A stretch of DNA of 36,179 nucleotides. Source: a virus. The translations under genes and the position numbers were made by a program. The stretch covers positions 1-36,179 of the IMG/VR virus record IMGVR_UViG_3300032297_000274. One strand, written 5' to 3'. Positions 1-36,179 of the stretch are shown here, one piece after another. Every line of letters starts with the position of its first letter. Within the stretch, counting starts at the first letter, position 1. Below the pieces are notes generated by a model. It did no database searches. It had not been told where the DNA came from and saw only the letters and a program-made list of their open reading frames with translations.

Positions 1-12
1 CTCTTCCGATCT
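1..12 (+). other. Illumina adapter remnant at contig edge
   Basis: The first 12 bases, CTCTTCCGATCT, are identical to the 3' end of the standard Illumina TruSeq adapter, immediately before the insert. This is most simply an untrimmed adapter at the end of the assembled contig and not phage DNA. The genuine sequence therefore begins near base 13, and the first gene is likely interrupted by the contig end. Confidence 0.85.
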
Positions 13-26
13 TACGTGGTATTGTT

Positions 27-500
27 ATGTTGCTGAACCCACAGGTCATAGTGGAAGTGGGCACCAGTTCTGGTTTGGGTACATATACACTGGCCTCTGC
101 ACAAACTGAGGGCGCTACGCACACCTTTGATCTCTTGCCCTGGAATCAATTTTCCAGCTATTTGACCCAAGAATTCATGGATAGTCAGAATGTCACACAG
201 CACCTAGCTGACCTACAAGATCCCACGGTATTTGAGCAGTACAGAGACTTGTTAACATCGGCACACTTGATCTTCTGTGACGGACCCAAAGATCAAAGAT
301 TTGAGCCCGCATTTTTACAGCTATTAGCCACATTAAAGCCCACGGGTCAGCCCAGATTGCTGGTCATGGACGATATCAGATTTGATCACATGTGCACCAC
401 TTGGCGCAGTATTAAAAGCCCCAAACTAGACATCACCAGCTTTGGACATTGGAGCGGTACTGGCATAGTGGACATCACACAGGGTCTATTATTAGGTTAA
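27..500 (+). CDS. Methyltransferase-like protein, probably 5'-truncated
   Basis: The N-terminus (IVEVGTSSGLGTYTLA, residues 8-23) matches motif I of class I SAM-dependent methyltransferases, where the acidic/glycine-rich loop binds S-adenosylmethionine. An acidic strand (LIFCDGPKD, about residues 82-90) and LLVMDDIRFD further on resemble the later strands of the Rossmann fold in Methyltransf_24-type proteins. The substrate is unknown. The frame is open all the way to base 3, and the contig starts with adapter, so the true start may lie off the window; ATG 27 is only the first visible one and has no clear ribosome binding site. It converges on the next gene with a 4-base overlap at the stops. 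Confidence 0.5.
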   Translation: MLLNPQVIVEVGTSSGLGTYTLASAQTEGATHTFDLLPWNQFSSYLTQEFMDSQNVTQHLADLQDPTVFEQYRDLLTSAHLIFCDGPKDQRFEPAFLQLLATLKPTGQPRLLVMDDIRFDHMCTTWRSIKSPKLDITSFGHWSGTGIVDITQGLLLG

Positions 501-736
501 CAGTCCGCGGGGCCAACATCAGTTCGATCAGTGTCCTGGGGCCAACGCAGTAAGAGTTCAGCATACACACGTTGATCCACACTCCACTGTCCGTTGCCCA
601 GATATTCACAGCCCATGCCCCGCCAAGATCCTAACCAGGACTTGACAGCCTGCGTGGGTGTATTCTGCGCTATGATCCAAGTACGACTTTGCAGACTGGG
701 ATCCCACTCTATGCGCTCGATATGCCAACTGTCCAT
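497..736 (-). CDS. Hypothetical protein, 79 aa
   Basis: Unrecognised 79-residue protein rich in tryptophan (seven Trp). No membrane segment or known motif was seen. ATG at 736 is preceded on the minus strand by GGGGGAATAATAAT, a plausible but loose ribosome binding site, and by an AT-rich TATATAATATAAT tract that could hold a -10 element. It overlaps the end of the convergent methyltransferase-like gene by four bases. Coding status rests on the full-length open frame and this upstream signal. Confidence 0.55.
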   Translation of the reverse strand: MDSWHIERIEWDPSLQSRTWIIAQNTPTQAVKSWLGSWRGMGCEYLGNGQWSVDQRVYAELLLRWPQDTDRTDVGPADC

Positions 737-786
737 ATTATTATTCCCCCGTATATATTATATTATATAGTATAACTGAAGAAGCT

Positions 787-1173
787 TTACTCAGCAACCT
801 CTGAGGCATTATAAGTGCTCCAACCCACAACAGCTCCAAATGCCGCTGAGACCAATAAGTTAGGCGCCCATATGGTCTGTATGATGTTGTTCACAGCCGC
901 ACCCGTGAACAAAGCAGTGAACAGTCTATCCGTATGAGCCCGTTGTTCAACTGTATATTCGGGACGTAGTACATAGAGATAGTAGAGTTTAGCTAGATTA
1001 GTGCCAGTGAATCCCAAAGGATTGAGTTCTCTACCTCCCTGTGCCAAACCCATGCCCGTGGTAACAACATCCAATAAGGCAGCATTTTCAACAGTGAGTC
1101 TGGGTACGTTTAAACTAGTGCAACCACTTAAACTGATGGCAGTGAAAATCAATATAGCGGAGATCAATTTCAT
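787..1173 (-). CDS. Small lipoprotein, 128 aa
   Basis: The start at 1173 gives MKLISAILIFTAISLSGC, a clean type II signal peptide: basic N-terminus, hydrophobic core and lipobox LSGC with Cys18 as the lipidated residue. The mature part contains LLDVVTTGMGLAQGG.E.NPLGF, which resembles the helical membrane repeat of DUF5658-like proteins, followed by two hydrophobic stretches near the C-terminus (about 90-120). It probably sits in the host envelope. A longer frame reaches 1203, but that would place ten residues before the signal peptide. A role in lysis or superinfection exclusion is possible, but nothing here proves it. Confidence 0.65.
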   Translation of the reverse strand: MKLISAILIFTAISLSGCTSLNVPRLTVENAALLDVVTTGMGLAQGGRELNPLGFTGTNLAKLYYLYVLRPEYTVEQRAHTDRLFTALFTGAAVNNIIQTIWAPNLLVSAAFGAVVGWSTYNASEVAE

Positions 1174-1302
1174 ATATAATGTAAGCCCTGTGTATATACA
1201 CACTACTTATTGACCCTAAGCGCGGCAGCGCAGAAAACACAGACAGCTCAATGAGCACACTATACACATACTCTATATATACACTATATACACTATCAAG
1301 CA

Positions 1303-1406
1303 GAATACCCCGCTGTAGCATATCCCAGAATATTTGGGTGCGTGATATATTACGCACAATACCCCGCTATAGCCATCCCACGTAAGCGAATACCCCGCTG
1401 TGCAAG
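1303..1406. repeat. Three AATACCCCGCT direct repeats separated by hairpins
   Basis: AATACCCCGCT(G/A)T occurs at about 1304, 1358 and 1389. Between the copies lie CCCA-GAATATT-TGGG (1325-1338) and the 6-bp stem GTGCGT/ACGCAC (1338-1343 with 1352-1357). The reverse complement GCGGGGTATT recurs at 8615-8624 inside the leader hairpin before the 8635 gene. The function is unknown; protein-binding iterons or remnants of a mobile cassette are possible. Confidence 0.6.
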
Positions 1407-1426
1407 TATAGAGAATTCACTGTAGA

Positions 1427-1605
1427 GAACTGTGGGACTATGGTGGGGGAACTGTGGGAGATTGGTGGAAGAATGGTTGGCACCATTTGAGCATAGCCTC
1501 TCATCCCCACGGCCTTCATCCTAGATTCACAGTAAAAAACTGGGCCAAAACTGCAGGAAAACTCCAAAAATCTCCCAGAATCCACCAGAATTCACGGTCA
1601 TTTCT
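1427..1605. repeat. G-rich arm followed by helically phased C-rich arm
   Basis: GAACTGTGGGA occurs twice, at 1427-1437 and 1449-1459, 22 bases apart (about two helical turns). The G-rich arm runs to about 1480. From about 1560 the sequence reads ACTCCAAAAA / TCTCCCAGAA / TCCACCAGAA / TTCACGG, a 10-base quasi-repeat. GGGAGATT of the left arm is the reverse complement of AATCTCCC of the right arm, so the two arms could pair over about 110 bases. A similar design lies at 15044-15180. Confidence 0.5.
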
Positions 1606-1627
1606 CAGGGTTTTTCACTGTTTTTGG

Positions 1628-1656
1628 TTGTGTTTTTTCCAGGGTGAGTGTATAAT
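1628..1656 (+). promoter_or_regulatory. Sigma70-type promoter of the tRNA
   Basis: TTGTGT at 1628-1633 and a perfect TATAAT at 1651-1656 are separated by 17 bases. The predicted start near 1663 is about 43 bases upstream of the tRNA. There is no other gene downstream before 2245, so this promoter is best assigned to the tRNA. Confidence 0.6.
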
Positions 1657-1705
1657 AAGTACATAGTGTAGTGCATATATAGTAGATATACAGTGCGTAT
1701 ACCGT

Positions 1706-1783
<78 letters not shown>

Positions 1784-1789
1784 TACTAT

Positions 1790-2185
1790 ACTGTAGATCT
1801 ATATATAGTGTATATAGTGAGTTATAGTGTAAACCCGAGGATGCAGGATAGATACTACAGTTAGAGATCAGGAGCTAGAAGTCTGGGAGATCTTGAATGG
1901 TAGTTGAGGGGAGTCGTAGACAAACCGTTACTGCGCCAAACTGATAACCGTTTACTTCTAGTGGTTAGGGCTCATTATCGAGAGATAATAGGAATAAGTC
2001 AGCGGGGATTATATAACGACACCTGCGTATATATAATACTGATCGTGGGGATAATGGTGTGATAATCATTATCCCCATTATCTTGTGTATATACAGATAA
2101 CGATTATCCTATTATAGTGTTATGTTAACCGCGGAGTGCCGACGGGTGTGGCTTTATATACACACAATCTTTGTAGGGTTTTGGA
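1790..2185. other. Non-coding stretch with GATAAT hairpins
   Basis: No gene is seen. The clearest structures are ATTATC-GAGA-GATAAT (1974-1989), a perfect 10-bp hairpin GGGGATAATG/CATTATCCCC with a 10-base loop (2047-2076) that can alternatively pair GATAATGG (2050-2057) with CCATTATC (2075-2082), and GATAA-CGA-TTATC (2096-2108). The GTCT/AGAC pair near 1881/1918 may close another fold. An unprocessed RNA, operator cluster or replication element are all possible. Confidence 0.55.
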
Positions 2186-2214
2186 TTGACATTTTGGGCT
2201 CGTGAGACTATAAT
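2186..2214 (+). promoter_or_regulatory. Early cassette promoter P1
   Basis: TTGACA (2186-2191), 17-base spacer, TATAAT (2209-2214). The expected start site, about seven bases after the -10, falls on the ATG at 2221, which is in frame with the SD-led ATG at 2245. Confidence 0.85.
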
Positions 2215-2244
2215 ACATATATGTTCAACACACTAGGAGCTCCA

Positions 2245-2502
2245 ATGCTTACAAACGCACAAAGCCTGCAAATAAACGAGACCTCTGTATATACACTGGA
2301 CTATGAGGCGGAAGCCCTTGCCAGCTATGAGGCTACGGGGGACGACCTCATGGACCAGCTAGAGGACAGAGCAGACTGTGAGATACTCCGTGAGACCGGG
2401 TATACTGCCCGTGAGGATTTGGGAGGTCTCACTGTATATTTTAAAGGTGAGAAGCTGGTAGCGTTCTACGACTACGAGCAGTTCCGCGGTACCGTGTTCT
2501 AA
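2245..2502 (+). CDS. Hypothetical early protein, 85 aa
   Basis: Unrecognised acidic protein (many Glu/Asp, DDLMDQLEDRADCE near residues 33-46). ATG 2245 is chosen because AGGAGC (2235-2240) precedes it at normal spacing. An in-frame ATG at 2221 would add eight residues and coincides with the predicted transcription start of P1, so a leaderless longer form is conceivable. It is a single-gene unit ending just before the next terminator-promoter cassette. Small acidic early proteins of T4-type phages often bind host factors, but no specific role can be read. Confidence 0.75.
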   Translation: MLTNAQSLQINETSVYTLDYEAEALASYEATGDDLMDQLEDRADCEILRETGYTAREDLGGLTVYFKGEKLVAFYDYEQFRGTVF

Positions 2503-2518
2503 AAGCCACAGCTAAAGG

Positions 2519-2540
2519 CCCTATATAGTGTAGGGTCTTT
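2519..2540 (+). terminator. Small CCCTA/TAGGG hairpin before P2
   Basis: CCCTA (2519-2523) and TAGGG (2531-2535) form a 5-bp stem with a 7-base loop, followed by TCTTTGG that runs into the -35 box of P2. The short stem and weak T tract make it a modest terminator at best. Confidence 0.45.
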
Positions 2541-2542
2541 GG

Positions 2543-2571
2543 TTGACATTTTGGTAAAATCACTGTATAAT
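2543..2571 (+). promoter_or_regulatory. Early cassette promoter P2
   Basis: TTGACA (2543-2548), 17-base spacer containing TTGGTAAAATC, TATAAT (2566-2571). Seven bases after the -10 lies A2578 of the next gene's start codon, so the transcript is predicted to be leaderless. Confidence 0.9.
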
Positions 2572-2577
2572 ACACAC

Positions 2578-2916
2578 ATGAACACAAAAAACACCGTCCG
2601 CAAAAAGAGAGCAGATCGCAATCATATTATATATGAGTTGGTGGTCAATGGCTTGAACTACATTGGAGTCACAGCTAAGACTGAGTCTACAGTGAACAAG
2701 AGCGTTTTGGCTCGTGCGGCCAAGCACTTCTATCGTGCTAAGAAAGAGAACAAAGACTGGTCATTGTGTGTTGCTCTGCGTGAGCTCAACGACAAGTCGG
2801 AGATTGAAGTATATGTACACGAGATCGTCCGTGGCAAAGCGGCGGCTCATAAGAGGGAAGTTGAGCTACGCAGACAGCTCAAGCCCGCATTGAACACAGA
2901 TACCCGTGGAGATTGA
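2578..2916 (+). CDS. Small GIY-YIG domain protein
   Basis: The 112-residue protein shows a compact GIY-YIG nuclease-type domain: IIYELVVNGLNYIGVTA (about residues 17-33) supplies the two tyrosine motifs as IYE and YIG, a basic helix with R45 and R52 follows, and KREVELRRQLKPALN (about 93-107) supplies the usual glutamate and terminal asparagine. T4-type phages carry many such nucleases (for example the Seg homing enzymes), but this one has no DNA-recognition extension and could be a domesticated or regulatory protein. The start at 2578 is the only ATG after the promoter; upstream in-frame codons lie inside P2. No ribosome binding site can exist, because the ATG sits at the predicted +1. Confidence 0.75.
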   Translation: MNTKNTVRKKRADRNHIIYELVVNGLNYIGVTAKTESTVNKSVLARAAKHFYRAKKENKDWSLCVALRELNDKSEIEVYVHEIVRGKAAAHKREVELRRQLKPALNTDTRGD

Positions 2917-2927
2917 ACGGGCTTTGG

Positions 2928-2956
2928 TTGACACTGTGGTAAAACCATGTTATAAT
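2928..2956 (+). promoter_or_regulatory. Early cassette promoter P3
   Basis: TTGACA (2928-2933), 17-base spacer with GTGGTAAAACC, TATAAT (2951-2956); followed by the leader CATACACTAAGGAGG, with a strong ribosome site at 2970-2976. Confidence 0.92.
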
Positions 2957-2983
2957 AGAGGCATACACTAAGGAGGATAGGAT

Positions 2984-3247
2984 ATGTTTACAGTAGAACT
3001 TTACAAAGCAGATCGTCGTGTTCGGGGCGGCCTGCGACTGGATCGCAAAGTAGATCACAGTACCGCAGACCGCGGTGCCTTAGAGGCTGTATACAGTGAG
3101 AAGTATCCCGCCAGCAAGGGCTATAGCTTCAAGATCTTCGAGACCTTTGTGACTCGCACCAACATGATGGGCGGTCGGGAGTACCAAGAACGCTATGATA
3201 CTCCCCGTCATTGCAGTCCCAGTTCCGAAGCTTACTGGAGTATGTGA
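2984..3247 (+). CDS. Hypothetical early protein, 87 aa
   Basis: Unrecognised basic protein with a run of Arg/Asp in its first third and MGGREYQERYDTPRH near the C-terminus. The start has the strongest ribosome site of the cluster (AAGGAGG, 2970-2976). It heads a four-gene unit with the next genes following by 1-base spacing, a 4-base overlap and 13 bases. No catalytic motif or membrane segment is visible. Confidence 0.75.
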   Translation: MFTVELYKADRRVRGGLRLDRKVDHSTADRGALEAVYSEKYPASKGYSFKIFETFVTRTNMMGGREYQERYDTPRHCSPSSEAYWSM

Positions 3248-3248
3248 C

Positions 3249-3449
3249 ATGACCAAATGGGAATGCCAGATGTTCTACGGTAAGAAACTGTACACGGGCC
3301 ACTATTGGAGCGATGAACTCAGCTTGGCCCGTGCCCGTAAGCGGGTTGCAGAATTACAACGGTATCACCCTAGTATGCGATTTGTCTTGACAGATTGGCA
3401 AGAAGGTCGTATAATTGACTTACACACTAACACTAAGGAGCAAGCATGA
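3249..3449 (+). CDS. Hypothetical early protein, 66 aa
   Basis: Unrecognised. The ATG at 3249 starts one base after the preceding stop, consistent with translational coupling; the frame is open further upstream but would run through the preceding gene. The sequence MTKWECQMFYGKKLYTGHYW followed by a basic helix (LARARKRVAELQR) looks like a small folded alpha/beta protein. The stop overlaps the next start as ATGA. Confidence 0.7.
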   Translation: MTKWECQMFYGKKLYTGHYWSDELSLARARKRVAELQRYHPSMRFVLTDWQEGRIIDLHTNTKEQA

Positions 3450-3778
3450 GCATTCAAACAGTGACAGCAGAGATCATTTCGGGCAAGTTCACCAACGAGG
3501 AACTGAGTTCCCTGATCGACTCAATCAAGTACGCTAGGGCACGATTGGGCAAGGCGGCCATCCGTGCGTTGAACATTGGTGACACGGTCAGCTTTAATAG
3601 CGCCAAGCAGGGTTGTGTGGTCAAGGGCACTGTGACTAAGATCGCTATCAAGTATGTCACAGTTCGAACCAATGCTGGTCTGTGGAAAGTGCCTGCTAAC
3701 ATGCTCACAGTGGTAGAGGACGAGTGGACACCCGATAACGCAGACTTCTGCGATCCCGGCTCACGTCATCACTATTGA
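3446..3778 (+). CDS. Phage protein with SH3/KOW-like barrel
   Basis: The 110-residue protein starts with a helical region (NEELSSLIDSIKYARARLGKAAIRAL, printed in two parts here: residues 18-28 and 29-43) followed by IGDTVSF, VKGTVTKIAIK and VTVRTNAGLWKVPANML. These beta segments, around residues 44-90, are typical of SH3-like or KOW-like barrels that often contact nucleic acid or ribosomal/transcription proteins. The start overlaps the previous stop (ATGA) and has AAGGAGC upstream. The exact function is unknown. Confidence 0.75.
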   Translation: MSIQTVTAEIISGKFTNEELSSLIDSIKYARARLGKAAIRALNIGDTVSFNSAKQGCVVKGTVTKIAIKYVTVRTNAGLWKVPANMLTVVEDEWTPDNADFCDPGSRHHY

Positions 3779-3791
3779 TCAAGGAGCAGAT

Positions 3792-3950
3792 ATGAACTTC
3801 AGAGTTTGGTGTTGCCAAAAGTGGTACGAGCACTGTGATGAAGTAGAGGCTTGGACCGGACGCAGACCACAGTACTTGTCCAAAGAGTACTTTGCAACCT
3901 ACAAATGGTGGCTACGCAGAGAGTACCTAGCCAATAACCCTAGAAGCTAA
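3792..3950 (+). CDS. Hypothetical early protein, 52 aa
   Basis: Short gene: MNFRVWCCQKWYEHCDEVEA at the start, ending LANNPRS. AAGGAGC (3781-3787) lies at good spacing before ATG 3792. It has six tryptophans, three cysteines and a basic C-terminal half. It is the last gene of the P3 unit; its end (CCCTAGAAGCTAA) forms part of the hairpin before P4. No function can be inferred. Confidence 0.72.
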   Translation: MNFRVWCCQKWYEHCDEVEAWTGRRPQYLSKEYFATYKWWLRREYLANNPRS

Positions 3951-3960
3951 TGGGTCTTTG
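3937..3960 (+). terminator. Terminator-like hairpin before P4, overlapping a gene end
   Basis: ACCC-TAG (3937-3943) pairs with CTA and GGGT (to 3955), and the sequence continues TCTTTGG into P4. The stem includes the final codons of the 3792 gene. Confidence 0.4.
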
Positions 3961-3961
3961 G

Positions 3962-3990
3962 TTGACAAAGTGGTAAAACCACTGTATAAT
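3962..3990 (+). promoter_or_regulatory. Early cassette promoter P4
   Basis: TTGACA (3962-3967), 17-base spacer with GTGGTAAAACC, TATAAT (3985-3990), leader CATACACTAACAAGGAGC. Confidence 0.93.
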
Positions 3991-4017
3991 AGACACATAC
4001 ACTAACAAGGAGCAACA

Positions 4018-4224
4018 ATGACACGCTTTTACACTAACATGCTTTTGGAACTGGTCGAGGACGGCATGCTCGGCAAGGACGATGTTATCATGGCCTGCGT
4101 CAAGTACATGAGCGAAGATGACGTCAAAGACATGATGCAGTGCAACGAGTTCATCGAGCCCGAGGACGATGAGCCCGATGTAGACGAAGCCACCGAGTGG
4201 GCTGACTTTGACGCAGATTGCTAA
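4018..4224 (+). CDS. Very acidic early protein, 68 aa
   Basis: Strongly acidic: the last third (EPEDDEPDVDEATEWADFD) is almost all Asp/Glu, while the first half forms two likely helices. Such charge resembles DNA-mimic or inhibitor proteins of phages, but that is inference only. The ribosome site AAGGAGC lies eight bases upstream of ATG 4018. It is followed by the 4235 gene after 10 bases in the same unit. Confidence 0.75.
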   Translation: MTRFYTNMLLELVEDGMLGKDDVIMACVKYMSEDDVKDMMQCNEFIEPEDDEPDVDEATEWADFDADC

Positions 4225-4234
4225 GGAGCAGACG

Positions 4235-4615
4235 ATGACACGCTATTACGACGAACTGGCAGTTTACGAGCGAAATGGCTTTGACGTCATTGTAGACAAG
4301 ACCTATGAAGACTTGCATCCCAAAGACTGTTTTGACGACACCCAGTTTGATATCGCAGAGATGTGCCACAACATTGAACACGGGAATCTTGACTGGTTCA
4401 TGCTCCGTGTCCGAGTTATGGTTGAGAACATCGAACTCAGTTCGCAGTTCCTGGGTGGATGCTTATACGAAGACGCCCGAGAGGTCCTTACTGACGGGAC
4501 TGCCGAAGACCTCATTGATCAAGCGATGGTAGAGGCCAAGCGGGATGTCTATAGACTGTATAAGAAGTTCCAGGACATCAGCTGGGAACTTGACGCAGAA
4601 GGTGTAGAAGCATGA
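4235..4615 (+). CDS. Hypothetical early protein, 126 aa
   Basis: Predominantly helical, acidic protein of unknown function. Start 4235 is preferred because AAGGAGC (4223-4229) precedes it; the open frame reaches ATG 4208 inside the previous gene, but that lacks a ribosome site. N-terminus MTRYYDELAVYERNGFDVIV echoes the MTRFY start of its upstream neighbour, possibly just because of a shared translation-start context. The stop overlaps the next ATG by four bases. Confidence 0.75.
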   Translation: MTRYYDELAVYERNGFDVIVDKTYEDLHPKDCFDDTQFDIAEMCHNIEHGNLDWFMLRVRVMVENIELSSQFLGGCLYEDAREVLTDGTAEDLIDQAMVEAKRDVYRLYKKFQDISWELDAEGVEA

Positions 4616-4839
4616 AGTTGAATGAAGTACTACAGTGGGCAGGGACTGCCTGCTTTTTGGTTATGTATACTACAATGAGCTTCTTCAAAGAACAGCACCT
4701 TCTACAGTTGACCGCAGGGTGCCTAGGTGGTGCACTGTTTTTGGTGTGGAGTTTGCGTGTGGCAAATAAACAACAGACCATTGTTAACGTTACAGGAGTA
4801 ACCATAACGCTGGTAGGGTTATACAAAGCACTTGGTTGA
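4612..4839 (+). CDS. Small membrane protein, 75 aa
   Basis: Three hydrophobic segments (about residues 8-24, 30-46 and 57-73) with a basic loop (RVANKQQ) between the second and third predict a small inner-membrane protein. It is coupled to the previous gene by ATGA. Its TGA stop (4837-4839) is embedded in the TTGACA -35 box of the next promoter. The function is unknown; small early membrane proteins of phages often act in exclusion or host-membrane remodelling. Confidence 0.75.
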   Translation: MKLNEVLQWAGTACFLVMYTTMSFFKEQHLLQLTAGCLGGALFLVWSLRVANKQQTIVNVTGVTITLVGLYKALG

Positions 4840-4864
4840 CAAAGTGGTAAAACCTTGCTATAAT
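4836..4864 (+). promoter_or_regulatory. Early cassette promoter P5, drives the structured RNA
   Basis: TTGACA (4836-4841), 17-base spacer with GTGGTAAAACC, TATAAT (4859-4864). The predicted start near 4871 coincides with the first base of the 18-bp closing stem of the RNA. Unlike its sisters, no ribosome binding site or ORF follows. Confidence 0.9.
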
Positions 4865-4870
4865 TAGCAC

Positions 4871-5129
4871 ATGGACAGTTAGAAAAGAGTTAGAGGTTAC
4901 CTAGTCCGCTAGGGGTGAACGAAAAGGCGATCGCGTAGCAGAAATGCTCGGCCTTGATACCCATGAAGCAGGGGGGTCCTAGAGTATGGCGAGACACCAT
5001 CGAGCCAAAGGGCAAGGACTATTAAACTCCGGGGATGCGGCGGAACAACTAGGAAGTAATGACTTGTAGGACCGATATGTGGTGTTGAGGTCTAAACATA
5101 GTTCCTTTAATTCTTTTCTAACTGTCCAT
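4871..5129 (+). ncRNA. Structured non-coding RNA closed by an 18-bp stem
   Basis: Bases 4871-4888 are the exact reverse complement of 5112-5129 (ATGGACAGTTAGAAAAGA with its complement). Inside, several local hairpins are visible: CCTAG-TCCG-CTAGG (4900-4913), AAGGC/GCCTT enclosing AGCA-GAAA-TGCT with a GNRA tetraloop (about 4924-4955), ATGG/CCAT (4985-4999) within a GTCC/GGAC pair, and CTA..AAGT-AATG-ACTT.TAG (about 5048-5068). No ORF is present and the RNA is preceded by a perfect early promoter. It does not show the conserved blocks of RNase P RNA, tmRNA or a tRNA, and it is more branched than 6S RNA. There is no T tract after the stem, so the 3' end may be produced by RNase III-type processing. 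Confidence 0.75.
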
Positions 5130-5135
5130 TAGGGG

Positions 5136-5164
5136 TTGACAGTCTGGTAAAACCGTGTTATAAT
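5136..5164 (+). promoter_or_regulatory. Early cassette promoter P6
   Basis: TTGACA (5136-5141), 17-base spacer with CTGGTAAAACC, TATAAT (5159-5164). It begins only six bases after the structured RNA. Confidence 0.92.
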
Positions 5165-5195
5165 ACATACTTACACACAGCAACTAGGAGCAAAG

Positions 5196-5462
5196 ATGAA
5201 AGCACTACAAGAGTTCATTGCACAGAAGAATCACTGGAACAGCTTCTTCAAAGGCGAGCAATACGAGATTCAAACAGCCCGCGGTCGTCAGCGTGTCGCA
5301 GACATGATTGATGCGGCCCTTAGCCCTGAGAACTTGACCTGCGATGGGGAACTTCCTCGCGCAGAGGTCAATCGGAGATATAAGGAGCTGATGACTGCGG
5401 CTCGTCAGTTGAAGAAGTTGGACCCTGCTGTTACATTTTACGAGTGGGAAGAGGAGATCTAA
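5196..5462 (+). CDS. Hypothetical early protein, 88 aa
   Basis: Unrecognised helical protein. AGGAGC precedes ATG 5196. The central ARGRQRVADMIDAALS (about 28-43) is a likely amphipathic helix, and the C-terminus is acidic (EWEEEI). It starts a three-gene unit with 1-base spacing to the next gene. Confidence 0.75.
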   Translation: MKALQEFIAQKNHWNSFFKGEQYEIQTARGRQRVADMIDAALSPENLTCDGELPRAEVNRRYKELMTAARQLKKLDPAVTFYEWEEEI

Positions 5463-5463
5463 G

Positions 5464-5610
5464 ATGACCAGAGAAGAACTTATTGACGAAGTGCTTAACC
5501 AGATAGCACAAGACATAAGCAATAGTGACTTCACAGCTATTGTAGAACTGTTGAGCGATGTACCTGACAACAAGTTGAAATCATTCTTATCGGAGGTTCC
5601 TAATGCCTAA
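5464..5610 (+). CDS. Hypothetical early protein, 48 aa
   Basis: ATG 5464 follows the previous stop by one base. The product, starting MTREELIDEVLNQIAQDI, is short and largely helical. It overlaps the start of the 5603 gene by eight bases, and its last codons supply that gene's ribosome site (CGGAGG). Translational coupling on both sides supports it as a real gene in spite of its size. Confidence 0.65.
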   Translation: MTREELIDEVLNQIAQDISNSDFTAIVELLSDVPDNKLKSFLSEVPNA

Positions 5611-6175
5611 TTGGTGCAACAACACGGTAGAGATCTACCACGATGACCCTAAGATGCTTGAGCGTGTGCGTACAGCGTTCAATGGTGAAGGCTTGCTAGG
5701 AGAGTTCATCCCAGTGCCTAAAGAGTTAAGTGACGCTGTAAGTCCCAACAATACCAACGCAGATGAACTGCGTGAGAAGTATGGATACGCAGACTGGTAC
5801 TCATTCTGCGTCAATGAGTGGGGTACTAAGTGGGAGATCGGTGCTGATGGTTATCCCGCACAGGACATCGATGGTGGCCTCCGTTTGGTATTCGACAGTG
5901 CCTGGGCTCCTCCCTGTGCAGCCTACGAGAAGCTACAGGCCATGGGCTTCCGAATCTACGCAATGTACAACGAGTGCGGTATGTGCTTTGCTGGTATTTG
6001 GGACAACGGTGATGACGACTATTACGAGTACGGTGATATGAACTCGGAGGAAGTAGCGGCCACCCTGCCTAGGGAGCTTGACGAAGAGTTCTGTATCTCA
6101 GAGACCATGGCTGAGTACGAGGCAGAGAATCAAGAGATTGATCTCGACGATGGACTGAGTGCCACCAACGAGTAA
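5603..6175 (+). CDS. YubB/Api92-like ferredoxin-fold protein
   Basis: The N-terminus MPNWCNNTVEI and the downstream pattern FIPVPKEL ... WYSFCVNEWGTKWE ... FDSAWAPP ... match the DUF1281/YubB ferredoxin-like family (Api92-like), widespread in plasmids and phages, whose molecular role is unknown. The last 50 residues are strongly acidic (MAEYEAENQEIDLDDG). At 190 residues the length fits the family. CGGAGG (5592-5597) is the ribosome site. Confidence 0.85.
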   Translation: MPNWCNNTVEIYHDDPKMLERVRTAFNGEGLLGEFIPVPKELSDAVSPNNTNADELREKYGYADWYSFCVNEWGTKWEIGADGYPAQDIDGGLRLVFDSAWAPPCAAYEKLQAMGFRIYAMYNECGMCFAGIWDNGDDDYYEYGDMNSEEVAATLPRELDEEFCISETMAEYEAENQEIDLDDGLSATNE

Positions 6176-6184
6176 TCAAGAATA

Positions 6185-6207
6185 ACCCTACTAGCTGTAG
6201 GGTCTTC
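6185..6207 (+). terminator. ACCCTA/TAGGGT hairpin before P7
   Basis: ACCCTA (6185-6190) and TAGGGT (6198-6203) form a 6-bp stem with a 7-base loop CTAGCTG, followed by CTTCGG. Confidence 0.5.
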
Positions 6208-6209
6208 GG

Positions 6210-6238
6210 TTGACCGTTTTGCAAAAGTTTGCTATAAT
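6210..6238 (+). promoter_or_regulatory. Early cassette promoter P7
   Basis: TTGACC (6210-6215), 17-base spacer with the palindrome TTTTGCAAAA instead of GGTAAAACC, TATAAT (6233-6238). Confidence 0.88.
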
Positions 6239-6267
6239 ACGCATACACTAAACAAAAAGGAGCTCAC

Positions 6268-6561
6268 ATGTTAGCAAATAAACACATTGTCGCTATTAAT
6301 CAGTTAATGCTTAATACAACTGCAGAATATATTAACTGTTTTGCCAAAGACGAATCTGATATTGATCAGTTTAAAATGTATACTAGCGATATTGCACATA
6401 ATATCGCCGCATTAGATGTTTTTAATAATACATTTGATGCCCAGCAACTACACGATAATATTATGCAACAGGATACTCTTGTACGCGAGTTTTATATTAG
6501 TGTGTTATTATATATTGAGAATAATAAGTTAATACCCGCTAAAATGTTTTGTTGTAATTAA
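6268..6561 (+). CDS. AT-rich hypothetical protein, 97 aa
   Basis: Unrecognised helical protein, rich in Asn, Ile and Asp. Its codon use is conspicuously AT-biased (ATT, TTA, AAT, ATA, TAT) against the GC-richer genes around it, which suggests recent import into the cassette array. AAGGAGC precedes ATG 6268. It forms a single-gene unit bounded by the P7 and P8 cassettes. An isolated CC pair occurs near the C-terminus (FCCN). Confidence 0.75.
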   Translation: MLANKHIVAINQLMLNTTAEYINCFAKDESDIDQFKMYTSDIAHNIAALDVFNNTFDAQQLHDNIMQQDTLVREFYISVLLYIENNKLIPAKMFCCN

Positions 6562-6568
6562 ACAACAA

Positions 6569-6597
6569 CAAAGACCCTACAACACATAGGGTCTTTG
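6569..6597 (+). terminator. Perfect 11-bp hairpin before P8
   Basis: CAAAGACCCTA (6569-6579) pairs perfectly with TAGGGTCTTTG (6587-6597) around the 7-base loop CAACACA. The A-rich 5' side and T-rich 3' side make it the best of the cassette terminators, and its 3' side abuts the -35 box. Confidence 0.7.
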
Positions 6598-6598
6598 G

Positions 6599-6627
6599 TT
6601 GACAATTTGGTAAAACCACTGTATAAT
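6599..6627 (+). promoter_or_regulatory. Early cassette promoter P8
   Basis: TTGACA (6599-6604), 17-base spacer with TTGGTAAAACC, TATAAT (6622-6627), leader CATACACTAAAAAGGAGC. Confidence 0.93.
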
Positions 6628-6654
6628 TAGCACATACACTAAAAAGGAGCTTAT

Positions 6655-6804
6655 ATGACAGAATCTACTAAAGACAAACTTACTAGCTTAATGTTGCAAA
6701 TGCAAGAGATCCTCATGGAAGAGTACGAGGATAACACCGACATACAAGACGCATTTAATGCGTTGGCAAGTGCGTTTGATTACTATGTAGAGGATGAGGA
6801 ATAA
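6655..6804 (+). CDS. Hypothetical acidic early protein, 49 aa
   Basis: ATG 6655 follows AAAGGAGC (6643-6650). The product is one or two amphipathic helices ending YYVEDEE, with strong net negative charge. It leads a three-gene unit, and the next ATG follows its stop by two bases. No family was recognised. Confidence 0.72.
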   Translation: MTESTKDKLTSLMLQMQEILMEEYEDNTDIQDAFNALASAFDYYVEDEE

Positions 6805-6806
6805 TT

Positions 6807-7067
6807 ATGCTAGACATAAGCAGGGTTTTTAAAGTTTACAACGGCCGGGCCAACTCTTGTTGCTGTGGCTGTTCCGGCAAGTATGCCACAGCGTCTGCAC
6901 ATAAAGCATTTGCAGACCAAGACCGTGGCTATGTTGTCGACGACGTCAACGATGAGACTGTGCGCAAGATCGTTGGCAAGATTCTAAGTGCCGCTAATCC
7001 CAAAGACGAGGGAGATCATGTCCACGCAACTGTGGGCAAGCGGTTGTTGGTTGCTTACTACAAATAA
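6807..7067 (+). CDS. Cysteine-cluster early protein, 86 aa
   Basis: YNGRANSCCCGCSGKYATA (residues 11-29) holds four cysteines in five positions (18-20, 22), a possible metal site, followed by GYVVDDVNDETVRKIVGKI and a basic region. A GDHVHATVGKRLLVAYY beta strand ends the protein. The pattern gives the impression of a conserved T4-type phage family of unknown function. It sits two bases after the preceding stop. Confidence 0.75.
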   Translation: MLDISRVFKVYNGRANSCCCGCSGKYATASAHKAFADQDRGYVVDDVNDETVRKIVGKILSAANPKDEGDHVHATVGKRLLVAYYK

Positions 7068-7076
7068 GGACTAGAG

Positions 7077-7313
7077 ATGATTACAGCATATAAGATCAAC
7101 AAGCTGGGCAACCTCAGCACTATACAGCTGAACCAAGCCATCCGACGCAATGGTCATGCAGACTCATTCAAAGCCGGCAAGTTCCTGGGCATCACTAATG
7201 GCAAACAGTTTGTCTACGAAGTGTTGTATTTTGACACAGACGAGGGCGAGGACTGCTATACTAAGATCTTTGTAGATCTCAATGAAAGCGAAGAAGCTGT
7301 GGCAAACTACTAA
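7077..7313 (+). CDS. Hypothetical early protein, 78 aa
   Basis: Unrecognised. MITAYKINKLGNLSTIQLNQA forms a helix-rich start, followed by beta-like segments (GKQFVYEVLYFD) and an acidic tail. A loose GGACTAGAG ribosome site precedes ATG 7077. It is the last gene of the P8 unit, and its stop lies five bases before the P9 -35 box. Confidence 0.72.
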   Translation: MITAYKINKLGNLSTIQLNQAIRRNGHADSFKAGKFLGITNGKQFVYEVLYFDTDEGEDCYTKIFVDLNESEEAVANY

Positions 7314-7320
7314 AAAGTGG

Positions 7321-7349
7321 TTGACACATTGGTAAAACCGTGTTATAAT
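7321..7349 (+). promoter_or_regulatory. Early cassette promoter P9
   Basis: TTGACA (7321-7326), 17-base spacer with TTGGTAAAACC, TATAAT (7344-7349). No hairpin precedes it. Confidence 0.93.
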
Positions 7350-7381
7350 TAACACTTACACAAACACACTAGGAGCACTAA

Positions 7382-7858
7382 ATGGCAACACGAAGCACTA
7401 TCGCATTAGAGTTCGCAGACGGTACAGTACAGCAGGTCTACTGTCACTGGGATGGCTACTTGGAACACAATGGCAAGATCCTCAAAGAACACTACAGCGA
7501 CCCGTTCAAACTGCGTGACTTGATTGACTTGGGCAGTATCAGTTCTCTGCAACCAGAGATCGGTGAGAAGCACGCCTTCAGTCACTTTGACGCAGATATC
7601 TCGAAAGAAGACTATTACGCACAATTTGGCAAGATGACTACATTCTACGCTCGTGAGCGTGGTGAAGAAGTCGTTGTCAACAAGTTCAAAGACATCCAAG
7701 ACTATCGTGACAATGTCTACGGTGAAGAGTACGACTATATCCTGTGTCAGCGAGAAGGCCGGGCTCAATGGTTTGTACGCTACCATGCCACAGACCATAA
7801 CTGGGTGCCAATTGAGTTTGAACTTGAAAAATTTGCAATTGAAACGGAGAATGTATAA
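7382..7858 (+). CDS. Conserved phage protein (MATRSTIA family)
   Basis: The opening MATRSTIALEFADGT followed by QVYCHWDGYLEHNG and HYSDPFKLRDLIDLG is the signature of a phage family seen by the annotator in many tailed phages; no function is established. Aromatic, beta-rich first half, then FYARERGEE and a C-terminal charged region. AGGAGC lies eight bases upstream. The stop overlaps the next start as TAATG, indicating coupling. Confidence 0.85.
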   Translation: MATRSTIALEFADGTVQQVYCHWDGYLEHNGKILKEHYSDPFKLRDLIDLGSISSLQPEIGEKHAFSHFDADISKEDYYAQFGKMTTFYARERGEEVVVNKFKDIQDYRDNVYGEEYDYILCQREGRAQWFVRYHATDHNWVPIEFELEKFAIETENV

Positions 7859-8040
7859 TGAGCGTTATGAAAGACTTGGCCTACGACATTGAGCAACTGT
7901 ACATTGACGGCTTCAACAGCCGAGCAATCGCAGAAGAACTAGGGTGCCCCATTGAAGTTGTATTGGGTGCATTGGCGGCAATGAATGTGGCAGATGCGCC
8001 ACAGGAGGATGAAGTATACAGTCCATACCACGGAGCCTAA
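7858..8040 (+). CDS. Small HTH-like protein, 60 aa
   Basis: IEQLYIDGFNSRAIAEELGC.IEVVLGAL (about residues 11-39) reads like a helix-turn-helix of the resolvase/sigma-region type: a first helix, a turn at SRAIAEELG and a recognition helix. It could bind DNA, perhaps as a local regulator, but it is too short to classify. It is coupled to the previous gene by TAATG. Confidence 0.7.
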   Translation: MSVMKDLAYDIEQLYIDGFNSRAIAEELGCPIEVVLGALAAMNVADAPQEDEVYSPYHGA

Positions 8041-8053
8041 GTTCAAAAAACGG

Positions 8054-8082
8054 TTGACATCACCGTCCAAAGATGTTACAAT
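8054..8082 (+). promoter_or_regulatory. Early cassette promoter P10
   Basis: TTGACA (8054-8059), 17-base spacer, TACAAT (8077-8082). The -10 and the spacer differ from the other cassettes, and the leader starts with a hairpin, so this unit may be regulated differently. Confidence 0.82.
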
Positions 8083-8091
8083 AATATTAAT

Positions 8092-8106
8092 GCGAAATGG
8101 TTTCGC
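8092..8106 (+). promoter_or_regulatory. 5' leader hairpin of the 8143 gene
   Basis: GCGAAA-TGG-TTTCGC forms a 6-bp stem only about three bases after the predicted transcription start near 8089. Such hairpins at the extreme 5' end stabilise mRNAs against RNase E, and promoter-plus-stem-loop pairs are known in T4-type mobile regulatory cassettes. Confidence 0.65.
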
Positions 8107-8142
8107 AGGTACACACAGACATTCACATACAAAGGAGATTAT

Positions 8143-8556
8143 ATGTCTAAATCATTTACACACGCTGGTGTTTCTAAACTCGACGGTGAGTTCAAAGTTC
8201 GCTTTGCCAATGACTCATTGCGCACCAAGGTCTTGATCAAGAACGGTCACACCGACATCGATATCATCGAGTTGAAGACTGCTATGACCAAAGAAGAAGC
8301 TGTTGCCTATTTGCTCAGCATCGACTTTGACAACGGCAACACAGAAGTCCGTGCTGCATTGGAAGCCGAACAAGGCAAGCGCACAGAGACTCCCAAGGCA
8401 GCCAAGCCCCCCAAAGCAGCCAAGCCTAAGAAGTCCACTCCATCATTGGATGCCATTGCCGCTCGCGCCAAGGCCACCAAGACTCCACCTAAGAGCACCG
8501 TGAGCAAAGCCCAAGTTGAAGCACAACTGGCTGACATGGACGACGCTCCTTATTGA
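8143..8556 (+). CDS. Basic-tailed conserved phage protein, 137 aa
   Basis: The first 75 residues form a folded domain (FKVRFANDSLRTKVLIKNGHTDIDIIEL, split across residues 17-44) with MTKEEAVAYLL helix. The second half is a Lys/Pro/Ala-rich low-complexity tail (PKAAKPPKAAKPKK, about 84-97) likely to bind nucleic acid, ending in an acidic stretch. It has a strong ribosome site (AAAGGAG, 8131-8137), a distinct promoter and a stabilising leader hairpin, so high expression is expected. Function unknown; a histone-like or ribosome-associated role is only a guess. Confidence 0.8.
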   Translation: MSKSFTHAGVSKLDGEFKVRFANDSLRTKVLIKNGHTDIDIIELKTAMTKEEAVAYLLSIDFDNGNTEVRAALEAEQGKRTETPKAAKPPKAAKPKKSTPSLDAIAARAKATKTPPKSTVSKAQVEAQLADMDDAPY

Positions 8557-8561
8557 TTAAC

Positions 8562-8620
8562 CCCCTGCAGTGTGCGTAGCGGCAGTGTCAATAAGTCCGC
8601 TTCGATAAGCTACTGCGGGG
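8562..8620 (+). promoter_or_regulatory. Two-tier RNA hairpin between genes
   Basis: CCCC.GCAGT (8562-8571) pairs with ACTGCGGGG (8612-8620) with one bulged T; inside it AGCGG (8578-8582) pairs with CCGCT (8597-8601). GTAGC (8576-8580) can instead pair with GCTAC (8609-8613), which would break the outer stem. The tail TATTTGGG is T-poor, so simple termination is uncertain. It contains the GCGGGGTATT motif shared with 1303-1406. Confidence 0.55.
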
Positions 8621-8634
8621 TATTTGGGAATCAT

Positions 8635-8844
8635 ATGAAAGTTTTAGCTGCAATTGGTATTTTATTATTGTTGGCCCTAGTTATAGTATTAGGACCATGG
8701 GCTGTTGTATGGGCCATCAATGTGTTCGGTGCAACCTTTTGGCCCACAGTGGTATTGCCCTATAATTTAGAAACCTGGGGTGCTGTGGTCATCATCGGCA
8801 TAGCAATTAACGGTCGTCACATTCGCGTAAAGGTAGACAAATGA
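8635..8844 (+). CDS. Small membrane protein, 69 aa
   Basis: Start 8635 (MKVLAAIGILLLLALVIVLG) gives a first transmembrane segment at residues 3-30 and a second (TWGAVVIIGIAINGR) at about 47-61, with a basic cytoplasmic tail. The frame extends upstream through the hairpin but without a ribosome site. There is no own promoter, so it is probably read from P10 through the hairpin. It overlaps the next gene as ATGA. Confidence 0.75.
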   Translation: MKVLAAIGILLLLALVIVLGPWAVVWAINVFGATFWPTVVLPYNLETWGAVVIIGIAINGRHIRVKVDK

Positions 8845-9059
8845 GCAGATTAGATTACATCGGTCGTCCTTGGGTTGCATTTGAAGCAACTAACAGAGAA
8901 CATCGCAAATGGTTTGCTGAGTTCCAAAAGTCGGGTACATGGGGCCGTTGCCCAGTTCGATTCATTGTCAGCGATGATCACGGCGATTTGGTTACAATGA
9001 TCCAACGTCGATTGATCAATCATTATGTAAACAAAGAATTTGGCAAAATTGCCGCTTGA
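8841..9059 (+). CDS. Conserved phage protein, 72 aa
   Basis: MSRLDYIGRPWVAFEATNRE and the central WFAEFQKSGTWGRCPVRFIV suggest a small alpha/beta protein of unknown role. It is coupled to the membrane protein gene by a 4-base overlap. Its TGA stop (9057-9059) lies within the TTGACA of the next promoter, as also happens at 4836 and 14099. Confidence 0.75.
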   Translation: MSRLDYIGRPWVAFEATNREHRKWFAEFQKSGTWGRCPVRFIVSDDHGDLVTMIQRRLINHYVNKEFGKIAA

Positions 9060-9084
9060 CATTGATTACAGATATATGTATACT
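9056..9084 (+). promoter_or_regulatory. Early promoter P11 (divergent type)
   Basis: TTGACA (9056-9061), 17-base spacer, TATACT (9079-9084). The spacer and leader lack the GGTAAAACC and CATACACTAA blocks of the usual cassette. Confidence 0.75.
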
Positions 9085-9126
9085 TGTTATTAACTGTTAA
9101 CACAGTATAAAAACAAGGAAAACAAA

Positions 9127-9396
9127 ATGAAACATTTCAATCCAGAAACTAAGACATTCAAGTTGTTCAACGCTATGTACAACGGTGAAGCCGTTACAGC
9201 AAGCCAAGCAGAAAAGCGTTTTGGCATCAAGAACATCAGCGCAGAAGTAAGCCGCATCCGTCAAAACGGTTACGCTGTCTACGCCAACACCCGTGTCGCT
9301 GGTAATAACGTCAAGGTTACAGAATATGTAATCGGCAAGCCAAGCCGTGCAATCGTTGCCGCTGGTTACAAGGCCTTGGCCGCTGGTCTAGTCTAA
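9127..9396 (+). CDS. Winged-helix-like DNA-binding protein, 89 aa
   Basis: FKLFNAMYNGEAVTASQAEKRFGIKNISAEVSRI (in two parts, residues 11-28 and 29-44) reads as helix, short helix TASQAEKRFG, and recognition helix NISAEVSRIRQNG, followed by YAVYANTRV as wing. This is the HTH arrangement of small phage winged-helix proteins. A role as an early transcription regulator is plausible. CAAGGAAAAC is the ribosome site. A run of hairpins follows the gene. Confidence 0.78.
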   Translation: MKHFNPETKTFKLFNAMYNGEAVTASQAEKRFGIKNISAEVSRIRQNGYAVYANTRVAGNNVKVTEYVIGKPSRAIVAAGYKALAAGLV

Positions 9397-9412
9397 GAGT
9401 TCGCTCCGAAGT

Positions 9413-9473
9413 CCTGGGGGTAGTGTCCCAGGCAAACCCCCGAACCCTGCCTATCGTGAGATACGCGGGGTTC
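9413..9473 (+). terminator. Tandem hairpins after the winged-helix gene
   Basis: CCTGGG (9413-9418) pairs with CCCAGG (9427-9432). GAACCCTGC (9442-9450) pairs with GCGGGGTTC (9465-9473) with one T-G pair, enclosing TATC-GTGA-GATA with a GNRA-type tetraloop. The sequence after them (ACCTATATCC) is not T-rich, so they may protect or process the mRNA more than terminate it. Confidence 0.5.
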
Positions 9474-9490
9474 ACCTATATCCCTACTGG

Positions 9491-9519
9491 TTGACGGGTT
9501 TCTATTTTGGTGTTATAAT
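9491..9519 (+). promoter_or_regulatory. Early cassette promoter P12
   Basis: TTGACG (9491-9496), 17-base spacer, TATAAT (9514-9519). Confidence 0.85.
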
Positions 9520-9546
9520 AATGACATACACTACAGAGAGCAGGAC

Positions 9547-9945
9547 ATGGAATATTATGTTGAGGCAGGTCCAAAGACCAAAAAGTTCATAGAAGCCCTG
9601 CTACCGTCGATGTTAGAACAGCTCAAGCTGACACGGAGTCGTCAACTCCTGCACATCATCGTAGACCGGGACATTGATCACTTGGCAGAGACCATTCCAT
9701 TGCCGGGCATTGGCACCGTGCTTGTGGTACTCAAGCCCACTCGCAGGCTATTAGATCTGGGCATCACACTGGCACACGAGCTGACCCATGTAGCGCAGTT
9801 TGCCAAAGGCACACTACAGGTCACACCCAAAGGCAAGCGGTGGAAGGGCAAATTCTACGGCAATGATGTGGCATATCTACAACAGCCCTGGGAGATTGAT
9901 GCGTTCTCTAAGCAAGAGCTGATCTTCCGCAGAGCTATAGAATAA
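9547..9945 (+). CDS. Zinc metallopeptidase-like protein (HELTH)
   Basis: HELTH at residues 77-81 is a perfect HExxH zinc-protease motif within ITLAHELTHVAQFAKG. The third zinc ligand is probably E116 in PWEIDAFSKQE, giving a gluzincin-like pattern as in SprT/minimal phage peptidases. At 132 residues it is only the catalytic core, so a cytoplasmic enzyme without signal peptide acting on host or phage proteins is likely. ATG 9547 follows a weak GAGCAGGAC ribosome site. The gene is alone in its cassette, with P13 ten bases after the stop. Confidence 0.78.
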   Translation: MEYYVEAGPKTKKFIEALLPSMLEQLKLTRSRQLLHIIVDRDIDHLAETIPLPGIGTVLVVLKPTRRLLDLGITLAHELTHVAQFAKGTLQVTPKGKRWKGKFYGNDVAYLQQPWEIDAFSKQELIFRRAIE

Positions 9946-9954
9946 CCCTACTGG

Positions 9955-9983
9955 TTGACAGGTCTTCCAAAAGACGCTATAAT
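9955..9983 (+). promoter_or_regulatory. Early cassette promoter P13
   Basis: TTGACA (9955-9960), 17-base spacer containing the dyad GTCTTCCAAAAGAC, TATAAT (9978-9983). Confidence 0.9.
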
Positions 9984-10010
9984 ACATACATAGACAACAA
10001 GGAGCACAGT

Positions 10011-10094
10011 ATGACAGACACACAAATTATCGTAACCGCAGTAGTTGTAGTAATCATCTTTGCCGTTAAGGTTTGGATCCTCACTAAAATCTAA
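10011..10094 (+). CDS. Single-span membrane microprotein, 27 aa
   Basis: MTDTQIIVTAVVVVIIFAV then KVWILTKI: one transmembrane helix (about residues 5-24) with a short basic tail. AAGGAGC lies eight bases before ATG 10011, and the gene directly follows P13, so it is the first gene of a four-gene unit. Its TAA overlaps the AAGGAG site of the next gene. The small size leaves function open; interaction with a host membrane protein is conceivable. Confidence 0.65.
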   Translation: MTDTQIIVTAVVVVIIFAVKVWILTKI

Positions 10095-10104
10095 GGAGTC
10101 TGTT

Positions 10105-10308
10105 ATGGCCTACACTGTCTTCAAACACAATCAGGAATTCACAGCCCGTAAGGGTCTAGAAGGTCCTTTCCACTATCCCAATGGTCGTGTTCTGTACTAC
10201 GATCCAAAGGCGGGAGAGTATTGGGATCCACGCACAGACTTCTATGTTCCCAACGATGAAGTCAGTGAACTCCAAAACAGTTTTTTTGATTTGATTAAAA
10301 ATGCCTAA
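10105..10308 (+). CDS. Hypothetical early protein, 67 aa
   Basis: Start 10105 is chosen for the AAGGAG at 10093-10098; the frame is open upstream but would overlap the microprotein. The sequence contains GPFHYPNGRVLYYDPKAGEYW, a beta-rich Tyr/Gly pattern, and an acidic helix at the end. No family is recognised. It overlaps the next start by eight bases. Confidence 0.72.
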   Translation: MAYTVFKHNQEFTARKGLEGPFHYPNGRVLYYDPKAGEYWDPRTDFYVPNDEVSELQNSFFDLIKNA

Positions 10309-10504
10309 GTACTACATCTACCAAGAGACCACAGAGTGGGATGGCGGCCAAAGCGGCAACCACATCTACATCTTCAAGACTCAACCAACTGGCCGTAGCG
10401 CAGATGCCGTGGCATTCATTCCGCAAGGGCAGACACAGGTACAGAAGTTCAAGAAGCCCTATAAACTAGATCTGCGTGGTCGAACCTTCGAGGCACTGGT
10501 ATGA
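10301..10504 (+). CDS. Hypothetical early protein, 67 aa
   Basis: Beta-rich small protein (KYYIYQETTEWDGG.SGNHIYIF) with a basic C-terminal half. It is translated from within the end of the previous gene (8-base overlap) and overlaps the next one by four bases. No function can be assigned. Confidence 0.7.
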   Translation: MPKYYIYQETTEWDGGQSGNHIYIFKTQPTGRSADAVAFIPQGQTQVQKFKKPYKLDLRGRTFEALV

Positions 10505-10698
10505 CAGTTGAACTCCGCATCGTTGACAAAGATGTTAACCCACTAGAGCTGATGATTGTACACGATGACCTCAAGGCCAAGGGTGTCAGGTACGCCAGCG
10601 TCTACAAAGGCAATGACTGCATCTGGGTTAACTACAATCTAATTGATGCCTATTACATCTTTAAGAACAGTCAGCTGGTAGACGTACAGTACGATTGA
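10501..10698 (+). CDS. Hypothetical early protein, 65 aa
   Basis: Coupled to its upstream neighbour by ATGA. MTVELRIVDKDVNPLELMI and VRYASVYKGNDCIWVNYNLID suggest a compact beta/alpha fold. It is the last gene of the P13 unit; its end is followed by about 40 bases without hairpin and then P14. Confidence 0.7.
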   Translation: MTVELRIVDKDVNPLELMIVHDDLKAKGVRYASVYKGNDCIWVNYNLIDAYYIFKNSQLVDVQYD

Positions 10699-10737
10699 GT
10701 GTTGTAAAAATACCACACCACGTAAAGCCCTTAGAGG

Positions 10738-10766
10738 TTGACATGTTATCCAAAAGGCGTTATAAT
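10738..10766 (+). promoter_or_regulatory. Early cassette promoter P14
   Basis: TTGACA (10738-10743), 17-base spacer, TATAAT (10761-10766), leader with CACTAAGGAGC. Confidence 0.92.
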
Positions 10767-10793
10767 ACATACATAGACACTAAGGAGCACACA

Positions 10794-11084
10794 ATGGCTA
10801 AACTCTTAATCACTACACAGACTTATGAGAACTACGGCGACATCGCCCAGCCCTACTGGAAGCCCAAAGGTGGCAGTGACTATGTGGTCAAGAAGGTCAA
10901 CGTCAACAAGGTCACAGAGACTGTGATGGGCCTGCGCGGTCAGATTGAGTGCGACAACGAATACTATCGTGAGCACATCCTAGGTTGGGAGATTGTCTCA
11001 GACGACTACTTGACAGAGTTTGAGCAGTCGCAGTTGGACTACGAAGGTCAGATCCGCTTCCCTGCTAAAGAGTTGGTTTGGTAA
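10794..11084 (+). CDS. Hypothetical early protein, 96 aa
   Basis: Start 10794 is used because it follows AAGGAGC after P14; the open frame upstream passes through the promoter. MAKLLITTQTYENYGD and the central VNKVTETVMGLRGQIECDNEYYR suggest an alpha/beta fold with an acidic end (SDDYLTEFEQSQLDYEG). Tyr and Trp are frequent. Function unknown. Confidence 0.77.
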   Translation: MAKLLITTQTYENYGDIAQPYWKPKGGSDYVVKKVNVNKVTETVMGLRGQIECDNEYYREHILGWEIVSDDYLTEFEQSQLDYEGQIRFPAKELVW

Positions 11085-11096
11085 TAGCCCTAGTGG

Positions 11097-11125
11097 TTGA
11101 CAGGGCTTTGAAATCCTGTTATAAT
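11097..11125 (+). promoter_or_regulatory. Early cassette promoter P15
   Basis: TTGACA (11097-11102), 17-base spacer, TATAAT (11120-11125). AGCCCT (11086-11091) and AGGGCT (11102-11107) flank the -35 box, a dyad that could form in readthrough RNA. Confidence 0.9.
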
Positions 11126-11152
11126 ACACACATACACTAAACAGGAGCAATG

Positions 11153-11383
11153 ATGTTAGCAGAAATTACACAACACGGTTTCTATGATGAGCGTCACGGT
11201 GGTCCATATGATCGTGGTACCGCAGACAGCTACTATATGAGAGAGTTCAATCCGCACTACTTTGTAGGCGATACCTACAAGAGCCCAAAGATTGAGATGG
11301 CGCAGATGACTGCCGCAGAGATTGTGGCCTACACCGCAGGCTATACCAACAACGAAGCTAACGGCGATCACAAGGAATGGTAA
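11153..11383 (+). CDS. Conserved phage protein, 76 aa
   Basis: HGGPYDRGTADSYYMREFNPHYF (split: residues 13-24 and 25-35) followed by MTAAEIVAYTAGYTNNEANGDHKEW is a pattern typical of a small conserved protein of T4-type and other phages, of unknown function. Two ATGs (11150, 11153) are possible; 11153 is better spaced from AGGAG at 11143-11147. It is the only gene of its cassette. Confidence 0.82.
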   Translation: MLAEITQHGFYDERHGGPYDRGTADSYYMREFNPHYFVGDTYKSPKIEMAQMTAAEIVAYTAGYTNNEANGDHKEW

Positions 11384-11395
11384 TACCCCTAGGGG

Positions 11396-11424
11396 TTGAC
11401 AGGTCTTTGTAATCGTGTTATAAT
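11396..11424 (+). promoter_or_regulatory. Early cassette promoter P16
   Basis: TTGACA (11396-11401), 17-base spacer, TATAAT (11419-11424). The perfect palindrome ACCCCTAGGGGT (11385-11396) runs into the first base of the -35 box. Confidence 0.92.
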
Positions 11425-11454
11425 ACACACTTAAACACTAAAAGGAAACACAAC

Positions 11455-12321
11455 ATGGCAGCAACTAAAAGCAAGGCCCCCGGCAAAGGCTCTACAGTAC
11501 TAGAGTTTGACACAGACGCTATTAAGGCCCTTGAGAAGAAGGTAGCCAAAGAGACAGATCAAGAGATCCTTGATCGATTGGCCGAGCGCTTTGAGATCTT
11601 AGACGAGATGACCAAAGCAGTTAAGACTGGTGATGTACGTGCCATGATTGTGTCAGGTCCACCTGGCGTGGGCAAGAGCCACGGTGTTGAGACAGTACTC
11701 CAAAAGGCTGACATCTTCAATACATTGGCCGAGCGTAAGCCCAAGTACGAAGTGGTCAAAGGCGCTATGAGTGCCATCGGCCTGTACGCTAAGTTGTACG
11801 AGTTCAGCGACGTTGGTAACGTTGTAGTGTTCGACGACTGTGACTCAATCTTGATGGAAGACCTGAGCTTGAACATCTTGAAGGGTGCTTTGGACAGCAG
11901 TGAGCGTCGTTTCATCAGCTGGAACACAGACAGCAGACTGTTGCGTTCAGAAGGTATTCCAGATCGCTTTGAGTTCAAGGGTGCCGCGATCTTCATCACT
12001 AATATTAAGTTCGAGCACGTTCGCAGTAAGAAGCTCCGTGACCACTTGGATGCTTTGGAAAGCCGTTGCCACTACATTGACCTGCAGATGGACACACAAC
12101 GAGAGAAGATCCTGCGTATCAAGCAGATCGTGCCCACCATGTTGGCTCGCTACGAGTTTGAGCAATGTGTGCAAGACGAGTTGGTTGAGTTTGTAGAAGC
12201 TAACCAAGACAAGCTTCGCGAGTTGAGTCTCCGTATGGTACTCAAGCTAGCAGATCTGCGCAAGGCGTTTCCACGTAACTGGACAGCAATGGCCAAGACT
12301 ACATGTATGAAACGAGCGTAA
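11455..12321 (+). CDS. AAA+ ATPase, 288 aa
   Basis: Walker A is GPPGVGKS (residues 68-75), Walker B VVVFDDCDS (123-131), and FITN (180-183) is a sensor 1 candidate; R204 in LESRCHYIDL could act as arginine finger. The order and spacing fit a single AAA+ module, preceded by an acidic helical N-terminus and followed by a C-terminal helical lid. The substrate is unknown: phage AAA+ proteins of this size work as remodelers in replication, transcription or protein handling. It is by far the largest gene of the early array and heads a four-gene unit (12322, 12552, 12809). AAAGGAAA precedes ATG 11455. Confidence 0.85.
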   Translation: MAATKSKAPGKGSTVLEFDTDAIKALEKKVAKETDQEILDRLAERFEILDEMTKAVKTGDVRAMIVSGPPGVGKSHGVETVLQKADIFNTLAERKPKYEVVKGAMSAIGLYAKLYEFSDVGNVVVFDDCDSILMEDLSLNILKGALDSSERRFISWNTDSRLLRSEGIPDRFEFKGAAIFITNIKFEHVRSKKLRDHLDALESRCHYIDLQMDTQREKILRIKQIVPTMLARYEFEQCVQDELVEFVEANQDKLRELSLRMVLKLADLRKAFPRNWTAMAKTTCMKRA

Positions 12322-12555
12322 ATGATCCAACGCTTAGTACTGTATGCGACCCTGGGCTTCTTATTGAATGCCCTAGGGCAGAGCGCCTTTGACTGGGGCT
12401 TTTGGTGTGTGCTGGCCTTGTTTGTATGCGGCGATGTCATAGCCCGTAAAGAAGGACAAGAGCACGGCATCTGGATAACCATTACACTCCCCGCTGAGAA
12501 ATTAGCAGAGCTTAAACGACAATTAGACAAAGACATCAAGGACGCAGAGCAATGA
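12322..12555 (+). CDS. Small membrane protein, 77 aa
   Basis: Two hydrophobic segments (about residues 5-20 and 26-42) followed by a charged cytoplasmic-type helix (AEKLAELKRQLDKDIKDAEQ). It begins on the base after the ATPase stop, so the two are probably translationally coupled and may cooperate at the membrane. The stop overlaps the next ATG by four bases. Confidence 0.75.
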   Translation: MIQRLVLYATLGFLLNALGQSAFDWGFWCVLALFVCGDVIARKEGQEHGIWITITLPAEKLAELKRQLDKDIKDAEQ

Positions 12556-12812
12556 CTATTAACAAATGCACATACCTAGGCGCGAGTACCACACCATGTG
12601 GATGCGCCACAGTAGAGGGCCGTAGCTATTGCGCAGAGCACTTGTTCAAAGTCTACAAGCAGGGCACAACCCGTGCCAAGCGCAAGAAAGAACTACAGAC
12701 CGTGGACAAGGTACGTATCGTACAAGAGCTACTCAATGATGCCATTGCAGAGTTGGAAGCCGAAGGTTATGACTGTTATGCCGAACGCGAACTGGACCTA
12801 GAAGAACTATGA
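12552..12812 (+). CDS. Putative zinc-binding early protein, 86 aa
   Basis: C6, C16, C18, C27 and H30 in CTYLGASTTPCGC...SYCAEH form a likely small zinc site, followed by a basic segment (TTRAKRKKELQ) and an acidic helical tail. This seems to be a conserved phage family; a nucleic-acid or protein-binding role is plausible. It is coupled on both sides by 4-base overlaps. Confidence 0.77.
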   Translation: MTINKCTYLGASTTPCGCATVEGRSYCAEHLFKVYKQGTTRAKRKKELQTVDKVRIVQELLNDAIAELEAEGYDCYAERELDLEEL

Positions 12813-13018
12813 ACGACAACGATAAGAACAACTTGGTATTCCTAATGAACCTCAGCCCCCAAGCATTCCGTGAGTGGTTTGCGCAGGCCAGCATGGATGA
12901 CATTGATTATGCAGAAGAACTCATAGCACAGGCACAGATCTTGGCCATTGATGCCCGTGTGGCACAATTGCCACAGTACCGAGAAGCTGAAGAAGTTCTA
13001 AAACCCTTTTTATTGTAG
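12809..13018 (+). CDS. Hypothetical early protein, 69 aa
   Basis: All-helical acidic protein (LSPQAFREWFAQASMDDIDYAEELIAQ). It is the last gene of the ATPase unit. Its final codons and stop (CCTTTTTATTGTAG) form the loop and 3' side of the hairpin before P17, so termination and the end of translation coincide. Confidence 0.75.
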   Translation: MNDNDKNNLVFLMNLSPQAFREWFAQASMDDIDYAEELIAQAQILAIDARVAQLPQYREAEEVLKPFLL

Positions 13019-13026
13019 GGTCTTTG
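13003..13026 (+). terminator. Hairpin overlapping a stop codon, before P17
   Basis: ACCCT (13003-13007) and AGGGT (13017-13021) form the stem, the TAG stop (13016-13018) lies in its 3' side, and TCTTTGG follows. Confidence 0.5.
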
Positions 13027-13027
13027 G

Positions 13028-13056
13028 TTGACCATTTGGCTTAGTGACATTATAAT
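13028..13056 (+). promoter_or_regulatory. Early cassette promoter P17
   Basis: TTGACC (13028-13033), 17-base spacer, TATAAT (13051-13056), leader CATACACTAACAAGGAGC. Confidence 0.9.
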
Positions 13057-13084
13057 ACAAGCATACACTAACAAGGAGCTCCAA

Positions 13085-13315
13085 ATGGGACAATACGCAA
13101 ATACAGTTAACGCATACGCACAAGACGAAGCCCGTGTTCGCGTTTACAAAACAAAACGCATTTATAACAGTTTCGGTCAGACCGCCTATATGTTAAATGT
13201 TAGCAGTAACAAATTCCGCACAGACATTGCTAAAAAAGCAGACAAGCTCGTTGTTAAATTACAACAACAGCGTGTGGCAGAATTACAACAAGAGTTAGCC
13301 AAGCTAACAGCGTAA
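13085..13315 (+). CDS. Hypothetical early protein, 76 aa
   Basis: Start 13085 follows AAGGAGC; the open frame upstream only runs through the promoter. The basic first half (RVRVYKTKRIYNSF) and the C-terminal helix rich in Gln/Leu (LQQQRVAELQQELAKL), a likely coiled coil, suggest a nucleic-acid-associated oligomer. Function unknown. Confidence 0.75.
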   Translation: MGQYANTVNAYAQDEARVRVYKTKRIYNSFGQTAYMLNVSSNKFRTDIAKKADKLVVKLQQQRVAELQQELAKLTA

Positions 13316-13342
13316 AGTCCCGAGGCCCTGTAGGGTCTTTGG

Positions 13343-13371
13343 TTGACAACTTCGGTAAAACCAGTTATAAT
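13343..13371 (+). promoter_or_regulatory. Early cassette promoter P18
   Basis: TTGACA (13343-13348), 17-base spacer with TCGGTAAAACC, TATAAT (13366-13371). The upstream hairpin is degenerate: CCCT/AGGG with only two loop bases. Confidence 0.92.
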
Positions 13372-13399
13372 ACACACATACACTAAACAGGAGCACTAA

Positions 13400-13750
13400 A
13401 TGGCTAAGACACTTAAAGACATAGACAGCAATGCACTAGGCGACCACCTCGAGGACTTCTGCAACGAGAGCTTGAACAAGAAGCTCCGCAAGTTCCTAGT
13501 TCTAGACAGCCCGTCTAACATTGAAGACATCCTGGCTAAGGCAGAGTTCGAGGATGTAGAGGACATAGACGTCCGGGTGGGCATTGCAGTGGCAGAAGCT
13601 ACATTGTTGGAAGTTAACAAGGTGCTCAAAGCACAGGGCATAGACTTCGAGTTCCGCAGGTTTGACATGGTAGAGTACGAGACTTATATGTTAGTAAACA
13701 CTAACGATAAGAAGCTCGAGGCAGTGGCACAACGGGTGCGGGCTAGCTAA
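13400..13750 (+). CDS. Hypothetical early protein, 116 aa
   Basis: Acidic alpha/beta protein: LGDHLEDFCNESLNKKLRKFL, then EFEDVEDIDVRVGIAVAEA and a C-terminal beta strand with YETYMLVNTNDKK. AGGAGC precedes ATG 13400. It is a single-gene unit. No family was recognised. Confidence 0.77.
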   Translation: MAKTLKDIDSNALGDHLEDFCNESLNKKLRKFLVLDSPSNIEDILAKAEFEDVEDIDVRVGIAVAEATLLEVNKVLKAQGIDFEFRRFDMVEYETYMLVNTNDKKLEAVAQRVRAS

Positions 13751-13753
13751 AGA

Positions 13754-13774
13754 CCCTAGGCCCTCTAGGGCTTT
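13754..13774 (+). terminator. CCCTAG/CTAGGG hairpin before P19
   Basis: CCCTAG (13754-13759) and CTAGGG (13765-13770) pair around the loop GCCCT, followed by CTTTTGG, a better T tract than in most of these cassettes. Confidence 0.6.
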
Positions 13775-13777
13775 TGG

Positions 13778-13806
13778 TTGACACTTTGGTAAAACGGCAG
13801 TATAAT
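13778..13806 (+). promoter_or_regulatory. Early cassette promoter P19
   Basis: TTGACA (13778-13783), 17-base spacer with TTGGTAAAACG, TATAAT (13801-13806). Confidence 0.93.
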
Positions 13807-13838
13807 ACATACATACACTAACACACTAGGAGCACACA

Positions 13839-14102
13839 ATGATCAAGCAAGGCGAGATTGTAGTTTACAAGAACTTGGGCACATACCAACTCATCATAGA
13901 GGACTTCCGTCCGCAACATGACATTGAGCGGTACTACCAAGTCCGCCACTTCTCAGGTTTAGAAGTTCAGGCAGACACTATCAAAGAAGCTAAGAAGTGC
14001 CTCGAGGACTTTGAGAGAGTGGCACAAGAGATACAGGGTGCCATTAACAAGCTAACACGCTATGGATACCGCGTGTTCAAAGATGTGACAGAAAGAGGTT
14101 GA
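13839..14102 (+). CDS. Hypothetical early protein, 87 aa
   Basis: MIKQGEIVVYKNLGTYQLIIEDF reads as a beta-barrel-like start, then a helical charged half (TIKEAKKCLEDFERVAQEIQ). AGGAGC precedes it. The TGA stop (14100-14102) lies within the -35 box of the next promoter, so no terminator can separate the two units. Confidence 0.75.
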   Translation: MIKQGEIVVYKNLGTYQLIIEDFRPQHDIERYYQVRHFSGLEVQADTIKEAKKCLEDFERVAQEIQGAINKLTRYGYRVFKDVTERG

Positions 14103-14127
14103 CAGGTTGGTAAAACCGTGTTATAAT
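14099..14127 (+). promoter_or_regulatory. Early cassette promoter P20
   Basis: TTGACA (14099-14104), 17-base spacer with TTGGTAAAACC, TATAAT (14122-14127). It overlaps the end of the 13839 gene. Confidence 0.92.
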
Positions 14128-14156
14128 ACACACATAAACAAATAAAAGGACACAAG

Positions 14157-14309
14157 ATGAAACAAGTACAAAGAGCTTCAAGCACAGGTGGAACTATCAC
14201 AGAGTTCTTCGACGAAGACGGTCGCTTAGTAAAGACTGTACACACAGCAGGCAAACAATACAGCGGTAAGATCGCCGCACAAGAATCTAAATTAACTAAA
14301 GGAAAATGA
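14157..14309 (+). CDS. Hypothetical early protein, 50 aa
   Basis: MKQVQRASSTGGTITEFFDE, then a Lys-rich tail ending LTKGK. AAAAGGACAC is the ribosome site. FFDEDGRLVKTVHTAGKQYSG reads like a short beta meander. It leads into the membrane protein gene at 14312, sharing the AAAGGA site. No function known. Confidence 0.68.
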   Translation: MKQVQRASSTGGTITEFFDEDGRLVKTVHTAGKQYSGKIAAQESKLTKGK

Positions 14310-14311
14310 AA

Positions 14312-14545
14312 ATGAACAAGTATCAGAAACAAGCTATCCTAGACATGGTCAAAGTCTCCGCAGTCATACTTGGTGCAATTGCAGTCATAGGCTTTATTAT
14401 TAAAATGGGCGTTGAAGCCAACGACGTGATCACAGTGGGATCCTTTGCACTCATGGGCTACTGTATCTATCAACTGTTCCTAGTCCGTGTAAGCCAGCTG
14501 GAGTCAGAGGACAAGCGCACAGAAATGGAAAGCCGCTACAAATAA
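14312..14545 (+). CDS. Small membrane protein, 77 aa
   Basis: Two transmembrane segments (about residues 12-31 and 38-59) with a charged C-terminal helix (QLESEDKRTEMESRYK). ATG 14312 has AAAGGA at 14298-14303 with eight-base spacing; ATG 14306, which overlaps the previous stop, is too close to that site but cannot be excluded. Its stop lies at the foot of the next cassette hairpin. Confidence 0.75.
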   Translation: MNKYQKQAILDMVKVSAVILGAIAVIGFIIKMGVEANDVITVGSFALMGYCIYQLFLVRVSQLESEDKRTEMESRYK

Positions 14546-14563
14546 CCCTACAATGCATAGGGT
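14545..14563 (+). terminator. ACCCTA/TAGGGT hairpin before P21
   Basis: ACCCTA (14545-14550) pairs with TAGGGT (14558-14563) around CAATGCA. No T tract follows; GGTTGACA begins at once. Confidence 0.4.
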
Positions 14564-14565
14564 GG

Positions 14566-14594
14566 TTGACAAACGGGTAAATTGGCGTTATAAT
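14566..14594 (+). promoter_or_regulatory. Early cassette promoter P21
   Basis: TTGACA (14566-14571), 17-base spacer, TATAAT (14589-14594), leader with CACTAAACAGGAGC. It is the last cassette of the array. Confidence 0.92.
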
Positions 14595-14626
14595 ACATAC
14601 TTACACACACTAAACAGGAGCACATT

Positions 14627-14977
14627 ATGACAGTAGTAGCATTCAATGAAGCCGCAGTACAAGACGCTTGCAACGAAGCCGCAATGGCCGCCCGTACAGC
14701 CGCTAAACAGACACTGGCCGCACTGGGCGGCGACCGTGGCGCTTGTGGCTTTGCTTGGGTCAACGTTTGGGGCGTTCGCAGTAACTCAAAGCTGGGCAAT
14801 GCACTCAAAGCCCAAGGCTTCCGCAAAGACTACACAGGTGCACTGAGCCTGTGGAATCCCAGCAAAGCCGCAGTCCAGAGTTTGGACGTTCTGGAAGCTG
14901 GCGCCTATGCTTACGCAGAGGTTCTCAAGGCCAAGTTGGGCTTGGAGAAAGTCTACGCCGGCTCACGCATGGACTGA
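14627..14977 (+). CDS. Conserved alanine-rich phage protein, 116 aa
   Basis: Alanine-rich helical N-terminus (EAAVQDACNEAAMAARTAA) followed by GACGFAWVNVWGVRSNSKLG and FRKDYTGALSLWNPSKA. The well-defined block around WVNVWGVR...G...LK..GF suggests a conserved phage family of unknown function. It is the last gene of the early array, and a strong terminator follows. Confidence 0.8.
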   Translation: MTVVAFNEAAVQDACNEAAMAARTAAKQTLAALGGDRGACGFAWVNVWGVRSNSKLGNALKAQGFRKDYTGALSLWNPSKAAVQSLDVLEAGAYAYAEVLKAKLGLEKVYAGSRMD

Positions 14978-15019
14978 TAAAAAGACGCAGGCTCTGCAAC
15001 ACGCCTGAGCCTCCCTCTT

Positions 15020-15043
15020 CCCCACTTCGGTGGGGTTTCTTTT
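15020..15043 (+). terminator. Intrinsic terminator closing the early array
   Basis: CCCCAC-TTCG-GTGGGG (15020-15035) is a 6-bp GC stem with an extra-stable TTCG loop, followed by TTTCTTTT. This is the strongest intrinsic terminator in the window. A weaker AGGCTC/GAGCCT hairpin (14989-15012) precedes it. Confidence 0.9.
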
Positions 15044-15293
15044 GGCGGTGGTGGTCGGTGGGGTGGGGTGGTAGTAAATTAAAACTGTTGCGTAAAAGCT
15101 ACAGCTTGCAAGCCAAAAGTTCTCACAAATTCTCTCAAAGTTCTCCCAAATCTTTTCCCAAAAATCCCACCCTAAAAAACTTCGAGTTAGACTAGATCAC
15201 CATGGCCACAGATCTCCAGACCTTTAAAATTTTGCGCGGCAATTTTTTACACTATATAACTAGGCCGGTGCATTAAATATCATACACCTGTAT
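15044..15293. other. Non-coding stretch: G-rich tract, phased repeats and AT-rich DNA
   Basis: No gene is seen. G-rich 15044-15072 (GGTGG/GGGG tracts, quadruplex-capable) is followed at 15118-15180 by phased TTCTCACAAA / TTCTCTCAAA / TTCTCCCAAA / CTTTTCCCAAA units with a 10-12 base period. Then comes AT-rich DNA with a late-promoter-like ATTAAATA (15272-15279). Confidence 0.6.
15272..15279 (+). promoter_or_regulatory. Possible late promoter
   Basis: ATTAAATA is two changes away from the T4 late consensus TATAAATA and lies 15 bases before ATG 15294. Confidence 0.4.
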
Positions 15294-15578
15294 ATGTATA
15301 TGCACGATCACATCATTCCCGGCTCCCTAACATGGACCACTATAGAGGGTCTTGACTACTGCTGTGTGCAGGTCACTGAACATCGTTGGGACACGTGGAT
15401 ATCTGGTCCCAGGGGAGTGTACACTGCGGCGGATATAGGACAGTCACCCGCAGAATATTATCAACGTTATCCCGATAGACTGTGGGATCTCTATCATTTA
15501 ATCACAGTAGTAGCGGGTGGATTTTATCACTGTTGCTTATCGGGCAAGTGCAGTCTATATCGCTCTAGCTCACGTTGA
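15294..15578 (+). CDS. Hypothetical protein, 94 aa
   Basis: The frame begins MYMHDHIIPG, continues WTTIEGLDYCCVQVTEHRWDTWI and ends in a Cys/Ser-rich tail. A second start at 15300 is equally possible; neither has a ribosome site. The only support is the late-promoter-like motif upstream and a plausible composition. The last 52 bases overlap the 15527-15748 gene on the other strand, so one of the two 3' ends may be wrong. Confidence 0.5.
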   Translation: MYMHDHIIPGSLTWTTIEGLDYCCVQVTEHRWDTWISGPRGVYTAADIGQSPAEYYQRYPDRLWDLYHLITVVAGGFYHCCLSGKCSLYRSSSR

Positions 15579-15748
15579 TCCCACCACAGCCACCAGCTTG
15601 GAGCATGTGCTATGGCCATTAACAGCCACATTGCTGGCATACCCCAACTATTGCTTCCACATACGCTTGCGGGTTGTGCCAGTTCCCAAACTAGACCCAC
15701 TAGAAAAGCGGGTGTAGGAGCCAGAGTTATCAGTGTTCTCAGTTTCAC
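15527..15748 (-). CDS. Putative small membrane protein with GTG start, 73 aa
   Basis: Starts GTG at 15748, overlapping the stop of the upstream gene as GTGA, which supports translational coupling. Residues 6-22 (hydrophobic) and 36-56 (MPAMWLLMAIAHAPSWWLWW) look like two membrane segments, followed by a charged tail. No function can be assigned. It overlaps the 3' end of the plus-strand 15294 gene. Confidence 0.55.
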   Translation of the reverse strand: MKLRTLITLAPTPAFLVGLVWELAQPASVCGSNSWGMPAMWLLMAIAHAPSWWLWWDQRELERYRLHLPDKQQ

Positions 15749-15954
15749 GCTTTATTCAACTGTTTAAGCACTTGTTCAAAGGTTTCACTGACTTCCCATG
15801 TGCCGTGTGGTGGGCAGAACAAGAATGTCACTGTTTCAATGTCACCGTTTTCTCTGGTTACCACACTGTTATGTGCTGTCACTACTAGATCACGGTCGAT
15901 GGCTAATTTTGTCCCTTTATGCTGTGGACTAGCGTTGGTTAAGTTTAAGTACAT
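15745..15954 (-). CDS. Hypothetical protein, 69 aa
   Basis: Beta-rich small protein (LAIDRDLVVTAHNSVVTRENGDIETVTFLFCP) followed by a helix EVSETFEQVLKQLNKA. A promoter lies immediately upstream on the minus strand (-10 TATACT at 15964-15969), leaving a leader of only about three bases and no ribosome site. Function unknown. Confidence 0.6.
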   Translation of the reverse strand: MYLNLTNASPQHKGTKLAIDRDLVVTAHNSVVTRENGDIETVTFLFCPPHGTWEVSETFEQVLKQLNKA

Positions 15955-15963
15955 AGTGATCTT

Positions 15964-15993
15964 AGTATACAGGGTTTAAAAAGTGGTTGTCAA
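15964..15993 (-). promoter_or_regulatory. Minus-strand promoter of the 15954 gene
   Basis: On the minus strand TTGACA (15988-15993) and TATACT (15964-15969) are separated by 18 bases. The start near 15957 almost touches the ATG at 15954. Confidence 0.65.
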
Positions 15994-16209
15994 TGATATT
16001 TGGTGGTTTGAAAATTTTTTTGAGCAAATTTTTTAGCCTGTATATGGGGGGTCTGGGCTAGGTCTACTGTATAGTCACTGTGCGAGTATTGTATATCTAG
16101 TTTATTATCAGGGTAGATAATTAATTTGAAAAATCGTTTTTACCGCGGTCGCGCTTCGCGCTGGTTGGGCTCTCGGCTCCTGATCTGGCTGGTCTGATCT
16201 GTTACTGTG

Positions 16210-16217
16210 AATAAATA
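16210..16217 (+). promoter_or_regulatory. Late promoter (AATAAATA)
   Basis: AATAAATA, one change from T4 TATAAATA, lies eight bases before ATG 16226. With a T4-like start site 6-7 bases downstream of the box, the leader would be only 1-3 bases. Confidence 0.7.
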
Positions 16218-16225
16218 CCTGTACT

Positions 16226-16774
16226 ATGGCATTACCCTCGTCCGGATCGTTATCAATGAGTCAAGTCAACACTGAGTTGGGTCGGCCGTCCCGTCAGGGC
16301 ATTTCATTGAATGACGGCCAGGTCCGTAGCTTGGCTCAACGTCCCAGCGGCACTATCAGTATGAGCAATCTACGTGGTAGAAGCCTTGAAAACAGAATTA
16401 ACTTGTATTATAGCTACTTATGGTTCGGTGAAGAAGGTTACACCCTTAGTCGGACCTATCAAGATCCAGGATGGAGCATCAATGGCTACAGTGTGTTTGG
16501 CATTTTCACTGAAGGATACTACTGGGGTAACAGCTATAGTTACCTGATAGTTCGTGGTTACGCACCACAAAACTTGTTTAACTCTCTCGTTGGCTGGGAC
16601 GGCAGAACCTATACACCCACCGGTGTAAGTCCAGGTGGTGGTGTTATGTATAGTTTTCAACAATTCGGCAATTTGACCTACTGGTTCTGGTACAACAACG
16701 CCTACGGTGGGGGTCTACTCTATGCTCCTCCATATTACAACGGTGACGGCACTCAACTCTTTATACAAAACTAA
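16226..16774 (+). CDS. Putative virion/tail-associated protein
   Basis: The first 50 residues (ALPSSGSLSMSQVNTELGRP, ISLNDGQVRSLA, SGTISMSNLRGRS) are a motif seen in many phage tail-fibre and adhesin-associated proteins. The rest is Gly/Tyr/Trp-rich (YYSYLWFGEEGY, GGGVMYSFQQFG, WFWYNNAYGGGLLYAPPYY), suitable for a beta-rich, surface-exposed domain. The late promoter directly upstream supports a structural role. The sequence alone does not say whether it is a fibre tip, a decoration or a chaperone. Length 182 residues. Confidence 0.65.
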   Translation: MALPSSGSLSMSQVNTELGRPSRQGISLNDGQVRSLAQRPSGTISMSNLRGRSLENRINLYYSYLWFGEEGYTLSRTYQDPGWSINGYSVFGIFTEGYYWGNSYSYLIVRGYAPQNLFNSLVGWDGRTYTPTGVSPGGGVMYSFQQFGNLTYWFWYNNAYGGGLLYAPPYYNGDGTQLFIQN

Positions 16775-16794
16775 AAATTTAAATCGCGATAAAT

Positions 16795-17403
16795 CTAGGC
16801 AGATCGTACACTGACATTGGTGGTCAGTACCCAACGTAGTTCGCCTTCGCGGCCCTGATGTACCTGTGTTCTGTGCTCTAGCCAACCTGGAAATATCATC
16901 ACATCACCTTCTGACACAGGCAGGGTATGCCACCCTCGGTTTGGTCCGCCTTGGGGTCCTGTCTGCGGATGAAAGCGCCAGTAGGCTGTGTTGGGGTCAT
17001 AGAACTCAATGCCTCCACTGTGTTCAGGAACCTGTATGTAGGCACTGACCGCGGCTATGACTGTGCCGTGTGTATGTGACAGAGTCTGGCCTCCACGATC
17101 ATGATAGTTGGTCCAACTCTGCCCTATTTGAAACTGTGTATGAGGCATGATGTTCCACTGTTCAAACATTACTCTGCGCACCACGGGACCCAGCCACTGA
17201 TAGAAATCCTGGAACTCCGGCATGTTGTGTGGTCGGTCCACACTGTTGCTGGCACTGGTAGCGGCTGCCCCTACTTCCAGGTCTAGATCTATGGGTCTGT
17301 TGTCCACACATTTTTTCAGTGCAGGTAGCACACGATCTTTGTCCCATTTGTAGTGAGCTCGGTGTATAAGCTCGGGAAAAACTTTCAAAGGTTCGCTGCT
17401 CAT
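16795..17403 (-). CDS. 2-oxoglutarate/Fe(II)-dependent oxygenase
   Basis: SHTHGTVIAAVSAYIQVPEHSGGIEFYDPN (residues 109-138, split here) with H110/H112, then GDVMIFPGWLEHRT with H177, and R190 in RWVLTTNV: the iron and 2-oxoglutarate binding pattern of TIGR02466-type putative 2OG-Fe(II) oxygenases. These enzymes hydroxylate protein or small-molecule substrates using O2; the target is not evident. At 202 residues it is a complete single domain. The start overlaps the halogenase stop by four bases, so both are made from one message and may act on a common substrate. Confidence 0.8.
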   Translation of the reverse strand: MSSEPLKVFPELIHRAHYKWDKDRVLPALKKCVDNRPIDLDLEVGAAATSASNSVDRPHNMPEFQDFYQWLGPVVRRVMFEQWNIMPHTQFQIGQSWTNYHDRGGQTLSHTHGTVIAAVSAYIQVPEHSGGIEFYDPNTAYWRFHPQTGPQGGPNRGWHTLPVSEGDVMIFPGWLEHRTQVHQGREGELRWVLTTNVSVRSA

Positions 17404-18941
17404 AATCTCAGCAATGGGTGTAATTGCAGTGCAATGTTAGGATCAATGGCGGGCTTGGGTAAAACAAATCCTTGTCGAAGTCCATGAATTAATTCAGTAT
17501 TAGGCACACACTCGCGCAAGGACTCATTGATGTAATCTGCGGTTTCCTGCCAACCCCGAGACCATCTTGCCCGTGATTGATCACTGAGAATGGATTCAAT
17601 GTTGTCCATGTTCATCCATCCATAGGCCAACATGGGATAAATGAACACTCCGTAGCCTGAACCAGCCCAACCTATGTTCCAATCACTGACATGGGGCCAT
17701 CGACGGGCACCGGTGTCCCTGAGTCTGGCCACTGTGGGCCTCATTGGTAGACTCTGTTGTTTGCGCCAAAATTCACTGTCATTTCTACCACTGCGATAGT
17801 GTAGGTGTATGAGATCAGCATAGTGATCAATCTGCTCTGTGAGACGTTTGCTGGACCATTGATAAGAAGAATCATCTTTAGGCAGTATGTTGCCCAATAA
17901 TATGCTATTAGTCAAATGTTCCAATTGTCCTATGGTTCCGTGTATGCTAGTGGCCTGCAAGGGTTCTAGGAAACTACTGGCCAGGCCTATAGCACACACA
18001 TTCTTTTTAAATGGCTCTTGGACTCGTCCGGGATCAAATTTAATGGTTTTGATTATTTTAACTGGTCGACCTACTGTGTGCTCTATTTCTTTCACAGCCT
18101 CATCGTAGCTGATACAAGAGCTGTCATAGACATAGCCACAGCCACGACGGTCTTGTATGGGTATCTGCCACATCCATCCTGCATTCATAGCACGAGCTTC
18201 TGTCACGGGTGTTATAGTTTCACCTGGCTGATAATCCAGTAAAAAAGGCAGGGCAGTATCGCAGGTTAGACTATCTCGGTAACTGACCCAGCCCATGTCC
18301 ATTTCTTTGGCCAGTATACGGGCAAAACCTGTGGCATCTATCCAATAATCTGCGGTCACAGTCTGTCCGTTGGCCAGATCGATGCTGGTGATATTTCCAT
18401 CACCGTCTTTGACACAGCTCTGATACTCGCTGTCTATCAGAGTAATTTCATCCAGTATTTTGCTTTTTAAAAACTGTCCAACCAAGTGTCCGTCAAAGTG
18501 ATAACTGGCTATTTCAAAACAATTGCCGTCTCGGGTTACAGTGCTAAGATCTCGTTCTGCTAGTTGTCCACAGAGTGTACTGCGATGAGCTAGGTCTGTG
18601 CCCTGCGTCAAACAATGATAGATTAATTCGCTGTCCCAATCATCTCTTCTCGTTCGAGTGTTACCAATGGGTGCTATGTAACTCCGACCATCACCTTGCC
18701 AATTGTGAAATCTAATCCCTAATTTAAAAGTAGCCTTGGTGCCCAATAGGAATTCTGGAATACTGATTCCAAAACTTTTTATAGCATCAGGAAATACACC
18801 TGTACTACCTTCGCCTGCCCCTATGATAGGAATCCGACTGCTTTCAACGACTGTTATTTCGTGTTGATACGGATGTTTACGTAACATCCAAATTGCTGCC
18901 AACCAGCCTGCTGTCCCACCACCTAAGATACAAATTTTCAT
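17400..18941 (-). CDS. Flavin-dependent halogenase (tryptophan halogenase family)
   Basis: ILGGGTAGW (residues 5-13) is the FAD-binding dinucleotide loop with the halogenase-specific T-A-G-W. K73 in KATFKLGIRF fits the catalytic lysine, WMWQIP (256-261) is the diagnostic WxWxIP motif, and FLEPLQATSIHG (324-335) matches the active-site VEPLESTGI block with E326 as catalytic glutamate. The 513-residue length is typical. Members use FADH2, O2 and halide to halogenate indoles or pyrroles; a flavin reductase partner is not in the window and would have to come from the host. Viral flavin halogenases are known in marine T4-type phages. ATG 18941 has no strong ribosome site. Confidence 0.92.
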   Translation of the reverse strand: MKICILGGGTAGWLAAIWMLRKHPYQHEITVVESSRIPIIGAGEGSTGVFPDAIKSFGISIPEFLLGTKATFKLGIRFHNWQGDGRSYIAPIGNTRTRRDDWDSELIYHCLTQGTDLAHRSTLCGQLAERDLSTVTRDGNCFEIASYHFDGHLVGQFLKSKILDEITLIDSEYQSCVKDGDGNITSIDLANGQTVTADYWIDATGFARILAKEMDMGWVSYRDSLTCDTALPFLLDYQPGETITPVTEARAMNAGWMWQIPIQDRRGCGYVYDSSCISYDEAVKEIEHTVGRPVKIIKTIKFDPGRVQEPFKKNVCAIGLASSFLEPLQATSIHGTIGQLEHLTNSILLGNILPKDDSSYQWSSKRLTEQIDHYADLIHLHYRSGRNDSEFWRKQQSLPMRPTVARLRDTGARRWPHVSDWNIGWAGSGYGVFIYPMLAYGWMNMDNIESILSDQSRARWSRGWQETADYINESLRECVPNTELIHGLRQGFVLPKPAIDPNIALQLHPLLRL

Positions 18942-18983
18942 ACTGTAATTATCTCTAATTATATTGGGTTTTTACGTTTTTGA

Positions 18984-18991
18984 TGTAAATA
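18984..18991 (+). promoter_or_regulatory. Possible late promoter
   Basis: TGTAAATA lies 22 bases before ATG 19014. It deviates from the T4 late box at two positions and is the weakest member of this set. Confidence 0.4.
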
Positions 18992-19013
18992 CAAATACTG
19001 CCAAAAAAATACT

Positions 19014-19454
19014 ATGTTGCACATAATTCAACGATTAGATGACCCTCTCACACACCTAGTGGCCGACGATCCAGTGAGGCCAGAGATACCGCTTGATTTT
19101 AGAGTCAGCGATAACAGTGAAATTTTTGTTTGGATAGACGATGACACTGGTAGACCGGGTGCCGCAGTATGTGTGGCCTATCGTGACTCTGTGCCCAGCA
19201 CAGTCAATGAATTGATAACCTTGGGCAGTGAAGATGCCAAGGTAGCAGTATTTTATACCATTTGGAGTTATACTTCAGGCAGTGGTCGCAAATTAATTCG
19301 TGCTACCCAAAGCTGGATCAAAACCAATAAAAAGAATATCTCTGAATATATAACATTGAGCCCTCCCACTGAAATGGCTAGAATATTTCATCTACGGAAC
19401 GGTGCTACAATATGGCGTACAAATTCTGATACTGTAAACTATCAGTATCAATAA
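19014..19454 (+). CDS. Conserved phage protein, possibly acetyltransferase-like
   Basis: 146 residues: LDDPLTHLVADDPVRPEIP..FR, then AAVCVAYRDSVPSTVNEL, AVFYTIWSYTSGSGRKLI, and LSPPTEMARIFHLRNGA. The order beta, helix, a GxGR-like loop (GSGRKLI) and a late FHLRNGA helix resembles the GNAT acyltransferase fold, and the pattern seems conserved in T4-type phages, but the acetyl-CoA loop is not canonical. Converges with the NT5C-like gene with a 7-base overlap. Confidence 0.6.
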   Translation: MLHIIQRLDDPLTHLVADDPVRPEIPLDFRVSDNSEIFVWIDDDTGRPGAAVCVAYRDSVPSTVNELITLGSEDAKVAVFYTIWSYTSGSGRKLIRATQSWIKTNKKNISEYITLSPPTEMARIFHLRNGATIWRTNSDTVNYQYQ

Positions 19455-19966
19455 TTATTTCTATAAAGAATTTCTAGCTGTTCAAGAGCTAGATCATAAT
19501 CTTTGGTCACCCTTACAGCTATACCACCTGCAGCCGTCCATTGGTCGCAGTTGTCACGACGATCGTCGACTAAAATATCTCCGGGTTGACAATGGCGGGC
19601 TTTGTCATAACTGTAGGGACCAAAACATACCCTTACACCTGGATAGTGTTCTTGCATCCATAAAATCTTGTCTTGAAATACTTCGGGCATGTCGTTGCCT
19701 TTGGGTATGGCTGTGAGCATACGTAATTTCCAACCTAGCTCATCTTGGAATTTCTTTGCCAAGGCCATCATCATATCTGCCTGAGGCATCTTAGGAAGAT
19801 GTCTATAAAAGTTTTCCTGAAGTTTAAGTTTATTCCATTCTTCGGAGGGCCAACGACCTGCTTGTGCGGCTGCATCACTGGCTGCTTGATCTTGATTTAA
19901 AAAGTTTTGGGCGGCTGTATTGAAGTCTGCAACTACACCGTCCATGTCAATGTATATACTGGGCAT
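19448..19966 (-). CDS. HAD-superfamily 5' nucleotidase (NT5C-like)
   Basis: YIDMDGVVADF (residues 5-15) is the HAD catalytic loop, with D7 the nucleophile and D9 the acid/base. LTAIPKG supplies motif II and GDILVDDRRDNC the DD of motif IV. The length (172 residues) matches the 5'(3')-deoxyribonucleotidase type; deoxynucleotide dephosphorylation is likely. ATG 19966 is chosen because the longer frame passes through the promoter. A role as the phosphatase of the heptose pathway is conceivable but not suggested by position. Confidence 0.78.
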   Translation of the reverse strand: MPSIYIDMDGVVADFNTAAQNFLNQDQAASDAAAQAGRWPSEEWNKLKLQENFYRHLPKMPQADMMMALAKKFQDELGWKLRMLTAIPKGNDMPEVFQDKILWMQEHYPGVRVCFGPYSYDKARHCQPGDILVDDRRDNCDQWTAAGGIAVRVTKDYDLALEQLEILYRNNY

Positions 19967-19973
19967 AACATTA

Positions 19974-20001
19974 ATTATAACTGAGTTAACCAACAAGTCA
20001 A
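19974..20001 (-). promoter_or_regulatory. Minus-strand sigma70-type promoter before the NT5C-like gene
   Basis: TTGACT (19996-20001 on the minus strand) and TATAAT (19974-19979), spacer 16. The start would lie within a base or two of ATG 19966. Confidence 0.6.
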
Positions 20002-20017
20002 CAAGTTTGAGTAGAAA

Positions 20018-20710
20018 TTAATCTATGCTTAAACTTTGATCGTGTAGACGATCTACCAATGTCTGCATACCTTCTACAGTTTTGTCATTGCGTAGACTTT
20101 TATATACAAGGTTAGGTACGCTAAATTCACCCTGTTTACTGTTTAGGCCAGCTTTTCTAAATTTGCGTAGCATTTTTAATACAGTTCTGCAAATTGCTAG
20201 ATTGCCTGTGCGCATGGCCAATCTAATAATATCTTTCCATTGTTCAGCGATTTCTTTGACTTCTGCCTCATCATAGAATGGTAATTCTTTAACAGGAGGT
20301 CTAATCCATTCTTTGTTCAAAATACTGTAAGCGGCACTGACTGTGGGATTCTCGCTGTCTTCTATGCCTGGCTCTACAGGGATATCTAGAACCTTGACTT
20401 TATATCTTTGTTTGTATAATAATCTTTTACTGTCAAACAATTCGGCTGCTTCTCTATCACAACTTACTTTGGTATAGTCGACAACAATGTGTAGATCTAA
20501 ATCGCTGTACTCAGTATATGTATAGTTGGCATTTGCACCCGCTATGATAATGTCTTCAACTTCTAAAGGTACGTCAACAAATTCTATAAAATCTTGTGCA
20601 ATTTTTAGTAGATGTTGAGCTATCTCTGGTCGTAGTTGATTGTCTTCCCAAAGTAAAGGATTTAATTCACTGTGAAGCTCAATTGGTTTAGAAAATTCCG
20701 TAACACGCAT
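20018..20710 (-). CDS. Nucleotidyltransferase-superfamily protein
   Basis: IIIAGANANYTYTEYSDLDLHIVVDY (residues 55-80, split) shows the nucleotidyltransferase signature: the G..N loop followed by SDLDLH (69-74) with two metal-binding aspartates. VSCDREAAELFDSKRLLY and the helical C-terminus resemble the accessory domain of phage and MNT-like proteins. It may transfer a nucleotide to a protein, RNA or sugar; no substrate is visible. ATG 20710 is used; the frame extends to a TTG at 20716. A GATAAATA late box (20718-20725) lies immediately upstream, giving a nearly leaderless message. Confidence 0.68.
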   Translation of the reverse strand: MRVTEFSKPIELHSELNPLLWEDNQLRPEIAQHLLKIAQDFIEFVDVPLEVEDIIIAGANANYTYTEYSDLDLHIVVDYTKVSCDREAAELFDSKRLLYKQRYKVKVLDIPVEPGIEDSENPTVSAAYSILNKEWIRPPVKELPFYDEAEVKEIAEQWKDIIRLAMRTGNLAICRTVLKMLRKFRKAGLNSKQGEFSVPNLVYKSLRNDKTVEGMQTLVDRLHDQSLSID

Positions 20711-20717
20711 AGTCAAA

Positions 20718-20725
20718 TATTTATC
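20718..20725 (-). promoter_or_regulatory. Late promoter on the minus strand
   Basis: GATAAATA, one change from the T4 late consensus, eight bases before ATG 20710; back to back with the plus-strand box at 20728-20735. Confidence 0.65.
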
Positions 20726-20727
20726 GT

Positions 20728-20735
20728 ATTAAATA
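20728..20735 (+). promoter_or_regulatory. Late promoter on the plus strand
   Basis: ATTAAATA, eight bases before ATG 20744, the same spacing as at 16210. Together with 20718-20725 it forms a divergent late promoter pair. Confidence 0.6.
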
Positions 20736-20743
20736 CAGTTAGT

Positions 20744-21298
20744 ATGCCTATTAAATCATATAAAGGACAGTTGTTAGCTGCCAATCCCAGTAATCCCAGA
20801 GACCCCTTGCATGGGAGTGTTATTCTTATGGTAGCACATAATCCTATCATAACCTTTGGAATTCAAATTAATCAACCCAATAAAGACTTTAATCTTGCAA
20901 GCCTATGTTCCGGAATAGGATTATGGTACGATGGAGAAGATACAGGATACTATGGCGGTAACATGAAAACAGAAAAGGTTCATGTTGTCCATACCAAAGA
21001 CTGGATGGGAATGACCAGTCAAGACATCACAGACGATCTAGCGGTTACCAGTGACATCAGTGTGCTAACGGCATTATGTGCCAATGAAGGCCCTTCATAT
21101 TTCAGAGCCTGTGCTGGATTCTGGGCCTGGGAACAAGGAACCCTAGAACGTCAAATGGATATTAAAAATAACTCTGCTGTTCATCGTTGGGAAGCTGTGC
21201 CAGCAACCCCACAATTAGTATTTGATAAATCTGGTACTGACCAATGGCACGATATACTCAGTGCCAGTGGACAATTCCAAATATCTAATTGGCTTTAA
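20744..21298 (+). CDS. AlgH/YqgE-like (UPF0301) protein
   Basis: The order GQLLAANPSNPRDPLHGSVILMVAHN, GIQINQP, YYGGNMKTEKVHVVHTKDWMG (all within residues 8-90, quoted in pieces), then DISVLTALCANEGPSYFRACAGFWAWEQGTLERQ follows the AlgH/YqgE pattern: LLiA.P...D..F..SV, viN.P, GGPv.....HvLH, and a late GP...R...GyagW..GQLe block. The length (184) matches the bacterial family. Its cellular role is poorly understood (transcription/chaperone-like). Start 20744 follows a late promoter box; the open frame upstream would overlap the divergent gene. Confidence 0.72.
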   Translation: MPIKSYKGQLLAANPSNPRDPLHGSVILMVAHNPIITFGIQINQPNKDFNLASLCSGIGLWYDGEDTGYYGGNMKTEKVHVVHTKDWMGMTSQDITDDLAVTSDISVLTALCANEGPSYFRACAGFWAWEQGTLERQMDIKNNSAVHRWEAVPATPQLVFDKSGTDQWHDILSASGQFQISNWL

Positions 21299-22746
21299 TC
21301 TTTTTCTGGATTTAAGTTATCAAGCATATTGCGAATCAGCGGACCGGCTGATGCTTTAGGCCTAGGTTTTTCTAGACTAAACCCTTCCTTGGGACTAGCT
21401 CGTTCCCATCCTCCGCTATCTGCAGTCGATGTATTCACAACACTGGTACGTTTCAAACTATCCATTACAGAACTTGTGTTATTGTTACTGCGCTGTTGTC
21501 CGAAACTCTTTTCATCTTCTTCACCTAGATCTGTAATACGTAGTGTATCTACATTAAATTCTAAGTCAACTTTCTGTCCAACACCCGAGCTACTACGAGT
21601 CTTCATAAACTGGATTTGATAGCGTCCACGTTCCTTCATAGCCCTAGAAGTAAAGATACCTATGACATTATCTGCTGTCATAATCTTTGACAAACCGCCC
21701 GAAATGTGACTGTGATCGAATTCAATTTCTTCAACAGCACTACGATTTAACTGTGAGGCTGTAACAGTAATACACTGGGTTTCCATAGCCAAATTACGGA
21801 TCTCTTCTGACACATATTTGTCTTTTACAAACAAATCGCTGGGCGATACCTTCACTGATAAAGGCATCATCAAATCGAGGTAATCTATGAGAATTACGTC
21901 TGGTTTTGCGCCTTTTTTGACCTGATATTCCTTCAAATAGGCTCGAATATCGTTACAATTTTTCCCCGAAGGCATGTACTTAACTTGCAGGTTTCCTGCC
22001 TTTTTACCCAGCATTTTAACCTTTAATTCTACATCATCGATGTTCTTAAAGATCTCACGAGTTGTGATACCTGTCATCATAGAATCCAAACGCATGGCTA
22101 CTAAACCTTCACTCAATTCGAATGTTAGGTACAGTACATTAAGTCCCTGTTGTGCCCAGTTTACACCCAAGTTAGCCAGGAACAAACTCTTACCACCACC
22201 CGATCCTGCACAGAAAATGTTTAACTCACCGCGGTTAAATCCGCCATAGAGTTTCTTATCAATGCTGGGCCATCCTGTGCTGATCTGTCCGTTGCCGTCT
22301 TTGAGTTTGGTCAGTCTAGATCTAGGATCTTCAAAGTAATCTGTACCCATATCTTTGTTTAGGCTGACCTGTATTGCATCCTTGATTAGTTTTTCAACCG
22401 GATTATATTCACCTGATTCCAGTAAATCGGCACTCTTAAGAATTGCACGTTCTAGAGCTTTGTGTCTACTAAAAGTCTCAAACTCATCTAACAGCCATTC
22501 ATAGTTTTCTTTAGGTAATGTAATAGTCTGAAGATCAGTGCTCACTGCTGTGTTCACAATCACAGTCTCAGGCATTACCTTATATTCATCAACATATTTG
22601 GTAATAAATTCTGCTGTGGATTTTAATCTTTGATCAAAATTCTCTGGATCAAAGATGTTCTGGCACCGGGCAAATGTTTCTGCATCTGAAAGAAACATTT
22701 CCAGATACAGTTTCTGCATATCGTAATTATAATTAGGTTTAGTCAT
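21295..22746 (-). CDS. 41: Replicative DNA helicase (gp41/DnaB-like)
   Basis: RecA-type motor with Walker A GSGGGKS (residues 181-187), LNVLYLTFELSEGLVAMRLDSM as the DnaB motif H1a, the D-box PDVILIDYLDLMM (Walker B), and the later VTASQLNRS and SGVGQKVDLEF regions typical of gp41/DnaB helicases. An N-terminal helical domain (residues 1-130) is used for hexamer assembly and primase contact. At 483 residues it matches T4 gp41 (475). The first bases overlap the gp61 stop by eight, so primase and helicase are coupled as expected for the T4 primosome. Confidence 0.9.
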   Translation of the reverse strand: MTKPNYNYDMQKLYLEMFLSDAETFARCQNIFDPENFDQRLKSTAEFITKYVDEYKVMPETVIVNTAVSTDLQTITLPKENYEWLLDEFETFSRHKALERAILKSADLLESGEYNPVEKLIKDAIQVSLNKDMGTDYFEDPRSRLTKLKDGNGQISTGWPSIDKKLYGGFNRGELNIFCAGSGGGKSLFLANLGVNWAQQGLNVLYLTFELSEGLVAMRLDSMMTGITTREIFKNIDDVELKVKMLGKKAGNLQVKYMPSGKNCNDIRAYLKEYQVKKGAKPDVILIDYLDLMMPLSVKVSPSDLFVKDKYVSEEIRNLAMETQCITVTASQLNRSAVEEIEFDHSHISGGLSKIMTADNVIGIFTSRAMKERGRYQIQFMKTRSSSGVGQKVDLEFNVDTLRITDLGEEDEKSFGQQRSNNNTSSVMDSLKRTSVVNTSTADSGGWERASPKEGFSLEKPRPKASAGPLIRNMLDNLNPEKD

Positions 22747-23737
22747 TTAGTGCTTCAAGTTTTTTCTTAAGTAGTTGTATTTTTATCTCGTTGTCTTCGC
22801 AGTAGTGCAAAATTGTGGCCAGTGTATATAATCGTCCGTATTCTTTGACAGCATCTGCAACGTCTTTGATATTGTCACCCCAAGGTGGTAAACTAACGGA
22901 CCAGCCATTGGCCAGTGCTGCCTTGATCAGTTTAGCACCTGGTTTGTCTCGATCAGGTACCGCAATAACCTTTTTTCCTAGACTATTGATTCTAGCAATC
23001 TGTACGTCATTTGGCTCATTGGTCATAATGCTAACGCCGTCCACTGCAATAGCATCAAACTGACCTTCTACTACTATGACAAACGCTCTGTTGTCTCTCT
23101 GCGAATCTATGTTAAACACATAACCGCTTTGACTATCGGTGAGATATTTAGGTTTTCCGGCTTTGATTTTTCTACCTGTGTATCCTACTATTTTTTCATC
23201 TTGATAGAAAGGTATAATCACACGATCTCTAAAGCCTGCTGCCGCACTCCAATGCCAGTTATACCATTCCCAGCCTACTCGTCGCTCATCCATTAGATAC
23301 GAGATTACATCAAATAATTCAGCGTCCTGAGCGCCTTCAGCTACCCAGGTATCTATGGGCAAACAATCTTCGGGCAAGGGTATTTCTTTTAATTCAAAAC
23401 TCAAATCTCTTTTAGCAGTAGGTTGATCTTCTTTTAATTTAAGAGCATACAACCCTAACTTACCTATAGTATCAGAGGACATTCCCAGCCAGCGAAATAG
23501 GTCTTTGGTATTTCGGCTTAATAATTTTCCAGGAGTCCAACCTGCTTTAAAATTACAATTGAAACAGTGGTATTGGAAGCCGCCATCTGGAGATGTTCGA
23601 ATACCTCCACGCTTTCTATCGTCACGACTTTCACCATTATGGGTGCAACACACAGCATCAAAACTAGTCCATCCACTTGGAGTAGTCTTACGCTTAGGTG
23701 GTAAGAGAGCTAGTACGGCTGATTGTATTTCATGCAT
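22739..23737 (-). CDS. 61: DNA primase (gp61)
   Basis: N-terminal zinc-binding region with C31/H33 and C58-x2-C61, then the Toprim fold: VIVVEGQFDAIA with catalytic E224, and AVPDRDKPG with D262/D264. The order and size (332 residues; T4 gp61 342) identify it as the primase that lays RNA primers for lagging-strand synthesis with gp41. Its last bases overlap gp41. A possible ribosome site precedes ATG 23737 weakly. Confidence 0.9.
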   Translation of the reverse strand: MHEIQSAVLALLPPKRKTTPSGWTSFDAVCCTHNGESRDDRKRGGIRTSPDGGFQYHCFNCNFKAGWTPGKLLSRNTKDLFRWLGMSSDTIGKLGLYALKLKEDQPTAKRDLSFELKEIPLPEDCLPIDTWVAEGAQDAELFDVISYLMDERRVGWEWYNWHWSAAAGFRDRVIIPFYQDEKIVGYTGRKIKAGKPKYLTDSQSGYVFNIDSQRDNRAFVIVVEGQFDAIAVDGVSIMTNEPNDVQIARINSLGKKVIAVPDRDKPGAKLIKAALANGWSVSLPPWGDNIKDVADAVKEYGRLYTLATILHYCEDNEIKIQLLKKKLEALND

Positions 23738-23746
23738 CTATACAGT

Positions 23747-24589
23747 TTAACTTCTGTACAGGAATTTGTCAAATGTTCCGCGGTAATTATAGTTTTCGCT
23801 GTTGTCCGTTTCAGTTGGACCTAGCCCTGGTACATGCCAAACTTGAACCCAAGAATAAACTCCGTTGAAATTCACAGTGTCAATTCCGGTATATCCATTG
23901 TATTCTTTGGTAAAAATTGTAGAATAGCTACCAAGATAATCTGGATTGTTGTTCAATGTTGCTTTGATATAAACTGTACCTTTGAACCCTGACATATAAA
24001 ATGCCATGGTATGTAATCCAGAATTGCTGTTGTATTCGGGATTGGCATAGACTGCTCTGCTTTTAAACTCATATAGATCAATTGATGAATTAAAACTTTT
24101 TTGGAAATCAGCAACTTCTACAGATGGTTGTAAAACAGGATAAGCATCAGATTGTAGATGCAATGTGCCATTTATACCGTAGTAGGTATTAGAATATGTG
24201 GGACTGTAACTACCTGTGTCGTCTAAAGATTTAATTACAAATTGATAACTACTGCGGGTTAAATCAATAGTATCACTTTCTTCTAATGTTAGGGTGGCTA
24301 CACCTCGAGTACTGGTTGTAACTCCGTCGTCTAATATGTCTAACGGTTTTTCTACAATCAATCTTTGATTAACAGCATCGAACATACTGAATACATAAGT
24401 TGCGGTGTTGCTGATAGAAATACGCTTTTGGTCACTGTTCTTGAACTGAATCCTCACAGTGTTTTTAAGACCTTTTTGTACTTTTAGATCGTGTTGATAC
24501 ATGACTCGATTAACTCCGCGAATGGTAGGATCCAAATCTAATATTACGGCAAGATTATTTTGGTATAAATAGACTGGTAAATTTTGCAT
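23747..24589 (-). CDS. Putative virion structural protein, 280 aa
   Basis: Beta-rich with many Ser/Thr/Asn/Tyr and no cysteine; MQNLPVYLYQNNLAVILDLD, VRIQFKNSDQKRISIS, GSYSPTYSNTYYGINGTLHLQ and WVQVWHVPGLGPTETDN suggest stacked beta domains of a baseplate or neck type protein. An AATAAATA late box lies directly upstream (24595-24602), which supports a structural role. ATG 24589 is chosen because the longer frame would run into the promoter. The specific structure cannot be named. Confidence 0.6.
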   Translation of the reverse strand: MQNLPVYLYQNNLAVILDLDPTIRGVNRVMYQHDLKVQKGLKNTVRIQFKNSDQKRISISNTATYVFSMFDAVNQRLIVEKPLDILDDGVTTSTRGVATLTLEESDTIDLTRSSYQFVIKSLDDTGSYSPTYSNTYYGINGTLHLQSDAYPVLQPSVEVADFQKSFNSSIDLYEFKSRAVYANPEYNSNSGLHTMAFYMSGFKGTVYIKATLNNNPDYLGSYSTIFTKEYNGYTGIDTVNFNGVYSWVQVWHVPGLGPTETDNSENYNYRGTFDKFLYRS

Positions 24590-24594
24590 AACCT

Positions 24595-24602
24595 TATTTA
24601 TT
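24595..24602 (-). promoter_or_regulatory. Late promoter on the minus strand
   Basis: AATAAATA ends only five bases before ATG 24589; with a T4-like start site the +1 would be at or next to the A of ATG. Confidence 0.65.
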
Positions 24603-24606
24603 GACA

Positions 24607-24990
24607 ATGTCCACTCCTGACCAGTTCCAAGAAAATTATCCGTTCGTTAGCTGTATTAAATCAAATGATATAGAATACGTTGGAATAATCGTTAATTTCG
24701 ATGATTTTGTAGCCAGCATATATGATATCAGTATCATCAAAAGTGATCAAGATAAACGTAAATTCTTAGAACTAGGAGAAGTTTGGTGGTGGGAAAGCAA
24801 TCGTAAGATTCCTATCAATATCTTTTTAAAACAAGAAATGTCTGAATTCAGATATGCTATTAAAACATTTAACAGCAAGGACGTCGGACTGATATTCGGT
24901 CCAAAAGTAAATCTAAGTGAGATTGCGGAAAAAAGGATTAAACGTAAAAGTATTCAACTAGTACGTAATCCTAGGCGTAAGGATAGCTAA
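24607..24990 (+). CDS. Hypothetical protein, 127 aa
   Basis: Unrecognised. MSTPDQFQENYPFVSCIKSND, then a beta-rich middle (VGIIVNFDDFVASIYDI, WWWESNRKIPINIFLKQEM) and a very basic C-terminus (IKRKSIQLVRNPRRKD). It is divergent from the structural gene and converges with the DnaE-like gene with a 20-base overlap of the 3' ends. There is no ribosome site upstream of ATG 24607 (TTATTGACA), so a leaderless message is possible. Confidence 0.62.
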   Translation: MSTPDQFQENYPFVSCIKSNDIEYVGIIVNFDDFVASIYDISIIKSDQDKRKFLELGEVWWWESNRKIPINIFLKQEMSEFRYAIKTFNSKDVGLIFGPKVNLSEIAEKRIKRKSIQLVRNPRRKDS

Positions 24991-25549
24991 TACCTTCGCA
25001 GATTAAATTCATCTGTACCACAATAACGTGGGCATAGGCCACAGCGTGAGCCTTCTTAAAATAGTATTCATCCCCAGTTGGTTTGATCCAAACTTCTTTC
25101 ATAATTGTATCCCAGTCCTGTCCAATTAAGTGACGTTTAGCAGGACGGATCATGGCTAGTACTGCTGCCAATTCTAAAATGCTTTTAGGTTTTGCCTGGG
25201 CTAGAATAGAATGATGTCCGCTTACATGAAACAATAAGTCGGTGAATTCTTTTTGTTCTAAAAGGCCCCATAATGGTTCAGTGGCCAGTAGTTGTTGCAG
25301 GTGAGCTTCATCTCTTACACCTTTGTAGACACTGACATTTAAGAAATCAATCTTAAAGTAACCTCTATCCTCTGCTTCTTTATAATCTATACTTGCTAAT
25401 CCAGTAATAGGATTGCAGGGAATAGAGTGACAATATGCGCCAGTATTGTGTTTTTTAAAAGCACCATTTTCTTGGATAGCCGCAGGAACATTCTTGATAA
25501 CATCGAGTACCTTTGCTCTATCTAAAAAATCAATGTCAATATCCGGCAT
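24971..25549 (-). CDS. Compact DNA polymerase III alpha (DnaE)-like protein
   Basis: MPDIDIDFLDRAKVLDVI (residues 1-18) matches the PDxDxDF catalytic motif of C-family polymerases, and RGYFKIDFLN (63-73) the second motif with its single Asp (D68 here). Further on, SILELAAVLAMIRPAK and EYYFKKAHAVAYAHVIVV correspond to DnaE blocks a..aLyRPg and F.KSHA.aYa. Thus the three catalytic aspartates seem preserved while the palm insertions, PHP domain and OB/beta-binding regions are gone: 192 residues against more than 1100. Whether it polymerises is doubtful; it may be a regulatory or scaffold protein. It starts inside the end of the kinase gene (14-base overlap). Confidence 0.62.
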   Translation of the reverse strand: MPDIDIDFLDRAKVLDVIKNVPAAIQENGAFKKHNTGAYCHSIPCNPITGLASIDYKEAEDRGYFKIDFLNVSVYKGVRDEAHLQQLLATEPLWGLLEQKEFTDLLFHVSGHHSILAQAKPKSILELAAVLAMIRPAKRHLIGQDWDTIMKEVWIKPTGDEYYFKKAHAVAYAHVIVVQMNLICEGISYPYA

Positions 25550-26318
25550 TTCGAATCTCGTCGTAAGATGGTGCGTAGTTACCACGGTGTTGGACAGTAA
25601 TACCTGCGGCTACATTAGCAAATATTATAGCTTTTTCTATGTCTTTTGTAAAGAGATATTGAGTAGCCAGTGCTGCCAAAAATGTATCTCCACAACCGCA
25701 AACATCAGTAACTTCTGCAGACTTGGTTGGAAATATGTTACCATTGTACATTGCGCCTTTACTACCTAATGTAACAATCAGGTTATCATGATTGGATGTG
25801 GCATTGTTATATTCTAGTTCATTGATTTTAATAAAAACATCAGGAAGATTGAACATACTTAGATCCCGTTTTTTAGTATCAATGAATACAGGACACTCAG
25901 AATTTTTAATTATCTGATGTATTTGAAACTCAGATAAAAATCCTTTATTGTAATCTGATATCACAATAATATCATATCCATCTATGGGAAACGGTGAGTC
26001 ACCGCTCCAAGGTACAATTTCAGGTTCGTCATCTACACGTAACATGTGCTGACCCGAACGTTTGTCAATGTATCGAGTTTTTTTAATTATTTCCTCATTG
26101 GTTATGAAGTCTACATTGATGCCTAAGTTTTCAAAATTCTTTTTGACATTAGACGCCATACCAGATACAGTTTTTGTTTCTACAATTTTAATAACAGGCA
26201 CCGGTGCCTCGGGGCTTAATCTATCAATAGTCCCAATTTTATATTCATCAACACAACTATCACCGATTAGTAATACGCTGTATGAGTCCGGTTGTTGAGT
26301 AGTTTGTGACAAGTTCAT
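25536..26318 (-). CDS. hldA: Heptose-7-phosphate kinase (HldE N-domain/HldA type)
   Basis: PfkB/ribokinase fold with the HldE signature DRLSPEAPVPV (residues 32-42). IVTLGSKGA and DVCGCGDTFLAAL (205-217) form the anion hole and catalytic base D211, where most relatives have GAGD. It phosphorylates D-glycero-D-manno-heptose-7-phosphate to the 1,7-bisphosphate. Its start lies 59 bases inside the hldC gene, in a different frame, so the two proteins are separate yet coupled. In Enterobacteria kinase and nucleotidyltransferase are fused as HldE, kinase first; here they are split and the order is reversed. Confidence 0.85.
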   Translation of the reverse strand: MNLSQTTQQPDSYSVLLIGDSCVDEYKIGTIDRLSPEAPVPVIKIVETKTVSGMASNVKKNFENLGINVDFITNEEIIKKTRYIDKRSGQHMLRVDDEPEIVPWSGDSPFPIDGYDIIVISDYNKGFLSEFQIHQIIKNSECPVFIDTKKRDLSMFNLPDVFIKINELEYNNATSNHDNLIVTLGSKGAMYNGNIFPTKSAEVTDVCGCGDTFLAALATQYLFTKDIEKAIIFANVAAGITVQHRGNYAPSYDEIRNAGY

Positions 26319-26658
26319 AAAATTTAATTTCTTTGCAGAGGTGTTCTCCTACAATTGGTTTGCCCCTATAGTCGCTGCCTTTGACCATGACATCTGGTTG
26401 ATAGGTTTCTAAGATATATTCTAATTCAGCTTCATCGGCAAAATACCAAACTGTATCAACACATTTTAAACTCTGCAACATAAAAGATCTATCATTTTGG
26501 TTGTTAATGGGACGCTCGGGACCTTTAAGCTGTTTAACTCTAGTATCTGTATCAATACAAACTAATAGATGATCTCCAAGACTTTTTGCGTATTCTAACA
26601 TTTCGATATGACCCCTATGCAGAATATCAAATGTTCCGTTAACCACTATTTTTTTCAT
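26260..26658 (-). CDS. hldC: Heptose-1-phosphate nucleotidyltransferase (HldE C-domain/HldC type)
   Basis: NGTFDILHRGHIEML (residues 7-21) has the HxGH nucleotide-binding signature of cytidylyltransferases. LKGPERPI, DRSFMLQSLKCVD and PDVMVKGSDYRG follow the RfaE2/HldC family, as does the ending TGLIQRI. The enzyme joins heptose-1-phosphate to a nucleotide (ADP in LPS pathways). At 132 residues it is a complete domain. It lies between hldD (20-base overlap) and hldA. Confidence 0.85.
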   Translation of the reverse strand: MKKIVVNGTFDILHRGHIEMLEYAKSLGDHLLVCIDTDTRVKQLKGPERPINNQNDRSFMLQSLKCVDTVWYFADEAELEYILETYQPDVMVKGSDYRGKPIVGEHLCKEIKFYELVTNYSTTGLIQRITNR

Positions 26659-27424
26659 TTAATGACCTTGTTAATTTTGTCATGTCTGCCTGAGTGAATT
26701 TTTGATACTGTTTGGCAACGTTATCTGGCATTGGGATATATTCTATTCTAGCATTGTATTTGTCTGCAATTATACGAGCCACACTTTCAAAAGATGTCGC
26801 TTGACCTGTGCCTAAATTCCATATTCCAGTTTCTTTAACATTAAAGAATTTTTTATGAATATCGGTTAGATGTTCGACGGGAACAAAGTCCCTTAGGTAG
26901 TTTTCGCTGCCTTCAAATAATTTAATAACTCCGGTTTCCTTGGCCTGTTTTTCAAACTTATGGTAGGGACTTGCTTGATCACCTTTGTGGTCTTCATAAG
27001 GTCCGTAGACATTAAAATATCTAAAACCTTGTACAACTATGTTATCAAACTTGGTGCTTAGAATATGTCTGTCAAACAAATACTTACTCCAGGCATAGGG
27101 ACTTTGTGGACTCAGAGGAGCGTCTTCTTTAAAATTATTTCCTAATCCGTAGACACTGGCGGAACTGGCATATTGCAGATTCACTCCATTTAGTTGACAG
27201 GCCATTAATAGTATACAGCTAAAGTCGTGATTTTGTCTCATCACTTTTTCGACATTAGTTTCAGTGGTAGAACTAATTGCACCTAAATGAATGCACCAAT
27301 CTAATCCTTCCATTTCCGGGGGCTCATCTCCCCAATCGTAATATGATAATTCGTGCTCGTCTTTTAACGCATTGACCATGTTCTGGCCAATGAATCCTTT
27401 ATAACCTGTGATTAATATTTTCAT
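26639..27424 (-). CDS. hldD: ADP-heptose 6-epimerase (HldD/RfaD)
   Basis: SDR-type epimerase: GYKGFIG (7-13) binds NADP, SSAS precedes Y110-x3-K114 (SPYAWSK), and the HldD-specific stretches FRYFNVYGP.EDHKGDQAS, LFEGSENYLRDFV, GIWNLGTGQATSFESVA and IEYIPMP...YQ.FTQAD closely follow the E. coli enzyme. It converts ADP-D-glycero-D-manno-heptose to the L-glycero form used in LPS inner core. At 261 residues it is shorter than the 310-residue bacterial enzyme because of a shortened N-terminal region after the first strands and an earlier C-terminus. It overlaps the cupin gene by four bases. Confidence 0.9.
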   Translation of the reverse strand: MKILITGYKGFIGQNMVNALKDEHELSYYDWGDEPPEMEGLDWCIHLGAISSTTETNVEKVMRQNHDFSCILLMACQLNGVNLQYASSASVYGLGNNFKEDAPLSPQSPYAWSKYLFDRHILSTKFDNIVVQGFRYFNVYGPYEDHKGDQASPYHKFEKQAKETGVIKLFEGSENYLRDFVPVEHLTDIHKKFFNVKETGIWNLGTGQATSFESVARIIADKYNARIEYIPMPDNVAKQYQKFTQADMTKLTRSLNEKNSG

Positions 27425-27777
27425 TTTTGACTGTCGCCTTTACCTACGCGATAATTGTCTTCGACTGAATCAGGTGTACTAACTTCGATAATAGTACCTT
27501 CTTCTAGGCAAATAACCTGATGGGGAAGCAATGGAGGATTATGCCAAGTTTCGCCTGCTCCTAATTCATATTCTGTTTGTGTGGCATTGGCTGTATTGAT
27601 AACAATGACTTTAAATTTCCCATCTAACACATACCATGTTTCATCTTTGTGGGCATGAAAATGCATACTGAATTTTGCACCGGCATTAAACTTCAAAAGT
27701 TTACCACAGTACTTGTCGTTGGTAGCCCAAATTAATTCATGTCCCCAACCTTTTTCTACAAAACCTTCTAATCTCAT
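27421..27777 (-). CDS. Cupin-fold protein linked to heptose genes
   Basis: FSMHFHAHKDETWYVLDG with H39, H41 and E46, and LPHQVICLEEG with H86, form the metal site of a single-domain cupin, like sugar-phosphate isomerases or mannose-6-phosphate isomerase-like proteins. Its position as first gene before hldD, hldC and hldA suggests it acts on the same sugar, possibly replacing the missing GmhA isomerase. This is inference from context. ATG 27777 overlaps the previous stop as TAATG. Confidence 0.75.
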   Translation of the reverse strand: MRLEGFVEKGWGHELIWATNDKYCGKLLKFNAGAKFSMHFHAHKDETWYVLDGKFKVIVINTANATQTEYELGAGETWHNPPLLPHQVICLEEGTIIEVSTPDSVEDNYRVGKGDSQK

Positions 27778-27950
27778 TATGCTATCTCCTTAAATCTTTC
27801 TAAGAAACTTTCTAAGTAACAACTATATTCTCTGTCAGTACCGTGTTCACTATAGTAAACCCAAACATTGCCTTCTAGATCTACTACTGATTTGACATAG
27901 AAAATTTTACCATTTCCGCTCCACCATTTACTTCCAACTCTAGGTGTCAT
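27777..27950 (-). CDS. Hypothetical protein, 57 aa
   Basis: MTPRVGSKWWSGNGKIFYVK followed by VDLEGNVWVYYSEHGTDREYS and a helical end: a small beta-barrel-like phage protein. GGAGAATTATAATG gives it a ribosome site, and AAGGAGAT at its end serves the cupin. Both flanks overlap by a single base (TAATG). The real-gene call rests on this tight fit. Confidence 0.75.
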   Translation of the reverse strand: MTPRVGSKWWSGNGKIFYVKSVVDLEGNVWVYYSEHGTDREYSCYLESFLERFKEIA

Positions 27951-28327
27951 TATAATTCTCCGCTTTCTGCTAATTTTAAAATAAGACTATAATGTTCATA
28001 GGCTTTTTTTACAGCCGGATATTTTTCTCGCAGTCTTTTTTCTTTGTGTTTTTGTTCCATCATAATTTCAAACATTTGATAATGATAAGGTCCGTGATTT
28101 TTTATATTATTAAAAACTTGATCTTCAAAATCTTTGATACGTTCTAATTCACTTAACGGTATTTCTACTGTGTACAATGGTTCAGTTTCATGTACAACAT
28201 GAAAGTCATTGATCTCATTATAATCACTGGGATTTTGAAAATATCTAGGACTAAGTGGCCTAGCTGTTGCATATCTTTTATTTGTATCAACAACTTTGAT
28301 ATTATGTTTTCTGCAAAACTCGTTCAT
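27950..28327 (-). CDS. Conserved T4-type phage protein, 125 aa
   Basis: The second half (FEIMMEQKHKEKRLREKYPAVKKAYEHYSLILKLAESGEL, residues about 86-125, in pieces) is a charged coiled-coil-type helix that seems highly conserved in T4-type phages; EPLYTVEIPLSELERI precedes it. Function unknown. It begins two bases after the 28329 gene and is coupled to the 57-residue gene downstream. Confidence 0.72.
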   Translation of the reverse strand: MNEFCRKHNIKVVDTNKRYATARPLSPRYFQNPSDYNEINDFHVVHETEPLYTVEIPLSELERIKDFEDQVFNNIKNHGPYHYQMFEIMMEQKHKEKRLREKYPAVKKAYEHYSLILKLAESGEL

Positions 28328-28328
28328 G

Positions 28329-28541
28329 TTAGTTCCATTTCAAAGAATAAAAGACTGCGTGTTTATCATTATAAAATGTAAAGATAGTAGTTTTTGGAAT
28401 TTCACCAATCATTTCATCCCATCGACTTTGATTATAAGCAAAATCAAAATCTTTACCTTGTACCAAATTAGCTTTTCTAAGTTCTGTGACTTTTTCCAAA
28501 GCTTCATTAACTTCGCAAAATATTTTAATCGAAGTTGTCAT
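28329..28541 (-). CDS. Hypothetical protein, 70 aa
   Basis: Small alpha/beta protein (MTTSIKIFCEVNEALEKVTE... TIFTFYNDKHAVFYSLKWN). It sits tightly between neighbours (stop one base before the next start, start directly behind the zinc-finger protein's stop). No recognised motif. Confidence 0.7.
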   Translation of the reverse strand: MTTSIKIFCEVNEALEKVTELRKANLVQGKDFDFAYNQSRWDEMIGEIPKTTIFTFYNDKHAVFYSLKWN

Positions 28542-29237
28542 TTACTTTAAATTAATCTCTGAACATATCTCTTTGACTAGAGCAACATCTGCAGGCACTT
28601 CTTTGAATTTTCGCAGCCAATAAGGAACATCAAATGCCGGAGCAATCATATCTAATTGTTCATCACTCATGTTTTTAACCATTGTCTGTCCTGCACCGGT
28701 ATTCAAAATCACCCAAGGACTAATGTGGCCATTGCGTATATCATGTACCGCTTTATTTAAACTTACATAATTGAAGTAATGATTAAATTCGGCACCGTGT
28801 TCGTCAGCCCATTCCATCATAGTTTGTATACTGCGTTGAACTGCGCTTTCTACAGGCTCGACTTTGAGTATCTCAAATAGATACTTCTCGTATAGTTCAT
28901 CTCTGCACCAATGATCTAATTTAATTCCGCTTTTAATCACGTAGTCAATAAATTTATCGGGATACAAAGGATTAACATTATTAATGAAACTACCAAATTT
29001 TACAAAGGCATTGTAATAACTGCTGTCTGCAAAATTGTCATAGGTCTTTAATTTTTTCGCATTCTGTGTTAGCTGCCAAAATCGGTTAAAGGCCATGAAA
29101 CCTGCCTGTACCCTCTTTTCATCTTTTTGTAGAGCCCGCCTTTTTCGTTCACACATGTGAGCAATTAGAGTTTTATCTTTCATAAAACTCTTACCACAAT
29201 GTACACAATTATAAGGTTGATCTACTAATGCTATCAC
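28542..29237 (-). CDS. C2H2-type zinc-finger phage protein, 231 aa
   Basis: The N-terminus carries one zinc finger, YNCVHCGKSFMKDKTLIAHMC: C11, C14, H27 and C29 (a CCHC arrangement). The remaining 200 residues are helical with GFMAFNRFWQLTQ and many aromatic residues, without known catalytic motif. The general design suggests an RNA or DNA-binding accessory of phage replication or transcription. Start overlaps the upstream gene by four bases. Confidence 0.72.
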   Translation of the reverse strand: MIALVDQPYNCVHCGKSFMKDKTLIAHMCERKRRALQKDEKRVQAGFMAFNRFWQLTQNAKKLKTYDNFADSSYYNAFVKFGSFINNVNPLYPDKFIDYVIKSGIKLDHWCRDELYEKYLFEILKVEPVESAVQRSIQTMMEWADEHGAEFNHYFNYVSLNKAVHDIRNGHISPWVILNTGAGQTMVKNMSDEQLDMIAPAFDVPYWLRKFKEVPADVALVKEICSEINLK

Positions 29238-29686
29238 TCGTATTCTTTCCGTTGTTTCTTATCAAATCCCATTTTGTCAAACAACTCAGTTATGTCTTTT
29301 TTATCCATCATCTTAGCCATCATCTTGATATCAGATATCTTCATGGCCGGATATAGCTCGCACAATAATTTTTCAATCTTGTTGACTTTTTCTTTTTTGC
29401 CAGCGGCTAGATAAGGATGATATGTCTGTACGCCTGCACCTGAGGCTGCAAATAATTTCCAAAGCAATGCCTTGTGATTTTTACTAAGTATCCAATGATT
29501 TTTATTGACCATTTCGTTGGTAGTCTCAAGAAACCATTCTTGCAGATCGGCGTCCCCTTGACAACTACTGGTATATCTCATCAATATAAATGGACTGAAA
29601 GATTTCCGTTCTTCATCAGAGAGGTTATTATAAAAATCATAATTTTTAAGATCAACAGCTTTTAGTTCACGTTTAATATCAAGCAT
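29234..29686 (-). CDS. Conserved protein, possible clamp-loader small subunit (gp62-like)
   Basis: Helical 150-residue protein: FYNNLSDEERKSFSPFILMRYTSS, TNEMVNKNHWILSKNHKALLWKLFAASGAG..YHPYL, then a charged helical end. Size and the position near replication genes would fit gp62, the small subunit of the T4 clamp loader, and similar aquatic T4-type proteins look alike in my memory, but gp44 and gp45 are not in the window and no single motif decides. ATG 29686 is preferred; the longer frame starts with a TTG at 29695. Confidence 0.4.
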   Translation of the reverse strand: MLDIKRELKAVDLKNYDFYNNLSDEERKSFSPFILMRYTSSCQGDADLQEWFLETTNEMVNKNHWILSKNHKALLWKLFAASGAGVQTYHPYLAAGKKEKVNKIEKLLCELYPAMKISDIKMMAKMMDKKDITELFDKMGFDKKQRKEYE

Positions 29687-29688
29687 AA

Positions 29689-29925
29689 TTACCAATCTAG
29701 TGTGTTTGTATCTTTAGCGTCTTTGCTGAGATAATATACAGTCATTAATTTATCTAATGCAATTTTTACGGCAGGATTAGTTTCTGCAAGTTTTTGTATC
29801 TCGCACCATTCTGACCACGATCCTAATACTTCGCCAGGAGCACTACTACCAATACCGAGATTACCACTAGAATCAATTCTCATAAATTCCTTCCCTAAAT
29901 GGACAATTTTAATTCCGTTTGACAT
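29689..29925 (-). CDS. Small conserved phage protein with fibre-like motif, 78 aa
   Basis: The N-terminal half reads FMRIDSSGNLGIGSSAP, a repeat unit typical of phage tail-fibre and intramolecular-chaperone proteins. The second half ends AETNPAVKIALDKLMTVYYLSKD, which closely resembles the end of the next gene. This suggests a duplicated C-terminal module used with different N-termini. Function unknown. Confidence 0.68.
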   Translation of the reverse strand: MSNGIKIVHLGKEFMRIDSSGNLGIGSSAPGEVLGSWSEWCEIQKLAETNPAVKIALDKLMTVYYLSKDAKDTNTLDW

Positions 29926-29926
29926 A

Positions 29927-30169
29927 TTAGGCGTTTTTATCTTTTGTAAGATAATAAGTTATTTTAACACGTTCTATGGCTTCTTGTAAAGCGGGATTTG
30001 TTTTAGCCGCTCGTCGAATCTCACCCCAGAGTTTATCTTCCATTATGTGGTCATGTAAATCGACATCACGACCAACTTCAATACGAGTAGCAGATCCACT
30101 TTCTCTAGCGTAGATTACATCGTCTACACGTTCATAGATATAACTAGCACCTGGTTTAAGTGTTCCCAT
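29927..30169 (-). CDS. Small conserved phage protein, 80 aa, paralogous C-terminus
   Basis: MGTLKPGASYIYERVDDVIYARESG at the start is a pattern I associate with small T4-type phage proteins, and AKTNPALQEAIERVKITYYLTKD at the end pairs with the 29689 gene (10 of about 18 positions identical). Beta-rich start, helical end. Possibly a structural accessory; no function established. Confidence 0.7.
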   Translation of the reverse strand: MGTLKPGASYIYERVDDVIYARESGSATRIEVGRDVDLHDHIMEDKLWGEIRRAAKTNPALQEAIERVKITYYLTKDKNA

Positions 30170-30170
30170 A

Positions 30171-30674
30171 TTACCAACATTTAGTGTAGTCTACAATTTC
30201 ACTTTGACGGCTGACTTCTTTGACAAAGTACGCACACAGTGGTTTTTCACCGGCATGTAATGGTGTACACAATAATTGACCGGGTCGCATTTTTGGAAAA
30301 TACCACTTAACATCTTGATAGACATCTATGATATCAATTTCGTGGAATTCTGGTCTAAAACTGCTCAATGGATTGAAACAGAATGTTTTGAATCCTCGAT
30401 CATTTAAACTGGTCAATGGCAGAACTTCCATATCAGGACCTTCTGGGTCACCTACAATAGTACACCAATCAAGTGGCATGGCCAATTCATGAGAGCCTAT
30501 TTGTAATACCGCTGCCGGACCTGTAAAACTTTCCAAGAAGATCAACGGAATAAAAAAGTGATCTGGATTTTGATTGTCGCTGTTGTCTAAAACAGAGAAT
30601 CTCAAATCGTCATCTATTTCCTCTGGAAGATCGTTGAGATAAAATGTTTGATTGTTTAGGGATAATATTTGCAT
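30171..30674 (-). CDS. Conserved T4-type phage protein, 167 aa
   Basis: Beta-rich protein: FFIPLIFLESFTGPAAVLQIG, HELAMPLDWCTIVGDPEGPD, then KWYFPKMRPGQLLCTPLHAGEKPLCAYFV. The strong pattern (PLDWCI-like core plus a KM.PGQLL..PL block) fits a conserved small family of T4-type phages of unknown role. It overlaps the uvsW stop by one base (TAATG), consistent with coupling. Confidence 0.72.
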   Translation of the reverse strand: MQILSLNNQTFYLNDLPEEIDDDLRFSVLDNSDNQNPDHFFIPLIFLESFTGPAAVLQIGSHELAMPLDWCTIVGDPEGPDMEVLPLTSLNDRGFKTFCFNPLSSFRPEFHEIDIIDVYQDVKWYFPKMRPGQLLCTPLHAGEKPLCAYFVKEVSRQSEIVDYTKCW

Positions 30675-32128
30675 TATTGGTATTTTACTTTTTCAATGGC
30701 GAACGGATACTTCGCTTCTTTATAGAATTTCTTACGTTCTGTAAGATGCCTCTTCGCATACTTTGTAGATGCCGTGATGTCCCAGATTTGGACAAAGTCC
30801 TTGTCGTCTGCTTTTCTAATGCCTCGCCCAATGCTTTGTATAACGCGGACAAAGCTCTTTCCGGGCTCAAGAAGAACCAGATTAAAAATACGGGGGATAT
30901 TAATACCCACAGCGGCCACACCATAAGTCGCCACAATAATCTTGTTGTCAGCAGTTTTAATTTCGTCATATTCTTCTTTGCGGTCTTTGGTTTTCACAGC
31001 ACCTGAGATAAACACAGTATCGGGAATCAAATCTGTTAGCACACGGCCAGTTTCAATTCTACTGCATAATACTAGTGTATTACCAGTAGAGCCGATTTGC
31101 CTAATGATTTGGCTAATATAGGACATTCTATCTTTGTCCTCGACAAGAAATTTGTGTTCTTCAGCATACCCGCTAAATTCTTTCCATTCAGCTGTTTGAA
31201 TAATGTTCACGTGACATTGTGCTAATACACCCTTGTCTTGCAACTCATGTGCAGATACACGATTTACTACTTCTCCTAGGCTTGCACGTAGACTTTGGAA
31301 CTCAAAATCTTCTTTTGGCACAGTTCCAGTTAATCCCCAACGGATGCAGGCATTTGACAAATTTTGTGTTAACAATTTTTTAAGTACTTCAGCTTTGGCC
31401 ATGTGTACTTCATCAACCATGACACATTGAACACCATCTAAAAATTCAGCAAGACTTAAAATATCGTTGTCATCATGCGATTTTTTCTCTAAAATATTCA
31501 AACTTTGCCAAGTTGCAATAATATGTGTTTTACCAATGTCTTTTCTGTCTCCGTAATAAACTCCGACGTCAAGGCCGCAGTTAATAAAATCTTCTTCTGT
31601 CTGTTCGACAAGACTCTTATTCGGTACAATAGTGATTGATCTTCCATATTTTTCACAGATTTTTGCCAAAGTTGCGGTGGTAATTGTCTTGCCAAAGCCT
31701 GTGGCAATTTCTTGTATGCATTGAGGATTTTCTAAAAATTTATTAATAACTTCAACTTGGTCGTCGCGAAGTCTAATAGGTTGTCCTGCAAAACGATGAC
31801 CTTCTGGCCAGCATTTTTCACCCCAAAAATCTTCAGAAATTTGTTCAAATTGCAGAGATTCTGATATTCTTAGATCTTCTAATTCAACGTAATAATTTTT
31901 TTCTTCAAGGTATTCTAGTACCTGTGGTAGCATCGACAAATAGGTTGTTCCACCTAATCCGAAGAAACTGATAGTGCCATCCCATCGACCTAATTTATAG
32001 GCCGGACGATACCTCGCAGTGGGGTCTTCGAACTTAAATTTTCGAACCAATGCCTTTCGCGTGTCTAGATCAAGATTTTCTATCTTGACATTGACTTCGT
32101 CTTTAATAATTATTCTGCAAGAACCCAA
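30674..32128 (-). CDS. uvsW: UvsW-type DNA/RNA helicase
   Basis: Superfamily 2 helicase: Q-like region LRDDQ, motif I ATGFGKT (142-148), motif II DEVH (239-242), motif III TGT (267-269), and motif VI QSIGRGIRK near residue 435. The N-terminal 100 residues with YKLGRWDG are the UvsW DNA-binding domain, so it is the T4 UvsW, which remodels branched DNA and unwinds R-loops, switching origin-dependent to recombination-dependent replication. There is no ATG at the N-terminus; TTG 32128 preceded by AGGAAAT at eight bases is the best start. Confidence 0.92.
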   Translation of the reverse strand: MGSCRIIIKDEVNVKIENLDLDTRKALVRKFKFEDPTARYRPAYKLGRWDGTISFFGLGGTTYLSMLPQVLEYLEEKNYYVELEDLRISESLQFEQISEDFWGEKCWPEGHRFAGQPIRLRDDQVEVINKFLENPQCIQEIATGFGKTITTATLAKICEKYGRSITIVPNKSLVEQTEEDFINCGLDVGVYYGDRKDIGKTHIIATWQSLNILEKKSHDDNDILSLAEFLDGVQCVMVDEVHMAKAEVLKKLLTQNLSNACIRWGLTGTVPKEDFEFQSLRASLGEVVNRVSAHELQDKGVLAQCHVNIIQTAEWKEFSGYAEEHKFLVEDKDRMSYISQIIRQIGSTGNTLVLCSRIETGRVLTDLIPDTVFISGAVKTKDRKEEYDEIKTADNKIIVATYGVAAVGINIPRIFNLVLLEPGKSFVRVIQSIGRGIRKADDKDFVQIWDITASTKYAKRHLTERKKFYKEAKYPFAIEKVKYQ

Positions 32129-33293
32129 AATTTATTTCCTGTTGGTTTTTTTGATCAATGTAATAGATCAAGTTTGGACAATTTTTTGTAAAATCTCTAA
32201 CTGTATAATGAGTATTGGCAATTCCTAGACTTACTATACAGTTGATATGTGTTTTTTCTTTCAACAATGTCTTAGGAATTTTTGTACTAACAAACATATA
32301 TTTTACATTCTCTGTTATAGGATTGTTAATACCATGTTCCTTAATGAATTGATTCAATTCTCTACCGGTATCATTAGGAAGTCGAAACAACACTGAAATT
32401 TCTTTATCTTCAACTCCTTGATTTTTCAAAAAGTTGTAGCAGAGTTCAAGTTTGCTCAACTCCGATCCACCTGGAATGATAAACAAACAAGGGTTAAGAT
32501 GTTGAATAATCTCACTTAGATCATTTATTGGTGTTTGAGAGCTATCTACTACCAAACTCTTTGTTGGTTCAGCTTGAACAAACTGTTTTGTTGTTATTCC
32601 TATCTTAGTTGAATCTAGATATTGAGTTATCTCATCATCAAATGTAGTGATACCAAATTTTCTTGCCGCAAATACTGCCTCTAAAATAGAGTCAGTCTCT
32701 AATTGCGGTACCTGAGGTGGATGATTTTGGAATTGAGGAATACCATCTTTTAACACCAGCATAGGGACATGTTTTTCAATGTTCTGAATAATGGCATTTG
32801 CCTGCTCTAGGTAATCTTTAAATTCTTCATCGATGTCAAATTCGGCATTTTGTGCCAAATTATTAACAAGATTGATGTTCTGTTCGCAGAGATTAAACAC
32901 CCAAGCCTTGTCGTCTTTGTCCCACATGGCAAACACCGAATCATTTTTCTTTTGGCGAATAAATTCGACTTTTGATTGGTCATAAGGAAAAGTGACTTTA
33001 ATGGCTTTGCCCCATTGTTGGTGGGAAATTATCGAAATTTTCCTATCTGCACTGATTTTTCTCGGTTGTATCTTAAATTGAGGATTGTCCAACCAACTAT
33101 CTATAGATTGCTTATAATGTACGGCTAATTTTTTATTGTATCTGGAGAGAATTTTAACAGCCAAGGTGCCCTGCTTCTCAGTAAGACCATTTCCTCTCAG
33201 AATTTGGTCGTTAAAACTGGATACAATGCCGCTGTCCCAGCGGTTTAGGCCGCCGAGCATCCACAAACTAAAAATTAGATCTTCAATGTACAT
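32103..33293 (-). CDS. HARP-like domain protein adjacent to UvsW
   Basis: Residues about 80-140 (ISIISHQQWGKAIKVTFPYDQ, KNDSVFAMWDKDDKAWVFNL) resemble the HARP fold of annealing helicases (SMARCAL1 type), in which f.v.FPYd and the aromatic D..aW.f pattern bind junction DNA. The C-terminal half (NPCLFIIPGGSELSKL, VLFRLPNDTGRELN, KYMFVSTKIPKTLL) is reminiscent of a helicase C-terminal lobe but without an ATP-binding motif. It could recognise forked DNA and bring in UvsW, whose start it overlaps by 26 bases. No ATPase activity is expected. Confidence 0.55.
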   Translation of the reverse strand: MYIEDLIFSLWMLGGLNRWDSGIVSSFNDQILRGNGLTEKQGTLAVKILSRYNKKLAVHYKQSIDSWLDNPQFKIQPRKISADRKISIISHQQWGKAIKVTFPYDQSKVEFIRQKKNDSVFAMWDKDDKAWVFNLCEQNINLVNNLAQNAEFDIDEEFKDYLEQANAIIQNIEKHVPMLVLKDGIPQFQNHPPQVPQLETDSILEAVFAARKFGITTFDDEITQYLDSTKIGITTKQFVQAEPTKSLVVDSSQTPINDLSEIIQHLNPCLFIIPGGSELSKLELCYNFLKNQGVEDKEISVLFRLPNDTGRELNQFIKEHGINNPITENVKYMFVSTKIPKTLLKEKTHINCIVSLGIANTHYTVRDFTKNCPNLIYYIDQKNQQEINFGFLQNNY

Positions 33294-33748
33294 TATAACG
33301 TAATATCTTCAAGACCGGCAGCTCGCAATTTAATGATATTGCTCAATTGCCATTGTTTAATATCAAGAGATTTGATAATCCCCAACCATTGATTTCTTAA
33401 CATAGCAAACTCGTTGATGATTTTTTCCATATCAACCACATCTGCCTCACCTTCTACGTATTTTTCACAGTCTCGACTGCTCAATGCACGTTGATAGTTT
33501 TCAAGATACTTCTTGAAAGCCTTGCTACGGATCCTTCGGAGCTCTATGTTTAGATATTCAAGTATAGCTTCGATTTCTTGAAGCTGATTGAACCTATGTT
33601 CAACAATACCAGGCAAGGCAGCCGAGGCTTTTTCTACGTTTCCGTGTATTTTAACCTCAGCTCTTGCTGTGTCTAGCTCGTTATAAAAATGATCTAAGCA
33701 ATTAGGTAAGTGTGCTATGTCTTTGCTGACTTTAGCATACCATGCCAT
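33293..33748 (-). CDS. Coiled-coil recombination-cluster protein, possible UvsY analogue
   Basis: All-helical, highly charged 151-residue protein with long amphipathic helices (FNQLQEIEAILEYLNIELRRIRSKAFKKYLE, residues 53-83 in parts). It lies two genes downstream of uvsX in the recombination cluster; the size and helical nature agree with T4 UvsY (137 residues), the mediator that loads UvsX on gp32-coated DNA. No residue-level match is evident, so this is positional inference. Confidence 0.4.
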   Translation of the reverse strand: MAWYAKVSKDIAHLPNCLDHFYNELDTARAEVKIHGNVEKASAALPGIVEHRFNQLQEIEAILEYLNIELRRIRSKAFKKYLENYQRALSSRDCEKYVEGEADVVDMEKIINEFAMLRNQWLGIIKSLDIKQWQLSNIIKLRAAGLEDITL

Positions 33749-34002
33749 TAGTAATCCTCATCTTCCTCGTGAGAATCCCAATCATCTTCGTCAATGTCGT
33801 CGTCAGATTGTTCATCACCCAACACTAATTGAATAGCATCATCAAGATGAGAATCATATCCCATGACACTTTCGAGTGTTGATGTCTCGACGTCTTTACC
33901 AATTAAAAAATCTACGTAATGCGTGGCCGCAATGTCGCGATTTTTCTCTGCAATGTACTCTTTAAATACATCCCAAGTTTCGATGATTAAACTTTCGTCC
34001 AT
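33748..34002 (-). CDS. Acidic protein next to uvsX, 84 aa
   Basis: First half a helical domain (IIETWDVFKEYIAEKNRDIAATHYVDFL), second half an acidic tail (DEQSDDDIDEDDWDSHEEDED). It overlaps uvsX and the downstream gene by one base each (TAATG). The acidic tail could compete with DNA for a recombination protein, as the gp32 tail does. Function unknown. Confidence 0.7.
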   Translation of the reverse strand: MDESLIIETWDVFKEYIAEKNRDIAATHYVDFLIGKDVETSTLESVMGYDSHLDDAIQLVLGDEQSDDDIDEDDWDSHEEDEDY

Positions 34003-35060
34003 TATGCCTCCTCAGATTCAGGTTCGATAGTTGATGAAACAGGCAGTGAGCTACTATCCCATTCAGACATAATTAGCATTAGCTTGTCTTCGGTCCAATT
34101 TTTGCGGAACTCTGCAACAATTTCGCCTGTGGCCTTACTAGTATATGCTAACTTGTTTCCTACTTTAGATAATATACCCATCTTCTCGAACATGTCAACT
34201 AATCCGGATGTCGGAGCCATACCTGTTGAGTAAGGAATCTTAACTTGAACACTCTCGAATGGTTTAGCATAGCGAGTTTTCATAACCTTACAGGCTGAAC
34301 GGATACCTAATACATCACTGACCTTGTTGCCGTCCTCATCCTCTTTGAGTTTGAGTTTTTTCATAGCAACAACAATTGATGATGCATAGACAAAACCTTG
34401 GCCACCACTGATTTTGTCATCTGGATCAAACATGTCCTGACTTGCGTATGTGTGATTTGTACAAACCATACCTACATTGTAAGAACCAAACATGTTTACA
34501 CAATTTCGAACCAGTGATGTAAGTGCTTTAGGCTTACGACCCATGTCACCTTTCATCTCACCTGCTTCAAACTGATTAACGTCTGTGGGAGTCAACAACA
34601 TACCCAAAGAATCGATGACAAACAATACCTTTGGACGGTCTTCCTGAGGCATACTCTTGTAATCTTTCATGAATTCTGAAATGGTTTTTGCCACATCATC
34701 AATCATAGCCATGTTGAGTTTTAGAAGTTTTTCTTCACTGGTATCGACACCCAAATCTTCTAACCATTTCTGGTCCAAAGCGTTTTCACTGTCAACTAAG
34801 ACAACAAAAATACCCTGTTCTTGTGCGTGTCGAATAATATTTCCAGAACAGATATATGATTTACCTGCACCAGATTCTCCAGCAAATACCGTTACCTTAC
34901 CAAGGGGAACTCCCTTAAAGAAGTCCCCTGAGATAAGATAGTTTAGGGCATAGTTGCCAGTGCTGATCCAGTCTGTCGGATCATTGAAACCAATTCCTAA
35001 GCCATCAATACTTTTAGTGATAGACTTGCGGAACTTCGAAATATCGAAGGCCTTTCCCAT
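34002..35060 (-). CDS. uvsX: UvsX recombinase (RecA-like)
   Basis: RecA core with Walker A GESGAGKS (61-68), LFVIDSLGMLL as Walker B, NHTYASQDMFDP as DNA-binding loop L1 region and KISGGQGFVYASS as loop L2-type region. Length 352, close to T4 UvsX (391) and cyanophage versions. It forms filaments on gp32-covered ssDNA for recombination-dependent replication. AAGGAGAT precedes ATG 35060. It starts the chain of single-base-overlapping genes that reaches 33293. Confidence 0.93.
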   Translation of the reverse strand: MGKAFDISKFRKSITKSIDGLGIGFNDPTDWISTGNYALNYLISGDFFKGVPLGKVTVFAGESGAGKSYICSGNIIRHAQEQGIFVVLVDSENALDQKWLEDLGVDTSEEKLLKLNMAMIDDVAKTISEFMKDYKSMPQEDRPKVLFVIDSLGMLLTPTDVNQFEAGEMKGDMGRKPKALTSLVRNCVNMFGSYNVGMVCTNHTYASQDMFDPDDKISGGQGFVYASSIVVAMKKLKLKEDEDGNKVSDVLGIRSACKVMKTRYAKPFESVQVKIPYSTGMAPTSGLVDMFEKMGILSKVGNKLAYTSKATGEIVAEFRKNWTEDKLMLIMSEWDSSSLPVSSTIEPESEEA

Positions 35061-35071
35061 GGTCTATCTCC

Positions 35072-36064
35072 TTAGTCTTTTTGGCGATTGCGGATCATCG
35101 CAATGATGTCTGCGGCACGACTGCCAGCGTCACCAGATGCTGATGGAGTTGCAGGTGTGGCTTTTGGAGCCGCTGTTTCGAATGGAGGATCTTGATCGTC
35201 AATGTCGTCTACTGGCGCAGATGCTTTCGGAGCAGGAGCGGCTGTTTTTGGAGCAGATCCAGTAGATTGACCACCACTCATACCGGCTGGTTTGAAGTAT
35301 TGACCCCAACGATCCATGTCAAATGCTTCACCGTCAACAGACGCTTCAAACATTTCCTTGATAACTTTGAGTTCAACTTCACCTGGCTTCTTAGGTAGGA
35401 AGTCTGACAGTTTGAACAAACCGTATTGTGCAATTGCCGCTTGTTCTGCTTCGCTCAAAGCACGTTCACGACGAGCCCAAGTAGAAGTAGAGTAGTCAGC
35501 ATAACCACCTTTGCTGGTTTTAGCAATCTTGAAATCCAAGCCACGGACATAGTCTGTTGGCAATTCTTCAATTTCACTGTCCATCAGTGCATTCTTAACA
35601 ATGTTAAAAATCTGTGAACCGATAATGAAACGACGGATTGGATTTTCTGGAGTTTTACCGTCTTCGCTGAGTTTGCTTTCGCCAACAAAGCCTTGGAACA
35701 GATAACTCTTCTTTTTCCAGTATTTACGACCCATGTCTTCCAAAGATTTGTCTTTGAACCATGGACGTACTTCTGTCAAGATTGGGCAAGTTTCGCCCCA
35801 CATTTCCATACAAGGAACTTGTACAGTTGTAGGCTTGGAATTAGTTTCACCTTTGATACCGGCGAATGGCAATTTGATCATTGCACGTTCAATCCAGAAG
35901 AAAGTGTTGTTTGAATCTCCATCGGGCAAGAAACGGACTGTAGTCGTTGTGCCTTCTGGCATATTCCAATGGGGGTAAATTGCGTTGTCACCACCGGTTG
36001 CGCTACCAGTGTTTTGTTGTGATGATGCTTGAAGTTTTGCGCGAATTTCTGCTAACGTTGCCAT
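35072..36064 (-). CDS. 32: Single-stranded DNA-binding protein (gp32)
   Basis: The order is a basic N-terminal cooperative-binding segment (LAEIRAKLQAS, residues 4-14), an OB-fold core with C85 and C93 as part of a possible zinc site (PCMEMWGETCPILTE), a Lys/Trp-rich patch (YWKKKSYLFQGFV), and an acidic, Ala/Pro-rich C-terminal tail (DDIDDQDPPFE) for protein contacts. The length of 330 matches the T4 gp32 family (301). Leader with AAGGAAAAAC ribosome site and an AATAAATC box further upstream. It probably is expressed strongly as first gene of the block. Confidence 0.93.
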   Translation of the reverse strand: MATLAEIRAKLQASSQQNTGSATGGDNAIYPHWNMPEGTTTTVRFLPDGDSNNTFFWIERAMIKLPFAGIKGETNSKPTTVQVPCMEMWGETCPILTEVRPWFKDKSLEDMGRKYWKKKSYLFQGFVGESKLSEDGKTPENPIRRFIIGSQIFNIVKNALMDSEIEELPTDYVRGLDFKIAKTSKGGYADYSTSTWARRERALSEAEQAAIAQYGLFKLSDFLPKKPGEVELKVIKEMFEASVDGEAFDMDRWGQYFKPAGMSGGQSTGSAPKTAAPAPKASAPVDDIDDQDPPFETAAPKATPATPSASGDAGSRAADIIAMIRNRQKD

Positions 36065-36125
36065 AATGTTTTTCCTTAATGTTGATTTATTATGCCTCTT
36101 CTTTAAAGCCCACTGACTAAAAAGA

Positions 36126-36165
36126 AAAACTGTGCATAGAGTTAACTATACACAGTTTTATTTAT
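36126..36165. terminator. Bidirectional intrinsic terminator before gp32
   Basis: AAAACTGTG (36126-36134) pairs with CACAGTTTT (36151-36159), and ATAG with CTAT inside. On the plus strand TTTTATTTATT follows; on the minus strand CAGTTTTTCTTTTT follows the stem. It would stop transcripts arriving from the right (minus strand) just before the gp32 promoter region. Confidence 0.8.
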
Positions 36166-36179
36166 TAACGCAACCTAAA

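Follow-up and report, generated by a model that had tools for sequence, protein, structure and literature searches.

The window analysed here, a stretch of 36,179 nucleotides corresponding to the virus record IMGVR_UViG_3300032297_000274, encodes a flavin-dependent halogenase (FDH) and, directly after it on the same strand, a 2-oxoglutarate (2OG)-Fe(II) oxygenase (Table 1). As reported in the preliminary description of this DNA, both reading frames are open and share an ATGA (17403-17400), and profile searches bear out that a real FDH (PF04820; 294.8 bits against a cut-off of 21, E = 1.6e-87) and a real 2OG-type oxygenase (PF13759; 51.8 bits against a cut-off of 27, E = 1.2e-13) are joined in one overlapping unit. 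An assembly error is not behind the two frames, since this virus is represented by another IMG/VR contig, which matches the window over 17.7 kb at 99.94% identity. Upstream of the halogenase lies a candidate promoter, AAACCCAATATAAT, which we considered as a member of a repeated promoter family and rejected as such, as it occurs in a single copy in each phage. A profile search for a flavin reductase (PF01613) found none in the window or its kin.

Table 1. Features of the halogenase-oxygenase locus (positions in the window; residue numbers for motifs)
Feature	Position	Strand	Basis
Flavin-dependent halogenase (FDH), 513 aa	17400..18941	-	ORF, PF04820, phrog_2928, alignments, AF2 model
FDH motifs: GGGTAGW 7-13, Lys73, WMWQIP, EPLQATS with Gln329 at the catalytic-Glu position			
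2OG-Fe(II) oxygenase (2OG-FeII_Oxy_5), 202 aa	16795..17403	-	PF13759, PHROGs, AF2 model
ATGA shared by the halogenase stop and the oxygenase start (translational coupling)	17400..17403	-	ORF coordinates
AAACCCAATATAAT, candidate promoter upstream of the halogenase	18958..18971	-	Exact match in sister phage L029/L109
Tail-fibre-like N-terminal module with Tyr/Trp-rich C-terminal part; convergent neighbour, candidate substrate	16226..16774	+	
AATAAATA, T4-late-like, ahead of the tail-fibre-like gene	at 16210		
146-aa gene divergent to the halogenase, weak MCD/GNAT-like match	19014..19454	+	Kept in relatives

The UvsX protein encoded in the window is 64-69% identical to those of Sinorhizobium phage Phosso, Atu_ph07, Vibrio 2.275.O and similar giants, and 81-91% identical to those of contigs of 132-355 kb; the largest kin contigs measure 326-355 kb. 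SSB and DnaB agree with UvsX, with PA5oct-type phages among the other best matches, and all three proteins are matched best by jumbo phages of Pseudomonas, Rhizobiales and Vibrio, not by cyanophages. Judged by these matches, the window appears to be a 36-kb fragment of a jumbo phage of the Rak2/Atu_ph07 type. The parallel drawn earlier with the halogenase of a marine T4-type phage therefore fails, as the replication genes match jumbo phages and the FDH falls outside the clade of VirX1, the halogenase of cyanophage Syn10. Atu_ph07 itself has been placed in group 2.2 (reviewed in PMC7824862). Within the lineage the FDH is rare accessory cargo: it is found in none of 33 large contigs that carry the lineage's sugar cassette (described below; three of these contigs exceed 326 kb), and it is absent from 12 relatives whose sequence covers the 146-aa GNAT-like gene and continues for 1 kb or more past it. 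This GNAT-like gene marks the variable site at which the pair sits. Among FDH-carrying phage records, none of the 60 of 65 covered by the matches listed names a Rak2/Atu_ph07-type phage.

Further features of the window concern its wider organisation. On the plus strand, positions 2186-14594 hold 19 near-perfect sigma-70 promoters (TTGAC[ACT]-16/18-TATAAT), against only one on the minus strand; they sit before small ORFs in a repeated intergenic block of 50-90 nt, often preceded by a CCCTA...TAGGG stem, occur also in the sister contig L109, and are likely early promoters for the host polymerase. On the minus strand, a set of overlapping genes at positions 25536-27777 is reminiscent of a nucleotide-heptose pathway, encoding a PfkB kinase, a cytidylyltransferase-like protein, an epimerase and a cupin. 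The complete set of four is present in 92 of 153 related loci, and cyanophages share these genes. A gene at 24971-25585 (-), matching phrog_11778, travels with this cassette; its label as a DNA polymerase is doubtful, as it has no Pfam match.

The FDH also matches phrog_2928, in agreement with Pfam, and its AF2 model (pLDDT 90.6) superposes on solved tryptophan halogenases with Z scores of 40-53. Across 28 relatives, Lys73, most of the WxWxIP motif and the FAD motif vary little or not at all. The preliminary description had listed a full set of halogenase motifs; GGGTAGW, K73 and WMWQIP are indeed as given, but the catalytic glutamate is replaced by glutamine. E326, named there as the catalytic residue, is the first, structural Glu of EPLQATS, which is followed by Pro and is invariant even in sequences with Gln in place of the second Glu. 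Thal uses Lys79, Glu358 and Ser359 for catalysis (PMC7948982), and this Glu-Ser pair identifies the catalytic Glu as the second one of the EPLESTG motif, the one preceding Ser. In alignments to solved structures Gln329 occupies this position, opposite Thal E358, so that the Lys-Glu pair of tryptophan and indole halogenases (PrnA, RebH, Thal) is not present in the viral protein. Here the full alignment does show in part what the preliminary description itself had named as speaking against its proposal, namely a substitution in the active site.

The same exchange has been made experimentally: in PrnA it lowers activity by two orders of magnitude and in MalA it abolishes it, and this catalytic Glu is absent from phenol halogenases (PMC8407142). 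Because the window FDH carries Gln329, the published losses and the phenol halogenases without this Glu lead us to predict a phenol-like substrate. This is probably a better prediction than tryptophan or indole, though by analogy only, since native phenol halogenases belong mostly to other subclades. That the protein might nevertheless be an ordinary tryptophan/indole halogenase like VirX1, as in the preliminary description, would be in keeping with the retention of all other motifs and with the structural similarity to tryptophan halogenases; given the Gln at the catalytic Glu and the placement of VirX1 in a separate clade, we regard it as improbable.

A review states that the tunnel motif FxxPxxSxG marks all active FDHs (PMC8407142). 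The window FDH retains F324 and P327 of this motif, but has Ala330 and Ser332 in place of Ser and Gly; Ala and Ser are common at these strap positions in the viral clade, and the equivalent of residue 332 is Ser in BrvH as well. Together with Gln329, these strap residues could indicate that the protein is no longer a halogenase at all, but a flavin oxidase, a hypohalite generator or a decaying gene. This is quite doubtful in view of the near-invariance of Lys73, WxWxIP and the FAD motif, of the intact frame reproduced in the second assembly, and of the dN/dS values of 0.19-0.36 in pairs of Gln-type relatives, which correspond to purifying selection (the pair formed by the window FDH and its closest ortholog is saturated at synonymous sites).

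This closest ortholog is found in a sister jumbo phage, IMGVR_UViG_3300032240_000423 (L029), which has the same locus and an FDH that is 50% identical and carries the same Gln; it differs in lacking both the oxygenase and the tail-fibre-like neighbour, and a SAM methyltransferase comes after its FDH. In quick trees of 120 and 153 FDH sequences with SH-aLRT support, the two join with a support of 100 within a viral clade. Gln at the catalytic position occurs in 13 of 115 viral FDH representatives, all of them within one clade of 46 rows, and the tree holds at least four changes between Glu and Gln, three of them forced by well-supported branches. It does not tell several gains of Gln from an ancestral Gln with reversals. 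Among 106 bacterial relatives, in turn, 105 have Glu, one has Gly and none has Gln. The Glu-to-Gln change is thus a natural one in viral FDHs. The closest bacterial group, recovered in a profile scan, is alphaproteobacterial (38-40% identity); a search by exact peptide patterns found no close bacterial relatives. Some of these homologs (L111, L112 and similar, from Rhodobacter and Histidinibacterium) lie among GH4 glycosidase and ABC transporter genes in what look like sugar operons, an odd setting for a halogenase.

The best-known viral relative is VirX1 (PDB 6QGM; identical to Syn9 gp42), likewise a phage PF04820 protein with the FAD motif, the Lys and WxWxIP, and in Syn9 2OG oxygenase genes of the same type lie 1-4 kb downstream. 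In contrast to the EPLQATS of the window FDH, VirX1 has EPLESTG with the catalytic Glu, and the two belong to separate clades (SH-aLRT 99 for VirX1, in a clade of 14 rows, against 97-100 for the window FDH, whose viral clade of 35 rows has 97) and to different phage groups, and are not orthologs. Closer in this respect are the uncharacterised halogenases of Syn1, S-PM2, S-RIM44 and Sf-CH3 (T4-GC 212, annotated as PrnA), which share the Gln (EPLQATSIH) and the larger viral clade, but form a separate Gln lineage with about 30% identity to the window FDH; in Syn1 a PhyH-type 2OG gene adjoins the halogenase. Among the best sequence matches of solved structure are the open-site bacterial FDHs BrvH and Xcc4156, with BrvH having its strap Ser at the Gly position; both differ from the window FDH in having the catalytic Glu and in belonging to a separate bacterial clade.

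We also observed several unusual arrangements among the relatives. The Gln-type halogenase gene of S-PM2 (L018:6001-7476) is complete except for an in-frame stop after residue 75. Two or three tandem halogenase genes, often with 4-nt overlaps, occur in loci of the L054, L058, L059, L061, L063 and L037 type, and one of these halogenases (L059:5367-6653) is highly divergent (FFEPMFANS). An ORF of 681 aa (L046:4001-6046) fuses a halogenase of the sister clade to a C-terminal domain similar to DUF6445, phrog_1644 and phrog_274, which by eye looks like an oxygenase; the family of this domain may also include genes that adjoin halogenases in cyanophages and bear the labels 'DNA endonuclease V' or 'minor coat protein'.

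In the oxygenase, the HTH...H...R pattern noticed previously corresponds to His110-x-His112...His177...Arg190, and all these residues, including Arg190 for 2OG binding, are invariant in an alignment of 18 members, as is Tyr122. The protein has HxH (110-112) instead of the canonical HxD/E, with no Asp or Glu at the usual place of the iron ligand. This is typical of the PF13759 family and is also seen in 2RG4 and 3BVC, two bacterial proteins solved by structural genomics that share the HxH...H pattern and the fold (Z of about 20), but have no link to a halogenase. The AF2 model (pLDDT 81.5) matches 2RG4 with a Z of 20.8 and prolyl hydroxylases with about 15, the latter being a hint, at the level of a modelled fold, that the substrate may be a protein. 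Weak PDB matches to SAKe designs were discarded as repeat artefacts.

An association of FDH and 2OG genes has been noted for cyanophages before (PMC7824862), and it extends beyond them. A 2OG gene on the same strand directly adjoins 26 of 114 FDHs, as compared to 93 of 712 control genes (odds ratio 2.0, p = 0.009), a test that is conservative in drawing its controls from the same 2OG-rich loci and liberal in that the loci are related; 15 of the 26 pairs overlap. Within the jumbo lineage, an FDH is present in 3, a 2OG gene in 4 and both in 2 of about 52 distinct contigs, near-identical viruses being counted separately (hypergeometric p of about 0.013), and the second instance (L091/L308) lies at a different site, where overlapping 2OG genes come after a non-orthologous FDH (33% identity). 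It is conceivable that the two genes are independent cargo whose overlap arose by chance, as the G+C content of the oxygenase gene (0.52) departs from that of the FDH gene (0.45) and of the window (0.42), and the oxygenase is missing from L029. The excess of adjacent pairs, the 15 overlaps and the second, unrelated pair in the same lineage nevertheless make this unlikely. As the closest ortholog does without an oxygenase, the partnership is not obligatory, and the two-step modification of the preliminary description is not supported as a required chemistry. We consider the coupling of FDH and oxygenase likely functional but optional.

What the pair acts upon may be looked for in the neighbourhood of FDH genes. 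For cyanophage S-SSM6a, a cluster of halogenase, 2OG oxygenase, cupin and carbamoyltransferase genes has been proposed to make a halogenated sugar or amino-acid product (PMC7824862), and by extension the pair could tailor a small molecule or glycan in a sugar or amino-acid pathway. The FDH, 2OG, cupin and sugar kinase/nucleotidyltransferase genes of the S-SSM6a and S-SSM7 clusters (PMC7824862) are all found in the window, together with an epimerase; the same sugar set abuts the FDHs of S-SSM7 and of L044-type contigs, lies near the second FDH in L091, and the alphaproteobacterial relatives sit beside GH4/ABC sugar genes. In contrast to S-SSM6a and S-SSM7, however, the sugar genes of the window are about 6.6 kb away from the pair and are core genes of the lineage that elsewhere occur without an FDH. 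Of 153 cassette loci, only 5 lie within 10 kb of an FDH, and the 33 large cassette contigs have none, so that we rejected the cassette as an FDH partner: being kept without the FDH across the lineage, it is a core feature and not evidence of coupling. A metabolite or glycan substrate is accordingly a rather unlikely alternative. One type of operon (L044, L045, L049) combines two tandem halogenases with a kinase-nucleotidyltransferase, an epimerase and a cupin, and almost every gene in it overlaps or abuts its neighbour.

Alternatively, the halogenase, with the oxygenase, may halogenate Tyr or Trp residues of the phage's own tail fibre or adhesin and so alter adsorption or stability. From residue 56 on, the convergent tail-fibre-like neighbour is rich in Tyr (14.8%) and Trp (4.7%), and in a sister FDH clade (L046, L048, L052) the FDH operon includes related Tyr/Trp-rich proteins of about 183 aa (12-21% Y+W), which in L046 come directly after an S74 tail fibre. 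FDHs of the VirX1 type and of S-SRM01 sit after tail-fibre genes, and the oxygenase fold is close to that of peptidyl prolyl hydroxylases. MibH acts on a peptide, and for the open-site FDH Xcc4156 the substrates have been described as 'possibly even peptides' (PMC7336383). Against this stand the FDH of L029, which has no tail-fibre-like neighbour, the Tyr/Trp-rich protein of the window, which cannot be aligned to that of L052, and the many FDHs located in replication or AMG regions. Nor is a Tyr-rich neighbour a general rule, an idea we discarded, since the mean Y+W content near FDHs is 6.6% against 6.0% and only 4 of 321 neighbours exceed 12%. A virion-protein substrate thus remains a tentative proposal, more improbable than probable, and we rank it about equal to a metabolite or glycan, with a large share of the probability falling on neither; the two are versions of the substrate step of our best explanation, and do not exclude it. 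In the VirX1-type loci (L001, L002, L020, L022, L025) the halogenase follows tail-fibre genes and a small conserved protein and has runs of several 2OG oxygenase genes downstream; a conserved neighbour of the MALPSSG type was sought in VirX1 loci and not found.

The explanation we favour, and to which we give an even chance, is that the two genes form an accessory operon at a variable site of a Rak2/Atu_ph07-type jumbo phage, in which a phenol-type FDH and an oxygenase act on the same product or partner. The halogenase, a member of a virus-specific clade, would take FADH2 from a host reductase and, with O2 and halide, form hypohalous acid, which would be passed to Lys73, from where an aromatic substrate would be halogenated electrophilically. 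With Gln in the place of the catalytic Glu, this substrate is probably not free tryptophan or indole but a compound that is electron-rich unaided, for example a phenol or tyrosine. The PF13759 oxygenase would probably hydroxylate the same product or partner. The genes, their folds and motifs, Gln329, the purifying selection on Gln-type relatives and the recurrence of FDH-2OG neighbours are shown by the data, and catalysis, the phenolic substrate and the shared pathway are inferred from them.

FDHs have been reported in 20 of 153 cyanophages (PMC10452541), and the accessible literature reports no natural substrate for any viral halogenase. As far as we searched, the Gln-type viral clade is new, as are its occurrence in a jumbo phage of the Rak2/Atu_ph07 type and the association of the sister clade with Tyr/Trp-rich tail proteins; we found no papers on any of the three, which, given limited literature coverage, is weak evidence. 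The case adds jumbo phages of this type to the known carriers of FDHs and supplies a natural Glu-to-Gln series, a candidate substrate gene nearby, and sister phages with and without the oxygenase, together with a clear prediction of phenol or tyrosine over tryptophan. At its boldest, one might propose that a virus-only FDH lineage has repeatedly swapped Glu for Gln in order to halogenate the tyrosines of its own tail fibres, with the oxygenase as a second modifier. This is a long shot, but if true, the halogenation of tail-fibre tyrosines would constitute the first halogenated virion surface and would explain the purpose of viral halogenases.

Follow-up and report, generated by a model that had tools for sequence, protein, structure and literature searches.

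The 192-residue protein encoded by a short open reading frame (ORF) in the window, i.e., the whole 36,179-nucleotide stretch of viral DNA analysed here, is very probably (we would put it at roughly 85%) the C-terminal subunit of a minimal C-family DNA polymerase that T4-like jumbo phages encode in two pieces. We refer to this protein as the C-half, and to the product of a second, distant gene as the N-half. The case is computational and draws on homology, predicted fold, a complementary break point, co-occurrence of the two halves, replication-gene neighbourhoods, the presence of a family B polymerase and purifying selection. A split minimal DNA polymerase III alpha has already been described in group 2.2 jumbo phages (Viruses 2021, 13:63, PMC7824862), and the C-half is a newly found member of this polymerase from an uncultured phage.

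The C-half and its relatives

The original prediction of a 192-residue ORF proved correct, and we add that the gene lies on the minus strand, with an ATG at 25549 and a stop codon at 24971-24973. A GTG start at 25585, giving 204 residues, was considered less likely, as the added residues lie inside the neighbouring kinase ORF in another frame. Similar N-terminal extensions occur in some relatives and apparently arise because the kinase end is conserved. All four motifs that had been named from the translation, i.e., MPDIDIDF (residues 1-8), KIDFLN (66-71), IRPAK (134-138) and FKKAHAVAYAH (164-174), were confirmed in the order of bacterial DnaE. In 200,000 shuffles of its sequence the same motif order never arose, which, together with the family and fold matches, rules out a chance motif match as the source of the likeness; the resemblance to DnaE is homology.

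In a PHROGs search, the C-half matched phrog_11778, a 197-residue phage family annotated as DNA polymerase (E 8e-67), with residues 3-185 covering positions 8-193 of the profile, i.e., the whole length of the family. A weak match to phrog_405, a 1190-residue phage DnaE family, was also obtained (E 3e-4). Pfam returned the Pol III finger domain alone, below threshold, and no domains beyond Pol III equivalents were found in the C-half. A phmmer search of the PDB with the single C-half sequence gave no match; an alignment profile searched against PDB sequences matched DnaE structures (5lew, E 9e-5). The original description of the protein as DnaE-like is thus borne out by phrog_405, by the profile match and by the predicted fold.

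At least 566 relatives were found in a single scan of viral contigs, and the 80 metagenomic relatives that were kept are 63-76% identical to the C-half and uniform in length. Among phage records, the carriers are jumbo phages, including RaK2, 121Q, GAP32, PA5oct, Atu_ph07 and Phosso, with 37-54% identity. Relatives were also present in bacterial and archaeal genome contigs (L187-L197). All of these are MAG contigs from unrelated phyla, and they are most easily read as jumbo-phage DNA mis-binned into cellular genomes.

The distant N-half and the predicted folds

Eight larger records with a C-half were searched using the Pfam Pol III palm model PF07733, of which the C-half begins at about position 96. 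Five of the eight contained a second short ORF matching model positions ~12-98, with a score above the Pfam gathering cut-off. This N-half (phrog_11127; about 155-180 residues) holds the GS nucleotide-binding motif, e.g., GVGRGSSVASYVLYLIGVHKIDSLKYNLDW, and terminates with EFLR or DFLR directly before the stop codon in 82 of 85 copies. The stretch of DnaE that it matches directly precedes PDIDIDF.

The N-half was present in 59 of the 60 C-half phage records listed, the exception being a 109 kb record; this count covers the listed records, and three more C-half records lie outside it. Conversely, a C-half was found in the two largest N-half metagenomic contigs (364 and 383 kb). In the complete genomes compared, the distance between the halves ranges from 15 to over 200 kb, and no fused or adjacent halves occurred among the fetched loci. 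Given these distances, the failure to find an N-half in ten shorter contigs (42-107 kb) and in the window record itself, a 36 kb fragment, is uninformative, and we infer the pairing of the halves in the window's phage from its relatives. A clamp-loader gene lies downstream of the N-half in 56 of 56 loci, and a family B DNA polymerase was encoded in every larger two-half record tested, i.e., the five PF07733-positive records together with G007, G008 and G010.

AlphaFold models of both halves were confident, with pLDDT values of 87 for the C-half and 91 for the N-half. Residues 1-190 of the C-half align with residues 461-841 of Taq Pol III alpha (Z 8.8, 3.3 A over 188 residues) and with about residues 400-784 of the E. 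coli enzyme. The model was similarly alignable to mycobacterial and PolC structures, compared with Z 3.5 for the best unrelated structure. For the N-half, with Z scores of 8-12 overall, residues 61-168 align with E. coli residues 271-393 and with residues 303-413 of the mycobacterial enzyme (Z 12.0). The break between the halves thus falls between about residues 393 and 400 of E. coli DnaE, and profile searches against PDB sequences returned the same enzyme and the same junction for both (Taq 454 and 461). Since the alignments end and start without sharing residues, the halves are complementary and non-overlapping. In Foldseek searches Pol III alpha topped the lists of both halves, though with weak E-values (0.02-0.04 at best). 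An unrelated predicted fold, which had been named in advance as evidence against the DnaE assignment, did not appear; over its whole length, the C-half model aligns with Pol III alpha. At the start of the N-half, residues 1-60 (positions 6001-6180 of locus L097) form a small domain with pLDDT above 90 and no clear match. This domain could be a partner- or DNA-binding module standing in for lost Pol III parts.

The C-half has half the length of the DnaE stretch to which it corresponds (residues 400-781) and carries no GRGS in its 192 residues; the complete palm with GS motif, thumb, fingers and (HhH)2 that single-chain C-family enzymes combine, nearly always together with PHP, are not united in it. 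Nor is the C-half a miniature enzyme complete in itself, since these phages encode the other, leading half of the palm, GS motif included, as a gene of its own.

Active site, selection and gene neighbourhood

The metal ligands of C-family polymerases are E. coli D401, D403 and D555; D405 is conserved in DnaE and is Asn in PolC (PMC3919608). Residues D3, D5, D7 and D68 of the C-half correspond to D401, D403, D405 and D555, respectively. As originally predicted, the catalytic aspartates are kept: in 61 C-half sequences D3, D5, D7, K66, D68, R135, P136, K138, K165, K166, H168 and Y172 are all invariant. The motifs DxDID, KxD, RPxK and HxxxY are likewise retained in eight diverse cultured jumbo phages. 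D5 and D68 are 63 residues apart, versus 152 for D403 and D555 in E. coli DnaE, and this difference in length implies that most of the thumb is missing.

A protein so much shorter than DnaE could be a relic, as was first proposed, left by the decay of a full-length phage dnaE. We regard this as wholly improbable, given pairwise dN/dS values of about 0.03-0.15, indicative of purifying selection, about 50 invariant columns in the alignment, and the abundance and uniform length of the relatives described above. The short length and the derivation from a host-type replicase core might also suit a non-catalytic mimic that impedes host Pol III, e.g., through contacts with the partners of that enzyme, and so stops host replication. 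This reading is very unlikely: the parts of Pol III alpha that bind clamp and tau are absent from the C-half, none of its catalytic aspartates varies, and it is accompanied by an N-half whose GS motif is intact.

The genes surrounding the C-half are listed in Table 1. Gene order in relatives runs from phrog_11058 through the C-half, the small opposite-strand ORF and the structural-like gene to the primase and the helicase.

Table 1. The C-half and neighbouring genes in the window. Conservation is the number of relatives with the neighbour among those with enough flanking sequence.
Feature	Position	Strand	Evidence or content	Conservation
Helicase, DnaB-like replicative, T4 gp41-like	21295..22746	-	phrog_19 (E 2e-77)	56/57
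DNA primase, T4 gp61-like	22739..23737	-	phrog_47 (E 1e-32)	68/68
Structural-like protein	23747..24607	-	phrog_14467 (E 9e-13)	70/70
Small ORF, tail-to-tail with C-half	24601..24990	+	phrog_11637 (E 2e-32)	75/76
C-half, probable second half of split minimal Pol III alpha	24971..25549	-	phrog_11778 (E 8e-67); AF2 pLDDT 87; Taq alignment Z 8.8; palm strands with catalytic D3, D5 (and D7) and D68; reduced fingers with R135 and H168/Y172	
PfkB/HldE-like kinase, heptose cassette	25536..26318	-	PfkB (E 9e-16)	12/63
Conserved upstream neighbour	28542..29237	-	phrog_11058 (E 2e-58)	63/63

The phrog_11637 ORF (129 residues) overlaps the 3' end of the C-half by 20 nt at its own 3' end, on the opposite strand. 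The phrog_11058 protein, which shows a weak N-terminal zf-C2H2 match below the Pfam cut-off (E 0.008), is a candidate partner of the C-half.

The C-half had been noted to follow a set of heptose genes, and this is indeed so. The kinase ORF end overlaps the C-half start by 14 nt, and adenylyltransferase and epimerase ORFs lie upstream of the kinase on the same strand. The full cassette (25536-27777, minus strand) comprises HldE-like kinase, adenylyltransferase, nucleotide-sugar epimerase and cupin/cysteine-dioxygenase-like ORFs, and these heptose-type sugar nucleotide genes are probably surface-sugar cargo. Its ORFs occupy this place in about 7-13 of 63 relatives, with the kinase and adenylyltransferase in 12-13 (about 20%), and on this ground a functional link of the C-half to heptose synthesis was rejected. 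The adjacency, originally described as hard to explain, is not puzzling, because the cassette is variable cargo beside a nearly invariant replication block.

This replication setting bears on a further reading, which takes up the template-independent activity raised originally: together, the halves would make up a nucleotidyltransferase without template-directed synthesis, one that reuses the Pol III palm as a terminal transferase or to modify protein or RNA. Such an enzyme would fit a pair that keeps the palm core and metal site intact but has lost most of its thumb, along with every downstream domain for DNA and clamp binding, in genomes that also encode a bona fide family B polymerase. We nevertheless consider it unlikely, since both RPxK and the KxHAxxY motif of the fingers are retained and the genes are grouped with primase, helicase and clamp loader.

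The proposed enzyme and known systems

Under the favoured reading of a split polymerase, the N-subunit, encoded far off next to the clamp loader, would supply the nucleotide-binding GS motif, and the C-subunit would supply the Mg2+-binding aspartates and the fingers helix. The halves would assemble into one C-family palm active site, and the assembled pair would add nucleotides to a primer on a template. The pair may be an accessory polymerase that works alongside the family B replicase at the phage fork, perhaps extending the RNA primers of the adjacent primase, or filling short gaps, before hand-off to the family B enzyme. With no PHP, HhH or clamp-binding parts and little thumb, low processivity is to be expected unless replisome partners hold the pair on DNA. 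The loss of most of the thumb likewise makes productive DNA binding doubtful without partners.

A more specific version, which we put forward tentatively and hold to be possible but doubtful, is that the two distant genes encode an obligate heterodimeric mini-polymerase of ~360 residues dedicated to primer extension beside the family B replicase. If true, the phage fork would have two polymerases, in the way of DnaE and PolC in Bacillus, one of them built around the smallest C-family catalytic core known. Two short chains, each from its own gene, that did form one C-family active site would mark how small this class of enzyme can be, and phages that possess a family B enzyme as well as a minimal C-family one could divide the labour at the fork between the two.

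In the group 2.2 description, a short C-unit holds the Mg-binding and template-binding region and a distant N-unit holds the NTP-binding region, and the same genomes also encode a family B polymerase; this published split is itself a bioinformatic inference (PMC7824862). We found no experimental work or biochemistry on the split polymerase in the open-access literature. With halves that strictly co-occur, a break point in common and neighbourhoods that are conserved, the published split merits testing at the bench. The two-unit layout and the accompanying family B polymerase are the same in the published set and in ours, and Atu_ph07 is common to both. No structural difference was found; the window member differs in sequence, at the identity to the proteins of cultured phages given above, and its phage has a heptose cassette just upstream of the C-half.

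Full-length phage DnaE (phrog_405), e.g., of Bacillus phage 019DV002 and Enterococcus phage 9183, belongs to the same superfamily and is also phage-encoded but, unlike the split pair, is a single chain of 1000-1300 residues. Matches to the Bacillus and Enterococcus phage proteins proved to be ordinary single-chain genes. With bacterial DnaE and PolC, the C-half shares the palm topology, the equivalents of D401, D403, D405 and D555, a Lys placed two residues ahead of D555 and the HAxxY helix of the fingers. The phage pair differs from these enzymes in having its break inside the palm, where the GS motif is parted from the aspartates, in its shortened fingers and nearly absent thumb, and in having no PHP, HhH2, clamp-binding, OB or tau-binding parts.
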